NCBI RefSeq assembly: GCF_009730915.1
Contig: NC_052474.1
Span: forward strand, 12,683,501-12,747,500
From: Dioscorea cayenensis subsp. rotundata
Lineage: Eukaryota > Streptophyta > Magnoliopsida > Dioscoreales > Dioscoreaceae
DNA length: 64,000 bases
Reading direction: 5' to 3'
This document shows positions 1 through 64,000 of the stretch, piece by piece; the stretch's first letter is position 1; each line of letters opens with the position of its first letter. The position numbers and the translations under genes were made by a program. The notes beneath the pieces are model-generated. The model made no database searches and was not told where the DNA came from. It was given only the letters and a program-made list of their open reading frames with translations.

Positions 1-989
1 TCCCATGTATTAGTAAAACATCAAAATCCTCATCAACATCCAACACTACAAAATCCATAGGAAATATGTACTTGGCGATTTTCACAAGTACATCTTTCAA
101 GATCCCCCTCGGATATCTAACCATTCAATCCGTCAATTGAAGTGTCATCCGAGTGGGCCTAGGCTCTCCCAAGCCAAGCTTTTCAAAGAAAGAATAAGGT
201 ATGACATTGATGCTAGCCCCTGAATCCGCCAATACCTTTTTTTCACAAAAGTTACCAATGTTGCATGGAATGATAAAGCTTCCAGGGTCCTTCTTCTTGT
301 TCGGCATATTCTTTTGCAACACCGCCGAACATGAAGCATCTAGAATCATAGATGCACTCTCCTCCAACTTCCTGATGTTCGTCAAGAAGTCTTTGAGATA
401 CTTTGCATAATGAGGCATTTGAGACAACGCCTCTTCAAATGGAATATTGATGTGCAGCTGTTTGAATAGACCCAAGAACTTCTAGTATTTCTAATCATTT
501 TGGTCGTTCTTCAACCTTGAAAGGTAAGGGATTCTTGGCTTGTAAGACGGGGGTGCCACCTCTTTCTCTTTTGCTATTTCCTCAACCTCCACGACCTTGG
601 GTGCTTTAACATTGGTCTTCTCACTCAGGAGCCTACCCTCAACTTCATGACCATTTTTCAAAGTAATCGCTTTGACATGTTCTCTTGGGTTGGTTTCTGT
701 GTTACTTGGCAAGCTCCCTTGAGGTATCTCTGATAATGACCTCACAATTTTCCTACTTGATTCTCTAAGTTGTGAGACGTACTGTGGTTGCAAAGTGTAG
801 CTTCGACCAATTGAAATCTCATATTTGATGATTGAATAAACTTGGTCAAAGGCTTCTCTAAACCGGTCATCCGGTTTTCCAACCCTAAAACTAAATTCTC
901 CATGTTTATAGCTTGTTGTTGTTGTTGGAAACCCGATGGTGACATGGTCTTCTGTTGTCCTTGATTACTACAAGAAAGGTAAGGGTGAC
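1..989 (-). pseudogene. Element C: gag C-terminus and aspartic protease, broken (left part)
   Basis: Minus-strand Athila-type gag-protease remnant, read from 989 down to 1 and running off the window edge. From 989 it shows the gag C-terminal region (a glutamine-rich stretch, then a probable coiled-coil segment ending in LENQVGKL), a linker with an AITLKNG motif, the FKQLHINIPFEEAL region, and the protease active site LADSGASIN near 190-235. The dimer-fold core (FPMDFVVLDVDED) reaches position 1. In-frame stops lie near 485-493 and just after the LQLTD segment near 123, so it is a pseudogene. It is the continuation of the gag pieces at 23337-23904 and 36627-37060: removing element B with one target duplication restores the frame here. 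Whether this copy has RT or integrase cannot be seen because the window ends. Confidence 0.85.
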
Positions 990-2884
990 TGATAAGTTCT
1001 TGTGTGATAAGAATGTGAAGTGTTATTTCCTTATGTTGAGCATTACATTTAGCAGGTTTAAGTGCTAATACATGCGTATTTGTGTTCTTTTGCGCAGGTA
1101 GGGTTGTTAAGCTAAGTATTGAGAAAAGAAGCCAAAAGTAGATAGTAAACGCATTATTTGGTAGAATCATGAAAGGAAAAAATGCGAACACACAAGTGAG
1201 ACTCCAAGATACGTGAATGTGTGTGAATCTCCATGAATTCAAGTCACTATAATGAATTGGAGGAGCACAAAGAAAGTCACATTTACGTATCCCGACTTGT
1301 GCATTGATAACAAGACCTCCGCTAATGAAGCTTTTGATTGAAGAAGACATGCAATCTATGGCATAAACATGTGCTCATTTATGTTGCCTCGATGAAAAGC
1401 ATGGAATTAGGAGTGTTTTCGCTGAGTACTGTAGCATGTTACTGTAGGAAAACAATGTAGCAAGTACTGTAGCAGTTAATGTTCACAGCAGGCCAAAAAC
1501 AAGATTTTCAAAGAATCCACATGGGTGTGAGGAAATTCCCCACACATGTGTGGAAATTCTACAAGCCCGTGGGAAAAATCCACAGGGGTGTGTGGATTCC
1601 CACTTCCAGCCCTAATTAAGACGCGATTTAGCCCGATTTTTTGGATCTTCTTTTCCCCTTTTCTCCAACTTTCATCCATCTTTCGAGAGGCTGTCAGCTG
1701 GGGCTTAGAGAGACCTTTGTCACATCATTAGAGTGGTTCTAAGGATTCAACACTGTGCTTCACTTAGAAGAAGGCTATTGGGAAAGCTTTCATAGGCACC
1801 AATCCGACTAGGTGTGCCCTAAGACGGATAAGGGGACCTTTGGAGAAGACTTTGCTAGTCAACAAGATCATCGACACGACTACCGAGGCGGTTTTCTTAT
1901 GGAACACTTGCTTTACTTTCGATTTCATTGTTGATTGTATTGTGCTCCATGGGGAGCTAAATCACCTATTGGGTACTTGGGTTTTGTAAACCCTAGGATG
2001 TTATTGTTTCATTGATCTTTTATTATGCTTTACATAATTGATGTTTCAATTGAGTTCTAATCTTGAATGCTTGTTGAATGATTTCTCCCTTAGAGTGATA
2101 CTAGGGTTGAGAGTCCATCTTGGTAAATGTTATAGATGAGTGACACACTACGAGGGTTAGACATTGCTTGATTGGAGAGGGTTGAGAGGGCGACTCGAGA
2201 GGTAGCGGAGCATCCCCTTTCCCCCCTAGTGTGATTTATCCTACCTTAATTTCCTTGAGTTCTGTGTGGTCACAATAGGGTGAAGTTCTAGAGGATGAAC
2301 TCCGCTGGGGCTTAGTTGCCCGAGAAACAGAGTGAAGCATTGAAGTAACTCTAGTGTCTAGGACTTAGATGTGACTAGGGGCCTTTGGCTTGGACCAAAA
2401 TGTTAGGTCTATACATAGGAAGAGGGTTTATTACTTGGATTCCCTAGAACTCCATGCAACTTTACACAATGTGAGGTGTTGAGACTGAGCGATTTCTCTG
2501 CTAGGACATAATGTAGAGTTAGTCACGGTTGACCTTAGATTTGGGACCGTGTGCTTAAGGATTTTCACAACTCATTGAGCATTGATTAGGAAGTAGAATA
2601 GTGGGTCCTGCACTTGAAACATTAATCCTAGGGGTAGCATTGTCAGAGTACCCCACTTCTATCGATTGGCTTACCTCTTACTTACTTGCACCTCTCATTC
2701 TTGTTTCTTTTATCTTTGTTCACATTATATTTTATCAACACTATCATTGTCCACTTTCACGTGGTTAAGTAGCAATTTAATTATTTTTACTCCCTACTCC
2801 CTGTGGATACGATACCCCACTCACTTGGGATTTATTACTCAACAAACCCATGCACTTGCGGGTCACGCACAAGGGGTGTTGTCA
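990..2884 (+). repeat. Element B 5' LTR
   Basis: Starts TGATAAGTTC and ends GTTGTCA, 1895 bp. It matches the 3' LTR at 21430-23336 along its length. Near 1425-1475 there is a cluster of CTGTAGCA-type octamers, followed at 1520-1600 by degenerate CACACGGG/CCCGTGTG palindromes and then by a T/C-rich leader (CTTCTTTTCCCCTTTTCTCC) consistent with the start of the transcript. ORFs seen here on either strand are not conserved between the two LTRs. Confidence 0.9.
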
Positions 2885-2890
2885 AGTTTT

Positions 2891-2908
2891 TGGCGCCATT
2901 ACCGAGGA
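2891..2908 (+). other. Primer-binding site of element B (tRNA-Asp type)
   Basis: Begins TGGCGCCATTACCGAGGA six bases after the LTR end. It differs from the perfect tRNA-Asp complement TGGCGCCGTTGCCGGGGA at three positions, all consistent with G-to-A change. tRNA-Asp priming is usual in the Athila lineage. Confidence 0.85.
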
Positions 2909-3034
2909 ATAGGCGTTTAGAGATACTTTGCACTTTGCTATCTTAGCTATTCATTCATTTATTTTTCTATTTCATATCTTCTTATTCTTTCATCATTCTG
3001 ATTTATTTTTCTTTCTTTTGTGTAGCTCCAGGTT

Positions 3035-4402
3035 ATGACCCGAGGGGACATTTTGGCATTTCTTGAAGGTGATCTTGAACTTGAACGTACACTCTGAAGA
3101 AAGTGTAAAGAACCTATGCAAGAACTGTTGAATCAAGCTAAAATAGACATTAAAGGGTTAGAAAACATAGCGGGATAGAATGAACAACAGAGAACACTTT
3201 CTAATTATGCTAGACCATCAGTATTGGAGATACAATCTAGCATTGTGCGATCCCTGATTACAACTCCGAACTTTGAGCTGAAGCTAGCATTCATCCTGAT
3301 GATTCAGCAGTCAGCGCAGTTCAATAGTTTGGCCGATGAGGATCCAAACAATCACATTGAAAACTTCTTAGAAGTTTGTGAGATGCTGAAAATCAACAGT
3401 ATTACGGATAATGCTATTAGATTGAGGGCTTTCCCATTTTCTCTAAAAGGAAGAGCAAAGCAGTGGTTACATTCTTTACCGTGAGTATCTATTATGACTT
3501 GGAATGAGATGGTCGAAGCTTTCTTGGTTGGGTACTTCCCTCCGGAAAAGTCAGCAAAGCTTCGCAATGAGATTTTATCATTTCTTTAGATGGAGCTCGA
3601 GTCCTTGTTTGAGACATGGGAGCATTTCAAAGACCTTTTGCGGAAGTGTCCACAACATGAATTCCCTGGGTGGATGATCATTCAGACCTTTTACAACGGG
3701 TTGAATCCAAGTACAAGACAGCTTTTAGATGTCGCCGCAGGAGATACAATGGGGAATAAGACCCCCTATGAAGCCCGATAATTAGTAGAAAAAATGGCCA
3801 TGAATAGCTACCAATGGAATGCAAGGGAAAGGAAGAAAGTTGCCAGACTCCATGAAATTGATGCGGTTACATCATTGGCGGCCCAAGTAGAGGCATTAAG
3901 TAAAAAGTTAGACACTCTAACTTCTCCTAGATTGGCAGCCATAATGAATTATGATGGATGTGGGGGAGGACATGCCCCATCTGATTGCCAGATAGCCATT
4001 GGTGGTACTTAATCCGTTGAGCAAGTTGACTTTGTGGGTAATGTAATGAGAAATCAAGGCAATCCATATAGCAACACCTACAACCAAGGGTGGAGGAACC
4101 ACCCTAATTTCTCATGGAGTAACCAAGGGCAACAAAAGGCTATAGCACTACCTGGTTTCCAACAACAATAAGCCCTGAACATGGAGAATAGAGTTTTAGG
4201 CTTGGAGACCCGGACGACTGATTTGGAGAAAGCCTTGACAAGATTTGTACAATCATCAGATACACGGTTCCAATCGGTTGAGGCTACACTTCGCAACCAC
4301 ACTGCTTTCTTGCACAACCTAGAGAATCAAGTGGGGCAAATTACGAAGTCTCTATCAGAACATGTGAAGACGATCACTTTGAGAAGTGGCCTTGAGGTGT
4401 AG
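3035..4402 (+). pseudogene. Element B gag, decayed
   Basis: Athila gag starting with the ATG at 3035 (MTRGDILAF), just after a pyrimidine tract and TAG that look like a splice acceptor. Visible blocks: a retrotransposon capsid domain at about 3224-3780 (NSLADEDPNNHIENFLEVCEMLKIN, LKGRAKQWLHSLP, FYNGLNPSTRQLLD), a zinc-knuckle remnant near 3950-3990 (CGGGHAPSDC, first Cys replaced by Tyr), and a C-terminal region (ENRVLGLETRTTDLEKALTRFVQSSDTRF). At least seven premature stops are present, for example after RTL at about 3096, after HSLP at 3481, near 3588, 3779 and 4010, so it makes no full product. It stops around the TLRSGLEV motif; no protease follows. Confidence 0.88.
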
Positions 4403-4594
4403 GGAAAACTTCCTAGTGAGAAGATACCACAAGAAATGCCCCAAGGCTGTTGGGAATGTGCATGAAAGCAACAAGGGTGATAAGCCCTTAAGTGGTAACA
4501 AGCTCAATAACTCCCCCTCTACCTTCAAGAGGTTATGTTCATCATGATTCCATGTCATGGGTAAGAGGGAAACCTTCATGTATGAGCCCCCGTG

Positions 4595-4658
4595 AGGTAA
4601 GACATGGTACGTGAAGCTTAGTGACGTTAAATAAGCACTTCTTGGGAGGCAACCTAAG
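4595..4658 (+). promoter_or_regulatory. Splice-donor-like site and CTTGGG/CCTAAG hairpin after gag (element B)
   Basis: The ORF1 stop TGA is followed at once by a consensus plant 5' splice site (TGAG|GTAAGAC, cut after 4596). About 45 bases on, 4641-4658 forms a short hairpin with arms CTTGGG and CCTAAG (one mismatch here) around AGGCAA. The same pair follows ORF1 in A, D, H, I and J, which is why I list it as functional sequence of the family. Confidence 0.6.
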
Positions 4659-5975
4659 TCTTTACTGTTTTTCTAGTTTTTAGTTTAGTGTTTGCATAAA
4701 TAAGGTTTTGAGTGTTGGTGTCCTGATTTTGAGATACTATTGCTGTGATTTTCTCATGGATCTTTGGAGCACACGTGTGTTTAAATGAGTATGGCGAAGT
4801 TTTTGGTCATTTGAGCATGTCGTGCATTTTTCTCTTGTGGAATTGCATAGTGAAAGCATGCTTTGAGTGTTTTTATATGTTCAGGAATTTTCTTCAGAGC
4901 CTACAGAGTTTTCTAAGGCATCTAGAGAAAACGTACGGGCATGTAGAATTTCCATACGCCCATGGGTCTCTACTAAGAGCTCAACCAGAGAAGGCACAGG
5001 GGCGTGGACTCACCCCTGTGAACGACATTGTGAGATTGACACGCTCGTGGGTAATTTCCGCATGGGAATGTGTCTTCCTGCAGAGACTTAGAGATTTTTC
5101 CTGAGAAGACACAAGGGCGTGGACTCGCCCCTGTGGATGACCCTATGATAAACACACGTGCGTGGATAATTTCTGCACGCCCATGTGTATCTCTGTAGTG
5201 GAGATCTCTTTCATCTTGAGAAGACACATATGGCGTGTGAGTGCCCCAGTAAGCTGCCCCTGTACAAGTCCACGCCCGTGGGGAATTTTCACACGGGTGT
5301 GTGACACTTAGAGTTTTCTCGGATTGGACAAAGAAGCTACAGGGGCGTGGGTATACGCCTGTGGGTCGGGTGCACGGGGTGGGTAATTTCCTCATGCTTG
5401 GGGGTTATGTCTAGAGGCCATTAAGTGTTTTCCTGAGAGCATACAGGGGCGTGCTTTTGCCTTGTGAGTCTCTCCTGTAGATTCGCATGGGCATGGGTAA
5501 TTTCCACACGCCCGTGTGGATGCGTAGAATTCCAAGAGAAACAATTTTTTCTTTAAAATCTCTTTGAGATTTTTCTCCATTACACCTTCAATCACTCGAA
5601 GAGAATTCTTGATCAGTTGCCCGACCTTGCATTGCTGCGTTGGTGGGTTTTTATTCAATTTCCACCCCAATTTTGAAGTTTTCATACTCATTTCATTGGT
5701 AAACATTTTACCCCCTCTCTTATTCGCCATTTCTTGGGTTTTTTTTGGATTAAAAGTGGTAGTGTGGTGCGATTTTTACTCTAGAATGGCTTATGCATGT
5801 TTAGAAAGAGTTTAGACATGGTTTTATGTTTTATATTGGGAATACTAACATGCGGCCATGCGATTTTCTTGCCTCTTAGATCGACACGGGCGTGGGGAAT
5901 TTCCACACGACCTTATGGAATTCTGCAATACTATTTCTTGGGCTTCTTTGATCATTTCTTCATCAATTATTGCAG
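4659..5975 (+). repeat. Post-ORF1 spacer of element B with palindrome repeats (4920-5545)
   Basis: No convincing ORF. From about 4920 to 5545 there are roughly eight to ten imperfect repeats of 60-100 bp. Each carries a GC-rich palindrome such as ACAGGGGCG...CACCCCTGT or CACACGGGCGTG...CACGCCCGTGTG, joined by pieces of a GAGAAGACACA phrase. After 5545 the sequence is T/C-rich and leads to an acceptor-like TTGCAG at 5971-5975. The palindromes are the same motif as in this family's LTR. Confidence 0.7.
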
Positions 5976-6565
5976 GTATAGTGCAACGTTCGAAGAAGAA
6001 AGAGGGCAAGTGTCCTAGGGAGACTCTACCTGAGCTAGCACACATTGAATTCTCCAATCCCGAGCATCAGGTTCAATTTGAGAGGTTATCGGGACTCAGT
6101 CTTGGATATTCTCGCTTTATGGATTTATGTGTGCTGAGAGAGATTCAGTGGGGTGATGAGTTAGCCGATGAGATTGATGAGATGTTAGCAGTGGGAAGTC
6201 GAAGGAGATTGTTGTGGGTCAGAGAGCCAGCTATCCGTGCATTGACGCTAGAAATGTTGGCATCCTTTGAGTTCATCAGCCATATGGCAGATTCGACACC
6301 ATTGATGTTATACAGTTCTAATCATTCGGACATTAGTTTTGCATGAGTGTTACTGAGTTCTCAGTTCGTACAGGCTTGTATGATGAGACATACACAGATA
6401 CAGAGGAGTATGGACGCTTACCAACGGATTACCCTGGCACCCTGACCCCACAGCAAGAATATTGAGCTTTGTGTGGATAGGGATAGTATGAACTGGGAGT
6501 GTCTAAGGCCTCAGGGTTGTCTCGGCTGAGCTATAGATATTTACGCTCTGTACTTAGTAGGTCTA
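5976..6565 (+). pseudogene. Element B env-like ORF, 5' part (interrupted by element A)
   Basis: First part of the ORF after pol that Athila elements carry in the envelope position; the rest is at 19436-20166. It begins right after an acceptor-like TTGCAG. The start codon used in element A reads ATA here, so it seems lost. The N-terminus is basic (RSKKKEGKCPRE), followed by a conserved region (REIQWGDELADEIDEML, REPAIRALTLEMLASFEF). Frame breaks occur near 6345, and stops are present in the segment corresponding to LRPQRAYK in element A. The A insertion lies after the VLSRS motif, and joining across one GTCTA restores the frame. No signal peptide or membrane span is visible, so 'env-like' refers to position only; it resembles the ATHILA ORF-1 type protein. 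Confidence 0.8.
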
Positions 6566-8425
6566 TGATAAGTGCTTGTGCGATAAGAATACAAAGTGTT
6601 CTTTCCTTATGTTGAGCATTACTTTTCTCAGGTTTTAACGCTAATATATGTGTATTTATGTTACTTTCATACAGGTAGGGTTGTGATGTCGAATATGAAA
6701 GAAAGAAGCCAATGTGGGTCGTAAATGCACCAATTTGGACGAAATCTTGCTAAGGTTCAAATGCAAAGACACAGGTCGAGTTCGACATACGGGAATGTGT
6801 ACCAATCTCCTCGTATTCAAGTTAGTATAACCATTTGGAAGGGCACAAGGGCAGTCCCATTCAAGCATTCCGACTTGTGCATATAGAACAAGATCTCCAC
6901 CAACATGTCCGTTATTGAAGAAGCAAAGCGATTCACGACGTAAACGTGTGCTCGTTTGCGTTACCTCAATGAAAGCATGGATTCGGGAGTATTTCAGGCC
7001 GGTATTGTAGTAGGGTACTATAGAAAAACTGTAGCAGGAATACTGTACCAACACTGTTCACAGCCAGTCAAGAAAATTGGAAAATAGAGAATCCACACGG
7101 GCGTGTGGAAATTCCACACGCCAGTGTGAAAAATCTACAGGGACGGTCACACGGGCGTGTGGATTCCCGATTCCAGCCCCGCTTTCAACATTCATTTCCC
7201 CATCTTTTCCCCAACTTGAGAGAGGGTTGCACCTAGGGTTTTGAGAGGTATTGGCTAGGGCTTTAGAGAGGTTCTACGGCTCTGACATCGTGCACCGTTT
7301 GGAAGAAGGTTAGTGGGAGAGCTTTCGTCATCACTGATCCAGCGAGGTGTATCCTAGGCAGGACAAATGAACCCTTGCGATGAGTAGAGGACTCTCCACA
7401 ATACCATCACCACGACTAAGGAGGGGGTTTTCTATGGATGCTTTGTTTTTACATTCAATTTCATTGATTATATCTAGCTCCATGGAGAGCTAAACCCCTT
7501 GTAGGTACTTTGGTATTTGTGAACCCAATGATGTATTCGTTTCATTGAATCTCTTTATTATGCTTTTAATTAATTGATGTTTATTGTGAGTTCCAATCTT
7601 GTATGCTTGATTGTATGAATACTTCCCTAGAGTGACACTAGGGTTGAGAGTTCTTCTTGGTAACTCATGTGAGTGAGTGACGCACCATGAGAGTTAGACA
7701 AAGCTAGATTGGAGAGGGTTGAGAGGGTAAGTCAAGATGTAGCAGAGTGTCCCCTTTCCCATCAGGTATGATCTATCCTACCTCCACGTTCCAAGAGTTC
7801 TTTGCTGTCATAGTAGAGTGAATGGGCTAAGGGATGACTTTCCGCTGGGGCTTAGTTGAGAGTGCAATGGAGTGAAGTGTTGAAGTGATTTTAGCATCTA
7901 GGGCTTAATTGTGGCTAGGGATCATTCACCTGGACCAAAGGGTTAGGTATATACATAGGAATAGGATTTATCATTTGGAGTCCCTAAAGGTCATTGTAAT
8001 TCTATACGAGTGCGAGGTGATGAGATTGTTGGATTTCTCCTCCGGGACATGTATAGAGTTAAGCATGGTTGACCTTATATTTGGGACTATGCAATTAAGG
8101 ATTTTCATAACTCACTATTGCATTAATTAGTAAGCATAATAGAGGTTTCTTGCACTTGAAACGATTAACCTAGGCAGAACAATACCCGGGTACCCCATTT
8201 TTATCGATTGCCTTACCTTCTCCTTTACTTGTGCTCTCTTTCTTGTTGTTTTTACTCTTTAGAATAAAATCTTGTCACACATATCACTATTCATCTTCCA
8301 CATTAGTTAAGAAATAATTTAAGTGTCTTTATTCCCTACTCTCTATGGATACAATACCCACTCATATGTGATTATTACTTCAATACCTGTGCACCTGCAT
8401 TGTACACGCATATTCGGATGTGTCA
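6566..8425 (+). repeat. Element A 5' LTR
   Basis: TGATAAGTGC...ATGTGTCA, 1860 bp, paired with 17601-19430. It contains CTGTAGCA-like octamers near 7005-7050 and a strong palindrome near 7093-7126 (CACACGGGCGTGTG then CACACGCC...), then a pyrimidine-rich leader. It resembles element B's LTR throughout but is clearly diverged, so A and B are sister subfamilies. Confidence 0.92.
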
Positions 8426-8431
8426 AGTTTT

Positions 8432-8449
8432 TGGCACCATTGCCGGGGA
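8432..8449 (+). other. Primer-binding site of element A (tRNA-Asp type)
   Basis: TGGCACCATTGCCGGGGA, six bases after the LTR. Two G-to-A changes from the tRNA-Asp complement. Confidence 0.85.
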
Positions 8450-8535
8450 GTAGGCGTTTAGAGATACTTTGCACTTTGTTTTTCTTAGCTATTCATTTAT
8501 TAATTCTATTTCATATTTCCTTATTCTATCATCGT

Positions 8536-10403
8536 TGATAAGTGCTTGTGCGATATGAATGCGAAGCGTTCATTCCTTATGTCGAGCATTACTTTTCTCG
8601 GATTTTTACACTAATATGTGTGTTTTTATGTTACTTTTATGCAGGTAGGGTTGTGAGGCCAAGTATGAAGGAAATAGGCCAATGTGGATCATAATGCACC
8701 AATTTTGGAAGAAATCTTGCTAAGGTTCAAACGCGAAGACATAGGTCAGGAGTGAGATGCTAGAGTGTCTAACAACCTCCTCGTATTCGAGTGGGCACAT
8801 CCATTTGGAGGGCCACAAAGGCAGTCACATTCGAGCATTCTGACCTATGCACATAGAACAAGAGCTCCACCAACGTGCCTATCATTGAAGAAGCAAGTGA
8901 TCCACGATGTGAATGTGTGTCTGTTTGCGGTACTCCGATGAAAGTATGGATTCGGGAAGCTATTCTGGCCGATACTGTAGCAGAGAATTGTAGCAACACG
9001 GTAGAAAGTACTGTAGCGGCACTGTTCACAGCCGCTCGAGAAAACAGGAGTTCAGAGGATCCACACGGGCGTGTGGAAAGGAAATTCCGCACGGGCGCGT
9101 GAAGCATCCACGCCCGTGTAGTCACCCGATTCCAACCCTATTTAAAGCCGAATTAGCCTCGATTTTGGTATTCTTTTCTCCATCTTTTCCACATCTTGAG
9201 AGAGGGCTTTGGCTAGGGTTTTGAGTGGTATTGGCTAGGTTTTGGGGATGTTCTACGGCTCTGACATCGCGCGTCATTTGGAAGAAAGTTATTGGGAGAG
9301 CTTTCGTCGGCACCGATCCGGCGAGGTGTATCCTAGGCCGGACAAAGGATCCTTTGCGACGAGTAGAGGACTCTCCACAAGACCATCGACACGACCATCG
9401 AGTGGGTTTCTTTATGGATTCATTGCTTTTATATTCTATTTCTTTGATTGTACATAGCTCTATGGAGAGCTAAACCCCTAGTGGGTACTTGGGTATTTGT
9501 GAACCCTAGGATGTATTTGTTTCTTTGAATCTCTTTATTATGCTTTCAATAAATTGATGTTTATTGTGAGTTCCAACCTTGAATGCTTGATTGTATGAAC
9601 ATTTCCCCTAGAGTGACACTAGGGTTGAGAGTTCTTGTTGGTAACCTCGTGAGTGAGTGACACACCACGAGCATTAGACAAAGCTAGGTTGGAGAGGGTT
9701 GAGAGGGTGAGTCGGGAGGTACAAGAGCATCCCCTTTCCCCTCCAAAGTGATAGATTTTACCTCCGTTCCTTGAGTTCTTTGCGGTCATAACAGAGTGAA
9801 TGGTCTAAAGGATGAACTTCCGCTGGGGCTTAGTTGTGCGTGCAACGGAGTGAAGCGTTGAGGTGATCTTAGTATCTAGCGATCAATTGTTGTTAGGGAC
9901 CTTCCACCTGGACCAAAGGGTTAGGTCTATAATTTGAAAGAGATTTATCACTTGGAATCCCTAGAGCTCATTGCAACTCTATGCGAGAGGGTGGTGTTGA
10001 GATTGTTCGATTTCTCCTCCGGGACATGTATAGAGTTAGGCATAGTTGACCTTAGATTTGGGACTATGTAATTTAGGATTTCCACGACTCACCATTGCAT
10101 TGATAAGGAAGCATAATACAGGGTTCTTGCACTTGAAACAATTATCCTAGGAGAAGCATTATTCGGGTACCCCATCTTTATCGATTGCCTTACCCCCTTC
10201 TTTACTTTTGCTCTCTTATTTGTTGCTTTTACTGTTGAAAATTGAATCATTGTCACACTCATCATCATTGATCATTTCACATAGCTATGAATCAAATTAA
10301 GTATTTTTATTCCCTACTCCCTGTGGATTCGATACCCGCTCACCCGGGATTATTATTCGACAAGCCCATGCACTTGCGGGATATACGCAAGGGGACCTTG
10401 TCA
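8536..10403 (+). mobile_element. Solo LTR nested in the leader of element A
   Basis: A complete LTR of the same family (TGATAAGTGC...CTTGTCA, 1868 bp) with no internal region, flanked by ATCGT (8531-8535) and ATTGT (10404-10408), a 5-bp duplication with one C/T difference. Removing it with one duplication rejoins the leader so that it reads like the leaders of elements B and G, confirming that it landed in a pre-existing element. It carries the palindromes (9061-9120) and the CTGTAGC octamers (8975-9020). Solo LTRs form by recombination between the two LTRs of a full element. Confidence 0.93.
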
Positions 10404-10442
10404 ATTGTTCTGATTTTGTTCTCTGTTTTTTTTGTTACAGAA

Positions 10443-10748
10443 ATGATTGAAATACCCGAGTTATTTGACACTATTACAGGAATGGTTGACAATGCAAAAC
10501 AAAAGGTTCAATTGTTTGTAGTACAGGATACACTGTGTCGTTTCTTGCAAGAAACATATAATATTCAACATCCCATAGAAGAATCAGTTGAAGATTATAT
10601 TACCAGAATTCAAGAACAAAACTGTGAATTAAATAATGTGTTAGATCAGTTTGATAAATCGGCATTGGGATCAAGGAATTATCACTTAGAGGAAAGTCTA
10701 GAGAGGGTCCTAGCTCAATTTGATTCATCTTATCATGAACAAAAGTAG
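10443..10748 (+). CDS. Acidic 101-aa ORF in the gag position of element A, unknown function
   Basis: Open from ATG 10443 to the stop at 10746-10748 with no interruption, although the pol that follows is full of stops. It begins two bases after a polypyrimidine tract and ACAG that look like a splice acceptor; the leader up to that AG is homologous to the leaders of gag-bearing elements B and G, then similarity stops. The protein is acidic and predicted mostly helical by eye (MIEIPELFDTITGMVDNAK at the N-terminus, EESVEDYITRIQEQNCELN and EESLERVLAQFD later), with no zinc knuckle, capsid motif or protease motif. The longer reading from 10287 starts inside the solo LTR, so I reject that start. 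It could be an N-terminal extension of pol or a gag substitute. Function unknown. Confidence 0.55.
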   Translation: MIEIPELFDTITGMVDNAKQKVQLFVVQDTLCRFLQETYNIQHPIEESVEDYITRIQEQNCELNNVLDQFDKSALGSRNYHLEESLERVLAQFDSSYHEQK

Positions 10749-10860
10749 GAAGTTTTCCCTTTGGTTGTGTCGATGTCAAGAGGAGAGAGTTATGGAATGG
10801 AAGCTTAATTAGCCATACAAGACCACACCAGAACATAATTACAAGTAGAATAAGGGAAGA

Positions 10861-13767
10861 ATGATTGTGAACAGGTTGCGCCCTTCGATTGATGAACCAC
10901 AAGAACTTGAGCTTAAAACTTTACCGGCACATTTAGAGTATGCCTTCCTGATGGAAGAATCTAAACTTCTAGTAATTGTAGCTGCAAACTTATCGGAGGA
11001 TCAAAAGGGATGACTTGTTAGCATGTTGAAAAGGCATACATCGGCTAATGCATGGAAGATCTCCAACATTAAGGGCATAAATCCATCATTCTGTACTCAT
11101 AAAATCTTAATGGAAGATGATTACAAATCGGTGATTCAACCTCAGCGGAGGTTAAATCTAAACATGAAAGAAGTCGTCAAGGGGAAGGTGGTGAAGCTCT
11201 TGGATGCAGGAATTATCTATCCTATATTCGATAGTGCAATGAATTGATTCCAACCAGGGCAGTTATAGGATGGCGAGTCTGCATTGATTATAGAATATTA
11301 AATGTTGCCACTCGAAAAGATCACTTCCCATTACCATTTACGATCAGATGCTGGAATGATTGGCAGGGCATCAATTTTATTGCTTCCTTGATGGCATGTC
11401 GGGATACATTCAAATCCCCATAGCTCCAGAAGATCAGGAGAAGACCACATTTAGTTACCCTTATGACACTTTTGCTTATCGAAGAATACCTTTTGGGTTG
11501 TGTAATGCACCAGCAACGTTTCAACACTGTATGATAGTCATTTTTGATGATCTTTTGGAAGATATTATGGAGGTGTTCATGTATGAATTTTTGGTGTTCA
11601 GGGACTCTTTCGACATATGCTTGAAGAATTTGGAGAGAGTACTGGTGAGGTGTGAAAAAATAAACCTCGTTTTAAATTGGGAGAAATGTCATTTTATGGT
11701 CCAAGAAGCTACTATACTTGGACATAAGATTTCTTGAGCTGGTATAGAAGTAGATAGGGCAAAAAATTGAGGTCATGGAAATGCTTAATCCACCTACAAA
11801 GTTAAAGAGATCCACAGTTTCTTGGGGCATGCAGGTTTTTACAGAAGGTTTATTCAGGACTTTTCGTAGATCAAGCAACCTTTTACCAAACTCCTAGAAA
11901 AAGATGCCCCTTTTGATTTTTGGGATAATTGTCTGAGTGCATTCAATTTGCTGAAGGAGTGATTAGTACAAGCACCGATTTTAACTATACCAAATTGGAA
12001 TGAGCCCTTTGAGATTATGTGTGATGCAAGTGATAACACTGTGGGAGCGGTTTTGGGACAAAGGAAAGACAAGCAGTTTTGACCAATTTATTATGCTAGC
12101 AAGACTCTCACAAGTTCCGAAGAGAATTATACAACCACTGAAAAGGAGTTGTTAGCAATGGTGTTTGCTTTTGACAAGTTCAGGCTATACCTCATTTTAT
12201 CTAGGGTTACAGTATTCACTGATCACTCGGCACTCCATTATCTCATGAACAAGGCCGACGCAAAGCCAAGATTAATTCACTGGGTCTTATTGTTACAAGA
12301 ATTTGATATGGAAATAAAAGATAAGAAGGGAACTGAAAATGTGGTCCCAGATCATCTTTCAAGATTAGAAGGGTGTGGGGGACAAGAACCGGCAAGCAAG
12401 GGAATCAATGATTCCTTCCCTAAGGAACAATTGTATGCAGTACAGGAGTCAGAATCAGAAGATACTCCATGTTTTGCGGATTTTGCAAATTATCTATCGG
12501 GAAAGGTACTGAAGTAAGGCCTCAGTTCTCAAAAAAAAGAAAAAGTTTTCAGTGACTTGAAGAACTATTTTTGGGATGATCCCTACGTATTCTGTATTTG
12601 TGCAGACCATGTGGTTCGCAAATGTGTCTCTAGGATGGAAGGTTGGAGTATTATTGTGCATTGTCATTCAGGTCCTGTTGGAGGGCATTATGATTCGAGC
12701 AGAACTGCTGAGAAAGTTTTAGCCGCTGGTTTCTATTACCCAACCTTATTCCAGGATGTTCATCAGTTTGTTCATCAGTTTGTTCTTCATTGTGATAGTT
12801 GTCAAAGGGCTGCAAACCTATCGCAAAGGGATGAAATGCCTCAGAATCTGATGCAGTTCTGCGAGGTGTTCGATGTTTGGGGAATTGACTTCATGGGACC
12901 ATTCCCGAAGTCTAATGGTAATCAATATATTTTGGTGGCAGTTGAGTATGTTTCTAAATGGGTGGAGGCTCAAGCCCTTCAAACTAATCACGCAAGAACT
13001 GTGGTGAAATTTCTAAAGAGGCTCTTCACTCAATTTGGGACACCATAAATAATCATTAGCGATCGAGGAACCCATTTTTGTAACACACAAGTTGAGAAAG
13101 TGTTAAAGCGCCATGGAATACATCATCGTCTTGCTACCCACTATCACCCGCAAACGAATGGACAAGTGGAAGTTACAAATAGGGAGCTCAAGAGGATTTT
13201 AACTAAGTCCATGGAACAAGGAAAGCGAGATTGGTCTTAACAGTTAGATGACACGCTTTCGGCTCATAGAACAACATACAAAACCCCGATAGGGACTACT
13301 CCCTATAATTTGTGTATGGAAAATTCTGCCATTTACCTGTGGAGTTAGAGCATAAAGCATACTGGGCAATCAAAGCTATGAATTTTGATTTGAGATAGTT
13401 GGGGGAATAAAGAATGTTACATCTCAATGAACTAGATGAGTGGCGATTCAAACCATATGAGAATGCTAGGATTTATAAGGAAAGAATTCGTAAATGGCAT
13501 GGAAAGCATATCAAGAATCTTAAAGAGTTCAGACTGGGTGATCAAGTGTTACTATTCAATTCTCGTTTACGGTTATTCCCGAGAAAGCTGAAGTCTAGAT
13601 GGTTTGGTCCTTATATGATAACCGAAGTTTCACTTCATGGAGCTGTTGAGATCACTCATCCGGAGAAGGGTACACTTAAGGTGAATGGACACGGGCTGAA
13701 ACCATACTACGGAGGAATGGTTGGTAATGACGACAAGGAAGTACTTTTCCTTCATAAACCTCCGTGA
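10861..13767 (+). pseudogene. Element A pol: reverse transcriptase, RNase H and integrase, broken
   Basis: Athila pol without protease. The linker (DEPQELELKTLPAHLEYAFL, 10891-10950) leads into RT (NPSFCTHKILME; KEVVKGKVVKLLDAGIIYPI). About 65 bp are missing at about 11240, where the WVSPVQ region should be. The RT core follows (FLDGMSGYIQIPIAPEDQEKT; RRIPFGLCNAPATFQ). The catalytic FMDDF box reads FMYEF near 11577-11592, so both metal-binding Asp are lost. RNase H covers about 11990-12370 ([16 protein letters not shown]). Integrase 12557-13330 has the zinc finger (CDSC), [16 protein letters not shown] and GQVEVTNRE, so the D-D-E residues remain; there is a stop after FGTP at 13046. A 12-bp in-frame duplication gives VHQFVHQF near 12760. 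The C-terminal domain (RLFPRKLKSRWFGPY ... LHKPP, stop 13765-13767) is intact. Confidence 0.92.
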
Positions 13768-13768
13768 G

Positions 13769-13830
13769 GTAAGACAAGGTACGTCAAGCTAAGTGACGTT
13801 AAACAAGCACTTCTTGGGAGGCAACCCAAG
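13769..13830 (+). promoter_or_regulatory. Splice-donor-like site and CTTGGG/CCCAAG hairpin after pol (element A)
   Basis: The stop codon is followed by TGAG|GTAAGAC. A perfect 6-bp hairpin lies at 13813-13830, with arms CTTGGG and CCCAAG and loop AGGCAA. Same layout as in B, D, H, I and J. Confidence 0.6.
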
Positions 13831-15046
13831 GGTTTACTGTTTTCTTAGTGTAAGTTTAGTGTTTGCATGAATAAAGTGTTGAGTGTTGGTGTCTTGATTT
13901 TTATATACTTGCGCTGCGATTTTATTGCGGGTTTTGAATTGTCATCATGTGTTTTCATTTAAATTTTGTGAAGTTTGGGTCGTTCAAGTTGTTTCTCATG
14001 TTTATCACTGGTATAGATTGCATATTAGGGTAGGCTCTGAGTATGTAAACATATTCATAAATTTTTTGCAAAGCGTGCAAAGTTTTCTAAGGCATCCAGA
14101 GAAAACACACTAGCGTGTAGAATTAACACACGCCCATGGCTATGTATTGCGGGCTCATCCAGAGAAGGCACAGGGGCGTGGACTCGCCCCCGTGAACGAC
14201 CATGCGATTCTCGCACGCCCGTGGGTAATTTCCACACAAGCGTGTGAATTCCTGTAGAAATTGGAAAATTATCCCGAGAGAACACAGGGGCGTGGACTCA
14301 CCCCTGTAGGTGACCTTGTGAAAATTGCACGGGTGTGCGTAATTTCCACACGCCTGTGCGAATCTCTGCAGAGGAGCTCTCCCCATCCCGAGAAGACACA
14401 GAGGCATGCGGTAGCCCTGTGAGTTGGGCACACGGGCATGGGTATTTCCCACACGCCCGTGCGGCTGCGTTCAGAAATGTTAAGTGTTTTCCCGTGAGGG
14501 CACACGGGCATGTGTCTGCCCATGTGAATCTCTCAGGTGGAGGCACACGGGCGTGTAAAATTTCACACGCCCGTGTGGTTTTTGAAGGTATTAGAGAGCT
14601 GCGTTTCGTCTTTATAAACCGTTCGAGCTTTACTCATTAACAGACCTCCAAACACTCAGGAAATGTTCTTCAACCTTCTCCCAACCTCTTACTGTCTATT
14701 TTGCGTTGATTGTTTGAGTTTCTTGCCGATTTCAGGGTTATTAGCTTCATTTCATTGATAAATCTTTGTTTCATCTTGTCGCTACCCTAGGTCTATTCTA
14801 TTCGATTTTTCTTCAATTAAACTAGTGAATGTGCCTCATTCTCATGCAAAAATGACTATGATATGTTTTTAATGAGTTCAAGAATGGAGGATGAGGTGTA
14901 TTCGTGGATTATGCAATCAAGGGCCGTGCTGTTTTCACGCCCCGTGAATCCCCACGGGCGTGTGCAATTTTCACACGACCGTGTGGATTCCTGCATTATT
15001 AAGTTATGAATGAATTTGATTGATTCTTTTTCCAATACATGCAGGT
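13831..15046 (+). repeat. Post-pol spacer of element A with palindrome repeats (14090-14577) and acceptor-like site
   Basis: Non-coding. Between 14090 and 14577 there are about six palindromic units. The best is a perfect 12-bp inverted repeat, 14545-14556 against 14565-14576 (ACACGGGCGTGT and ACACGCCCGTGT), with an 8-base spacer. A TATAAA follows at about 14613, 35 bases after the last palindrome, then a C/T-rich stretch. A further palindrome pair lies near 14925-14990. The region ends in a pyrimidine tract and ATGCAG (15039-15044) immediately before the env-like ATG. This could be an intron, an internal promoter, or both. Confidence 0.65.
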
Positions 15047-16393
15047 ATGGGTCCCAGATCAAAGAAGGCAGCTGGTAAGCGTCCTAGAGAGCCTACTCTT
15101 GAACCAGAAAGCATGGAATTTATGCTTCCCAAATATCGAGCTCGATTTGAATGACTAGCGAAGCTTAAGTTCGGTCAGACGTGAATCCCGGATGTGACCT
15201 CCCTTAGGGAGGTACAGTTAGCACATGACAAGGCTGATGAGGTCGAGGAGTTACTTTTAGTGGATAGTTGGTGTAAATTTCTGATTATTCGTGACCTTGC
15301 TATCCGCCTACTCATATTAGAGGTGCTCACATCATTTGAGTTTGACCATTCTTATGCTCATTTCGATGGTGTCGACGCCATTCAGTTCAGAGCTTTTGGG
15401 AGGCATCACAGTATGAGCGTTACGCAGTTCTCCATTACGCTTGGTTTATATGACGAGGGGTTTACTGAGACGGAGGAGTATGAGGATCTACCAGTTGACA
15501 TCTCAAGAGGCCTAAGGCCCCAGAGAGCATATAAAATACTGTGTGTTAAGGGACGATATGAACCAGGAGTGTCTAAGGCTTCATGCCTTTCTCGACCTAG
15601 TTATAGATGTCTTCATGTCATCTTGAGTAGGTCAGTGAATGGTCGTGGTGATAGTACAGGAGTCCTAAGTAAACAAGAACTTTTATATTTATACTCTATG
15701 GTACAAAATCAGCCGATTCATTTGGGACACATCTTAGGGGAATATCTGAAGCACTAGGGACAGTATCCTAGGCTTGGTGTCATTTTCGGAGCCCATACAT
15801 TACTAGACTCATCTTGGGGATGGGTTTGCGAGACATGATCAGAGGGGCCGAGAAAACAATAGTACTAGCACCCCTAGGGCTAGCAACAATGAGACTCATG
15901 GGTATGATCAGGAAACACCCGGGTGGTTTATGTGTTGAATATGTCCACACCGGAGCCTCTTGTATCCACTGAAACCACCGAAGAGCGGTCTCAACTAGCT
16001 TTAGAGTCATAGCTTGAGAGAGATCAGACAGAGACGGCATCTCCGATGACAAAGGACCCACCCCCCGTGCGCATGTTTTCACCATCTTGATCCCAGGATC
16101 GCATTGAGAGGCTCGAGAGCGCTGTGGGGAAGATACGGGCAGAGGTAGCGGAGACCGGAGCAGGGATTGCCAATATTAGGGCTACGCAGGCTGCACAGTA
16201 TACGGAGTTCATGGCACATTTTGACACCTTACAGCATATCTTAGAGCCAGACGTCGGCTCGTCATTTGTCCTGCAGCCGAGGACTCCTCCCGCGTCCTCA
16301 GCTCCGCCAGAATCTTCTTCACCACCTCCACCAGCACACTTTGATCTAGCATCAGCAGCAGAAGAGGATCTAGAGTGCGACATCGACACTTGA
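15047..16393 (+). pseudogene. Element A env-like ORF (ATHILA ORF-1 type), lightly broken
   Basis: About 449 codons from ATG 15047 to the stop at 16391-16393, the longest env-like copy in the window. The N-terminus is basic and looks like a nuclear-localisation signal (MGPRSKKAAGKRPRE); no signal peptide is seen. The middle has the family's conserved blocks: EVLTSFEFDHS, TLGLYDEGFTETEEY, YEPGVSKASCLSRPSYR, GDSTGVLSKQELLYLYSMVQ, QPIHLGHILGEYL. The C-terminus (about 16100-16393) has an acidic/Pro-rich tail (PPASSAPPESSSPPPPAHF) after a probable coiled coil (IRAEVAETGAGIANIRATQAAQ). Stops occur near 15152, 15181 and 15757 and a frameshift lies near 15790-16090, so it is a pseudogene. Function of the family is unknown; it lies where env lies in retroviruses but shows no envelope features. 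Confidence 0.8.
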
Positions 16394-17560
16394 TTTTATT
16401 TTCCTCGTCTTTTATTTTCGCATTTTATTTTCGACTTGTATACTCATAAAGGACTCTCCTTCTGAGTTTATTTTAATTTTGTATCTCGAGTTGTATTCAT
16501 TGTCTTATCTTTTATATACTCGAGTTACTTTTGTTTTTATTGAGTTCACTGAACCCCCTCGTGTATGCATGCAGATGGTCTTATCATCATGGGAATTGAG
16601 ACTTTGTCATGGGCACGGCCAAGGTGTTTCGGCACTTGGCCGTGTGAGCTTCACGACCCGTTGGAACAACACTCCCAAGGACTTAGCTCCATCAAATGCA
16701 ACACTAGAAGTCAGGGGGGTATTATTTCGATTGTTTCTCCCATATCTGAATCTAATTGAGTTACATTATGAATGAGCTTGCATGTGTACATTGGGGACAA
16801 TGTACAATTTAAGTGTGTGTGTGTGTGGGGGGGGGAGTTTCATAGCGCATGCATCTCTTTTGTACTAGTTTTGATTGATATACATGCTCACATAGACAAT
16901 GGCAGTTCACCTTAGTTGCATTGATTGTATTTTTGAGTTTAGGAAAAATTTTAATATTGAATGTTTTCATGCTCTAGTTTTCGCTTGAATTTCTAGGAAT
17001 TTTTGCCCGATTGACACTTATTGCACTACTCACCCTTTGAACCTTTTTGGAAACTCATGTTTGATGTATAAGGGACTAGTTTTAGTTGTTTCTTGTGTTA
17101 GTTATAAAAAAAACAAATGATGAAAAAATGAAAAGAAAGAACAAAATAGTTTTGTTGTTTAGTTGTGCTTATTGGGTGGAAAGTGCTACCACCTATGATG
17201 TATGAATCTACTCTCATAAGTCAGATACTAGTTATGCCATAATAAGAGAAAGAGCTATCTCATGGGATGTGTGAAAGCTACCCCCGGTGGAAAGAGCTAC
17301 CACCTAAAAAGTGTGAAAGCCATCTTAGCGGCTGCTTTGGAAAGGGCTACCTTAGAGGATGTGTGAAGCTACTACCCTTTTTGAATTTTTTTTACCTTTT
17401 GTAGATAAATAAGTCCCATATATGTAGAACTTTGAGGAATATACTTTGGGTCAACTTGAGTGAGTTCACACACTTATAGAATGCACTCTTTGTATGCTTT
17501 GGTGAACCTAAGGCCAAGCACTTCCAATATTTCCTTCGTCTGTGCTTTAATGTTTTAATT
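16394..17560 (+). other. 3' non-coding region of element A, including secondary hairpin/G-tract module (16785-16836)
   Basis: No ORF. At 16785-16806 there is a perfect 9-bp stem (TGTACATTG / CAATGTACA, loop GGGA), followed at 16811-16836 by a (GT)n-G10-AG tract that looks like a polypurine tract. An A-rich stretch lies at 17105-17150. Between 17170 and 17375 there are four to five degenerate repeats of about 40-55 bp built from GGAAAGAGCTACCACCT and GTGTGAAAGC. The same layout recurs in element B (20167-21389). Confidence 0.7.
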
Positions 17561-17600
17561 TTTGCTTGAGGACAAGCAAAATCTTAAGTGTGGGGGAGTT
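17561..17600 (+). promoter_or_regulatory. Hairpin and polypurine tract at the 3' LTR of element A
   Basis: Perfect 8-bp stem, TTTGCTTG (17561-17568) and CAAGCAAA (17573-17580), loop AGGA. Then AAGTGTGGGGGAG (17586-17598) directly before the LTR. Polypurine tracts prime plus-strand DNA synthesis. The hairpin is repeated in B, D and J. Confidence 0.8.
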
Positions 17601-19430
17601 TTATAAGTGCTTGTGCGATAAGAATACGAAGTGCTCTTTCCTTGTGTTTGTGCATTACTTTTCTCGGGTTTTAACGCTAATATGTGTATAGTTATGTTAC
17701 TTTTATGCAGGTAGGGTTGTGAGACTGAATATGAAAGAAAGAAGCCAATGTGGGTCGTAAATGCACCAATTTGGAGGAAATCTTGCTAAGGTTCAAATGC
17801 GAAGACACAGGTCGGGTTCGAGATGTGGGAATGTGTGCCAACCTCCTCGTATTCAAGTTAGTATAACCATTTGGAGGGGCACAAGGGCAGTTACGTTCAA
17901 CCATTCCGACTTGTGCATATAGAACAAGATCTCCACCAACATATCCATTCTTTAAGAAGCAAAGCAATCCACGGCGTAATCATGTGTCGTTTTGCGTTAA
18001 CTCGATAAAAGCATGGATTCAGGAGTATTTCGGGCCAGTATTGTAGTAGGGTACTATAGAAAAAATATAGCAAGAATACCGTACTAGCACTGTTTACAGT
18101 CGGCCGAGAAAACAGTAAAACAGAGAATCCACATGGGTGAGTGGAAATTTCCGATTCTAGCCCTTTAAAAACTGATTTCAGCTGCGATTTCAGCATTCTT
18201 TTCTCCATCTTTTCCCCAACTTGAGAGAGGGCTGTGGCTAGGGTTTTCAGAGGTATTGGCTAGGGCTTTAGAGAGGTTCTATGGCTCCAACATTGCGCAT
18301 CATTTGGAAGAATGTTAGTGGGAGAGCTTTCGTCAGCACCGATCCGGCAAGGTGTATCCTAGGCCGGACAAAGGGACCCTTACGACGAGTAGAGGACTCT
18401 CCACAAGACCATCGCCACGACTAACGAGGGGGTTTTCTATGGATGTGTTGTTTTTACATTCGATTTCATTGATTGTATCTAGCTCCATGAAGAGCTAAAC
18501 CCCTAGTGGGTAGTTGGGTATTTGTGAACCCTAGGATGTATTCGTTTTGTTGAATCTCTTTATTATGCTTTCAAATAATTGATGTTTATTGTGAGTTCCA
18601 ATCTTGTATGCTTGATTGTATGAATACTCGCCTAGAGTGACACTAGGGTTAAGAGTTCTTCTTGGTAACTCTTGTGAGTGAGTGACACACCGTGAGAATT
18701 AGATAAGGCTAGATTGGAGAGGGTTGAGAGGGTGAGTCGAGAGTTAGTGGAGCGTCCCCTTTCCCCTCTGGTGTGATCTATCCTACCTCCATGTTCCAAG
18801 AGTTCTTTGCGGTCATAGTAGAGTGAATGGGCTAAGGGATGACCTTCCACTGGGCCTTAGTTGCAAGTGCAATGGAGTGAAGCGTTGAAGTGATTTTAGC
18901 ATTTAGGGATTAATTGTGGCTAGGGATCTTTCACCTAGACCAAAGGGTTAGGTCTATACATAGGAATAGGATTTATCATTTGGAGTCCCTAAAGCTCATA
19001 ACAATTCTATACGAGTGTGAGGTGTTGAGACTGTTCGATTTCTCCTCTGGGACATGTATAGAGTTTGGCATGGTTGACCTTAGATTTGGGACTATGCAAT
19101 TAAGGATTTCCACAACTCACTATTGTATTAATTGGGAAGCATAATAGAGGTCTCTTCCACTTGAAACGATTATCCTAGGCGGAACAATACCTGGTTACCC
19201 CATCATTATCGATTGCCTTACCTTCTCCTTTACTTGTGCTCTCTTTCTTGTTGTTTTTACTCTTGAGAATTGAATCTTGTCACGTATATCGCTATTCATC
19301 TTCCACATTAATTAAGAAACAATTTAAGTGTTTTTATTCCTTAATCTCTGTGGATATGATACCCACTTATCTGGGATTATTACTTTGACACCCGTGCACT
19401 CGCGGTGTATGCACATATTTGGACGTGTCA
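17601..19430 (+). repeat. Element A 3' LTR
   Basis: 1830 bp, from TTATAAGTGC (first G mutated to T) to GACGTGTCA, followed by the duplication GTCTA. Matches 6566-8425. The palindrome block seen at 7093-7165 in the 5' LTR is partly deleted here (only CACATGGGTGAGTGG remains near 18130). Confidence 0.92.
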
Positions 19431-19435
19431 GTCTA

Positions 19436-20166
19436 TGACTAGCCGAGGTGACAACATAGCTATTTTGAGCCAGCAGGACTTACTCTATTTATATTCCATG
19501 GTTCGGAATAAGCCGATTCACCTAGAGTATATAGTGGCAGACTTCTTGAGGCACCAGGGCCAGTTTGCGAGAGTTGGAGTTTTATTCGCTGGCCCCTACA
19601 TCACAATACTCATCCTGGGTGTGGGTTTTCTGGACGCTATCTGAGATGGCGAAAATGCGGTTGTTCCCTCTCCTCTTGGACTTGATACAATTAGGATGAT
19701 AGGATTATTGCGTAGAGTTGGACCTAGAGCATACATTCTGGCTACGGCTACCCTAGAGACTGCTGAGGATGGAAGGGATGCAAAGAGGGTTCACGACAGG
19801 TACCCGAACCTCGGTGTGCACCGATGGAGACTGGAGCACTCCTTACAGCATAGGAGACACTCTGGCACCTGATACATATTTTTACTCCTTCTCAAGCCCA
19901 TGATCAATCTAAGAGGCTCGAGAGTGCTGTGGGTGAGCTTCGGACCAAAATCGTGGAGGTCTGGGCTGTACAGGTGGCACAGTACGTGAGGATGATGGCG
20001 CGTCTTGACACCGTAATGCATCTATTAGAGCGACATGCGTCCTCGCCTTCCATCAAGAAACCGAAAACCCCTCCAGTCCCACCAGCCTAACGATCACCTG
20101 ATCCATAGGGACCTTTCGACTATCCAGTGGCAGTAGCAGAGCCGACACCGGATGACACCGACACTT
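19436..20166 (+). pseudogene. Element B env-like ORF, 3' part
   Basis: Continues the ORF interrupted at 6565. Shows SQQDLLYLYSMVRNKPIHLEYIVADFLRHQG, then FAGPYITILILGVGFLDAI with a stop at 19644. After that the homologous C-terminal region runs (APLGLDTIRMIGLLRR-like, a probable coiled coil near 19910-20030, a Pro/Ala-rich stretch) to a final DTDT-stop at 20164-20166, the same ending as in element A. In-frame stops near 19644 and 19870 break it. Confidence 0.75.
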
Positions 20167-21389
20167 GATACATTTTTTTCTTTACCTTATGCATTTTATT
20201 ATAGACTTATACACTCAGAAAGGATTCTCCTTCTGAGTTTATCTTTTATTTTCATTTTGTTGTCTCCAGTTGTATTTCATTGCTTTATCTTTTATATATA
20301 CTCGAGTTGTTTTCGTTTTAATTGAGCTTCACTAAACCCCCTTGTGTATGCATGCAGATGGTTTTGTCAGTATGGGAAATGAGAACTAGTCATTGACATG
20401 GCCAATGTGGGGCGTGTGTGTGCTGCACAACCCGTTGGAACTTTACTCCTAAGGATTTAGCTCCATCAAATGCAACAGTAGGAGTCAGGGGAGTATTATT
20501 TCAATTGCCACTCCCACATTTATGCTTGATTGATTTATTTTCTATTGTGCTTGCATGGTACATTGAGGACAATGTACATCTTAAGTGTGTGGGGTAGTTC
20601 ACATTGCACATGTCCTTTATATAAATTTTGATTGACATACATGTTCACGTAGCCAATGGTGGTTCACCTTAGTTGTAATGATTATATTCTCAAGTTTAGG
20701 AGAATTTTAACATTGAATGTTTTCTTTCTCTAGTTTGTTCTTGAAGTTCTAGGAATTTTTGCCCGATTGATACTTTTCGCACTACTCACTCTTGAAACTC
20801 TTTTTAAAACTCAAGTTCGATGTTTAAGGGACTAATTAGTTTTGTTTCTTGTGTTATTTTGCTAAAAACCAAAAAAATGGAAAAAGAAAATAAAGAATTT
20901 AGTTGTGCATTTTGGCTAGAAAGAGCTACCACCTATGAAGTATGAAGCTACTGTCATAAGTCGGATACTAGTTATGCCCTAATGAGAGGAAGAGCTATCT
21001 CATGGGATGAGTGAAAGCTACCACCCCGGTAGAAAGAACTACCACCTCGAAAGTATGAAAGCCACCTTAGCGGCCGCTTGGGAAAATACTACCTTAGAAG
21101 ATGTGTGAAACTACTACCATCTTTTTATTTTGTTATGTCTTATAGATAAATAAGTCCTTATACTTAGAATTTTGAGGAGTATACTTTGGGTTGAATTGAG
21201 TGAGGTTACACACACTTACACGATTTCGGGTTTGTTGTCCTTTTTTTTCGAGTTTTTAGCTAGAACATTGATTTTCAGTATTTAGTATTAAAATTCCCCT
21301 TACTTGTAGAATTCTCTCCTTGCATGCTTTGGTGAACCCAAGGTTGAGCACATTCAATATTTCCTTCTTTTATGCTTCAATGTGTTATT
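20167..21389 (+). other. 3' non-coding region of element B with secondary hairpin/G-tract module (20558-20598)
   Basis: No ORF. Stem GTACATTG (20558-20565) and CAATGTAC (20570-20577), then a TTAAGTGTGTGGGGTAG tract (20581-20597). The GGAAAGAGCTACCACC-type repeats recur at 20920-21110. Co-linear with 16394-17560 in element A. Confidence 0.7.
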
Positions 21390-21429
21390 TTTGCTTGGTG
21401 ACAGGCAAAAGCTTAAGTGTGGGGGAGTT
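21390..21429 (+). promoter_or_regulatory. Hairpin and polypurine tract at the 3' LTR of element B
   Basis: Stem TTTGCTTG (21390-21397) and CAGGCAAA (21402-21409, one G:T wobble), then AAGTGTGGGGGAG ending against the LTR. Confidence 0.78.
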
Positions 21430-23336
21430 TAATAAGTGCTTGTGTGATAAGAATGCGAAGTGTTCTTTCCTTATGTTGAGCATACTTTTAGTAGGTTTAA
21501 GCACTAATACATGTGTATTTGTGTTCTTTTGTGCATGTAGGGTTGTGAAGCTAAGTATTGAGAAAAGAAGCCAAAAGTAGATCGTAAACACATTATTTGG
21601 TAGAATCTTGTAAGGACTAAACACGAAGACACAAGTGAGACTCCAAGATACATGAATGTGTTCCAACCTCCATGAATTCAAGTCACTACAATGAGTTGGA
21701 GAGGCACAAAGGCAGTCACATTTGCGTATCCCGACTTGTGTATTGATAACAAGACCTCTGCCAATGAAGCTTTTGATTGAAGAAGACATCCGATCTACGC
21801 CATAAACGTGTACCCAATTATGTTGCCTAGATGAAAAGCATGAAATTGGGAGTGTTTTTGGCTGAGCATCAGAAGGTGGCACTCATGCAAAGTCATCGTA
21901 GTAGTTACTCGTTCACGACAGGCCGAAAAACGAGATTTCCAGAGAATCAACACGAGCGTGTGGAAATTCCCCATGCCCGTGTGAAAATTCCCTACGCCCA
22001 TGTGGAACTTAAACAAGCCCGTGGGAAAAATCCACAGGGGCATGTGGATTCCTAATTCCAGCTCTATTTAAGCCGCGATACAGCTTGATTTTTGGGATCT
22101 TCTTTTCCCCTTTTCTCCAATTTTCATCCATCTTTTTAGAGGCCGTCGGCCAGGGTTTAGAGAGGCTTTTGGAAAGTCTTCGGAGTAGTTCTGAGGATTC
22201 AACACTGTGTTCTACTTGGTGGAAGGTTATTGGGAAGCTTTTGTCGGCACCGATCCGGCGAAGTGTGCCCTAGGCAGGACAAGGGGACCTTTGGAGAAGA
22301 CTTGGCTATTCCACAAGACCATCGACACAACTACCGAGGGGGTTTTCTTATGGAACACTTGTTTTTACTTTCGATTTCATTGTTGATTGTATTGTGCTCC
22401 ATGGAGAGCTAAACTTCCTAGTGAGTACTTGGATTCTGTAAACCCTATGATGTTATTGTTTCATTGAACTTTTATTATGCTTTCCTTAATTGATGTTTCA
22501 ATTGTGTTCCAATCTTAAGTGATTGTTGAATGATTTCTCCGTTAGAGTGACACTAGGGTTGAGAGTCCATCGTGATAATCATTATAGATGAGTGACATAC
22601 TACGAGGGTTACATATTGCTTGATTGGAGAGGGATGAGAGGGTGAGTCGAGGGGTAGCGGAGCATCCCCTCTCCCCTCCGTTGTGATTTATCCTACCTCC
22701 ATTTCCTTGAGTTCATGGCGGTCAAAATAGAGTGAAGTTCTAGAGGATGAACTCCACTTGGGCTTAGTTGCGCATGCAACAGAGTGAAGCGTTGAAGGGA
22801 CTCTAGTGTCTGGGGCTTAGATGCGACTAAGGGTGTTTCACTTGGACCAAAGGGTTAGGTCTATATATAAGAAGAGGGTTTATGGCTTGGATTCCCTTGA
22901 ACTTTATGCAACTTTACACAGTGTGAGATGTTGAGACTGAGCGATTTCTCTGCCGGGACATAGTATAGAGTTAGTCACGGTTGACCTTAGATTTGGGACC
23001 ATGTGCTTAAGGAATTCCATGACTCACTGAGCATTGATTAAGAAGTATAATAGTGGGTCTAGCACTTGAAACATTAATCCTAGGGGGAGCATTGTCCGAG
23101 TATCCCACTTCTATCGATTACTTTACCTCTCACTTACTTACATGTCTCATTCTTGTTTCTTTCATCTCTGTTCACATTACATTTTATCGACACTATCATT
23201 GTTCACTTTAATGTGGTTAAGTAGCAATTTAAGTATTTTTACTCCCTACTCCTTGTGGATACGATACCTCTCTAAGCTGGGATTTATTACTGGACAAACC
23301 CTTACACTTGCAGGTCACAAGCAAGGGACGTTATCA
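21430..23336 (+). repeat. Element B 3' LTR
   Basis: 1907 bp, TAATAAGTGC (G of TG mutated to A) to CGTTATCA, then duplication GTGAT at 23337-23341. It contains CACGAGCGTGTGG...CATGCCCGTGTG palindromes at 21950-22050 and a CTATTTAAGCC TATA-like box near 22066. Confidence 0.9.
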
Positions 23337-23904
23337 GTGATTCCTCCAATTCGGATTATAGGTATTGCTATACGGATTTCCTTGATCCCTCATTGCATTA
23401 CCTACAAAGTCAACTTGTTCCACTGAGGATGTACCACTAATAGGAATCGGGCAATCAGATGGAGCATGTCCCCCACCACACCCAGTGCAACTCGTCATGG
23501 CCGCCACTCTAGGAGAAGTTATAGTGTCTAACTTCTTGCTCAATTACTCAACTTGGGCCGCCAATAAGGTAACTGCATTAATCTCATAAAGTCCGGCTAC
23601 CATCTTTTGGTCCTTGTGTTCCACTGATAACTGTTCATAGCTATTTCTTCGATGAGATGTTGGGCTTCTTTAGGGGTCTTGGTCCCTAAGGTACCTCCTG
23701 CTGCAGCATCAAGTAACTGTTTTATGCTTGGGTTCAACCCACTATAGAAAGTCTGAATGATCAGCCACTCTTGAAACCCATGTTGAGGACATTTCTGCGG
23801 GAAGTCCTTGAACCTAACATGTCTCAAATAAAGACTCCAATTCGGTTTGCACAAATGAAGATATTTCATTCCTAAATTTCACGGATTTTCTGGGAAGGAA
23901 ATAT
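23337..23904 (-). pseudogene. Element C gag, middle part
   Basis: Minus-strand gag segment between the insertions of B and D. Read from 23904: end of the ARYF block, HGFQEWLIIQTFYSGLNPSIKQLLDAAAGG, EEIAMNSYQWNT, then an intact zinc knuckle (CTGCGGGHAPSDC) near 23450-23510 and the GNPYSNTYNPNWRN segment, which continues at 989. Small deletions and a frame change lie near 23590 and 23830. Frame is restored on both sides when B and D are removed with one duplication each. Confidence 0.88.
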
Positions 23905-26900
23905 TGATAAGTGTATAAATGTACATATTTTAGTATATGTATTCCATACTTCTAGCATGTATTTTTATAAGAATTGATGCCCGTTCTATGCTTAATCGTG
24001 TGTTATTTGCTTTGTACGGCACAGAAATGCCACGGAGGACACGAAGATACAATTTGGGCAAAAAAGATAAGAAAACCAGGTAGCGGTAATGTAGAACATT
24101 CACTGTAACAAATTGCTGTAGCCGGAATACTATAGCAGTGGTACCGTAGAGTCGGCCATGTACCAAAATCACTGTAGCTGCCACTCTAGCACCTGCAGAG
24201 TTTTCAAGTCAAAAATTGAACGAGGGTATACGTCCTCAATGCTACCCGGGTTGATTACTGTAGCCATGGAAGAGGATGTGTTTTTTGAAGGCATACTCGC
24301 TCAATGAGGTGCTCATTGAGCCCGTGTAGTTACTGTTTGAGAGCTTTTGTGCACCTTTGCCTACCCCAAACAGGCTCGATGAGGTCCTCATTGAGCCAGT
24401 ATACCACCTCAATAAGGTCCTCATTGAGTCAGTATACCACCCATGTAGAGGCCACTTTGTGAGAGATGTTGGGGAGTGTATGAGGGTATCTTGAAGGCCA
24501 TTTGAGGAACATTTTGGAGGACTCTTGGTAGTCATTACTTAGGAGAGAAAAGGAGAATGAAGACATCAATCTTGGGAGTGTTTTGGCTTGAGGCTTGGAG
24601 AGATCAAGAGCTTGAACTTCAATGGGAGAGTTTCATCATCAAAAGAGGAGGAGCATTCTGCCTTCCTTGGGTTAGAGGAATCGTCATTCAGCTGGTATTC
24701 TTCATCCTCATCATCATTCGGACTAGGGAGTGTCATTTACCCATTTACTTCTTATTTTTGTTGAGTTTGAAATACTTGTTTGTATGATGGCAGACTAGAC
24801 CCCAAGGGCACTGGATGTAGGTGAACCTTGGGGGTCATCATGTATTTAGGTTACTACACTTATATTTGGAATGCATTGGTGTAATTTATGGTTTGGTTTA
24901 TTGTGTTTCATGACTAGAACTATTATGTGAAGAAATCCTTAGTTCTTGTTTGAGTTGTACACATAGACGTGACCTACTCACGTGTACTAGATCGTTAATG
25001 AGCTAAAAAGGGTAATCTTTGACCAACATACCGAGAAATTGGATGTAGGTAGCCCCTCAGAACCATGACAATAAACTTAGGTTAAGTGTATCTTTGTTGC
25101 GTGATCTCTATTCACTTAATGCAATCGTAGGGATATGATTAAGGAGAGATCCTTGTCATCATTTGTACGGGATTAGGGTTTAACCGCCGAGAAATTGGTG
25201 TTGAACTATTGTTGAGGTCCGTCGGTCTAAATCACCTTTGCTATTTTATTCTTATGCATCCACACTGTAATACCCTGAACCTGTAGATAACTGTTGGAAA
25301 ATATATTCAGGGTATTACTACAGTTACAGTAAGATTTTTCTACGGAGTAATCTTGTTGAGAAACACCAAGTGGAAAGAATAAGGACCTAAATGTGAAATT
25401 TTATAAAAGATTTTGGGTTAAAGAGTAATAGAAAAACGATTGATATGAAATGTTTATGGAAACCAAGGACTGAAAGGTAAGGCGGCATATTGTGTTATAA
25501 TTCAGGGACTGTTGGAGAGTTTGTAAGGATCTTTTGGAAATACTATTTCATGATTCAAGGACCATTGATGAACTTTCCAGGCACCTTTTTGTAAGAAATC
25601 ATATTACTAGGCGACTAAAAGAGAATTTCGACTGAAAACATAAGTTAGAAAAATCTAGATTTTGATGGTTTGTTCATCTTCTTCTTCTCCTTCATTTGCT
25701 ACAATAACTAGAGAGAGAGAGAGAGAGATAAAAGAAGAAATAAAAAGGGGAAAAATTGGATATATGAGGTGGAGGACTTGGAGATCATCGGAGGGAGCTC
25801 GGCGGAGTGTTTGGTAAAAGTTAGTTGTTGAAATGATGTATAATGTCTAGTTAAAAAGCTTGAGCAACCAAGCTAGAGTTTTAGTATGTTTTTGTGAGGT
25901 TTGGCTTAGATTTGAATGTTATAACCATGTTAGATTGCTGTGGATGATTTTTGCTTCAAATTCCTTTGGAAAAACCATTGTATTTGAGTTGAATCTAGCG
26001 TAGCATTACTGTAGCACTGAGATTAGGGTTTAGTTTAGTTAATTAAGTTGTTGATGATGATGATTAAGATGTTAATGATGATGGTTGGATTGGAATTGGT
26101 TGGTTTTAGCCAAATTGATTTGATTGGATCAAACCAAGTTGGAATTGAATTGATTGAGTTGGGTTTAATTTGGTTGAGTGGGCTTGATCAAATCAAGTGA
26201 AGAGAATTTGATTTGATTTAATCAAGTTCATTAAATGGATTGGAGTTGGGTTTGGATGAGAATTGGAGTGGTTGGGTTCAATTGAATTGATGTTGGTCTA
26301 AGTTTGATCAAATCAAGTTGTGTGTGGTTGGACTTGAATTGTTTGGTTAAATTGAGTGGGTTAAGACTGATTTGGGCTTGGTTTGGATGTTGGGCTGAAC
26401 CAATTCAAGAAAAATTTGGGTTCGGTTGAACCAAACTGGTTCAACAGATTTTGTACAAGAATTGGAGTTGGTTCAAGGCTGGTTGGTTAGATTGAGGTTG
26501 GTTCAATGAAATTGAGTTTGGTTTAGTGAATTTGAGCTTGGTTCAGTGGAATTGAGGTTGGTTCAGAATGGTATAGCCTAAATTGGGTTCATTTAAATGC
26601 AATTGGAGACCAGTTTAACTATGCAAAGTTGTGTTTTAACCGATTGGAGTAGTCAGATATTGGTTTATTGTATTTTCTTTTTGGTTTAATTGTGATATTT
26701 ATATTTATTTTTATTATGTTATATTGTTAGGTGTTGTTTAGTCTTGGGAGGGAGTTCCAGGTCTAGCAAGGAACCCAAGGGAGACCAGGTGAGTTGGTAG
26801 TGGCTATTATTTTAAATAATTGATTAATTATTATTATTTTGAAATAATTATTTAAAAGCTAGTATTTTGGAAATAATGGTTTAACTATTTCATCTTATTA

Positions 26901-28437
26901 TGTCTAATTGCGTATAATGTTGAAATATATTTATTATTATTTATTTGCCGTTGATGTTCATGACAATCATATTGATACATTAGTTTTGTATAATTATATC
27001 TATTTGCAAATAGTGAAAATACATGTATATGAGATTTAATTATTCGGTTAATGTAATTATTTTTGGACGGTTAGATATGCTTTGATATGGAATGATTTGT
27101 GAAATCATGTGCACGTATTAAAATGTTTTACCGAAAATATTTATGGAACTGGTTTTCATTCCTAGTATAGGAATTGTATCCTGGATTTGGGTTTTCCTGG
27201 TATTATGCATGTATTGTACTGTGAATGTTTGTCCTGGATAAGGACCCTGTGATATGATTTATACAGTTTGTATTATTGCTACATCTACATGTTGGTTTGG
27301 ATGGTGATGGGGGCTAATGCTGACTATTGCAGCAGTGGGTCCCTACAGGCCAGTCTTTAGAGGTGGCGTGGTGGACCTGAGTGTTTATTTTTCCAGATTA
27401 GGTGGGAGCGTAGAGCCCTGATTGGATTATACATCGGGATCCTGGAGTCACCACACGCGACCGATGGGCCAACGTCAAGGGTGCGAAGACCTTGGCGGCT
27501 TCCAACCTAGTTGCGACGGTGGCTAAGTCGGGGAGAGTTTTCAGGCTGTGGATTTGACGACGGTTTTTACATCACTAGCTATTTTGGGTTGTGATGAGGG
27601 GGCGAAGCCCAGCTGCCGCTCTTAGGAGAGCAGTCTCTCACAACAATTTGGATTTTCTTGGAAAATTGGTTTGATGTTGATTTGTGATGAATTCATGTTT
27701 TCAAAAAGCTCATTAAAACTTGTATTTTGCTAGAATTCGGGTATTTGTGAAAGTTGGGAAAATTATTTGAGAGATTGATATCTATATGCTTTATATACAC
27801 TGTATTTAAGTATTTGAAATTATTAAGCCACTACCGGCTAACTGAATGTGTTGTAGTTGCAGGAGCAGGACCCGAGTAGATCACTGTTTGACTATAGAGC
27901 AAGTCAGGGTTGAGTCCAAGATTACAGTGGGTCATATACCTTTCTTTCTATTTGTTATTGTCGTGATCTTGTAGTGGTCGTACCCACAAATTTGAGTAAT
28001 TATATTTGTTGTATTTATGTATTTGAATCCTGTAGTTGGTGTAAAGTTGTAAATTGTGATTTGTAAGTCTAATTTGGTTTCTGAGGGGTGTCAGGTTTCC
28101 AATTAAAATGGATTTTTAACTAATGGGTGCCACATTTACCTCGGTAGAAGGTGTGGGTGTGACACATGCATCATGATGACCCCTCATGGGGATCCTCATC
28201 CCTAGTCCTATTTTTATTATCATTGCTTTTGTGATCTCCTTGCTTGCCTTGAAATTGTTATACTTGTGCTCTATTTACATTCTTGCATGTATTAGAGTAG
28301 TATACCATGCTCAAGTTGCAAGGTTAGATAATAGGTGATGATGAGTAATAGGAGCTCCTTAGCCCCATGGAATACGATCTTTGGGCCCTCGCTCAAGGTA
28401 TTACTTGACGACCCCGTACACTTGCGGGCGACAACCA
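23905..28437 (+). repeat. Element D 5' LTR, split by a 2.9-kb insertion
   Basis: TGATAAGTGT...CAACCA. LTR sequence is 23905-25265 plus 28165-28437; it matches the uninterrupted 3' LTR (35093-36626). It contains CTGTAGC-type octamers (24085-24190) and three palindromes of the CTCAATGAGG...CTCATTGAG type (24299-24440). A 76-aa ORF near 24557 has a counterpart in the other LTR but looks like leader sequence. Confidence 0.9.
25266..28164 (+). mobile_element. 2.9-kb TG...CA insertion in element D's LTR, probable solo LTR of another Ty3/Gypsy family
   Basis: Starts TGTAATACCC and ends GGGTGTGACA. Left flank CACAC (25261-25265), right flank CATGC (28165-28169); the empty site in the sister LTR reads CATAC, so each copy differs by one base from the original. 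No ORF, primer site or polypurine tract inside. It contains a (GA)n run at 25711-25728, a G/T-rich, C-poor stretch (26040-26620) with 20-bp tandem units at 26498-26573, and a GC-richer block at 27410-27640. Terminal sequence and length fit LTRs of the Del/Tekay chromovirus type, but the family assignment is inference. Strand is set by convention. Confidence 0.75.
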
Positions 28438-28443
28438 AGTTTT

Positions 28444-28463
28444 TGGCGCCGTTGCCGGGGAAC
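28444..28463 (+). other. Primer-binding site of element D (tRNA-Asp)
   Basis: TGGCGCCGTTGCCGGGGAAC. The first 18 bases match the tRNA-Asp 3' complement, as far as I can tell without mismatch. Confidence 0.92.
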
Positions 28464-28619
28464 TTAAGGAACTCTAGGAAACTTCTAGCTTATTGCTCTA
28501 ACCATTTTTCTTTTCTTTTTTATTTCTTCTTTTCCTATGTCTTATTTCTTTTTGAGCTTAACTTTATTTATCTTTATTGACTTTGCAAGGTACTGTGCAA
28601 GACACGAGCAAATCCATCA

Positions 28620-31177
28620 AATTTAGTGGCACAAGACAGTGAAATTGAGAGAACCTTGCATCTGAGACTTTGAGAAGTGGGTGAAAGCACTAGTGAAAGA
28701 AACATCAAAGTTGAAGATGCAGAATCTGTAAACATGGCTGAAGAAAGACGTACTTTATCCTAATATGACAGGCCACAATTTACGGGCGAAGAATTTAGTG
28801 TGCAAGCGCCATCCATCGCCACAAATAATTTTGAGATCAAGGCAAGCACCATCTGCATGGTCCAAAATTTAGTCCAATTTAATGTTCTTGCAAATGAAGA
28901 TGCCCATGATCATCTTTCCCGTTTCCTTCAAATCTGTTCTACCTTCAAGATAAACGGGGTAACTGACAATACGATCTGGCAACGATTATTCCCTTTCAGT
29001 TTGAGAGATGGAGATACTGGTGGCTCATATCCTTACCGCCGGGGTCGATCAAACCATGGAAATATTTGGTGGAAAAATTTTTGGGAAGGTACTTTCCTCC
29101 TAGCAAAGTGGCGAAGCTATGGCAAGAAATTTCGGCATTCAAACAAGGAGAGTCGGAGACATTATTTGAAGCTTATGAGAGATTTGAAGACCTCCTACAA
29201 AGATGCCCCCATCATGGCTTTGCTTCTTGGATGCGGGTTCAGATCATCTGTAACGGGTTGAATTATGCAACTCATCAATTAATTGATGCCGCAGCGGGTG
29301 GATCTCTTAGTAAAAAGTACCTCGATGAGGCCGAGCAACTCCTTGAATCAATTGCAAGCAATGAGTCTCATTGGGCCTCAGGAGGTGCACCACAAAAAGG
29401 GGCCTAAATTTATGAAGTCAATGCTAATGATGCTTTTGCCGCAAAGGTTGATGTGTTATCTCGAAAGCTAGACATTCTCATCGGTAGTAGCTCGAAGTCA
29501 GAGTCGGTGATGAGTTGTAGCACTTGTGGTGAAGGGCATGTAGTCACCCAATGTCCTATTGCTAATTCCTCTGTCACCCCAATTGAGAATGTTGATTATA
29601 TTGGGGAATAAAGTCCACAAGGGAATCCTTACAGCTCGACTTATAATCCTAGGTGGAAATACCACCCAAACATTTCATGGAATCAAGGGCAACAACAAAA
29701 AGCTGCACCACCTCCACAAGGTACCCAAATGCAACAACCAGTGCTAAAGAAGAGGTTCATTACTGAAGATGTACTTGCCAAGTTCATGATTGACACCGAA
29801 TCAAGATTCAATAGCATAACTAGAAGTATGGATACTCAGTTCAGTAAGGTGAATGCTCAGCTTGCTCAATATGCCCGACAGGTCAATGAAATTGGCTCAA
29901 TTTTGCGGAACCTTCAATCTTCTGTACAGTCCCTCGAGCACCAAGTTGGACAGCTTGCTAAAGCAAATTCTGAGCGACCTTCAGGCAGTCTTCCTAGCAA
30001 CAGTGAGGAGAACCCAACAGAGCACTTGAAGGTCATTGTCCTTAGAAGCGGGAAACATGTTAAGACAAGGATCGGATTTGACCCAAGTGTCAAGGAGACT
30101 AGGGTAGCCGAAGTGGAAGACCCTAACATAGTGGAGAAAGTTATCGAGAAAAACAAGCAAAGTGGAGATAAGGAAAGTCCAAAAAAGGGTACATCAAAGA
30201 CGTTTGAATACAAACCTCCAATTCCCTATCCGACTAGATTGAAACAAGATAAGGAGGATGCTCAATTCAGAAAATTTATCAACATCTTCAAGCAACTCCA
30301 AATAAACATTCCGATTGTGGAAGCTTTAACTCAAATGCCCAAGTATGCCAAGTTTCTGAAGGAATTGCTAATAAACAAGAGAAAATTAGAAGCAGAGGGC
30401 ACAGTTGCACTCACGGGAAATTGGTCGACCATTTTGGAGAAGAAGCTCCCACAAAAATTGAAAGATCCGGGAAGCTTCATAATTCCATGTGTACTTGAGG
30501 GTGGAGTTCAAGAAAATGCACTAGCAGACTCGGGGGCAAGCATTAATGTTATGCCCTATACCATGTATGTGAAGCTTGGTCTTGATGAACTTAGACCCAA
30601 GAGAATGATTTTACAATTGGCGGATAGGTCAACAAGGAAGCCTCGTGGGATTGTAGAAGATGTGATTGTCCGGGTGGACAAATTTGTGTTTCCTGTGGAT
30701 TTTGTTATCATGGATGTTGATGAAGATGTGGAGACACCGTTGATTCTTGGTCGGCCATTCCTCATTACTTCCGGTGCCCTAATTGATCTTAAAGGAGGAA
30801 AATTAACATTAAGAGTTGGTGAGGAAGAAGCAGTGTACACTTTACCAGCGGCCATGAAACACTCTTTAAACCATGATGGCTTGCTTTATTTTGTTGATGA
30901 AACTGAACTTTTAATTTCTGATTGTGTGCAAGAGGTGCTATCATTAAACCCATTGGATGAGTACTTAGGAGAGCTAGGAAATGAAGATCAAGAAGAACCT
31001 CACTCTCCTCTTTCAAGTCCTAATTTGAAGAAACCAAAGGAGAAGGTTATGTGTACTATTGCCAAAGAAAAAGAAAAGAAAGATTCAATGTTGAAAAAAT
31101 TTTGGAAGGAGGTCCGGGGAAAGAAGAAGAAAGGTATCATTCACTCCCATCCAACACCTCAAGAAAAGAAGGTATAA
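28620..31177 (+). pseudogene. Element D gag-protease, broken in the capsid, intact in the protease half
   Basis: Athila gag-protease. N-terminal region 28620-28799 (SEIERTL motif, one stop), capsid 28800-29407 (LANEDAHDHLSRFLQICSTFKING; ETLFEAYERFEDLLQRCPHHGF; ICNGLNYATHQLIDAAAGG) with one frameshift near 29010. Stops at about 29405 and 29608. The zinc knuckle CSTCGEGHVVTQC (near 29520-29558) is complete. From 29729 to 31177, 482 codons are open: gag C-terminus (FITEDVLAKFMIDTE, coiled-coil-like), linker (VLRSGKHV), protease with ADSGASINVMPY near 30520-30560 and ILGRPFL near 30750. A tail of about 130 residues follows, ending in a basic cluster (KKFWKEVRGKKKKG). Most Athila polyproteins run on into RT here; this one stops. 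Confidence 0.92.
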
Positions 31178-31300
31178 TCTCCACGTATTTTCACTCATGA
31201 AAAATGTGAAGTTTACTCATTGATGTCCTTGAATTTACCGGGAAGAAACACCAATAATTTGAAGATGACCGGGGGAAATTTATAATTATTTGAACTCCCG

Positions 31301-31367
31301 TAAGGTAAGTGAAAAGGTACATCAAGCTTGTGATGTTAAACAAGCACTTCTTGGCAGGCAACCCAAG
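31301..31367 (+). promoter_or_regulatory. Splice-donor-like site and CTTGG/CCAAG hairpin after gag-protease (element D)
   Basis: TAAG|GTAAGTG (cut after 31304) is a full plant 5' splice-site consensus. The hairpin at 31350-31367 has arms CTTGGC and CCCAAG with one mismatch, around AGGCAA. Confidence 0.6.
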
Positions 31368-31678
31368 CATTCAGAGGTTTACTTTCATGTTTGTGTGTTC
31401 TTTGTGTTCATGTTCTTGTCATTTTTCATATTTTCTTATAGTTTTTAATTTGAATAAGTCCATGCTCTCATTATTTTGTTTATCATGATCATTGTCCATG
31501 TGGTTATTTGCCTGATTTTATTGTTGAGTTGCACTTGTTTGGGCTATCATTTCATGTGTTAGATCGAAACTTTGAACCATTATTTCATGGTGGAGATGAT
31601 CTTAGAACATTTTGTAACCATGGACATGTATTTGGAGAAGCAAATAAGACTTTAAAACATGTTTTTAGAGCTTTACTA

Positions 31679-31890
31679 CCTCAATGAGCTGCTCATTGAG
31701 GCCGTGAGAAAAATCCAGAAACTTTTAACTAAACTATACGGCCTTAATGAGCTGCTCATTGAGGCCGTCAAGCCCATCCCGAAAATTTAAACTAAGCGTT
31801 ACGGCCTCAATGAGCTGCTCATTGAGGCCATCAAGAAAATTCAGAAACTTTTGGTTGCTTTATACAGCCTCAATTAGCTGCTCATTGAGG
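31679..31890 (+). repeat. Four 63-bp tandem repeats, each with a 23-bp palindrome (element D)
   Basis: Palindromes start at 31679, 31742, 31805 and 31868, exactly 63 bp apart. Each has arms CCTCAATGAG and CTCATTGAGG around CTG; copies 2 and 4 carry one change. The interspersed 40 bp is also repeated (a GAAACTTTT phrase). The same palindrome type occurs three times in this element's LTRs (24299-24440; 35388-35520). Confidence 0.88.
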
Positions 31891-32412
31891 CCGTATGGAC
31901 TCTTATTTTTCATGTGAATGTTGCCAACTTGTCTCTCTCTTCACTCTCCTTCTTCTCCAACCGAGCCCTACCTTCCATGATCTATCTCTCCATGGCCGAA
32001 CCTCACTAAATATTGTTCTAAATCATCTCCTCATCTCCTTGGGTAGTAGATCTAGTGTTTGTCTTCACACTCCACTCAAGTGTTTTCAAATTTTTGTTGG
32101 TAAGAAGCTTGTTGTGATGAAATTTTTCTTTTCTTTTCTTCTTGCTTTCTTGATCCTTTGTGTGGATTGTTTCAAGCTTTTAGCTTGTATTGTGTGGTAT
32201 GAACATCATGTCTTTGAATTATCTCGAATTTATGTACAAATATTTTTTGAATTCATGATGAGGGGAAGCTCTTGCAAATAGTGTCCATACGGGCTTCGTT
32301 TGCCTATATGGATCCTATTCACTTCAATTTCTTCATGTTTTATCCATTTTTATGCCACATTATGCATTCTCTTGGATTCCTTTCATTCTTATTTGAATTT
32401 TTATTGATGTAG
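31891..32412 (+). other. T/C-rich spacer before the env-like ORF of element D, acceptor-like 3' end
   Basis: A 128-aa hydrophobic ORF at 31895-32281 has no counterpart in the other elements, so I treat it as chance in pyrimidine-rich sequence. The stretch ends TTTTTATTGATGTAG (AG at 32411-32412) two bases before the env-like ATG, consistent with a 3' splice site. Confidence 0.5.
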
Positions 32413-32414
32413 GA

Positions 32415-33640
32415 ATGCCACACATCAAGAAACTCGCTTCTAAACAGCCGAAGCACAAATCTCACACCCCCGATGAACCTCGCTTCTCTTCTTCTCTCCA
32501 CAAGACCCGTTATGAAAGTTTAAAAACTAAACCATTTGCTACTTTTCGGCATATTGATTGGAGTGTTCTTGGAGAACTTGGGTTGGATGAGCAAGTAAGA
32601 GATTTATTTTCTTGCAATGGTTGGATGGAATTATTCTCCATTGATCAACGTAATTTTCGCCAACTTACGTTGGAAGTGTTGAGCACATTTGAGGCGAGGC
32701 AAGATGAGAGGAGTATTCTCATTCGGCGACTGGATGCCATTAAATTCCAAGCTTTTGGGAAGATTCATGCAATGAACCACATGGAATTTCTGAAATACAT
32801 AGGAATTTATGATGATGAGTTCATTAGCGCTTCATTGCTTAATCGGCCCCGCATTGATTATCCACTGGCATGAGTGCAAGCAAGTATTGGTATTCTTTAG
32901 CGCCAAGTGCCACCACAAATACGCGGAAGGTTACTCGTATGGTGGACCCCCTCCATAGATACATTCATCCTCTCATTACCCGCTCTATTGGAGGTCAGCA
33001 AGATAGCACAAGTGTAGTTACACAATCCGACTTGTTGACCATGTACGCCATCCTTGAGGAGTATCCTATCCATCTTGGGCATCTTGTCACTGAATCATTC
33101 ATTCATCTGCCTCAGTTTGTTCGTCTGGGAGCTATCTTTGCAGGGCCCTACATCACAAGATTGATTCAAGGCATGAATTTGTTGGACCGTACTTGAGGAA
33201 TGACTATGGTCGGGGAGGTGGCACCTCTTGGAGCACCTGTCCTGCGAGCAATTGGTTTGTTACAGAAGAAGAGTGGCACATGCAGACTTGCTTCACACTT
33301 GACCACGGGAGAATCTAGTCAGCATGACAACGGTCAATCAGAGTCTGAATCTGATGGAGCACCCACTCAGGGGCCTCGTGGCACTTCATTCCTTTTAGAC
33401 TTCGACTCTAGATTAAAGACTATGGAGGATGACATTCAGGCTATTCGTCATGAGCAGCACGAGATGTAAGGATAGATTTACTAGGTTTTAGAGGGTCAGC
33501 GCCAGCTCATAGAGCATTTCTAGCAGTTTGTCATCTCCTCCCGTGGATCATCCTCAAAGGCTACTACTGCTTCCTGCTCTATTCCCCCGCCACCTGCAGC
33601 GCATTTGATGATATATTTCATTTCTGAGCATGGACACTTG
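32415..33640 (+). pseudogene. Element D env-like ORF (ATHILA ORF-1 type), nearly complete
   Basis: Starts ATG 32415 two bases after the acceptor-like AG. The N-terminus is basic (MPHIKKLASKQPKHKS). Conserved blocks: DWSVLGELGLDEQVRDLF, LTLEVLSTFEA, RLDAIKFQAFGKIHAMN, YIGIYDDEF. One frameshift near 32870, then ITRSIGGQQDSTSVVTQSDLL, EEYPIHLGHLVTESFI, FAGPYITRLIQGMNLLDRT, a stop at 33194-33196, then a segment in the same frame (GLLQKKSGTC; a coiled-coil-like LKTMEDDIQAIRHEQHEM) ending at a stop near 33469, with weaker homology to about 33640. The least damaged env-like copy apart from A. No transmembrane segment is seen. Confidence 0.82.
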
Positions 33641-35052
33641 TTTTTATTTCTGCAGTTTGCTTATTTCGACTTTACTTTTGATGCAGGTGTGTTTGTTTGG
33701 TTTGAATAAGTTGGGGAGGGGATGCCCTACCAACCTTGTGTAGAACTTTACTACTCTTTATCTAGTATTTACGTGTTTCGACTACTCCCTAGTATTTATT
33801 TTTGAAATCTTAATTTTTGTTTGGAATGATGATGCCCCTTTATGCCTTGCAGGGCATTAAGGGAGCTTGGTGAGCCTCTCCACATTCAATGGAAGCCGGA
33901 CCCGACATGAAAAGCTTGCAACAACTTTTGTTTGGGTCATATCTCACCGTGTGCACAAGAATAAACTGGGGAAGTTCATTCCACCCTCCTCCATTGTTTT
34001 CATTGCATATATTATTATGTTTTTCATGGCTAGTGTACATTGGGGACAATGTACAACACTAGGTGTGGGGATGGGTGTATTGTATGTATTAGGGTTATTG
34101 TTTGCATGCTAGTGTTACCCATGATGGCTTGTTCATTATTGCAAGACTATTATAGCATGGATTAATGATTGATTTGAGTTACATATTTGTTGTTGTACTC
34201 TATTGAATCATGTTTCACCTCTAGTATTGTCTTGTGCACTGAATCTTGTGTTGATGCCCTGGGAATAACCAACATGACTACTCTATCTCTCTTGATTACT
34301 TAACACACAACTTTGAGTATTTGGTCTTAGAGTATTAAGTTCTTTCATTTAATGAACTCTTAAGAACTTCTAAGTCTTGTTGAGCTAGCTCTAGTTTTGT
34401 GGCATGTAGAGTAGTCTAAGGAAATAATTTAGTGTGAATGTGAAAAAACAAATATGAAAAAAATGAAAGAGAAAAAGAAAAATGAGTCTATGTCAGTATT
34501 GCTCGACTAATGAGGCATGAATGCGTCTATGTAGACTGTAATCGAGTAGTTGGGTGCCTTTTGTGCCTAACTAGCATGTGCACCCTCCAGAAAGATTTCT
34601 TTGTGCAGTCTATGTTAGCCGGACTTGAAAAAAAATAGAAAAAAATGAAATGAAATGAAAATAAAAACCCTAGTGATCTTTTTTGGCTACCTACTAGAGG
34701 CTTTGAGAAGAAAAGGGATTTAGTTCAAGTTCAGGACTTAGAAGGATCTTACTTGCTCATTGAAGTAGCACTTAGCATTTTAAGACTTAGTACTCTTTGC
34801 ATGGGGAGTGATTAGCATCTAGAGCTGTACTGATTGAAGTAAGTAGGCTAGACCAGGTCAGGGTAGATGAAATACAAGATTCACACACATGGCACAGACA
34901 TATAAGAGATGAGACAGGATCTTTCTTTTGTGCTTAATGTTTGTAAATCATTATCTATATATCATTTTCCAATGCTTGTAGAGTCTTGCATTTATATAAG
35001 ACAGAGGTAATACATTTAGCCACTTATCATTATCTTTGTTTTTCATGACGTG
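33641..35052 (+). other. 3' non-coding region of element D with secondary hairpin/G-tract module (34034-34074)
   Basis: No ORF. Stem TGTACATTG (34034-34042) and CAATGTACA (34047-34055), loop GGGA, followed by TAGGTGTGGGGATGGG (34059-34074). Two A-rich tracts (34440-34490, 34625-34670) flank a stem-like pair of repeats (GTCTATGTAGACTG; GCAGTCTATGTTAGCC). Confidence 0.7.
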
Positions 35053-35092
35053 TTTGCTTGGGGACAAGCAAATGCTTAGGTGTGGGGATATT
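35053..35092 (+). promoter_or_regulatory. Hairpin and polypurine tract at the 3' LTR of element D
   Basis: Perfect stem TTTGCTTG (35053-35060) and CAAGCAAA (35065-35072), loop GGGA, then TTAGGTGTGGGGATATT against the LTR start. Confidence 0.8.
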
Positions 35093-36626
35093 TGATAAGT
35101 GTCTAAATGTACGTATTTTAGTATATGTATTCCATATTTCTAGCATGTATTTTTATAAGAATTGATGCCCATTTTGTGCTTAATCGTGTGTTATTTGCTT
35201 TGCACGATACAATTTTATAAGAATTGATGCCCATTATGTGCTAAATCACTGTAGCTGCACTGTAGTACTTGGAGAGTATTCAAGTCAGAAATTGAACCAG
35301 GGTATATGGCCTCAATGCTGCCCGGGATGGAGCCCGGGATGATTACTGTAGCCGTGGAAGAGGATGAGTTGTTTGAAAGCATACTCGCTCAATGAGGTGC
35401 TTATTGAGCCAGTGTAGTTACTGTTTGAGAGCTTTTGTGCACCTTTGCCTACCCCAAATGGGCTCAATGAGGTCCTCAGTGAGCCAGTATACCACCTCAA
35501 TGAGGTCCTCATTGAGCCGATACACCACCCATGTAGAGGACAATTTGTGAGAGATGTTGGGGGTATATGAGGTTATCTTAAAGGGCATTTGAGGAACTTT
35601 TTGGAGGACTCTTGGCAGCCATTACTTGGGAGAGAAAAGGAGAATGAAGACATCATTCATGGGAGTGTTTTGGCTTGAGGCTTGGAGAGATCAAGAGCTT
35701 AAACTTCAAGGGGAGAGCTTCATCGTCAAAGGAGGAGGAGCATTCGGCCTTCCTTCGGTTAGAGAAATCATCATTCGGCCGCCATTCTTCATCATCATCA
35801 TCATTCAGACTAGTGAGTGTCATTTATGCATTTACTTCTTATTTTTGTTGAGTTTGAGATACTTGTTTGTATGATGGTACACTAGAACGCCAAGGCCACT
35901 GGATGTAGGTGAACCATGGGGGGTTCATCATGTATTTTGGTTACTACACTTATATTAGTAATGCATTGGTGTGATTTATGAAATGGCTTATTGTGTTTCA
36001 TGCCTAGAACTATTATGTGGAGAAATCCTTAGTTCTTGTTTGAGTTATACACGTAGACGTGACCTACTCGCGTGTACTAGATCGTTAATGAGCTAAAAGG
36101 GGTAATCTTTGACCAACATACTGAGAAATTGGATGTAGGTAGCCCCTCCGAACCATGAGGATAAACTTAGGTTAAGTGTATCCTTGTTTCGTGATCTCCA
36201 TTCATTTAATGCAATCATAGGGATATGATTAAGGAGAGATCCTTGTCATCATTTTGTACGGGATTAGGGTTTAACTGCTGAGAAATTGGGGTTGAACTAT
36301 TATTGAGGTCCGTCGGTCTAAATCACCTTTGCTATTTTATTCTTATGCATCCATACATCATGATGACCCCTCATGGGGATCTTCGTCCCTAGGCCTATTT
36401 TTATTATCATTGCTTTTGTGATCTCCTTGCTTGTCTTGGAATTGTTATACTTGTGGTCTATTTACATTCTTGCATGTATTAGAGTAGTATACTATGCTCA
36501 AGTTGTAAGGTTAGATAATAGGTAATGAATGAGTAATAGGAGATCCTTAGCCCCGTGGAATATGATCCTTTGGCCCTCGCTCAAGGTATTACTTGGTGAC
36601 CCGGTACACTTGCGGGCGATTAACCA
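35093..36626 (+). repeat. Element D 3' LTR
   Basis: TGATAAGTGT...TTAACCA, 1534 bp, followed by duplication AATAT. Serves as the empty-site reference for the insertion in the 5' LTR: the target reads CATAC near 36352. Relative to the 5' LTR it lacks about 80 bp of octamer-rich sequence and has a short local duplication (an AATTTTATAAGAATTGATGCCC phrase occurs twice near 35150-35240). Confidence 0.9.
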
Positions 36627-37281
36627 AATATCGGGCAAGAAAAGCTTCTACCATCTCCGCCCACGTAGTGATCGATGCGCAAGGTGATGAATGCAGCCCT
36701 CAACTTGATAGCATCATATGTAACACCATTAATCTTGAGCATGTCGCACACCTCCAAGAAGTTCTCTATGTGATTGTTTGAATCCTCATCGGCCAAACCA
36801 TTAAACTGTGATGACTGCTATAACATCTGGATGAAGCCTGGCTTGAGCTCAAAATTCTGAGCCATGATCGGTGGCCGCATAATACTAGACTGCGTGCCAA
36901 GAACTGCAGGTTTGGCATAATCTGAGAGTGTCCTTTACTGCTCATTCTATTTTGCCATATTATCAGACCCTTCAACTTCTATTTTAGCTTGATTAGACTA
37001 TTTTTTGCATAGGTTCTTTTCCCTTTCTATAAATTCTTCGTCCAATGTCCGAATCTTCTTCTTCAATGGTGCAGGTCTGGCATAACCAATGCCCAATGTC
37101 CGGATCTTCGTCCAAGAACTGCAGGTCTGGCATAACCTTTGGCTGTAACCAAAGAAAGGAAAACAAATCAAAATGATCGAAGAATAAGAAAGTCTGAGAT
37201 AGAACAAGTGATGAATAGCTAAAATAGCAAAGTGCAAAGTGTTTCCAAAATGCTTATTCCTCAACAATGGTGCCCAAAACT
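36627..37281 (-). pseudogene. Element C gag N-terminal part, leader and primer site
   Basis: Minus strand. Read from 37281: a degenerate primer site (TGGGCACCATTG, about 37259-37276), a leader like those of A and B, then gag with a short repeated block (an AACTGCAGGTCTGGCATAA-type phrase near 36900, 37065 and 37120), then FELKPGFIQML, QFNGLADEDSNNHIENFLEVCDMLKING and a small deletion that removes the LKGRAKQW block. The end of gag at 36632 joins 23904 in frame once element D is removed. Confidence 0.83.
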
Positions 37282-38660
37282 TGACACACCTCTTGCGAGT
37301 GTGTACCATAAGTGGATGGCTTGTCAAAGTAATAAAGTACCTTGGTGAATGGAAAATCATTTCTACAGTGAATAGTGATTATAAACACAAGAATTTCTAT
37401 TTAACTATGGTGAAGATGATTTAAAGTAATGTAAATAATATTGATGCACATAGAAATAAAAAGAACAAGAAGGAGACACAATAAAATGATAGGAGAGGCA
37501 ATCAATAGCAAGTGTGGCACCCGGACATTACTCACCCTAGGACTATTGCTTCAAGTTCAAGACCGATCATTATATCTCCTAACTGATGTTTAATGAGTCG
37601 TGGAAATCCTTAAACACACGGTCAAAAACCTAAGGTCAACTGTGACTAACCCTATACTATGCCCGGTAGAAAGGAATGCTCTCAACTGCTCACACTGTGC
37701 AAGGTTTAATAAAGCTCTAGAGACTCCAAGTGATAAACCTTATTACTTAATCTAGATCTAACCCTTTGGTCCAGGCGAAAACACCCTAGTAAAAATTAAG
37801 CCCCAGCACTAAAGATTATTTTAACGCTTCATACTGTTGTTTGTGCAACTAAGCCCCAGCAGATTTCTGTTGTTAGAACTTCACTCGATTGTGACCACAA
37901 AGAACTCTTCAAACATGGAGGTAAGATAAATCACACCAGAAGGGAAAGGGGACATTCTGCTACCTCTCGACTCACCCTCTCAACCCTCTCCAATCTAGGT
38001 TTGTCTAACCATCATGGTGTGTCACTAATCAACAAGGATTACCAAGATTGATTCTCAAACCTAGTGTCATTCTAAGGGAAAATCACTTCAACAAGTATGG
38101 AAGATTGAAACACAATTAGAACATCAATTAAAGAAAACATAATGAAAGGTCAATAAAACAAAATCATCCTAGGGTTTAAATGTCCACGCATCCACTAGGG
38201 GCTTAGCTCTCCATGGAGCAAGATATAATCAATAATGAAATTGAAAGTAAACATGTACAATCCATAAGTAAAACCCCTTTTTACTCCGTATCGATGGTCT
38301 TGTGGAGTAGCCTCATCTTCTCCAAAGGTTCCCTCATCAAGCCTAGGGCACACCTCGCTGAATCGATACTGACTAAAGCTCCCCCAATAACTATCTTCCA
38401 AATTAACACTGTGTTGAAGTCCGTAGAACCACTCTAAAAACCTTGCCAAAGCCTCTGCAAACCCTAGCCATGAGTGCCTTAAAGTTGGGGAGAAGATGTG
38501 AAAAAGATTGGAAAAGGATCCCTCAAAATGCCTCAAGTCGCGACTTAAATAGTACTGGAATCAGGCATCCACACAGCCGTGTTGAATTTCCACATGCCCG
38601 TGTGAATCTCTTTGAATCGAATTTTGAGTGCACCATGAACAGTAACTGCTACAATATTCT
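37282..38660 (-). repeat. Element C 5' LTR, truncated
   Basis: Minus-oriented LTR of the A/B family: its end (complement TGACACACC) is at 37282. It shows the usual LTR landmarks in reverse order, including palindrome remnants near 38570-38605 (CCACACAGCCGTGTTG, CACATGCCCGTGTG) and an octamer near 38645. It stops at about 38660, missing roughly the first 450 bp of a full LTR, where plus-oriented sequence of another family begins. Confidence 0.8.
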
Positions 38661-38664
38661 TGGA

Positions 38665-40061
38665 TTTCATACGGGCAACCATACGATCGTATAGATGGCC
38701 GCATGTAGTCGTGTAGAAGTTTCAGTATAGAAGAGTTATTGTAGCAAATTACTGTAACATATCACTGTAGCAACTTACATGAAATTCTAGGTGCTATAGT
38801 GCCTGTATGCTGATCGTGAGGCCACCCATAAGCAATCCCGAGATCACATTTAAAATGAGGATAAGGGCATTTTGGATGGTGTATTTGGTCATCCCTTCTC
38901 CACTATCATCCTCTAGAGCTTCAAGGCTGCGGGATAAGGTAGATTTGAGGGGCAAATCAGAGGGAGAAGAAGGTTTCACTCAAGGAGGAAGATCTTGGAG
39001 CTTTTCAGCATGGATCTGACAAGTTCTTCTCACTACCTTCTAGTCTTGATGTTAGGGGAGTTTGTTTTGAGCTTTGCTTTGCATCTCTTATCTTCTACAC
39101 TTGCTACTTTGTTGATGATGAACTAGACTCCCAAGGTCATAGGGCATCCGGTGAACCATGGGATGAACTTGCTTGTATAGATGCTTTGATTTACATTTAT
39201 GGCATTTGTGTGGTTTATGATCCTTTCTTGGTCCTCTTTGATGTGTTGCTTTGCATAAGAACTTTGCGATTCAACTTCTAGGTTGTACTTGGTGCGTGAC
39301 CATCACCCTTGTAATAGACACACCAAGTTTGGAGGGGATACATGTATGAATACATCATGACCATCGGGTACTTTATATCCCTCCAACCATTAGGGCTAGA
39401 CATAGGTTGAGTATTGTCCCTAATTAGAGATTTACCTGTGTGTATTGCAATCGTAGGAGTATTTGGCTGGAGAGATTCTGAGCCAATACTGCTATTGCAC
39501 TAGAGGTTATCACTGCGACCATCGGTATAATCTATTTTTTGATGTTTCTTGGTCCAACCACCATTGCCTTTGTAATTCTAGCATCTTTCTATCTTTGGTA
39601 GTCCCAAGGGGATCCTCGCCCGGGGATCTCTCACTTTCATTACTAATTGCTTCCTTAACATGCTTATGTAGTGAGCCTTAGTCCATATGTTTATAGTTTT
39701 CTCTATGTTATTTTCCTTATCTTGTTTTAATCATATAATTGGTAGACTTGATAGTGCCGACTAGAGGGAAGTAATAGCAGTTCTTGGGACCCTAGGGAAT
39801 ATGACCCCTGTCTTGTGCATAGGGTATTACTTGACGACCCGTGTGCTTGCAAATTACAATACAATCAAGTTTTTGGCGCCGTTGCCGGGAACTCCAAGAA
39901 TGCTATGAAAACCTTTAGCTCACTCCTCTAGTTGTTTATTTTAGCTTTTATAAATATTTGTCTTTCTATGTGTGTTTTACCATTTTGTGGATACTTATTT
40001 ATTTTCACTCTTTCGTTTTTTCTTTGATAGCTTATTTTTGTTTGTTTTGTTTATTTATACG
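38665..40061 (+). mobile_element. Element F: truncated LTR, primer site and leader
   Basis: Plus-oriented 3' part of an LTR of the H/I/J type (38665-39867) with the shared phrase GACCATCGGGTA and CTGTAGCA octamers near 38745-38790. Then primer site TGGCGCCGTTGCCGGGA (39874-39890) and about 170 bp of leader. It ends abruptly at about 40061 at the truncated LTR of element G. No coding sequence left. Confidence 0.8.
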
Positions 40062-42858
40062 AGGTTTAGATATTGCTTGATTGGAGAGGGTTGAGAGGAT
40101 AAGTCGAGAGGTAGCGGAGCATCCCTCTCCCCTTCGGTGTGATTTATCCTACCTCCATTTCCTTGAGTTGATGGCGGTTATAATAGAGTGAAGTTCTAGA
40201 GGATGAACTCCACTGGGGCTTAGTTGCGCGAGCAATAGAGTGAAGTGTTGAAGGGACTCTAGTATCTGGGGCTTAGATGCGACTAGGGGTGTTTCGCTTG
40301 GACCAAAGGGTTAGGTCTATACATAAGAAGAGAGTTTATCGCTTGGATTCCCTAGAACTCCATGTAACTTTACATAGTGTAAGATGTTGAGACTGAGTAA
40401 TTTCTCCTCCAGGACATAGTGCAGAGTTAGTCACGGTTGACGTTAGATTTGGGACCGTGTGATTAAGGATTTCCAAGACTCATTGAGCATTGATTAAGAA
40501 GTATAATAGTTGGTCTTGCACTTGAAACATTAATCCTAGGGGAACATTGCCCGAGTACCCCACTTCTATAGATTGCCTTACCTCTCACTTACTTTTGCCT
40601 TTCATTCTTGTTTCTTTTTATCTTTGTTTTCATTATATTTTATCAACACTATCATTGTTCACTTTCACGTGGTTATGTAGCAATTTAAGTATTTTTACTC
40701 CCTACTCCCTGTGGATACGATTCCCCACTCACCTAGGATTTATTACTCGACAAACCCGTGCACTTGTGGGTCACACGTAAGGGGCGTTGTCAAGTTTTTG
40801 GTGACGTTATTGGGGAGTAGGTGTTTAGAGATACTTTGCACTTTGCTATCTTAGCTATTCATTGAGTCTCTTTTAAATCTTCTTATCCTATTATCGTTCT
40901 AATTTTGTTTTCTTTCTTTTGGTACTGCTCCAAGTTATAACCCGAGGGAACCCTTCGATACTAATTAAAGGTGATCCTGAACTTGAACGTACACTGAGAA
41001 AAAAGGGTAAAGAACCTGTACAAGAACCACCAAATCTTGCAGAAGTGGAAGTTGAAGGATCTGACAACATGGCGGAATAGAATGAACAATAGAGAACACT
41101 CTGTAATTACGCCAAACTATCAATACTGGTGACACAATCTAGCATTGTGCGATCCTTGATTACAACTCCAAACGTCGAGCTGAAGCCACCATTCATCCAG
41201 AAGATACAGCAGTCAGTGCAGTTCAATAGTTTGGCCTATGAGGATCCAAATGATCACATTAAAAACTTCTTGGAAGTTTGTGACATGTTGAAGATCAATG
41301 GTATTATAGATGATGCTATTAGATTGAGGGCTTTCCTATTCTCTCTAAAAGGAAGAGCTAAGCAGTGGTTACATTCTTTACCACAAGCATCCATCACGAC
41401 ATGGAATGAAATGGTCGAAGCTTTTCTTGCAAGGTACTTTCCTCCGGGGAAATCGGCAAAGCTTCACAATGAGATATCTTCATTTGTTCAGATGGAGCTC
41501 GAGTCCTTGTTTGAGACATGGGAGCGATTCAAGGATCTTTTGAGGAAGTGCCCACAGCATGGATTTCCTGAATGGATGATCATTCAGACCTTTTACAACG
41601 GGTTGAATCCAAGTACATAACAACTTCTAGATGCCGCCGTAGGAGATACATTGCGGAATAAGACCCCCGATGAAGGCGCGACAATTAGTAGAAGAAATGG
41701 ACATGAATAGCTACCAAAGGAATGTAAGGGAAAGGAAGAAAGTGGCCGGACTCCATGAGATCAATGCGGTCACAGCATTGGTATCCCAAGTGGATGCATT
41801 GAGTAAGAAGTTGGATACTCTGACTTCTCCTAGATTGGCGGCCGTAACGAATTATGATGGATGCGGGGGAGGACATGCCCTAACCGATTGCCCGATAGCC
41901 ATTGGTGGTACTTCATCCGTTGAGAAAGTTGACTTTGTGGGTAATGTAGTGAGAAACCAAGGCAATCCTTATAGAAACACCTACAACTAGGGGTGGAGGA
42001 ATCACCCAAATTTCTTATGAAGTAACCTAGGGCAGCAAAATGCCATAGCATAGCCGGGTTTCAAACAACAACAACAAGCACCGAACATGGAAAATAGAAT
42101 TTCAGGTTTGGAGATCCGGATGACCGACTTAGAGAAAGCCTTGACTTGTGCAATCATCGAATACACAGTTCAAAGTGGTTGAGGCTACACTTTGTAACCA
42201 CACCGCTTCATTGCACAACCTTGAAAATCAAGTGGGGCAAATCGCGAAGTCTCTATCATAGAGACCACAAGGGAGCTTACCGAGTAACACCGAAACCAAC
42301 CCATAAGAGCATGTGAAGGTGATCACTCTGGGAAGTTTTCGTGAAGTTGAAGGTAGGCTTCCAAGCGAGAAGACCAATGTTGAAGCACTGGAGGCCGTAG
42401 AGGTTGAGAATGGAGCAACTAAGGAGAACGAGGTGGCACCCCCACCTTACAAGCCAAGAATCCTTTATCCCTTTAGATTGAAGAACGACCAAAATGATGA
42501 GCAATACAAAAAGTTCTTGGGTCTATTCAAGCAATTGAACATCAACATTCCTTTTGTGGAGGCATTGTCTCAATTGCCTCAGTATGCTAAGTTCTTGAAA
42601 GATCTATTGACAAACAAGAGGAAGTTGGAAGAAAGTGCATTGGTGATCTTAGATGCCTCTTGTTGGGTGGTCTTACAAAAGAATATGCCTAATAAGAAGA
42701 AAGACACAGGAAGCTTTATTATTCCGTGCAACATTGGCAACTTTGGTGAAGAGATGGCATTAGCAAACTCAGGGGCCAGTATCAATGTCATGCCATACTC
42801 TTTCTTTCAAAAGTTAGTCTTGGGAGATCCTATACCCACTCGGATGACTTTGCAATTG
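40062..42858 (+). mobile_element. Element G: truncated A/B-family element (partial LTR and gag-protease)
   Basis: LTR remnant 40062-40792, beginning mid-LTR (GAGGTTTAGATATTGC) and ending GTTGTCA, then a damaged primer site (TGGTGACGTTATTGGGGA, 40799-40816), leader and gag-protease. The element is cut at 42858, inside protease, by minus-strand element H. Close to element B in sequence but less decayed in gag. Confidence 0.85.
40955..42858 (+). pseudogene. Element G gag and start of protease, broken
   Basis: Athila gag. The N-terminal GDPELERTLRKK block at about 40970 is followed by stops, then an open capsid stretch 41129-41620 (NSLAYEDPNDHIKNFLEVCDMLKIN; LKGRAKQWLHSLPQASITTWNEMVEAFLARYFPP; FYNGLNPST). 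A stop and frameshift follow near 41620-41670, then ERKKVAGLHEINAV and a knuckle remnant (CGGGHALTDC, first Cys lost). A damaged stretch runs 41988-42310. From 42313 to 42858 it is open again: a linker, FKQLNINIPFVEAL, and the protease start, where the active-site motif reads ANSGASIN, so the catalytic Asp is changed to Asn. H interrupts after RMTLQL. Confidence 0.87.
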
Positions 42859-43915
42859 TGATGCATGATCCACAAGCGCACGAAGTCGTCAAGTAATACC
42901 TCTCATGCGAGCACGAGAGGGTCGTATTCCCTGGGCCCAAGGATCTACCCTTACTTGAAGGTTTGAACCTAGAGATTTCCTAAATTAGATCAACCCAATG
43001 GTCACATCAATTGACCCCTAATCCGGTATAAGTATTGATACGGAATTTCATCTGATCAAATCCTCATACGATTGCATTAACAAAGTGGGAATTCTGTAAT
43101 TAGAGCCAAAACACAACTTGGTCAAGCCCTAATGTTGGAGGGGTACAAAATACCCGATGGTCATGGCGTATTCATACATGAATCCCTTCCAAACTTTGTT
43201 TGTCTAGTACAACGGCGATGGTCAAGCTACCGAGTACAACTTAGGAGTTGGTTTACAGAGTTCTCATATAAGCAACACATCAAATGCACCAAGAATGAAT
43301 CACAAACACACAACATTTGCAATAAACAAAATTTGATCATCCAAATACACAAGTTCATCCAACACATCAAATGCACCAAGAATGAATCACAAACACACAG
43401 CATGCGGTGACCTTAGGGTCTACTCATCCATGCAAACAAATACAAACAATAGGTCCATGAAAACAATTACAAATCACATAAGAAAACTACCTCAAACAAT
43501 AGAAGTAAGATGACAAGCCAAGTTAGGTGGAAAGCTTCCACGTACGCCACAATCGGGGCGGCTTCCCTCGTCATCTACAAGCTCCCAAAGAAGAGATCGA
43601 TGAAGATCTAGCCAAACCAAGCTTCTCCCTTTGATTCCTCTTCTCCAAAATGTGAGATCTTGCTTCCTATGAACTGGTGGAAGTCGGCTCCAAGAACTCC
43701 CCAAAAAGCTTTCTCCCAAAACATCCCCATTTTGCCCTAGAAATTCAATCCAATATATACCCCGTCAGGTCCATACGGGCTCCATGCGGGTGCATGAAAC
43801 CCGTGAAGCTCACTGCCATTTTGCCCAGAAAACGTGTCGATACTACAATACTCAGCTATAGTGTTTTCTACAGTGTTTCTGCTACAGTACTGAGAGTTGT
43901 GAATTTCCAGCAAAC
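42859..43915 (-). repeat. Element H 3' LTR, missing its 5' part
   Basis: Complement of an LTR ending CATCA. It matches the I and J LTRs in reverse (including the GACCATCGGGTA phrase and CTACAGT octamers at 43850-43890). Similarity stops near 43915, where internal 3' region sequence resumes; the first 300 or so LTR bases and the polypurine tract are gone. A 53-bp phrase with CACATCAAATGCACC is tandemly duplicated at 43275-43400. Confidence 0.82.
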
Positions 43916-44938
43916 ATCAATGGCAACTCAAGAGTCCATTGGTTCACAGTCAATACTTTAGCTTCTAAGTGAATGCATGATAGAGTCCAGAAGAATAAGC
44001 ACTTTTTTTTCTTTTTTTTTTATGTCCGCCTAACGTAGATTGCACAAAATATGTTATAATCTTTCAGAGGGATGCACTTGCTGATTAGGCACAAGAGCCA
44101 CCCAACTTACTCGATTACAATCTACATAAACGGATTCTTGCTAAATTAGCAGAGGAATACTTATATAGACTAATTTTTTCATTTTTCTATTTTTTTTTTG
44201 AATTTTTTTTAAGATAACAAAATTATACATGTCTCTGAGCACCTTCATGCAAAATTTCACTTAAGGATAAACAAAAATGAACAAAAGAACCAAAAGCTCT
44301 TAAAAGACCATTGAGGGAAAAATTTACCACTCTAACACTTTAAATCAAAGCAGTGGGTTAGCTGGGGCAAATAAGGTAGAAGTTCTGTGTCAAAGTTGTG
44401 AAGAAAGCACTAGAGAGAAAACCTGACTTCCTTAAAGCACAAATAACACTACAACTCATTACTATCATTCATTCAAGCTAGGAGGTTCTTAACAATAAAT
44501 CCTAGCTGTCACTGGTGAAGTAAGCATGCAAATAACCCATCCCTACACCTAGAATCGTACATTGCCCTCAATGTACACTAATCAGCAGAACATGGTGTAG
44601 AATTCATAATAATTAAATGAAGCATGAATGGGAAGGGTAAAGAGACTGCCCCATTTGGTTAATGAAGATTGTATAGTGAAAGCGCAGTCAGTGGGCAACA
44701 AGGCTAGCGAAGAGTAAAGAAGATGGGGCACAATCTATGAAAGGTCCTACTAAAATAAGCAAGGCAATCATGACACTTAAGAAAATCAAAGGGGAAGGAA
44801 AACATACATATTAGGCAAAATAAAAGTAACACAAGCCTAGCAGGGAATGAATCCTTGCTAACAAAAGAGGTTCAACTAGCAAGCCACAAAACAATGCGAA
44901 ATACAAAACATAAACTCAAGTTCATAAAAGTCTTGCTC
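43916..44938 (-). other. 3' non-coding region of element H
   Basis: No ORF. Co-linear with 57485-58250 of element J (shared phrases such as GACATGTATAA and GGAGGTTCTTAA). Contains T-rich tracts (44005-44025; 44165-44215) and the secondary hairpin, arms GTACATTG (44557-44564) and CAATGTAC (44569-44576), next to the C-rich complement of the G-tract (44538-44550). Confidence 0.65.
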
Positions 44939-45960
44939 CTAGGCTGGGTGGTGGTCATCAGTAGGTGCAGAAGGTGCCAAGGATGTGGTAGTTCCTGAGG
45001 TGATGCCCGAGGATGAAGAAGACCCACACACGATAGAAAAAACTTCACGCATATCCCTTGCCAACTGTCTAAGTGTCACAGTATTCTCTTGATGTCCTTG
45101 ATGAAGGGAACAAATCTTGCCCTGAATCTCCTGAAGGAGAAGCTCAACTCGAGGTGGTGCATCGTCTGTCTCAGAATTGGACTGTGATGGAGAAGCAGTG
45201 ATGAACTCACATATGACTGAGTACCGGATAACGGCATATGTGTCACCACGTTTCTCCACCATCGCTGTGGAAACATAGTAGCCATCCCCAAGGGTGAAGA
45301 TCCACCAACAATGTGCATGTCCCGGGTGTGCTCGATCAAACCCATACCTCAAATCATACGTGTAATATACGTTCCAGTGAAAATAGATCCAAGGCGCGTG
45401 TAAGTACCCTGATGAACAAACAACTCGGCAAAGAGGTGACCAAGGTGGATCAGGTAACACTCAATGTTACTGTATAGCTTGAGTAAGTCGGAGCGTGTGA
45501 TTACCCCAGTGCTATCACCCTAGCCGCCAATGCCTCTACTTAAGAGCGCATGAACATATCGATGCGCGAGATTGTGAAGGCGAGATGCTTTCCTTGACTC
45601 ATTCTTGTGTCGCCCAGAGATTATATTTCAAAACCATGTGTGTGTCATGGTGGCCAGAAAATCTGTAGGAAGATGATGAAATGTGGGTGTGTTCACGAAT
45701 CCTGCATCATACAAGCCCAAGAAACAACCCAATTGTGTGTCACTAATGGTGCGCATTGTCCCAAAGACTTGGAAACTTATCCCGGACGGTCTTACTAACT
45801 CGATTGTGCTTAGGACCTCCAAGGTGAGCTCACGGTAAGCCGGATCATTAATTCAGAAAATTCTGTCCCAACCATACTGTATGGTGGTTGTAGAAAATTG
45901 GTCTAGGGGAAACTTATCCCGGACGTGGAGCTTCCGAAAATTTACAAATGAAGGAAAAAC
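44939..45960 (-). pseudogene. Element H env-like ORF, broken
   Basis: Minus strand. From about 45960: a WDRIF block with a stop, ELTLEVLSTIELV, FQVFGTMRTISDTQLGCFLGLYDAGF (ORF 45628-45822), stop, then RYVHALLSRGIGG with a stop near 45525, STGVITRSDLLKLYS, HLGHLFAELFVHQGTYTRLGSIFTGTYITRMIRGMGLIEHT (into 45345), then a frameshift near 45265 into a C-terminal segment ending at 44939 (LLLQEIQGKICSLHQGHQENTVTL, Ser/Thr-rich tail). Same order of motifs as in A and D. Confidence 0.78.
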
Positions 45961-46856
45961 TCTAAGAATTAAGTACACACCACATCACAACAACCATATA
46001 TGGCATTCACACTTGAAGAGCAAGAGAAACCCCCAACAAAACCCAAGTTTTGAGCAAAACCTTTAATTAGGGCTTGAAAGCTTAGAGTGAAGAGATCTGG
46101 TGAAAAAGATGGTAAAACTCCGATTAAATCCCAAGATTGAGTTTGAAAAATGGAGGAGAGGAGATTAGAGAAAAAAAAACCAAGAAAAATGGTGGATAAA
46201 TGAGGTAGAGTGAAAGAGAAATGAGACAAAGCAAGGTGGAGAAGATGGAAGATGGTGAAGAAAGAGAAAAGGGGAAAAACACCCGTTTAATGGGCTGCGC
46301 AACCTATGCGGGGCGCATGCGGGCGCATGGTTCCTGCAAGGTCTGGAAAGCCTGGCCCGTGAGGCTCACGGGCGCTATGTGGGCGCATGGTGCCGGTGAG
46401 GATTTCCGGCCGCGTGCGTTGCACGAGGCTGGGAACCTCACCGACGGTCTCGCAGGCGCATGTTGCCCATGAGTCCCTCGGGGCCACCGGGTTGTGGTCC
46501 TCATTGGGGGTGGGGGGGTCTCTTGCGCCGCCATGACGCTCGCAAGGCCCTGAAACCAGCCACAAGTGTCCATACGGGCCATATACAGCCCGTAAGGACC
46601 TGGAAAATCAAAAAATTGGCATGGTTCCTCTTGCAAACTCAATAAAATATGAATTACAACTTCTTAAATGTCGAAATAACAATAAAACACATCTAAACAA
46701 TACTAATTCAAGGCCAAAGACAAGCGAGGAAGCCTTAGCATTACTTGAGCACAACAACAAAAATACGAGCAACTCACAAACGTAAGCATTCAACCACAAC
46801 AAAGAAACTAAGCAACTAAAAGAAATATGAAAATTTAAAGACAATGAATTTAAAGA
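45961..46856 (-). repeat. Spacer of element H with GC-rich palindromes (46310-46610)
   Basis: Non-coding. 46310-46610 is GC-rich and carries inverted pairs of the CATACGGGC...GCCCGTA type (best near 46568-46596) and GGGCGCATG repeats. On the minus strand a CCCATTAAACGGG TATA-like box and a C/T-rich leader follow, as in I and J. Overlapping ORFs on both strands reflect GC content only. Confidence 0.6.
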
Positions 46857-46923
46857 CTTGGGTTACCTCCCAAGAAGCGCTTATTTACCGTCATTAGCTT
46901 GATGCACCTTCATTCTTACCTCA
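46857..46923 (-). promoter_or_regulatory. Splice-donor-like site and CTTGGG/CCCAAG hairpin after ORF1 (element H)
   Basis: Complement of TGAG|GTAAGAA at 46915-46923 and a perfect hairpin (arms CTTGGG and CCCAAG, loop GTTACC on the plus strand) at 46857-46874. Confidence 0.58.
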
Positions 46924-47091
46924 TGGTGGATCAAATGGTGGGGACTTACCTCCAAGTCCAAGAGAAGTGCTCCAAGATGGGAAACTCATCAAGAGGCATG
47001 AAAAGACATGGAATTTACCCTTCCCCTCGAAGAATAGTTGATCGATTTCCCATGGTGGTGATAGTGTGCAATTTATCCCCAATTTCTGTTT

Positions 47092-49250
47092 CTAGTCCCT
47101 CTTACGCCAAATTTTCCTTGTGGTTGATTTCTTTTTATTGTTCTGCCATGGAAATGTCCCCACATAGCCTACATGCTTTACTTGTGTGGGAGGTGGGTTG
47201 TTCTCTTTGCACTCATTGCTATCCATTCCTTCCAAGAATTCATCCAAGTGGTTAATCGCCAAGACCTCCTGCACACAATCAGTAATAATCATATCAGTTT
47301 CATCAGTAAAATAGAGGGAATCATCATGGTCCAAGGTGTGTTTCATAGCCGTGGGGAGTGTAATAATGACTTCCTCATCCCCCACTCTCAATGTCATTCT
47401 AGCCCCCTTTATATCAATGAGGGCTCTGGCGGTGTTAAGAAATGGTCGCCCGAGGATCAATGGGACTTCAACATCATCATCCACATCAATAATCACAAAA
47501 TCCACCTGGATAATGAGGTTGTCAACTCTAACTATCACATCCTCAACAACCCCACAGAGTTTCTTTATAGACCGGTCTGCAAGTTGTATTGTCATCCTTG
47601 TAGGCCTCATGTCTTCCAATCCCAGCTTCAAAAATAGCTTGTAGGGCATCACATTGATGCTAGCCCCAGAATCTGCCAAGGCCTTTTCTTTCATGCCTTC
47701 CCCAATCACACATGGAATAATGAAACTCCCGGGGTCACTCAACTTCTTAAGGAGTTTCCTCTGAATCATCGCAGAGCAGTTCTGTGGCAATGCAACTGTT
47801 TCTAATTCCTCTAATTTTCCCTTGTTAGTCAGCAGGTCTTTCATAAACTTTGCATACTTGGGCATTTGAATCAAGGCTTCAACAAGAGGGACATTTATGT
47901 GTAACTGCTTGAATACATTGATGAATTTCTTGAATTGAGCCTCCTCTTTATCTTGCTTCAATATAGCTAGATAGGGAATGTCCAGCTTGTACTCAGGTAC
48001 CCTGGGTGTTGGTAGTTGAAGGGTTTCTTCATCTTGTTTTTCCTATCTTCCTTCAATTACACTCTCATATGGCTTAGGGTCTTCCTGTATGGCTACCCTA
48101 TCATTTTTAGTGCTTGAGCCCTCCTCGGCTCATGCTTCAACCTATTTCCCACTGCTGAGAGTGACGGCTTTCAAATGCTCCCTTAGATTATTTTCAGTGT
48201 TACTAGGTAAGCTACCCGGTAGGTGCTCTGAATTTGCCCTAGCAAGTTGCCCAACCTGGTTTTCCAATAATTGAATGGAGGCATGAACTTTCCTTAAAAC
48301 AGTGTTCACTTCAGCGAATTGATAGTTGATGTTCACAAATTTTGCTTCGGTAATGATCATAAATCTCACTAACACATCTTTAGTGGTGAACTTCATCTCA
48401 TGCTACTGTGGTGATTGATGTGGATGTCCTTATGGCTGCGGGGGCCAATGTTGCTGTTGTTGACCCCATGAAAAATTTGGGTTATTCCTCAACCCTTGAT
48501 TATACGTGTTTCCATAGGGATTCACTGGGCCTCTGGGGCCTCCCCCAACATAATCAACTGTCTCGACTGGGGCATCTAAGGATATTGAGATTAGACACTG
48601 AACAGTAGCATTCCCTACCCCACAGGTCTCAGAAGACAAAACTGCTCCAGAATTTGAGCTTGTACCCAACACAAACTGATCAAATCTCTTTGTTAGGGCC
48701 TCAACCTTGCCGGCTAGCACAGTGTTGTCATTTATCTCATAAATTCCAGCTGCCGTAGGGGGTTTCTGTCTAGTTGACCAATGGCATTCATTACTTGGCA
48801 TGTTTTCAATCAAAATTTCAGCATCTTCAGGGGTTTTATTTCTCAATGACCCTCCCACCAGCATCGATGAGTTGTCTAGTTGCATAATTCAAGCCATTGC
48901 AAAGCATCTGGATCCTCATCTACATGGAGAAGCCATGATGGGGACACTTGTGTAGGAGATCCTTGAATCTCTCATGTGCTTCAAAAATTGTCTCGGAGTC
49001 CCCTTGCGGAAATGCAGAAATCTCTTGCCTCAGTCTAGCGGCTTTGCTTAGTGGGAAATACCTTGCAAGAAATTTGTCCACCATTTCCTTCCAAATGGTG
49101 ATCGACCCCGGAGCCAATGAAGTGAGCCATCTATATGTAGCTCCCCTTAGACTAAATGGGAATAATCTCAATCTTATCGCATCATCAGACACCGAGTTAA
49201 TCTTGAAGGTGGAACAAATTTGGAGGAAGCGAGACAAATGAGCGTGCACC
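47092..49250 (-). pseudogene. Element H gag-protease, broken gag and open protease
   Basis: Minus strand. Capsid from about 49250 (HLSRFLQICSTFKINSVSDDAIRLRLFPFSLRGATYRW; FLARYFPLSKAARL; ETIFEAHERFKDLLHKCPHHGF), stop near 48920, NECHWSTRQKPPTAAGIYEIND (48885-48430, knuckle with CGVGNATVQC, His replaced by Asn). Then ORF 48142-48396 (FTTKDVLVRFMIITEAKF; LENQVGQLARANSEHLPGSLPSNTE), a damaged linker, and 47961-47092 open for 289 codons with ADSGASINVMPY, ILGRPFLNTARALID and a lysine-rich end (NNKKKSTTRKIWRKRD). The N-terminal part of gag and most of the primer site are deleted: the LTR end lies only a few bases from capsid. Confidence 0.9.
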
Positions 49251-49257
49251 AAAAACT

Positions 49258-49446
49258 TGATGCACCATCTGCAAGCGCACGTAGTCATCAAGTAATACCT
49301 CTCGTGCAAGCATGAGAGGGTCATATTCCCTGGCCCAAGGATCTACCGTTACTTCCTCTTCATGTGTTGTCTAGATGAAAGATTTGAAGGGTTTCTCTAA
49401 TCTGCTAATTAAAATGAAAGAACTACAAGTGGAGTCTAAAACAAGG
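49258..49446 (-). repeat. Element H 5' LTR remnant
   Basis: First 189 bp of the reversed LTR (TGATGCACCATC...), cut at 49446 by the start of element I. A short primer-site remnant (complement TGGTGC) lies at 49246-49257. Confidence 0.8.
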
Positions 49447-50947
49447 TGATAAACGCCTAAATGTATGTATTTTATATGTATTAATCTTGTATCATTTGTG
49501 AATATGTTAACGAATTGATGCCTGTTTTATGTCTAAATTGGTTATTTCGGTGTTGCAGGTCTTAAATGAGTTGAACGACGCTGAAAAATGTAAATCGGAT
49601 GAATTTGACACCAAAAACGGCAATTTTGGGGGTCCCAGCACTGTAGCGGCACTGTAGCGGTATTGTAGCAGGTCATTGTTCTTGCTGCGGGCATTTGGCT
49701 GTGAGTTTCACGGGCTCCATGCGCCCGTATGGGTGCCCGTGAGGTTTGCTGGAAATTCTCAATACTCAGTTACTGTAGCAAAAATGTTGTAGCAAAAACA
49801 CTGTAGCTGAGTACTGTAACACCGGCATGTTTTCTGGGCATTTGGCTGTGAGCTTCAAGGGCTCCATGCTCCCGCATAGATGCCTGCATGGACTGACGGG
49901 ATATAAATGAAACCGATTTTTCTAGGGCAAGGAGAGAAGTTTTTGGGAGAGTTCTTGGAGCCGATTTTCACCAGTCTTTAGGAGGCAAGATCACACATTT
50001 TGGAGAAGGGAAATCAAAGGGAGAAGCTCAGTTTTTGCTAGATCTTCATCGATCTCTTCTTTGGGAGTTTGTAGACGACGAGGGAAGCCGCCCCCATCGC
50101 GGCGTCCGTGGAAGCATTTCCACCTAGCTTGGCTTGTCTTCCTACTTCTCTTGTTTGAGGGAGTTTTCTTATGCCATTTGTAGTTGTTTTCATGGACTTG
50201 TTGCTTGTATTTGTTTGCATGGACGAGTAGACCCCAAGGTCACTGGATGCCGGTGAACCTTGGGGTGAACTTGTGTATTTGGATGATTTAATTTTGTCTA
50301 TTGCAATTGTTGTGTATTTGTGATTCATTCTTGGTGCATTTGATGTGTTGCTTACATGAGAACTCTGTAAACCAACTGCTAGGTTATACTTGGTAGCGTG
50401 ACCATCACCCTTGTACTAGACACACCAAGTTTGGAAGGATTCATGTATGAATACTCCATGACCATCGGGTATTCTGTACCCCTCCCCCATTAGGGCTAGA
50501 CCAAGTTGTGTTCCGGCCCTAATTAGGGATTTCCCCACTTGTTAATGCAATCGTATGAGGATTTGATCAGAAGAATTCTGTGTCAATACTTATACCGGAT
50601 TAGGGGTTAATTGCCGTGACCATCGGGTTGATCTAATTTAGGAAATCTCTAGGTCCAAACCTTCAATTGCATGACATTCTTAGCATCCTTTGCACTTTAG
50701 TAGCCCCTAGGGAATCCGCATCCGTGACCATTTCTTTCCCATGATTTTATACCCCTAACTTATCATAGACTCCATTTGTAGTTCTTTTATTTCAAGTAAT
50801 AGATTAGAGAAACCCTTCGAATCATTCGGCTAGACAATACGCAAAGAGGAAGTAAGAGTAGATTCTTGGGCCCAGGGAATACGACCCTCTCGTACTCGCA
50901 CGAGGGGTATTACTTGATGACTCCGTGCACTTGCGGATCGTTCATCA
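49447..50947 (+). repeat. Element I 5' LTR
   Basis: TGATAAACGC...CGTTCATCA, 1501 bp. Contains a dense octamer cluster at 49640-49680 and 49770-49825 (CACTGTAGC, ATTGTAGCA, ACTGTAGCA), CACGGGC...GCCCGTG palindromes at 49705-49755 and 49855-49900, a GGGATATAAATG TATA-like box near 49897, then a purine-rich leader. Best preserved LTR of this family in the window. Confidence 0.9.
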
Positions 50948-50953
50948 AGTTTT

Positions 50954-50971
50954 TGGCGCCGTTGCCTTGGA
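50954..50971 (+). other. Primer-binding site of element I (tRNA-Asp type)
   Basis: TGGCGCCGTTGCC matches the tRNA-Asp complement for 13 bases; the last five (TTGGA) deviate. Confidence 0.82.
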
Positions 50972-51152
50972 CCCACAAGGAATACTCGGAAAACTTAGAG
51001 TTTATTGATTTAGCCATTATTTCTTTAATTCTGTACATTTGTTTCTTTTATTTTGCACTTTTTTTCCTTTTTATTTTATTCAAAATTATTTTCTGCTTTT
51101 AAATAGTTCTTTTTGTTTAACATTTTCTAGTTATTCATTATCCACTACAATC

Positions 51153-51677
51153 ATGTTTTCAGCCAGCAGTTGTGGTGATGCTTCTTGTCTGTATATTCCA
51201 TACTCGAATTCCCTACTTGATTCTCTAGTGGCACTTGAACCAGAAGGGATGATTAGTACGCACATTCTTGATAGTTGTAGATGGTCTGAGCATTACAGTG
51301 TGGCTAGAACTGTACCCTTGGAAGAACTTGATGTGCAGGACCTATTCACGCATTATATGAAGACCAACAATGTGTTGCCAATAGTTGAGCTTACTCCACT
51401 TATCCTCCCCTCCATCCCCATCGCTGAGGAGGAAAGGAACAGGTCTGATAACTCTGGTGTACTAGTTCATCGAGATGAAGAGGAAATAGATCTCATGGGG
51501 GGAAGTGACTCAGGGTCATCAGGGTGTGAGATTCACGCTATAGAAGAGTGCATGGATAGTGGTAGCTCCACGGATGATGAGTATAGAGGATTCGAAGATT
51601 TTGATTTTGGGAAGTTTGGGGGATTAAAATCATCAATTGAGGAACCCCCGGATCTAGAACTGAAGCCGCTACCCTAA
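51153..51677 (+). CDS. Acidic 174-aa ORF in the gag position of element I, continuous with the pol linker
   Basis: ATG 51153 to stop 51675-51677. I reject the longer start at 51039, which lies in T-rich leader. N-terminal part: MFSASSCGDASCLYIPYSN, then VPLEELDVQDLFTHYMKT. From residue about 90 it is strongly acidic (EEERNRSDNSG; HRDEEEIDLMGGSDSGSSG; DDEYRGFEDFDFGKFGG). The last dozen residues (EEPPDLELKPLP) are the linker that precedes RT in Athila pol, the same as DEPQELELKTLP in element A. So this ORF is probably the N-terminus of a pol polyprotein that starts with its own ATG, without gag or protease; the stop after KPLP may be a late mutation. No known domain recognised. Confidence 0.6.
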   Translation: MFSASSCGDASCLYIPYSNSLLDSLVALEPEGMISTHILDSCRWSEHYSVARTVPLEELDVQDLFTHYMKTNNVLPIVELTPLILPSIPIAEEERNRSDNSGVLVHRDEEEIDLMGGSDSGSSGCEIHAIEECMDSGSSTDDEYRGFEDFDFGKFGGLKSSIEEPPDLELKPLP

Positions 51678-54518
51678 GCAAAAATCCGACCATCTGAGTG
51701 TGTTAAAAAAGCACAAAAAAGCAATTACGTGGAAGATTTCAGATATTAAGGGGATTAGTCCTTCCTTTTGTACACACAAAATTCTCATGGAAGATAATCA
51801 TAGGCCGACAGCTATACCGCAGAGGCGGCTCAACCCTAATATGAAAGAAGTAGTACGCAGCGAGGTGATCAAACTTCTTGATGTCGGCATCATTTACACT
51901 ATCTCCGAGCAGGTGAGTGGGTGAGCCCGTGCAGGTGGTGCCGAAAAAGGGGGATGAGCGAGTGATCACTAATGAAAAAAATGAATTAGTCCCCCACTAG
52001 AACGGTCACAGGTTGGAGGGGTGTACATAGACTACGTAAAACTCAATGATGCTACTAGAAAAGATCATTTCCCTCTACCTTTCATTGACCAAATGCTTGA
52101 ATAACTAGCAGGGCACTCATATTACTCGATTTCTTGGATGGTCTCTCCGGATACTTTCAAATCCCAATTGCCCCGTAAGACCGGGAGAAGACAACTTTCA
52201 CATGCCCTTATGGTACTTTTTGCTTACCGTCAGTATGCCTTTCGGGTCTATGTAACGCCCGACTACCTTCCAGATGATGCATGATAGCCATATTTGATGA
52301 TCTTGTGGAAGATATTATGGAGGTTTTCATGGATGATTTCTCAGTTTTTGGTGATTCTTTTCGGCCTCGCCTCAAAAATCTAGAGCTGGTTTTTAGCCGG
52401 ATGTGAGGAAACCAACTTGGTTCTCGCTGGGGAAAAAGTGTCATTTTATGGTCAAGGATGGCATTGTGCTTGGTCATAGGATATCACAACAAGGAATTGC
52501 GTTGGATAAGGCCAAGGTTTCCACCATCGAGCGACTACCTCCCCAACGCTCGGTGAAAAGCCATTAGGGAGCTTTTTGGGACATGCGAGTTTTTCTGAGA
52601 AGATTCGTCAAGGATTTTTTTCATTGATTGCACGACCACTTACAAAAACTTCTTGAGAAGGACGCTGCATTCAAGTTTGGTGATGAGTGCATGACTGCTT
52701 TTCTTACCCTTAAGAAAAAGCTTGTTGAAGCCCCGATTATTATGTCCCCGATTGGAATTTACCTTTTGAACTCATGTGTGATGCTAGCGACTTTGCGGTG
52801 GGGGCGGTTCTTGGGCAACGTCGGGGGGTCATTTCCACCCTGTTTACTATGCAAGCAAGACATTGAATGATGCTCAGGAGAATTATATGACCACCGAGAA
52901 AGAAATGCTTGCTGTGGTTTTTGCATTTGACAAGTTCCGTTCATATTTAGTGTTATCAAAGGTGATCGTGTTCACAGACCATTCTGCTCTAAAATATCTT
53001 TTGAGCAAACAGGATGCAAAACCTCGTTTGATCCGGTGGGTACTCTTGGTTCAGGAGTTTGACTTAGAGATTAAGGATAAGTGGGGGGCTAAAAATTTGG
53101 CCGCCGACCACCTATCGCGCCTTGTAATCCCATTGGAGAGCACCAAGGATAGAAAGGAGATAAATGATGGTTTTCCTGATGAGCAGTTGTTTAGCATTCA
53201 AATAATGAGAGAAGAAGAAATTCCATGGTTCGACTGATTTTGCAAACTATCTTGTCATGAGGGACACGTCTCGATCGGGTCGACTTATCAACAACGGAAG
53301 AAGTTCTACTCTGATATAAAATATTACTTATGGGAAGATCCCTATTTGTTTAGAACTTGCGCCGACCAAGTGGTGAGGAGATGTGTATCTCATTCGGAAG
53401 GGTATTCTATCTTGGAGCATTGCCATGCCGGGTCCACTGGGGGCATTACGATGCCAACCGAACGACTCGGAAAAATTCTAGATGCGAGTTTTCTATTGGT
53501 CATCCATCTTTCGGGGACGCACAAAAAGTTTGTTCAATGTTGCGATAGGTGTCGCTGGACTGGAAACATTTCAAGGAGAGATGAGATGCCACAAACACGG
53601 ACCCAAGCTTGTGAGGTGTTCGATGTGTGGGGGATTGATTTCATGGGACCCTTCCCTAGTTCCCGTGGTAATCAGTTTATTCTGGTAGCTATAGATTATG
53701 TTTCTAAATGGGTTGAAGCACAGGCATCCCCCACAAGTGACGCACGAGTGGTAGTAAAATTTTTAAAAAAACTATTCTCCAGATTTGGTACACCGAGAAC
53801 GATCATCAGCAATAGAGGAACCCACTTTTGTAACTCTCAGTTTGCAAACACCCTGAAGCGATATGGAGTATTCCATAGGGTTGGAACTCTGTATCATTCT
53901 CAAACTAGTGGTCAAGTTGAAGTCGCTAACCGCGAATTGAAACGGATTTTGGAGAAGTCCGTAAGTCAGCACAGGAAGGATTGGGCAGATCATCTGGATG
54001 ATGCCCTTTGGGCATATCGGACAGCGTATAAGACACCTCTTGGAGCGACCCCTTATAGGCTAGTCTACGGGAAAGCATGCCATTTACCCGTCGAATTGGA
54101 ACATAAAGCATACTGGCCTATTAAGCAACTGAATTTTGATCCTCAGCTAATCGGTCATAAGCGGAAGTTCCAACTAAGTGAGTTGGATGAATAGCGGACT
54201 ATGGCATATGAAAATTCCTTGCTTTACAAGAAAAGGATCAAGGAGTATCATGACCGACACATTAAACATGGGAAACACTTCAAGGAAGGGGACCAGGTTC
54301 TTCTCTTCAATTTGAGGTTACGACTCTTCCCGGGAAGTTAAAAATCGAGATGGCACGGACCCTTCACAGTTTCACAAGTCTTTCCCCATGGCGCCATCGA
54401 GATAACTCATCCGGAGAAAGGTACATTTAAGGTTAACGGTCAACGATTGAAGCCATACCTTTCTTGGAGCACTTCTCTTGGGCTTGGAGGTAAGTCCCCA
54501 CCATTTGATCCACCTTGA
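51678..54518 (+). pseudogene. Element I pol: reverse transcriptase, RNase H and integrase, broken by many small indels
   Basis: RT starts about 51700 (KKHKKAITWKISDIKGISPSFCTHKILMED; NMKEVVRSEVIKLLDVGIIY), followed by several one-base frame changes between 51900 and 52860. The catalytic FMDDF box is kept near 52326-52340. RNase H: MCDAS near 52770, then 52863-53237 ([38 protein letters not shown]). Integrase 53346-54194: zinc-finger Cys pair [20 protein letters not shown], then ISNRGTHF in place of ISDRGTHF, so the second catalytic Asp is Asn, then [11 protein letters not shown]-terminus to the stop at 54516-54518 ([24 protein letters not shown]), with a stop at 54192 and a frame change near 54340. 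Probably inactive. Confidence 0.92.
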
Positions 54519-54581
54519 GGTAAGAAAAAGGTACGTTGAGCTAATGACGTTGAACAAGCGCTTCTTGGGAGGCAACCCAAG
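54519..54581 (+). promoter_or_regulatory. Splice-donor-like site and CTTGGG/CCCAAG hairpin after pol (element I)
   Basis: TTGAG|GTAAGAA overlaps the pol stop (cut after 54519). A second donor-like GGAG|GTAAGTC lies 33 bases upstream, inside the integrase C-terminus, and is also kept in element H. Hairpin 54564-54581 is perfect. Confidence 0.6.
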
Positions 54582-55854
54582 TTTTTAAATTCGTCGTCTT
54601 TAAATTTTCGTATTTCTTTTAGTTGCTTAGTTTCTATATTGTGGTTGAATGCTTATGTTTGTGAGTTTTTCATATTTTTCTTTTGTTGATGTTTTTGTGC
54701 TCAACTCATGCTTTGGTTTGCTCGCTTGTATTTGGCCTTAAATTAGTATTGTTTAGTTGTGTTTCATTGTCATCCCGGCGCTTAAATGGTTCTAATTCAT
54801 ATTTTATTAAGTGTGCAAGAGGAACCATGCCAATTTTTCAATTTTTCCAGGTCCATACGGGCTGTATACGGCCCGTATGGATATTTGTGGCATGTTCCAA
54901 GGCCTTGTGGGCATCATTGCGGCCGCAGGAGACCCTTCGCGAGAAGTATTTTTCATGGGCTGTGGGTCTCACGGGCGCCATGCGCCCGCGAGGCCGCCCG
55001 TGAGGCTCTCGCCCTCACGCTGCGCGCGCGGGCTAAAAAGCTCACGGGCGCCATGGCCCCGCATGGGACCCGCATGGGCTGGGCTGCCCATTTAAGGGGT
55101 GTTCTTCCCCTTTCTCTCTCTACTCCAACCTCCATCTTCTCTTCTTAAGTTTTCTCTCATTTCTCTTTCATTCTACATCATTTCTCCACCATTTTCCTTG
55201 GGTTTTTCTTCTTTAATCCCCTCTCCTCCATCTTGCCAACTCAACCTTGGAATTTAATCGGAATTTAACCATCTTTTTCATGGGATCTCTTCCTTCCAAA
55301 CTTTCAAGCCCTAATTCAAGGTCTTGTCTCAAACTTGACTTTTGTTGTGTTCTTATCTTATCTTTGAAGCTTGTATCACATATTTGGATGTTGTGATGTG
55401 GTGTATGCTTAATTCTTCGAGTTTTTCCTTCATTTGTAAATTTTGGGAAACTCCATGTCTAGGAGAAACTCTTATAAAAAATTTTTCACGAGTTACTGTA
55501 GCAAAGGCTGAATTTTTACTAGGCTTGTTTTACTTTTATTTTGACTATTATGCATGTTTTCCTTCTCCTTGATTTTCTTACGTGTCGTGATCGCCTTACT
55601 TATTTTTGTAGGACTTCTCACGGATTGTTGCCCCACCTCCTTTGCTCTTTGCTGACTTTGTTGCCCATTGACTGTGCTTTCACTGACCAATCTTCATGAA
55701 CCAATTGGGGCAGTCTCTTTACCCTTCCTTTTCATGCTTCATTTCTTTATTATGGATTTTACACCATATTCTGCTGATTAATGTACATTGAGGGCAATGT
55801 ACGATTCTAGGTGTGGGGACGGGTTATTTGCATGCTTAAGTCACCCATGATAGC
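54582..55854 (+). other. 3' region of element I: palindromes, acceptor-like site, secondary hairpin, no env-like ORF
   Basis: An 11-bp inverted repeat TCCATACGGGC / GCCCGTATGGA at 54852-54881 with an 8-base spacer, then a GC-rich block to 55085 (GCGCCATGCGCCCGCG), CCCATTTAAGGGG and a long C/T-rich stretch (55100-55300), as in the LTR. A pyrimidine tract with TTTTTGTAG at 55603-55611 occupies the place where env-like ORFs start, but the text that follows goes straight to 3' non-coding sequence. Hairpin arms GTACATTG (55783-55790) and CAATGTAC (55795-55802), then TAGGTGTGGGGACGGG (55808-55823). Confidence 0.7.
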
Positions 55855-57204
55855 TGATGAGCGATCCGCAAGTGCACGGAGTCATCAAGTAATACCCCTC
55901 GTGCGAGCACGAGAGGGTCGTATTCCCTGGGCCCAAGAATCTACTCTTACTTCCTCTTTGCGTATTGTCTAGCCGAATGATTCGAAGGGTTTCTCTAATC
56001 TATTACTTGAAATAAAAGAACTACAAATGGAGTCTATGATAAGGTAGGGGTATAAAATCAGGGGAAAGAAATGGTCACGGATGCGGATTCCCTAGGGGCT
56101 ACTAAAGTGCAAAGGATGCTAAGAATGTCATGCAATTGAAGGTTTGGACCTAGAGATTTCCTAAATTAGATTAACCCGATGGTCACGGAAATTAACCCCT
56201 AATCCGGTATAAGTATTGACCCAGAATTTCTTCTGATCAAATCCTCATACGATTGCATTAACAAGTGGGGAAATCCCTAATTAAGGCTGGAACACAACTT
56301 GGTCTAGCCCTAATGGTGGAGGGATACAGAATACCCGATGGTCACGGCGTATTCGTACATGAATCCCTTCCAAACTTGGTGTGTCTAGTACAAGGGCGAT
56401 GGTCACGCTACCAAGTACAACCTAGCAGTTGGTTTACAGAGTTCTCATGTAAGCAACACATCAAATGCACCAAGAATGAATCACAAATACACAACAATTG
56501 CAATAGACAAAAATTAAATCATCCAAATACACAAGTTCGCCCTCAAGGTTCACCAGACATCCGGTGACCTTGGGGTCTACTCAGTCCATGCAATCAAATA
56601 CAAGCAACAAGTCCATGAAAAACAACTACAAATGGCATAAGAAAACTTCCTCAAACAATAGAAGTAGGAAGACAAGCCAAGCTAGGTGGAAATGCTTCCC
56701 ACCGGACGCCTGCTGATGAGGGGCGGCTTCCCTCAGTCGCTCTACAAACTCCCAAAGAAGAGATCGATGAAGATCTAGCCAAAACCGAGCTTCTCCCTTT
56801 GATTTCCCTTCTCCAAAAGCGTGTGATCTTGCCTCCTAAAGACCGGGTGAAAAATCGGCTCCAAGAACTCTCCCAAAAAAACTCCTCCCTTGCCCTAGAA
56901 AAAAATCGGTTTTTATTTATATCCCGATCGGTCCATGCAGGCATCCATGCGGGCGAATGGAGCCCGTGAAGCTGACAGCCAAATGCCCAGAAAACATGCC
57001 GGTGCTACAGTGCTGGGACCCGAAAAATGCCGTTTTTGATGTCGAATTCATCCAATTTGCATTTTTGAGCTACATTCGGCACATTTATGATCTGCAACAC
57101 CAAAAAGAACAAATTTATACTCAAACGGGCATCAATTCATCAAGATATACACAAATAATACAAGATCAATACGTATAAAAATACGTACATTTAGGCGCTT
57201 ATCA
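55855..57204 (-). repeat. Element J 3' LTR
   Basis: 1350 bp, plus-strand text TGATGAGCGATCC...GCGCTTATCA. Very similar to 61049-62430. Between 56690 and 56740 it has several one- or two-base extra bases relative to the other LTR and to element I, which may be damage or assembly error. Confidence 0.9.
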
Positions 57205-57244
57205 AACATCCCCACACCTAAGCGTTTGCTTGTCCCCAAGCAAA
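57205..57244 (-). promoter_or_regulatory. Polypurine tract and hairpin at the 3' LTR of element J
   Basis: Complement of TTAGGTGTGGGGATGTT next to the LTR, with the perfect stem TTTGCTTG (57225-57232) and CAAGCAAA (57237-57244). Confidence 0.8.
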
Positions 57245-59332
57245 CACACATGAAAGAATAGGGGCAAGAAGATAAACGGCTAAATATACAACCTCAAGCT
57301 CAAGTAGTGAAGAACCCCACAGGCACAGATGAAATGAAATCAAGAAAATGAGTTGCACAATAACCAACTCAGTAGAGATAGTCATGAGACCTCTGGAGTG
57401 CTTTCCTCGTGAGTGTGTGTAAATACTTCATCCCTCGCTCTCCCTCTTCATGCCACATTCAATGACTACCGGTGTTAGAAATGTTAAAGACGCCCTCAAT
57501 AACGAGTTAAGAGTCCTTCGGTCCATAGTCAACATTTCAATTTCTAAGTGAATGCATGAAAGAGTTCAAGAGAACACAGATTTTTTTTTTATTTATTTTT
57601 TTTTTTTCCGAGTCCGGCTAACGTAGACTGCACAAAATAACTTATAATCTTTCAGAAGGATGCACATGCTGATTAGGCACAAGAGCCACCCAACCTACTT
57701 AATTCAGGTCTACATAGACGCATTCATGCTAAATTAGCGGAGGAATACTTGACATAGACTCATCTCAATAATACATGTCTCCGGTTTTTACATGTCTCTG
57801 GAGCACTTTCATGCAAAACTTCACTTAGGGATAAAGTAGAATGAACAAAAGAACCAAAAGCTCTTAAAGGACCATTGAGGAATGAATTTACCACTCTAAC
57901 ACTTTAAATCAAAGCAGTGGGTTAGGTGGGGCAAACAAGGTAGAAGTACTGTGTCAAAGTTGCGAAGAAAGCCCTAGAGAGAAAACATGACTTCCTTATA
58001 GCACAAATAACACTACAACTCATTACTATCATTCATTCAAGCCAGGAGGTTCTTAACAATAAATCATAGCTATCATGGGTGACTTAAGCATGCAAATAAC
58101 GCATCCCCACACCTAGAATCGTACATTGCCCTCAATGTACATTAATCAACAGAACATGGTGTAAAAATCGGAATAATTAAATTAAGCATGAAAGGGAAGG
58201 GTAAAGAGACTGCCCCATTTGGTTGATGAAGATTGTGCAATACATGCATGAACAGGGGGGTGGTTCAATTCAATTGTTAAGGGGTGGTGAGAATGAAGCT
58301 CATGTCCTGATAATCCTGCAAATGTCAAAAAAAAAGTATAGTTCATCTCACCAATGAATATGTAGGGAGAACACACAAACAAAAACTCTAAAAACTATCA
58401 AAACAAAGTCCATGCAAGTCATTTGTTCAATCAATGTCATGATGTTTAAATCTCTCTAGTGCAAGTGTTTTCGAGGGGGTTTCAAGGATGCTACAAGTGT
58501 CAAACAAATTCAAGATAAGCAACATTCAAAAAGTTATCAGTAGTACGATCTGAAATTTGGCAAGAATTTCCACAGATTTTGAAGCCCAAAAATTTACAAA
58601 CCATGATAAAAATTTAAATAAATTAAGGATCAACCAACCATACAACATTCCTCACGGTTTAAAGTAAGATATGCATGCACAATCAAGAAGAAGAGGCAAG
58701 GTTGTTCCAAAACAAAAACTAGCGCTTCAAAGCTTGAATCGATGAAGATCGGTGAAATAGATGTAAAACTTCAATTAATCCACAAGATCTAAGTTGGAAG
58801 AGGTAGGAGAGGAGTGAAGAGGAAGAAAAATGAAAAAAAATTGTGAAAGAATGAAAGAAAACGGATGAAAAATGAGTGAGAACAAGGGAGAGAAAGGTGG
58901 CTACTTAAGGCTCGAAATTTCAGCCCGCAAGCCATACGGGCTCCATGCGGGCGCATGGAGCCCGTGAGGATTTCTGTCCTTCTCTAGCCCATGAGGCTGT
59001 AAGCCTCACGGGCGCATGACACTCGTGAGGCCCCTGGGGAGCAGAAAAATGGTCCATACGGGCCGTATACAACCCGTATGGACCTGGAAAAATAAAATTT
59101 TGGCATGGCTCCCATGTAACTTAGAACAAAACTAGTTTACAACATCTATAACACCAAAATATGCATTGAAACACAACCAAACAATGACAAAGCACTAGAT
59201 AAGATTCACAAATATAAGACAAGCATGGATCATTCAAACAAACAAAAATACAAACACAACACAAACACAAGCTATATGAATAAACTCAACAAACATGTAA
59301 AATACGAAAAATGAAACATGAATAATTTGAAA
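57245..59332 (-). other. Non-coding 3' half of element J
   Basis: No env-like ORF. Holds the secondary hairpin (arms GTACATTG 58121-58128 and CAATGTAC 58133-58140) with its C-rich strand at 58103-58117, T-rich tracts at 57571-57608, and a palindrome block 58920-59085. The best pair there is a 12-bp inverted repeat 59051-59062 against 59073-59084 (GGTCCATACGGG and CCCGTATGGACC), 10-base spacer. A small minus-strand ORF at 58182-58382 has no support elsewhere. Confidence 0.65.
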
Positions 59333-59395
59333 CTTGGGTTGCCTCCCAAGAAGCGCTTGTTTTACGTCATTAGCTCGACGTACCTCTTTCTTACC
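59333..59395 (-). promoter_or_regulatory. Splice-donor-like site and CTTGGG/CCCAAG hairpin after the ORF (element J)
   Basis: The ORF stop TAA is followed by TAAG|GTAAGAA (minus strand). Perfect hairpin at 59333-59350. It shows that the J ORF ends in the same sequence context as pol in A and I. Confidence 0.6.
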
Positions 59396-60436
59396 TTAGG
59401 GAGGCTTGAAGACGGTATGTTCATCCCAGCTAGAATTGGCATAAGAACTACCGAAAAAAATGAAACGTACCTTCCGGGATGGTGTCAAGTTGAAAGCCAA
59501 GCATAAGTTACCTTTTGGCCTCCATGGAAAAAGCTTGGGCCGGGAGTTGTGCAATTTAAACTTGGGCGGCTCCTTAGATGGCTTAAGCATCCTCCCCACT
59601 TCTTCTGTGGTCCCGGCAAGAATTCCTTTGAGTAGCCCACCACAAAGTTGCTTGGGCCTCCATGGAAAAAGGTTCGGTCGAGAATTATTCAAAGTTGGTA
59701 TGGGTGGGTCCTTGGACGGTTTCAACCTCCTACCCAAATTTTCTTCCTCGACCAAAGTCAAATTGCCTTGAACTACCCACAAGTATTGTTTGGGCCTCCA
59801 AGGGAACAAGTTTGGTTGAGAACTTGTCAAACTTTGCATAGGTGGATTAATTAGAGGCTTCAACAACTTATCCATAATTTTTCTCTCAACCCTGTTGTGA
59901 TGAACTTCAATGGCCCACAAAGTTTGCTTCGGCCGCCAAGGAAAAATCTTTGGTTTGGAATTGTCCAAGCCTAGCATTGGTGTGTTCAATGATGATCTTA
60001 GCTTAGTACCCACATCTTCGAATACAATTCCCAAAATTTTATTTTTGCACTTGACTAAAATTGATGGATGGATGGAAAAATCTATGTTGAGGCAAGTAGC
60101 ATCTTCAAATGTGGTCGATGGAGTTTCTTCTACTTCCTCACATGTTTCCTTAGCCATGATGCCATCCTCCCCCTTTTCTTCTTCAATTTCCCATTGAGGT
60201 GGAACTTCAACTATTTGCTCAAAAGGTATTGACGCTACATCACTTGCTTCTTCAACCTCCAACACCTCAATATCGGTTTCCACCTCAATTTCACTATTTT
60301 TCTCTTCATTCATTGTACCATTTTCAGATAGGGCATCTATAGTTCGTGGTAACTCGGTCGATATGTTAGAAGAATCAGCAATCATGTTCATCATACTTTG
60401 AAAAGATGGCCGGGCATTAAAAGGTGCAGTATCCAT
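59396..60436 (-). CDS. 346-aa acidic protein with four 46-residue FPWRPK repeats, unknown function
   Basis: Open for 346 codons on the minus strand, MDTAPFNARP to TVFKPP. Residues 41-112 are strongly acidic (VETDIEVLEVEEASDVA; EIEEEKGEDG). From about 145 it has four repeats with FPWRPK at 165-170, 211-216, 257-262 and 303-308, exactly 46 residues apart; units share L-x-NS-x-P-x-LFPWRPKQ-x-LW and a later LKPxxxPP. The end (VFKPP-stop, donor, hairpin) is homologous to the ends of pol in A and I, so the ORF replaced everything between leader and the end of pol. No gag, protease, RT or integrase motif, no signal peptide or membrane span. I do not recognise the family. The gene is intact in a recent-looking element, which argues for function. 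A start farther upstream, in the damaged segment before it, is possible. Confidence 0.75.
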   Translation of the reverse strand: MDTAPFNARPSFQSMMNMIADSSNISTELPRTIDALSENGTMNEEKNSEIEVETDIEVLEVEEASDVASIPFEQIVEVPPQWEIEEEKGEDGIMAKETCEEVEETPSTTFEDATCLNIDFSIHPSILVKCKNKILGIVFEDVGTKLRSSLNTPMLGLDNSKPKIFPWRPKQTLWAIEVHHNRVERKIMDKLLKPLINPPMQSLTSSQPNLFPWRPKQYLWVVQGNLTLVEEENLGRRLKPSKDPPIPTLNNSRPNLFPWRPKQLCGGLLKGILAGTTEEVGRMLKPSKEPPKFKLHNSRPKLFPWRPKGNLCLAFNLTPSRKVRFIFFGSSYANSSWDEHTVFKPP

Positions 60437-61030
60437 GGCTTTAAATTCAGCGATCGCTTTGCATCATGAATCTTGCGAACACATCTTGCGTATTGAATCC
60501 CCATTCATTAAGTGGCTTAGTATGAACGATCTGGAGGATGATAATGCCACGAATCTTGAGGGGAGGGTTCTTGTAGCAATCCCTAGTGAGGGTACTCCCA
60601 TTGTTGAGTATGATCATGTGCCGAAAAGTGCGGGTGTCCTCCCCAATATGGATTATAAACATCGATGTATCTGATTGCTATGGCTTGCTCTCTTGGCATC
60701 CAATTCTTCCATTTGCTTTTCAAGGGCATACATTTTTAGCGCCAATAATCTTTCTTGACAATCCATGGTCGGATCACTTGGTGTGCTCTCATGGCACTTA
60801 ATTCTTCCATCTCATTTTCAAGCGCATACATTTTTGGCCGCTAATAATTTTTTTCTTTCGAAGTCCATGGCCCCGTGTAATAAAAAAAGAATAAAACTAA
60901 CAATAATAAGCTATCAAAAGAAAAGATAAAAAGAAACAAAAATAAATATTTACAAAGATAGATATTTACAACAACAAAGATAAATGACTAGAGCAATAGA
61001 CTACGGGTTTTCCTAGTATTCGTAGTGTCC
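60437..61030 (-). pseudogene. Upstream coding remnant of element J with a duplicated coiled-coil-like segment, plus leader
   Basis: Minus strand. Two copies of an 85-105-bp unit (about 60870-60785 and 60765-60680) each start CCATGGA and encode variants of ERLLALKMYALEKQMEEL followed by A-x-RA; the first copy has a frameshift, the second is followed by a stop near 60660. A further open stretch 60662-60447 contains FNTQDVFARFMMQSD, which resembles the gag block FTTKDVLVRFMIITE of element H, so a trace of gag may survive. It is not clear whether these pieces once formed one ORF with 60436-59396. 60880-61030 is A/T-rich leader. Confidence 0.5.
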
Positions 61031-61048
61031 CGAACGGCGCCAAAAACT
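61031..61048 (-). other. Primer-binding site of element J (tRNA-Asp type)
   Basis: Complement of TGGCGCCGTTCGGGA, about 6 bases from the LTR. The first ten bases match tRNA-Asp; then there is a small deletion. Confidence 0.8.
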
Positions 61049-62430
61049 TGGTGAGCGATCCGCAAGTGCACGGAGTCGTCAAGTAATACCCCTCGTGCGA
61101 GCACGAGCGTCAGTACACCGGGCCCAAGAATCTACTCTTACTTACTCTTTGCGTATTGTCTAGCCGAATGATTCGAAGGGTTTCTCTAATCTATTACTTG
61201 AAATAAAAGAACTACAAATGGAGTCTATGATAAGGTAGGGGTATAAAAATAAGGGGAAAAGAAATGGTCACGGATGCGGATTCCCTAGGGGCTACTAAAA
61301 GTGCAAAGGATGCTAAGAATGTCATGCAATTGAAGGTTTGGACCCTAGAGATTTCCTAAATTAGATCAACCCGATGGTCACGGCAATTAACCCCTAATCC
61401 GGTATAAGTATTGACACGAATTTCTTCCGATCAAATCCTCATACGATTGCATTAACAAGTGAGGAAAATCCCTAATTAGGGCCGGAACACAACTTGGTCT
61501 AGCCCTAATGGTGGAGAGTGCAGAATACCCGATGGTCACGGCGTATTCGTACATGAATCCCTTCCAAACTTGGTGTGTCTAGTACAAGGGCGATGGTCAC
61601 GCTACCAAGTACAACCTAGCGGTTGGTTTTCACGAGTTCTCATGTAAGCAACACATCAAATGCACCAAGAATGAATCACAAATACACAACAATTGCAATA
61701 GACAAAATTAAATCATCCAAATACACAAGTTCACCCCAAGGTTCACCGCATCCGGTGACCTTGGGGTCTACTCGTCCATGCAAACAAATACAAGCAACAA
61801 GTCCATGAAAACAACTACAAATGGCATAAGAAAACTTCCTCAAACAATAGAAGTAGGAAGACAAGCCAAGCTAGGTGGAAATGCTTCCACGGACGCCGTG
61901 ATGGCGGCGGCTTCCCTCGTCGTCTACAAACTCCCAAAGAAGAGATCGATGAAGATCTAGCCAAAAACCGAGCTTCTCCCTTTGATTTGCCTTCTCCAAA
62001 ACGTGTGATCTTGCCTCCTCTGATCGGTGAAAAATCGGCTCCAAGAACTCTCCCAAAAACTCCTCCCGTTCATCGTGAGCGATCGCTACGATGAATGCTC
62101 GACCAAATACCCAGAAAACATGCCGGTTGTGAAATTCCAGCAAACCACACGGGCACCCATGCGGGCGCATGGAGCCCGTGAAGCTCACAGCCAAATGCCC
62201 GCATCATAAATAGTGATCAGCTACAGTAATGCTACAGTGTTGGGACCCCAAAAAATGCCGTTTTCGATGTCGAATTCATCCAATTTGCATTTTTAAGCTA
62301 CATTCGGCACATTTATGATCTGCAACACCAAAAGAACAAATTTATACTCAAACGGGCATCAATTCATCAAGATATACACAAATAATACAAGATCAATACG
62401 TATAAAATACGTACATTTAGGCGTTTATCA
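61049..62430 (-). repeat. Element J 5' LTR
   Basis: 1382 bp, TGGTGAGCGATCC...GCGTTTATCA on the plus strand. Palindrome block 62140-62195 (CACGGGC, GCCCGTG) and octamers near 62215-62240. Matches 55855-57204 except a local rearrangement at 62060-62150. Confidence 0.9.
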
Positions 62431-62742
62431 ATAAGTCGGAATGCTCGAGTGTGACTGCCTCTGTGCCCCTCCAAATAGATGTGCCAACTCGAATACGAGA
62501 AGGTTGGCACACATTGTAGCATCTCACATCGACCTATATCTTCGCGTTTGAACCTTAGCAAGATTTCCTCCAAAATCGGTACATTGTGATCCACATTGGC
62601 CTATTTCCTTCATACTCGGCCTCACAACCCTACCTACATAAGAGTAACATAAAAACACACATATTAGTGTAAAAACCCGAGAAAAGTAATGCTCAACATA
62701 AGGAATGAACGCTTCGCTTTCGTATCGCACAAGCACTTATCA
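62431..62742 (-). repeat. A-family LTR fragment, minus orientation
   Basis: The first 312 bp of an A-family LTR in reverse, ending with the complement of TGATAAGTGC at 62742. It is cut on the left by element J. The base run GTGAC follows at 62743, as if the lost element had inserted into the LTR that continues to the right. Confidence 0.82.
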
Positions 62743-63362
62743 GTGACACACCATGAGAATTAGACAAAGAAAGATTGGAGAGGGTCGAGATGGTGATTCG
62801 AGAGGAAGCAGAACATCCCTTATCCTTTTAGGTATGATTTATCCTATCTCCGTGTTCCAAGAGTTCTTTGTAGTAACAATAGAGTAAAGTGCTAAAAGAG
62901 GAACTCCGATGGGGCTTAGTTGCATAAGCAGCAGAGTGAAGCAATAAAGTAATCCTTAGTGCTGGGTCTTAATTGTGACTAGGGGTCTTTCGCCTGAACC
63001 AAAAGGTTAGATCTATATTAGAGAATAGGGTTTATGACTTGGAGTCCCTAGAGCTTTAAGCATCCCTACACAGTGTGAGGTGTTAAGATTGGGCAATTTC
63101 TCCACCAAGGCATAGTGTAGACTTAGTCACGGTTGACCTTATGTTTTGGACCGTGTATTATAGGATTTCCATGACTCATTAGACATCAGTTGGTGGCATA
63201 ATGATTGGTCTTGCACTTGAAGCAATAGTCCTAGTGTGAGCAATATCCGGGTCCCCTATTTTCTATCGATTGCCTCTCCTATCATTTTATTGCATCTGTC
63301 TCTTGTTTTATTTATTCTTATTTGCATTGATATTATTCGCACCACTATTGATTCATCTTATG
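62743..63362 (+). repeat. A/B-family LTR fragment, plus orientation
   Basis: Middle to 3' part of an LTR (GTGACACACCATGAG..., GGTTAGATCTATA..., TATCGATTGCC...). It stops near 63362 without reaching the LTR end and switches to minus-oriented internal sequence. Confidence 0.78.
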
Positions 63363-63554
63363 AGTGAGTAGTGCAACAAGTGTCAATTGGGCAAAAATTC
63401 CTAAAGATTCAAGTAAAAACTAGAGCATAAGAACATTCAATGTTAAAACTTCTCCTAAGCTTAAGCATTCAAACATTGCAACTAAGGTGAACCGCCATTG
63501 GCTACATGAGCATGCATAATAAAAGTGTAAGTATAGCACATGTGTAATATGAAC
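63363..63554 (-). other. 3' internal fragment of an A/B-family element, minus orientation
   Basis: Complement of the region that lies after the env-like ORF in A (16870-17040): shared GGTGAACC, TTGCCCAATTGACACTTG and AGGAATTTTTGCCC phrases. No ORF. Confidence 0.7.
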
Positions 63555-64000
63555 TGATAATGCCCTTTGAGTGTGACCCGCAAGTACATGGGTTTGTTGA
63601 AGTAATAATCACAGGTGTGTTGGGTATCGTATTCATAGGGAGTAGGGAATAAGAATACTTAAATTGCTACTTCACCAAGTGAAAATGAACAATGATTGTG
63701 TTGATAAGATGTAGTGTAAACAAGAATAAAAGAAACAAGAAAGAGAAGCACAAGTAAATGAGAGATACGGCAATTGATATAAATGGGGTCCTCGGATATT
63801 GTTCCATCTAGGACAATCATTTCAAGTGCAGAACTAACTATTATGCTTCCTAATTAATGTATTAATGAGTCATGAAAATCCTTCAATACATGATCCCAAA
63901 TCTAAGGTCAACCATGACTAACTCTATATGATGTCCCGGTGGAGAAATCGAACAATCTCAATACCTTGCACTTGTATAGAATTGCATGGAGTTCTAGGGA
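63555..64000 (-). repeat. A/B-family LTR, minus orientation, running off the window
   Basis: Plus-strand text starts TGATAATGCCC, the complement of an LTR end GGGCATTATCA, and continues through the family's landmarks in reverse to the window edge (446 bp seen). Confidence 0.8.

What the first reader, a model, noticed from the sequence alone, without database searches (positions are those of the whole stretch)
42859..62430. One LTR family, three different coding payloads: gag-protease (H), pol (I), repeat protein (J)
Seen in the sequence: H, I and J share closely similar LTRs, 3' regions, donor/hairpin and palindromes. H encodes gag-protease and an env-like ORF but no RT-integrase. I encodes RT-RNaseH-integrase with an acidic ORF in place of gag and no env-like ORF. 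J encodes only a 346-aa repeat protein. Inference: this could be a multipartite retrotransposon, with particle proteins, enzymes and a third factor on separate RNAs that share packaging and priming signals. Known partial precedents are gag-deficient and pol-deficient partners in plants (for example BARE-2 relying on BARE-1). A three-way split under one LTR is not something I know of. The plain alternative is independent deletions in a family that also has complete members.
Basis: partly seen in the sequence, partly recalled or inferred. Interest (0 to 1): 0.9.

Follow-up and report, generated by a model that had tools for sequence, protein, structure and literature searches.

The report
Retrotransposons that split gag and pol
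In this plant-like genome a group of jumping elements appears to carry its particle genes, its copying enzymes and a third protein on separate elements that share the same control signals, so they would have to help each other to move; elements missing one part are known, but such a two-way split would be new.

Summary
H carries gag-protease and an ORF3-like region without RT-integrase; I carries an acidic domain plus RT-RNaseH-integrase without gag-protease; J carries only a repeat protein. I and J are not one-off deletions: the J ORF has 40 scored genomic places; of 26 rows that reach I's pol, 23 have the acidic ORF directly upstream, and one copy (L036) is complete with LTRs 95.7% identical. 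Four other elements in or beside the window (A, F, K, L) share H's plan, and another LTR family shows the same split (D pol, L gag-protease). In 318,862 bases, 0 of 7 pol clusters and 0 of 9 protease clusters had the other within 6 kb. All three types share an ~80-bp donor/hairpin after the coding cassette. Best reading: reciprocal complementation in trans among Athila-like elements. Not shown: any movement in trans; H's own copy number; absence of complete elements genome-wide, because the genome search answered only three requests. pol-less gag(+env) Athila families are published; multi-copy gag-less pol partners in the same lineage I did not find in print.

The parts
42859..49438 (-). Element H: gag-protease and ORF3-like region, no RT-integrase; damaged 5' end
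42859..43925 (-). H 3' LTR (end at 42859; start not fixed, matched to 43925)
44939..45460 (-). H env-like ORF, 173 aa, no Pfam match; ORF3-like homology at 45412-45903
46857..46936 (-). H donor/hairpin segment
47092..47961 (-). H protease ORF (aspartyl protease)
48430..49324 (-). H gag ORFs (Retrotrans_gag in 48920-49324), interrupted
49249..49438 (-). Remnant of H 5' LTR, cut by I
49447..55854 (+). Element I: acidic domain plus RT-RNaseH-integrase, no gag-protease; 3' end cut by J
49447..50947 (+). I 5' LTR
50948..50966 (+). Likely primer-binding site of I, read by eye; complementarity to a tRNA not tested
51156..51674 (+). I acidic domain (173 aa); in L036 in frame with the RT linker
51682..52860 (+). 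I RT region, frame broken
   Evidence: RT by homology to L036 (RVT_1, E 2.2e-6, 28 bits against cut-off 29.6)
52863..53237 (+). I RNaseH
53346..54194 (+). I integrase (rve)
54503..54587 (+). I donor/hairpin segment
55855..62430 (-). Element J: repeat protein only; LTR pair 91.8% identical
61049..62430 (-). J 5' LTR
59396..60436 (-). J ORF, 346 aa with FPWRPK repeats; 3' part of a 488-aa ORF in other copies
59300..59399 (-). J donor/hairpin segment, next to the ORF's stop
55855..57204 (-). J 3' LTR
1..871 (-). Element A gag tail and protease; runs on outside the window to ORF3 without pol
23897..36627 (+). Element F: gag-protease-ORF3, no pol; TSD AATAT
29729..31177 (+). F gag tail-protease ORF, 482 aa
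10999..13440 (+). Element D RT-RNaseH-integrase, no gag-protease upstream
13759..13836 (+). D donor/hairpin segment

Best explanation
These are Athila-like Ty3/gypsy retrotransposons with exchangeable coding cassettes. Each type has LTR, primer site and leader, then one cassette, then a shared donor/hairpin segment, 3' region and LTR. The cassette is gag-protease (H, A, F, K, L), RT-RNaseH-integrase with a different N-terminal domain in place of gag-protease (I and L036; D and M also lack gag-protease), or a gag-tail protein with FPWRPK repeats (J). Shown: the types exist, I and J are multi-copy with common boundaries, and the types share signals. Inferred: gag-protease elements supply particles, pol elements supply enzymes, the RNAs of all types are packaged and primed through the shared signals, so the two coding types complement each other in trans and J rides along or helps.
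For: J: 40 scored genomic places; 20 of 20 fetched loci, chosen by the ORF, keep leader-ORF-3' region; LTR pairs in 14 of 20, four of these with 5-bp TSD, best pair 98.9%. I: 40 scored matches of leader plus acidic ORF; 23 of 26 rows reaching pol have the acidic ORF directly upstream and 2 more ~3 kb upstream; complete copy L036 with RNaseH, integrase and RT. gag-protease class: F and K colinear at 88-89% and L and A at 67% across the protease-ORF3 junction; F-K gag-protease dN/dS 0.248. Second LTR family: D and L share the part after the donor at 68-79% but carry different cassettes. 0 of 7 pol and 0 of 9 protease clusters had the other within 6 kb. Shared ~80-bp segment in 10 of 10 places aligned. 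Acidic-domain-RT ORFs in other sources: P0010 50% over 220 aa, P0017 47% over 190 aa.
Against: No evidence of movement, transcripts or packaging in trans. The genome was not scanned for complete elements; only 35 of 9,105 candidates were scored. H itself is damaged and its family's copy number is unknown. Most copies carry stops or frameshifts. dN/dS within this genome for J (0.56-0.68) and I's acidic ORF (0.56-0.76) is in the range of noncoding controls (0.59-0.94) or barely below it. M lacks any N-domain (its RT starts 78 bp after the LTR), so it may be a deletion product. Four of the nine protease clusters are cut off by insertions or stretch ends.
Confidence: 0.65

Rival explanations
1. 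A complete gag-protease-pol master of the same lineage exists in the genome or did until recently; H, I and J types are all non-autonomous parasites that it amplified. There is no mutual dependence.
For: The genome could not be scanned; complete protease-RT ORFs of the wider lineage exist elsewhere (P0016). Arabidopsis Athila has pol-bearing elements with gag beside pol-less families (PMC2410132).
Against: None seen in 318,862 bases; a complete copy with I's LTR and pol would share most of the query, yet none of the 26 pol rows looks like one by the acidic-ORF test (23 contiguous, 2 at a distance, 1 fragment).
Confidence: 0.25
2. Independent internal deletions in a family with complete members: H, I and J are unrelated accidents.
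For: H is damaged, and window I and M carry deletions.
Against: I and J copies share boundaries at many loci; the J and acidic domains are not remnants of a gag-protease-pol ORF in their full length; F/K and L/A share the pol-less plan.
Confidence: 0.07
3. J is only a passenger: a gag-tail derivative that uses the signals, and its protein does nothing for the others.
For: J lacks capsid, protease and pol matches; its N-terminal part is gag tail; within-genome dN/dS is not separable from noncoding controls.
Against: Open J-type ORFs in other sources, six best 49-63% identical; P0015 carries a J-like N-terminus fused to RT.
Confidence: 0.45

Closest known systems
Non-autonomous Athila families of Arabidopsis (Marco and Marin 2008, PMC2410132; abstract, two Results sections and found passages read)
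   Same: gag and gag+env elements without pol, multi-copy, with ORFs under purifying selection, thought to use pol of other families: the plan of H, A, F, K, L.
   Different: There, all pol-bearing Athila elements also carry gag. Here the pol elements examined lack gag-protease, and a third type (J) shares the signals.
BARE-2 relying on BARE-1 in cereals (Tanskanen et al. 2007; only the reference title seen, content recalled)
   Same: An element without functional gag that depends on another's gag.
   Different: As recalled, BARE-2 is a Copia element that otherwise resembles a complete one and depends one-sidedly; here gag-protease is absent and replaced, and the gag donors seen lack pol.
TR-GAG elements (search listing only; definition recalled)
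   Same: Non-autonomous LTR elements that carry gag without pol.
   Different: The gag class here also carries protease and ORF3 and has pol-only counterparts in the same lineage.
Multipartite viruses (recalled)
   Same: Essential genes on separate molecules that share replication signals.
   Different: Here the parts are separate chromosomal elements, and interdependence is not shown.

Membership tests
Ty3/gypsy LTR retrotransposon | Order RT-RNaseH-integrase in pol (recalled criterion) | tested here: met
   L036: RT and RNaseH, RNaseH then integrase; window I
Ty3/gypsy LTR retrotransposon | LTR pair and short target-site duplication | tested here: met
   F TSD AATAT; LTR pairs in 14 of 20 J loci, TSD in 4 of the 14. 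No TSD found by the script for L036, K or L
Athila lineage | RT groups with Athila in a tree | not tested
   No tree built; the Athila label rests on recalled plan (long LTR, ORF3 after pol)
Athila lineage | env-like ORF3 downstream | tested here: inconclusive
   D ORF3 matches PF20167 at E 0.0055, 17 bits against cut-off 45; two others and H's ORF no match; L036 has no ORF3
Athila pol-less gag(+env) families | gag with or without env-like ORF, no pol, shared by several insertions | tested here: met
   A, F, K, L, H; F/K and L/A colinear
BARE-2-like gag-defective element | gag coding region present but not translatable (recalled) | tested here: not met
   No gag or protease homology within I or L036 internal regions apart from a short LTR-end match
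TR-GAG | gag as the only coding domain (recalled) | tested here: not met
   Protease and ORF3 also present
Obligately split (multipartite-like) retrotransposon | No complete master copy in the genome | tested here: inconclusive
   None in 318,862 bases or among 26 pol rows; genome not scanned
Obligately split (multipartite-like) retrotransposon | Mutual dependence in trans | not testable with these tools
   Needs transcripts, particles and a mobility assay

The most novel reading that the evidence does not exclude
An obligately split LTR retrotransposon system, comparable to a multipartite virus: no complete master remains in this genome; gag-protease(-ORF3) elements and N-domain-pol elements persist only by complementing each other through shared LTR, primer and donor/hairpin signals, in at least two LTR families, with J as a third, gag-tail-derived protein. 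The N-domain on pol would be its ticket into the particle in place of a gag-pol fusion.
Probability: 0.3. Interest if true: 0.92.

Novelty: new variant of a known kind. Interest (0 to 1): 0.75.

Why it matters
One-sided dependence, a defective element using a complete one, is familiar. A reciprocal split, with enzymes and particle proteins on separate, independently amplifying families that keep the same signals, would show that LTR retrotransposons can evolve division of labour. It would give a natural system for asking how pol enters particles without a gag-pol fusion, and it would mean that surveys that classify elements by pol alone miss the gag half of such a lineage.

Tried and rejected
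Independent deletions: rejected for I and J because copies share boundaries. I's acidic ORF as a separate gene: rejected, in L036 it is in frame with the RT linker. J protein as new throughout: rejected, its N-terminal part is gag tail. That I's acidic domain also comes from the gag tail: tested and not supported (profile probability 0.1% against gag tails, 0.9% against the J set). The 173-aa acidic domain alone found no homolog among proteins of its size range; the 309-aa L036 ORF did. Purifying selection on J from copies in this genome: not separable from noncoding stretches (0.64 against 0.59-0.94; that control counts single-difference codons only, unlike). I's acidic ORF: near-fixed differences between two groups by codon position 7/7/16, one-sided p 0.019; J 12/13/21, p 0.055: weak. 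F against K gag-protease (0.248) is one pair, K has one in-frame stop, and no noncoding control was run for that pair.

Literature: searches listed no paper on gag-less pol families paired with pol-less gag families in one lineage that I recognised from titles and abstracts; the library holds open-licence papers only.
Full report
What is there. The window is G000:C4:12683501-12747500 of a 584-Mb assembly in 2,249 contigs. The window is packed with nested LTR elements. H, I and J lie as described, with corrections. I starts with a full LTR (49447-50947) inside the 5' LTR of H, of which ~200 bp remain on H's side. J begins at 55855, inside I's 3' region. H has lost its leader and gag start, running from a primer-site-like sequence straight into gag. 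H gives Retrotrans_gag and aspartyl protease, I gives RNaseH and integrase core, J's ORF gives no Pfam match. LTR identity is 91-93% for I-J and 78-84% for H with the others.

J is a real element type. Its ORF has 40 scored places at 87-100% identity (41 rows, one a short piece of the same copy) of 1,179 first-look candidates. In 20 of 20 fetched loci, chosen by that ORF, homology runs from leader or just after it through the ORF into the 3' region, some with insertions. LTR pairs were found in 14 of the 20, 84.0-98.9% identical, 4 of the 14 with a 5-bp target duplication. The ORF is 488 aa in 3 of 20 loci (L009, L019, L023); the window's 346 aa are its 3' part.

I is a real element type. Leader plus acidic ORF gave 40 scored matches of 158 candidates, 20 at 92-100% and 20 at 84-88%. 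The longer query (LTR, acidic ORF, pol) gave 26 rows that reach pol; by my cross-check (window included) have the acidic ORF directly upstream, 2 have it ~3 kb upstream and 1 is a ~345-bp fragment not assessed. Only 35 of 9,105 candidates were scored. The other copies have ~60-70 bp there that the window copy lacks. L036 is complete: LTRs 164-1648 and 6456-7951 (95.7%), acidic domain in frame with the RT linker, then RT, RNaseH and integrase (frames broken in places), no gag-protease inside, no ORF3 match.

The H class is wider than H. F (23897-36627, TSD AATAT) has gag, protease and ORF3 and no pol. A continues left of the window in L029 from protease to ORF3 without pol. In the 60 kb to the right, L (LTRs 98710-100523 and 106555-108370, 95.4%) and K (112789-114444 and 120955-122596, 92.8%) have the same plan (coordinates counted on from the window). 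F and K are colinear at 88-89% over the internal region across the protease-ORF3 junction; L and A are colinear at 67% over 4.7 kb. F and K gag-protease differ with dN/dS 0.248. D (11.0-13.4 kb) and M (110.4-112.8 kb) have RT-RNaseH-integrase and no gag-protease. M's RT begins 78 bp after its LTR, so M may be a deletion product. D and L share the part from the donor segment onward in pieces at 68-79% but carry different cassettes: the same split in another LTR family.

Count. In 318,862 bases (131 kb contiguous, 20 J loci, L036) there are 7 pol clusters (5 elements or fragments, as D and M make two clusters each), 9 protease and 9 gag clusters. No pol has a protease within 6 kb upstream on its strand and no protease has pol within 6 kb downstream; 6 of 9 proteases have gag 861-974 bp upstream. 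Limits: four proteases (42.5 kb, 108.4 kb, L016, L036) are cut by insertions or stretch ends, so five (A, F, H, K, L) are fully assessable; the J loci were chosen for J and add little.

Shared signal. An ~80-bp segment (GGTAAG, in L GCTAAG, then CTTGGGAGGCAACCCAAG with few changes) follows the coding cassette in all ten places aligned: two pol elements, five gag-protease elements, J, and two N copies. In J the stop codon adjoins it. Its roles as splice donor and hairpin are read from sequence, not tested.

Beyond this genome. J's protein has 8 homologs in other sequence sources, organisms not named; the six best are 49-63% identical. P0001 shows the gag tail at its N-terminus (49% over 112 aa with F); profile comparison of J and gag tails gives 98.5%. 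The L036 ORF found 777 proteins, 120 listed; most listed rows cover under half of the query. P0010 and P0017 match from the acidic domain into RT (50% over 220 aa, 47% over 190 aa). P0015 joins a J-like N-terminus to RT (read by eye) and P0016 is a protease-RT-linker ORF.

Mechanism. Shown: three cassette types with common boundaries, separate insertions, shared signals. Inferred: elements with pol but no gag must use another element's particles, and the reverse; shared LTR ends, primer site and 3' region let one machinery copy all. J's gag-tail segment could bind gag and bring J into particles. I's acidic domain could do the same for pol, but its relation to gag was tested and not supported.

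Known and new. pol-less gag and gag+env Athila families with selected ORFs are published for Arabidopsis, where all pol-bearing elements also carry gag (PMC2410132, sections read). The other half, gag-less pol families at multi-copy with an N-domain also found elsewhere, and a J type under the same signals, I did not find in print. The main gap is the genome-wide search for complete elements. On re-checking I lowered confidence in the best explanation to 0.65, because five rather than nine protease loci are fully assessable and M may be a deletion product.

Noticed in passing
L010-L028; window 61049-62430: J internal regions sit between two LTR variants: the middle of the window J LTR (310-740) is matched in 4 of 14 J loci with an LTR pair and not at all in 10 of 14, which suggests LTR exchange; some of the pairs are partial.
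   Followed up: partly
G000:C1:16252654-16255816: An LTR 93% identical to I's (query 1-1602) is followed by a J ORF: J payload behind an I-like LTR.
   Followed up: no
P0015: A 434-aa protein from a metagenome source joins a J-like N-terminus directly to RT, so the J N-domain also occurs on pol.
   Followed up: partly
31669-31894: Short tandem repeats between protease and ORF3 of F, where the F-K alignment breaks.
   Followed up: no
25263-28164: About 2.9 kb inserted in the 5' LTR of F, inferred from the split match to the 3' LTR.
   Followed up: no
41129-42858: Element G (gag-protease) is cut exactly where H's 3' LTR ends at 42859; whether it had pol cannot be told.
   Followed up: partly
10287-10748: D has a different short ORF between LTR end and RT; it does not align well with I's acidic domain.
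   Followed up: partly
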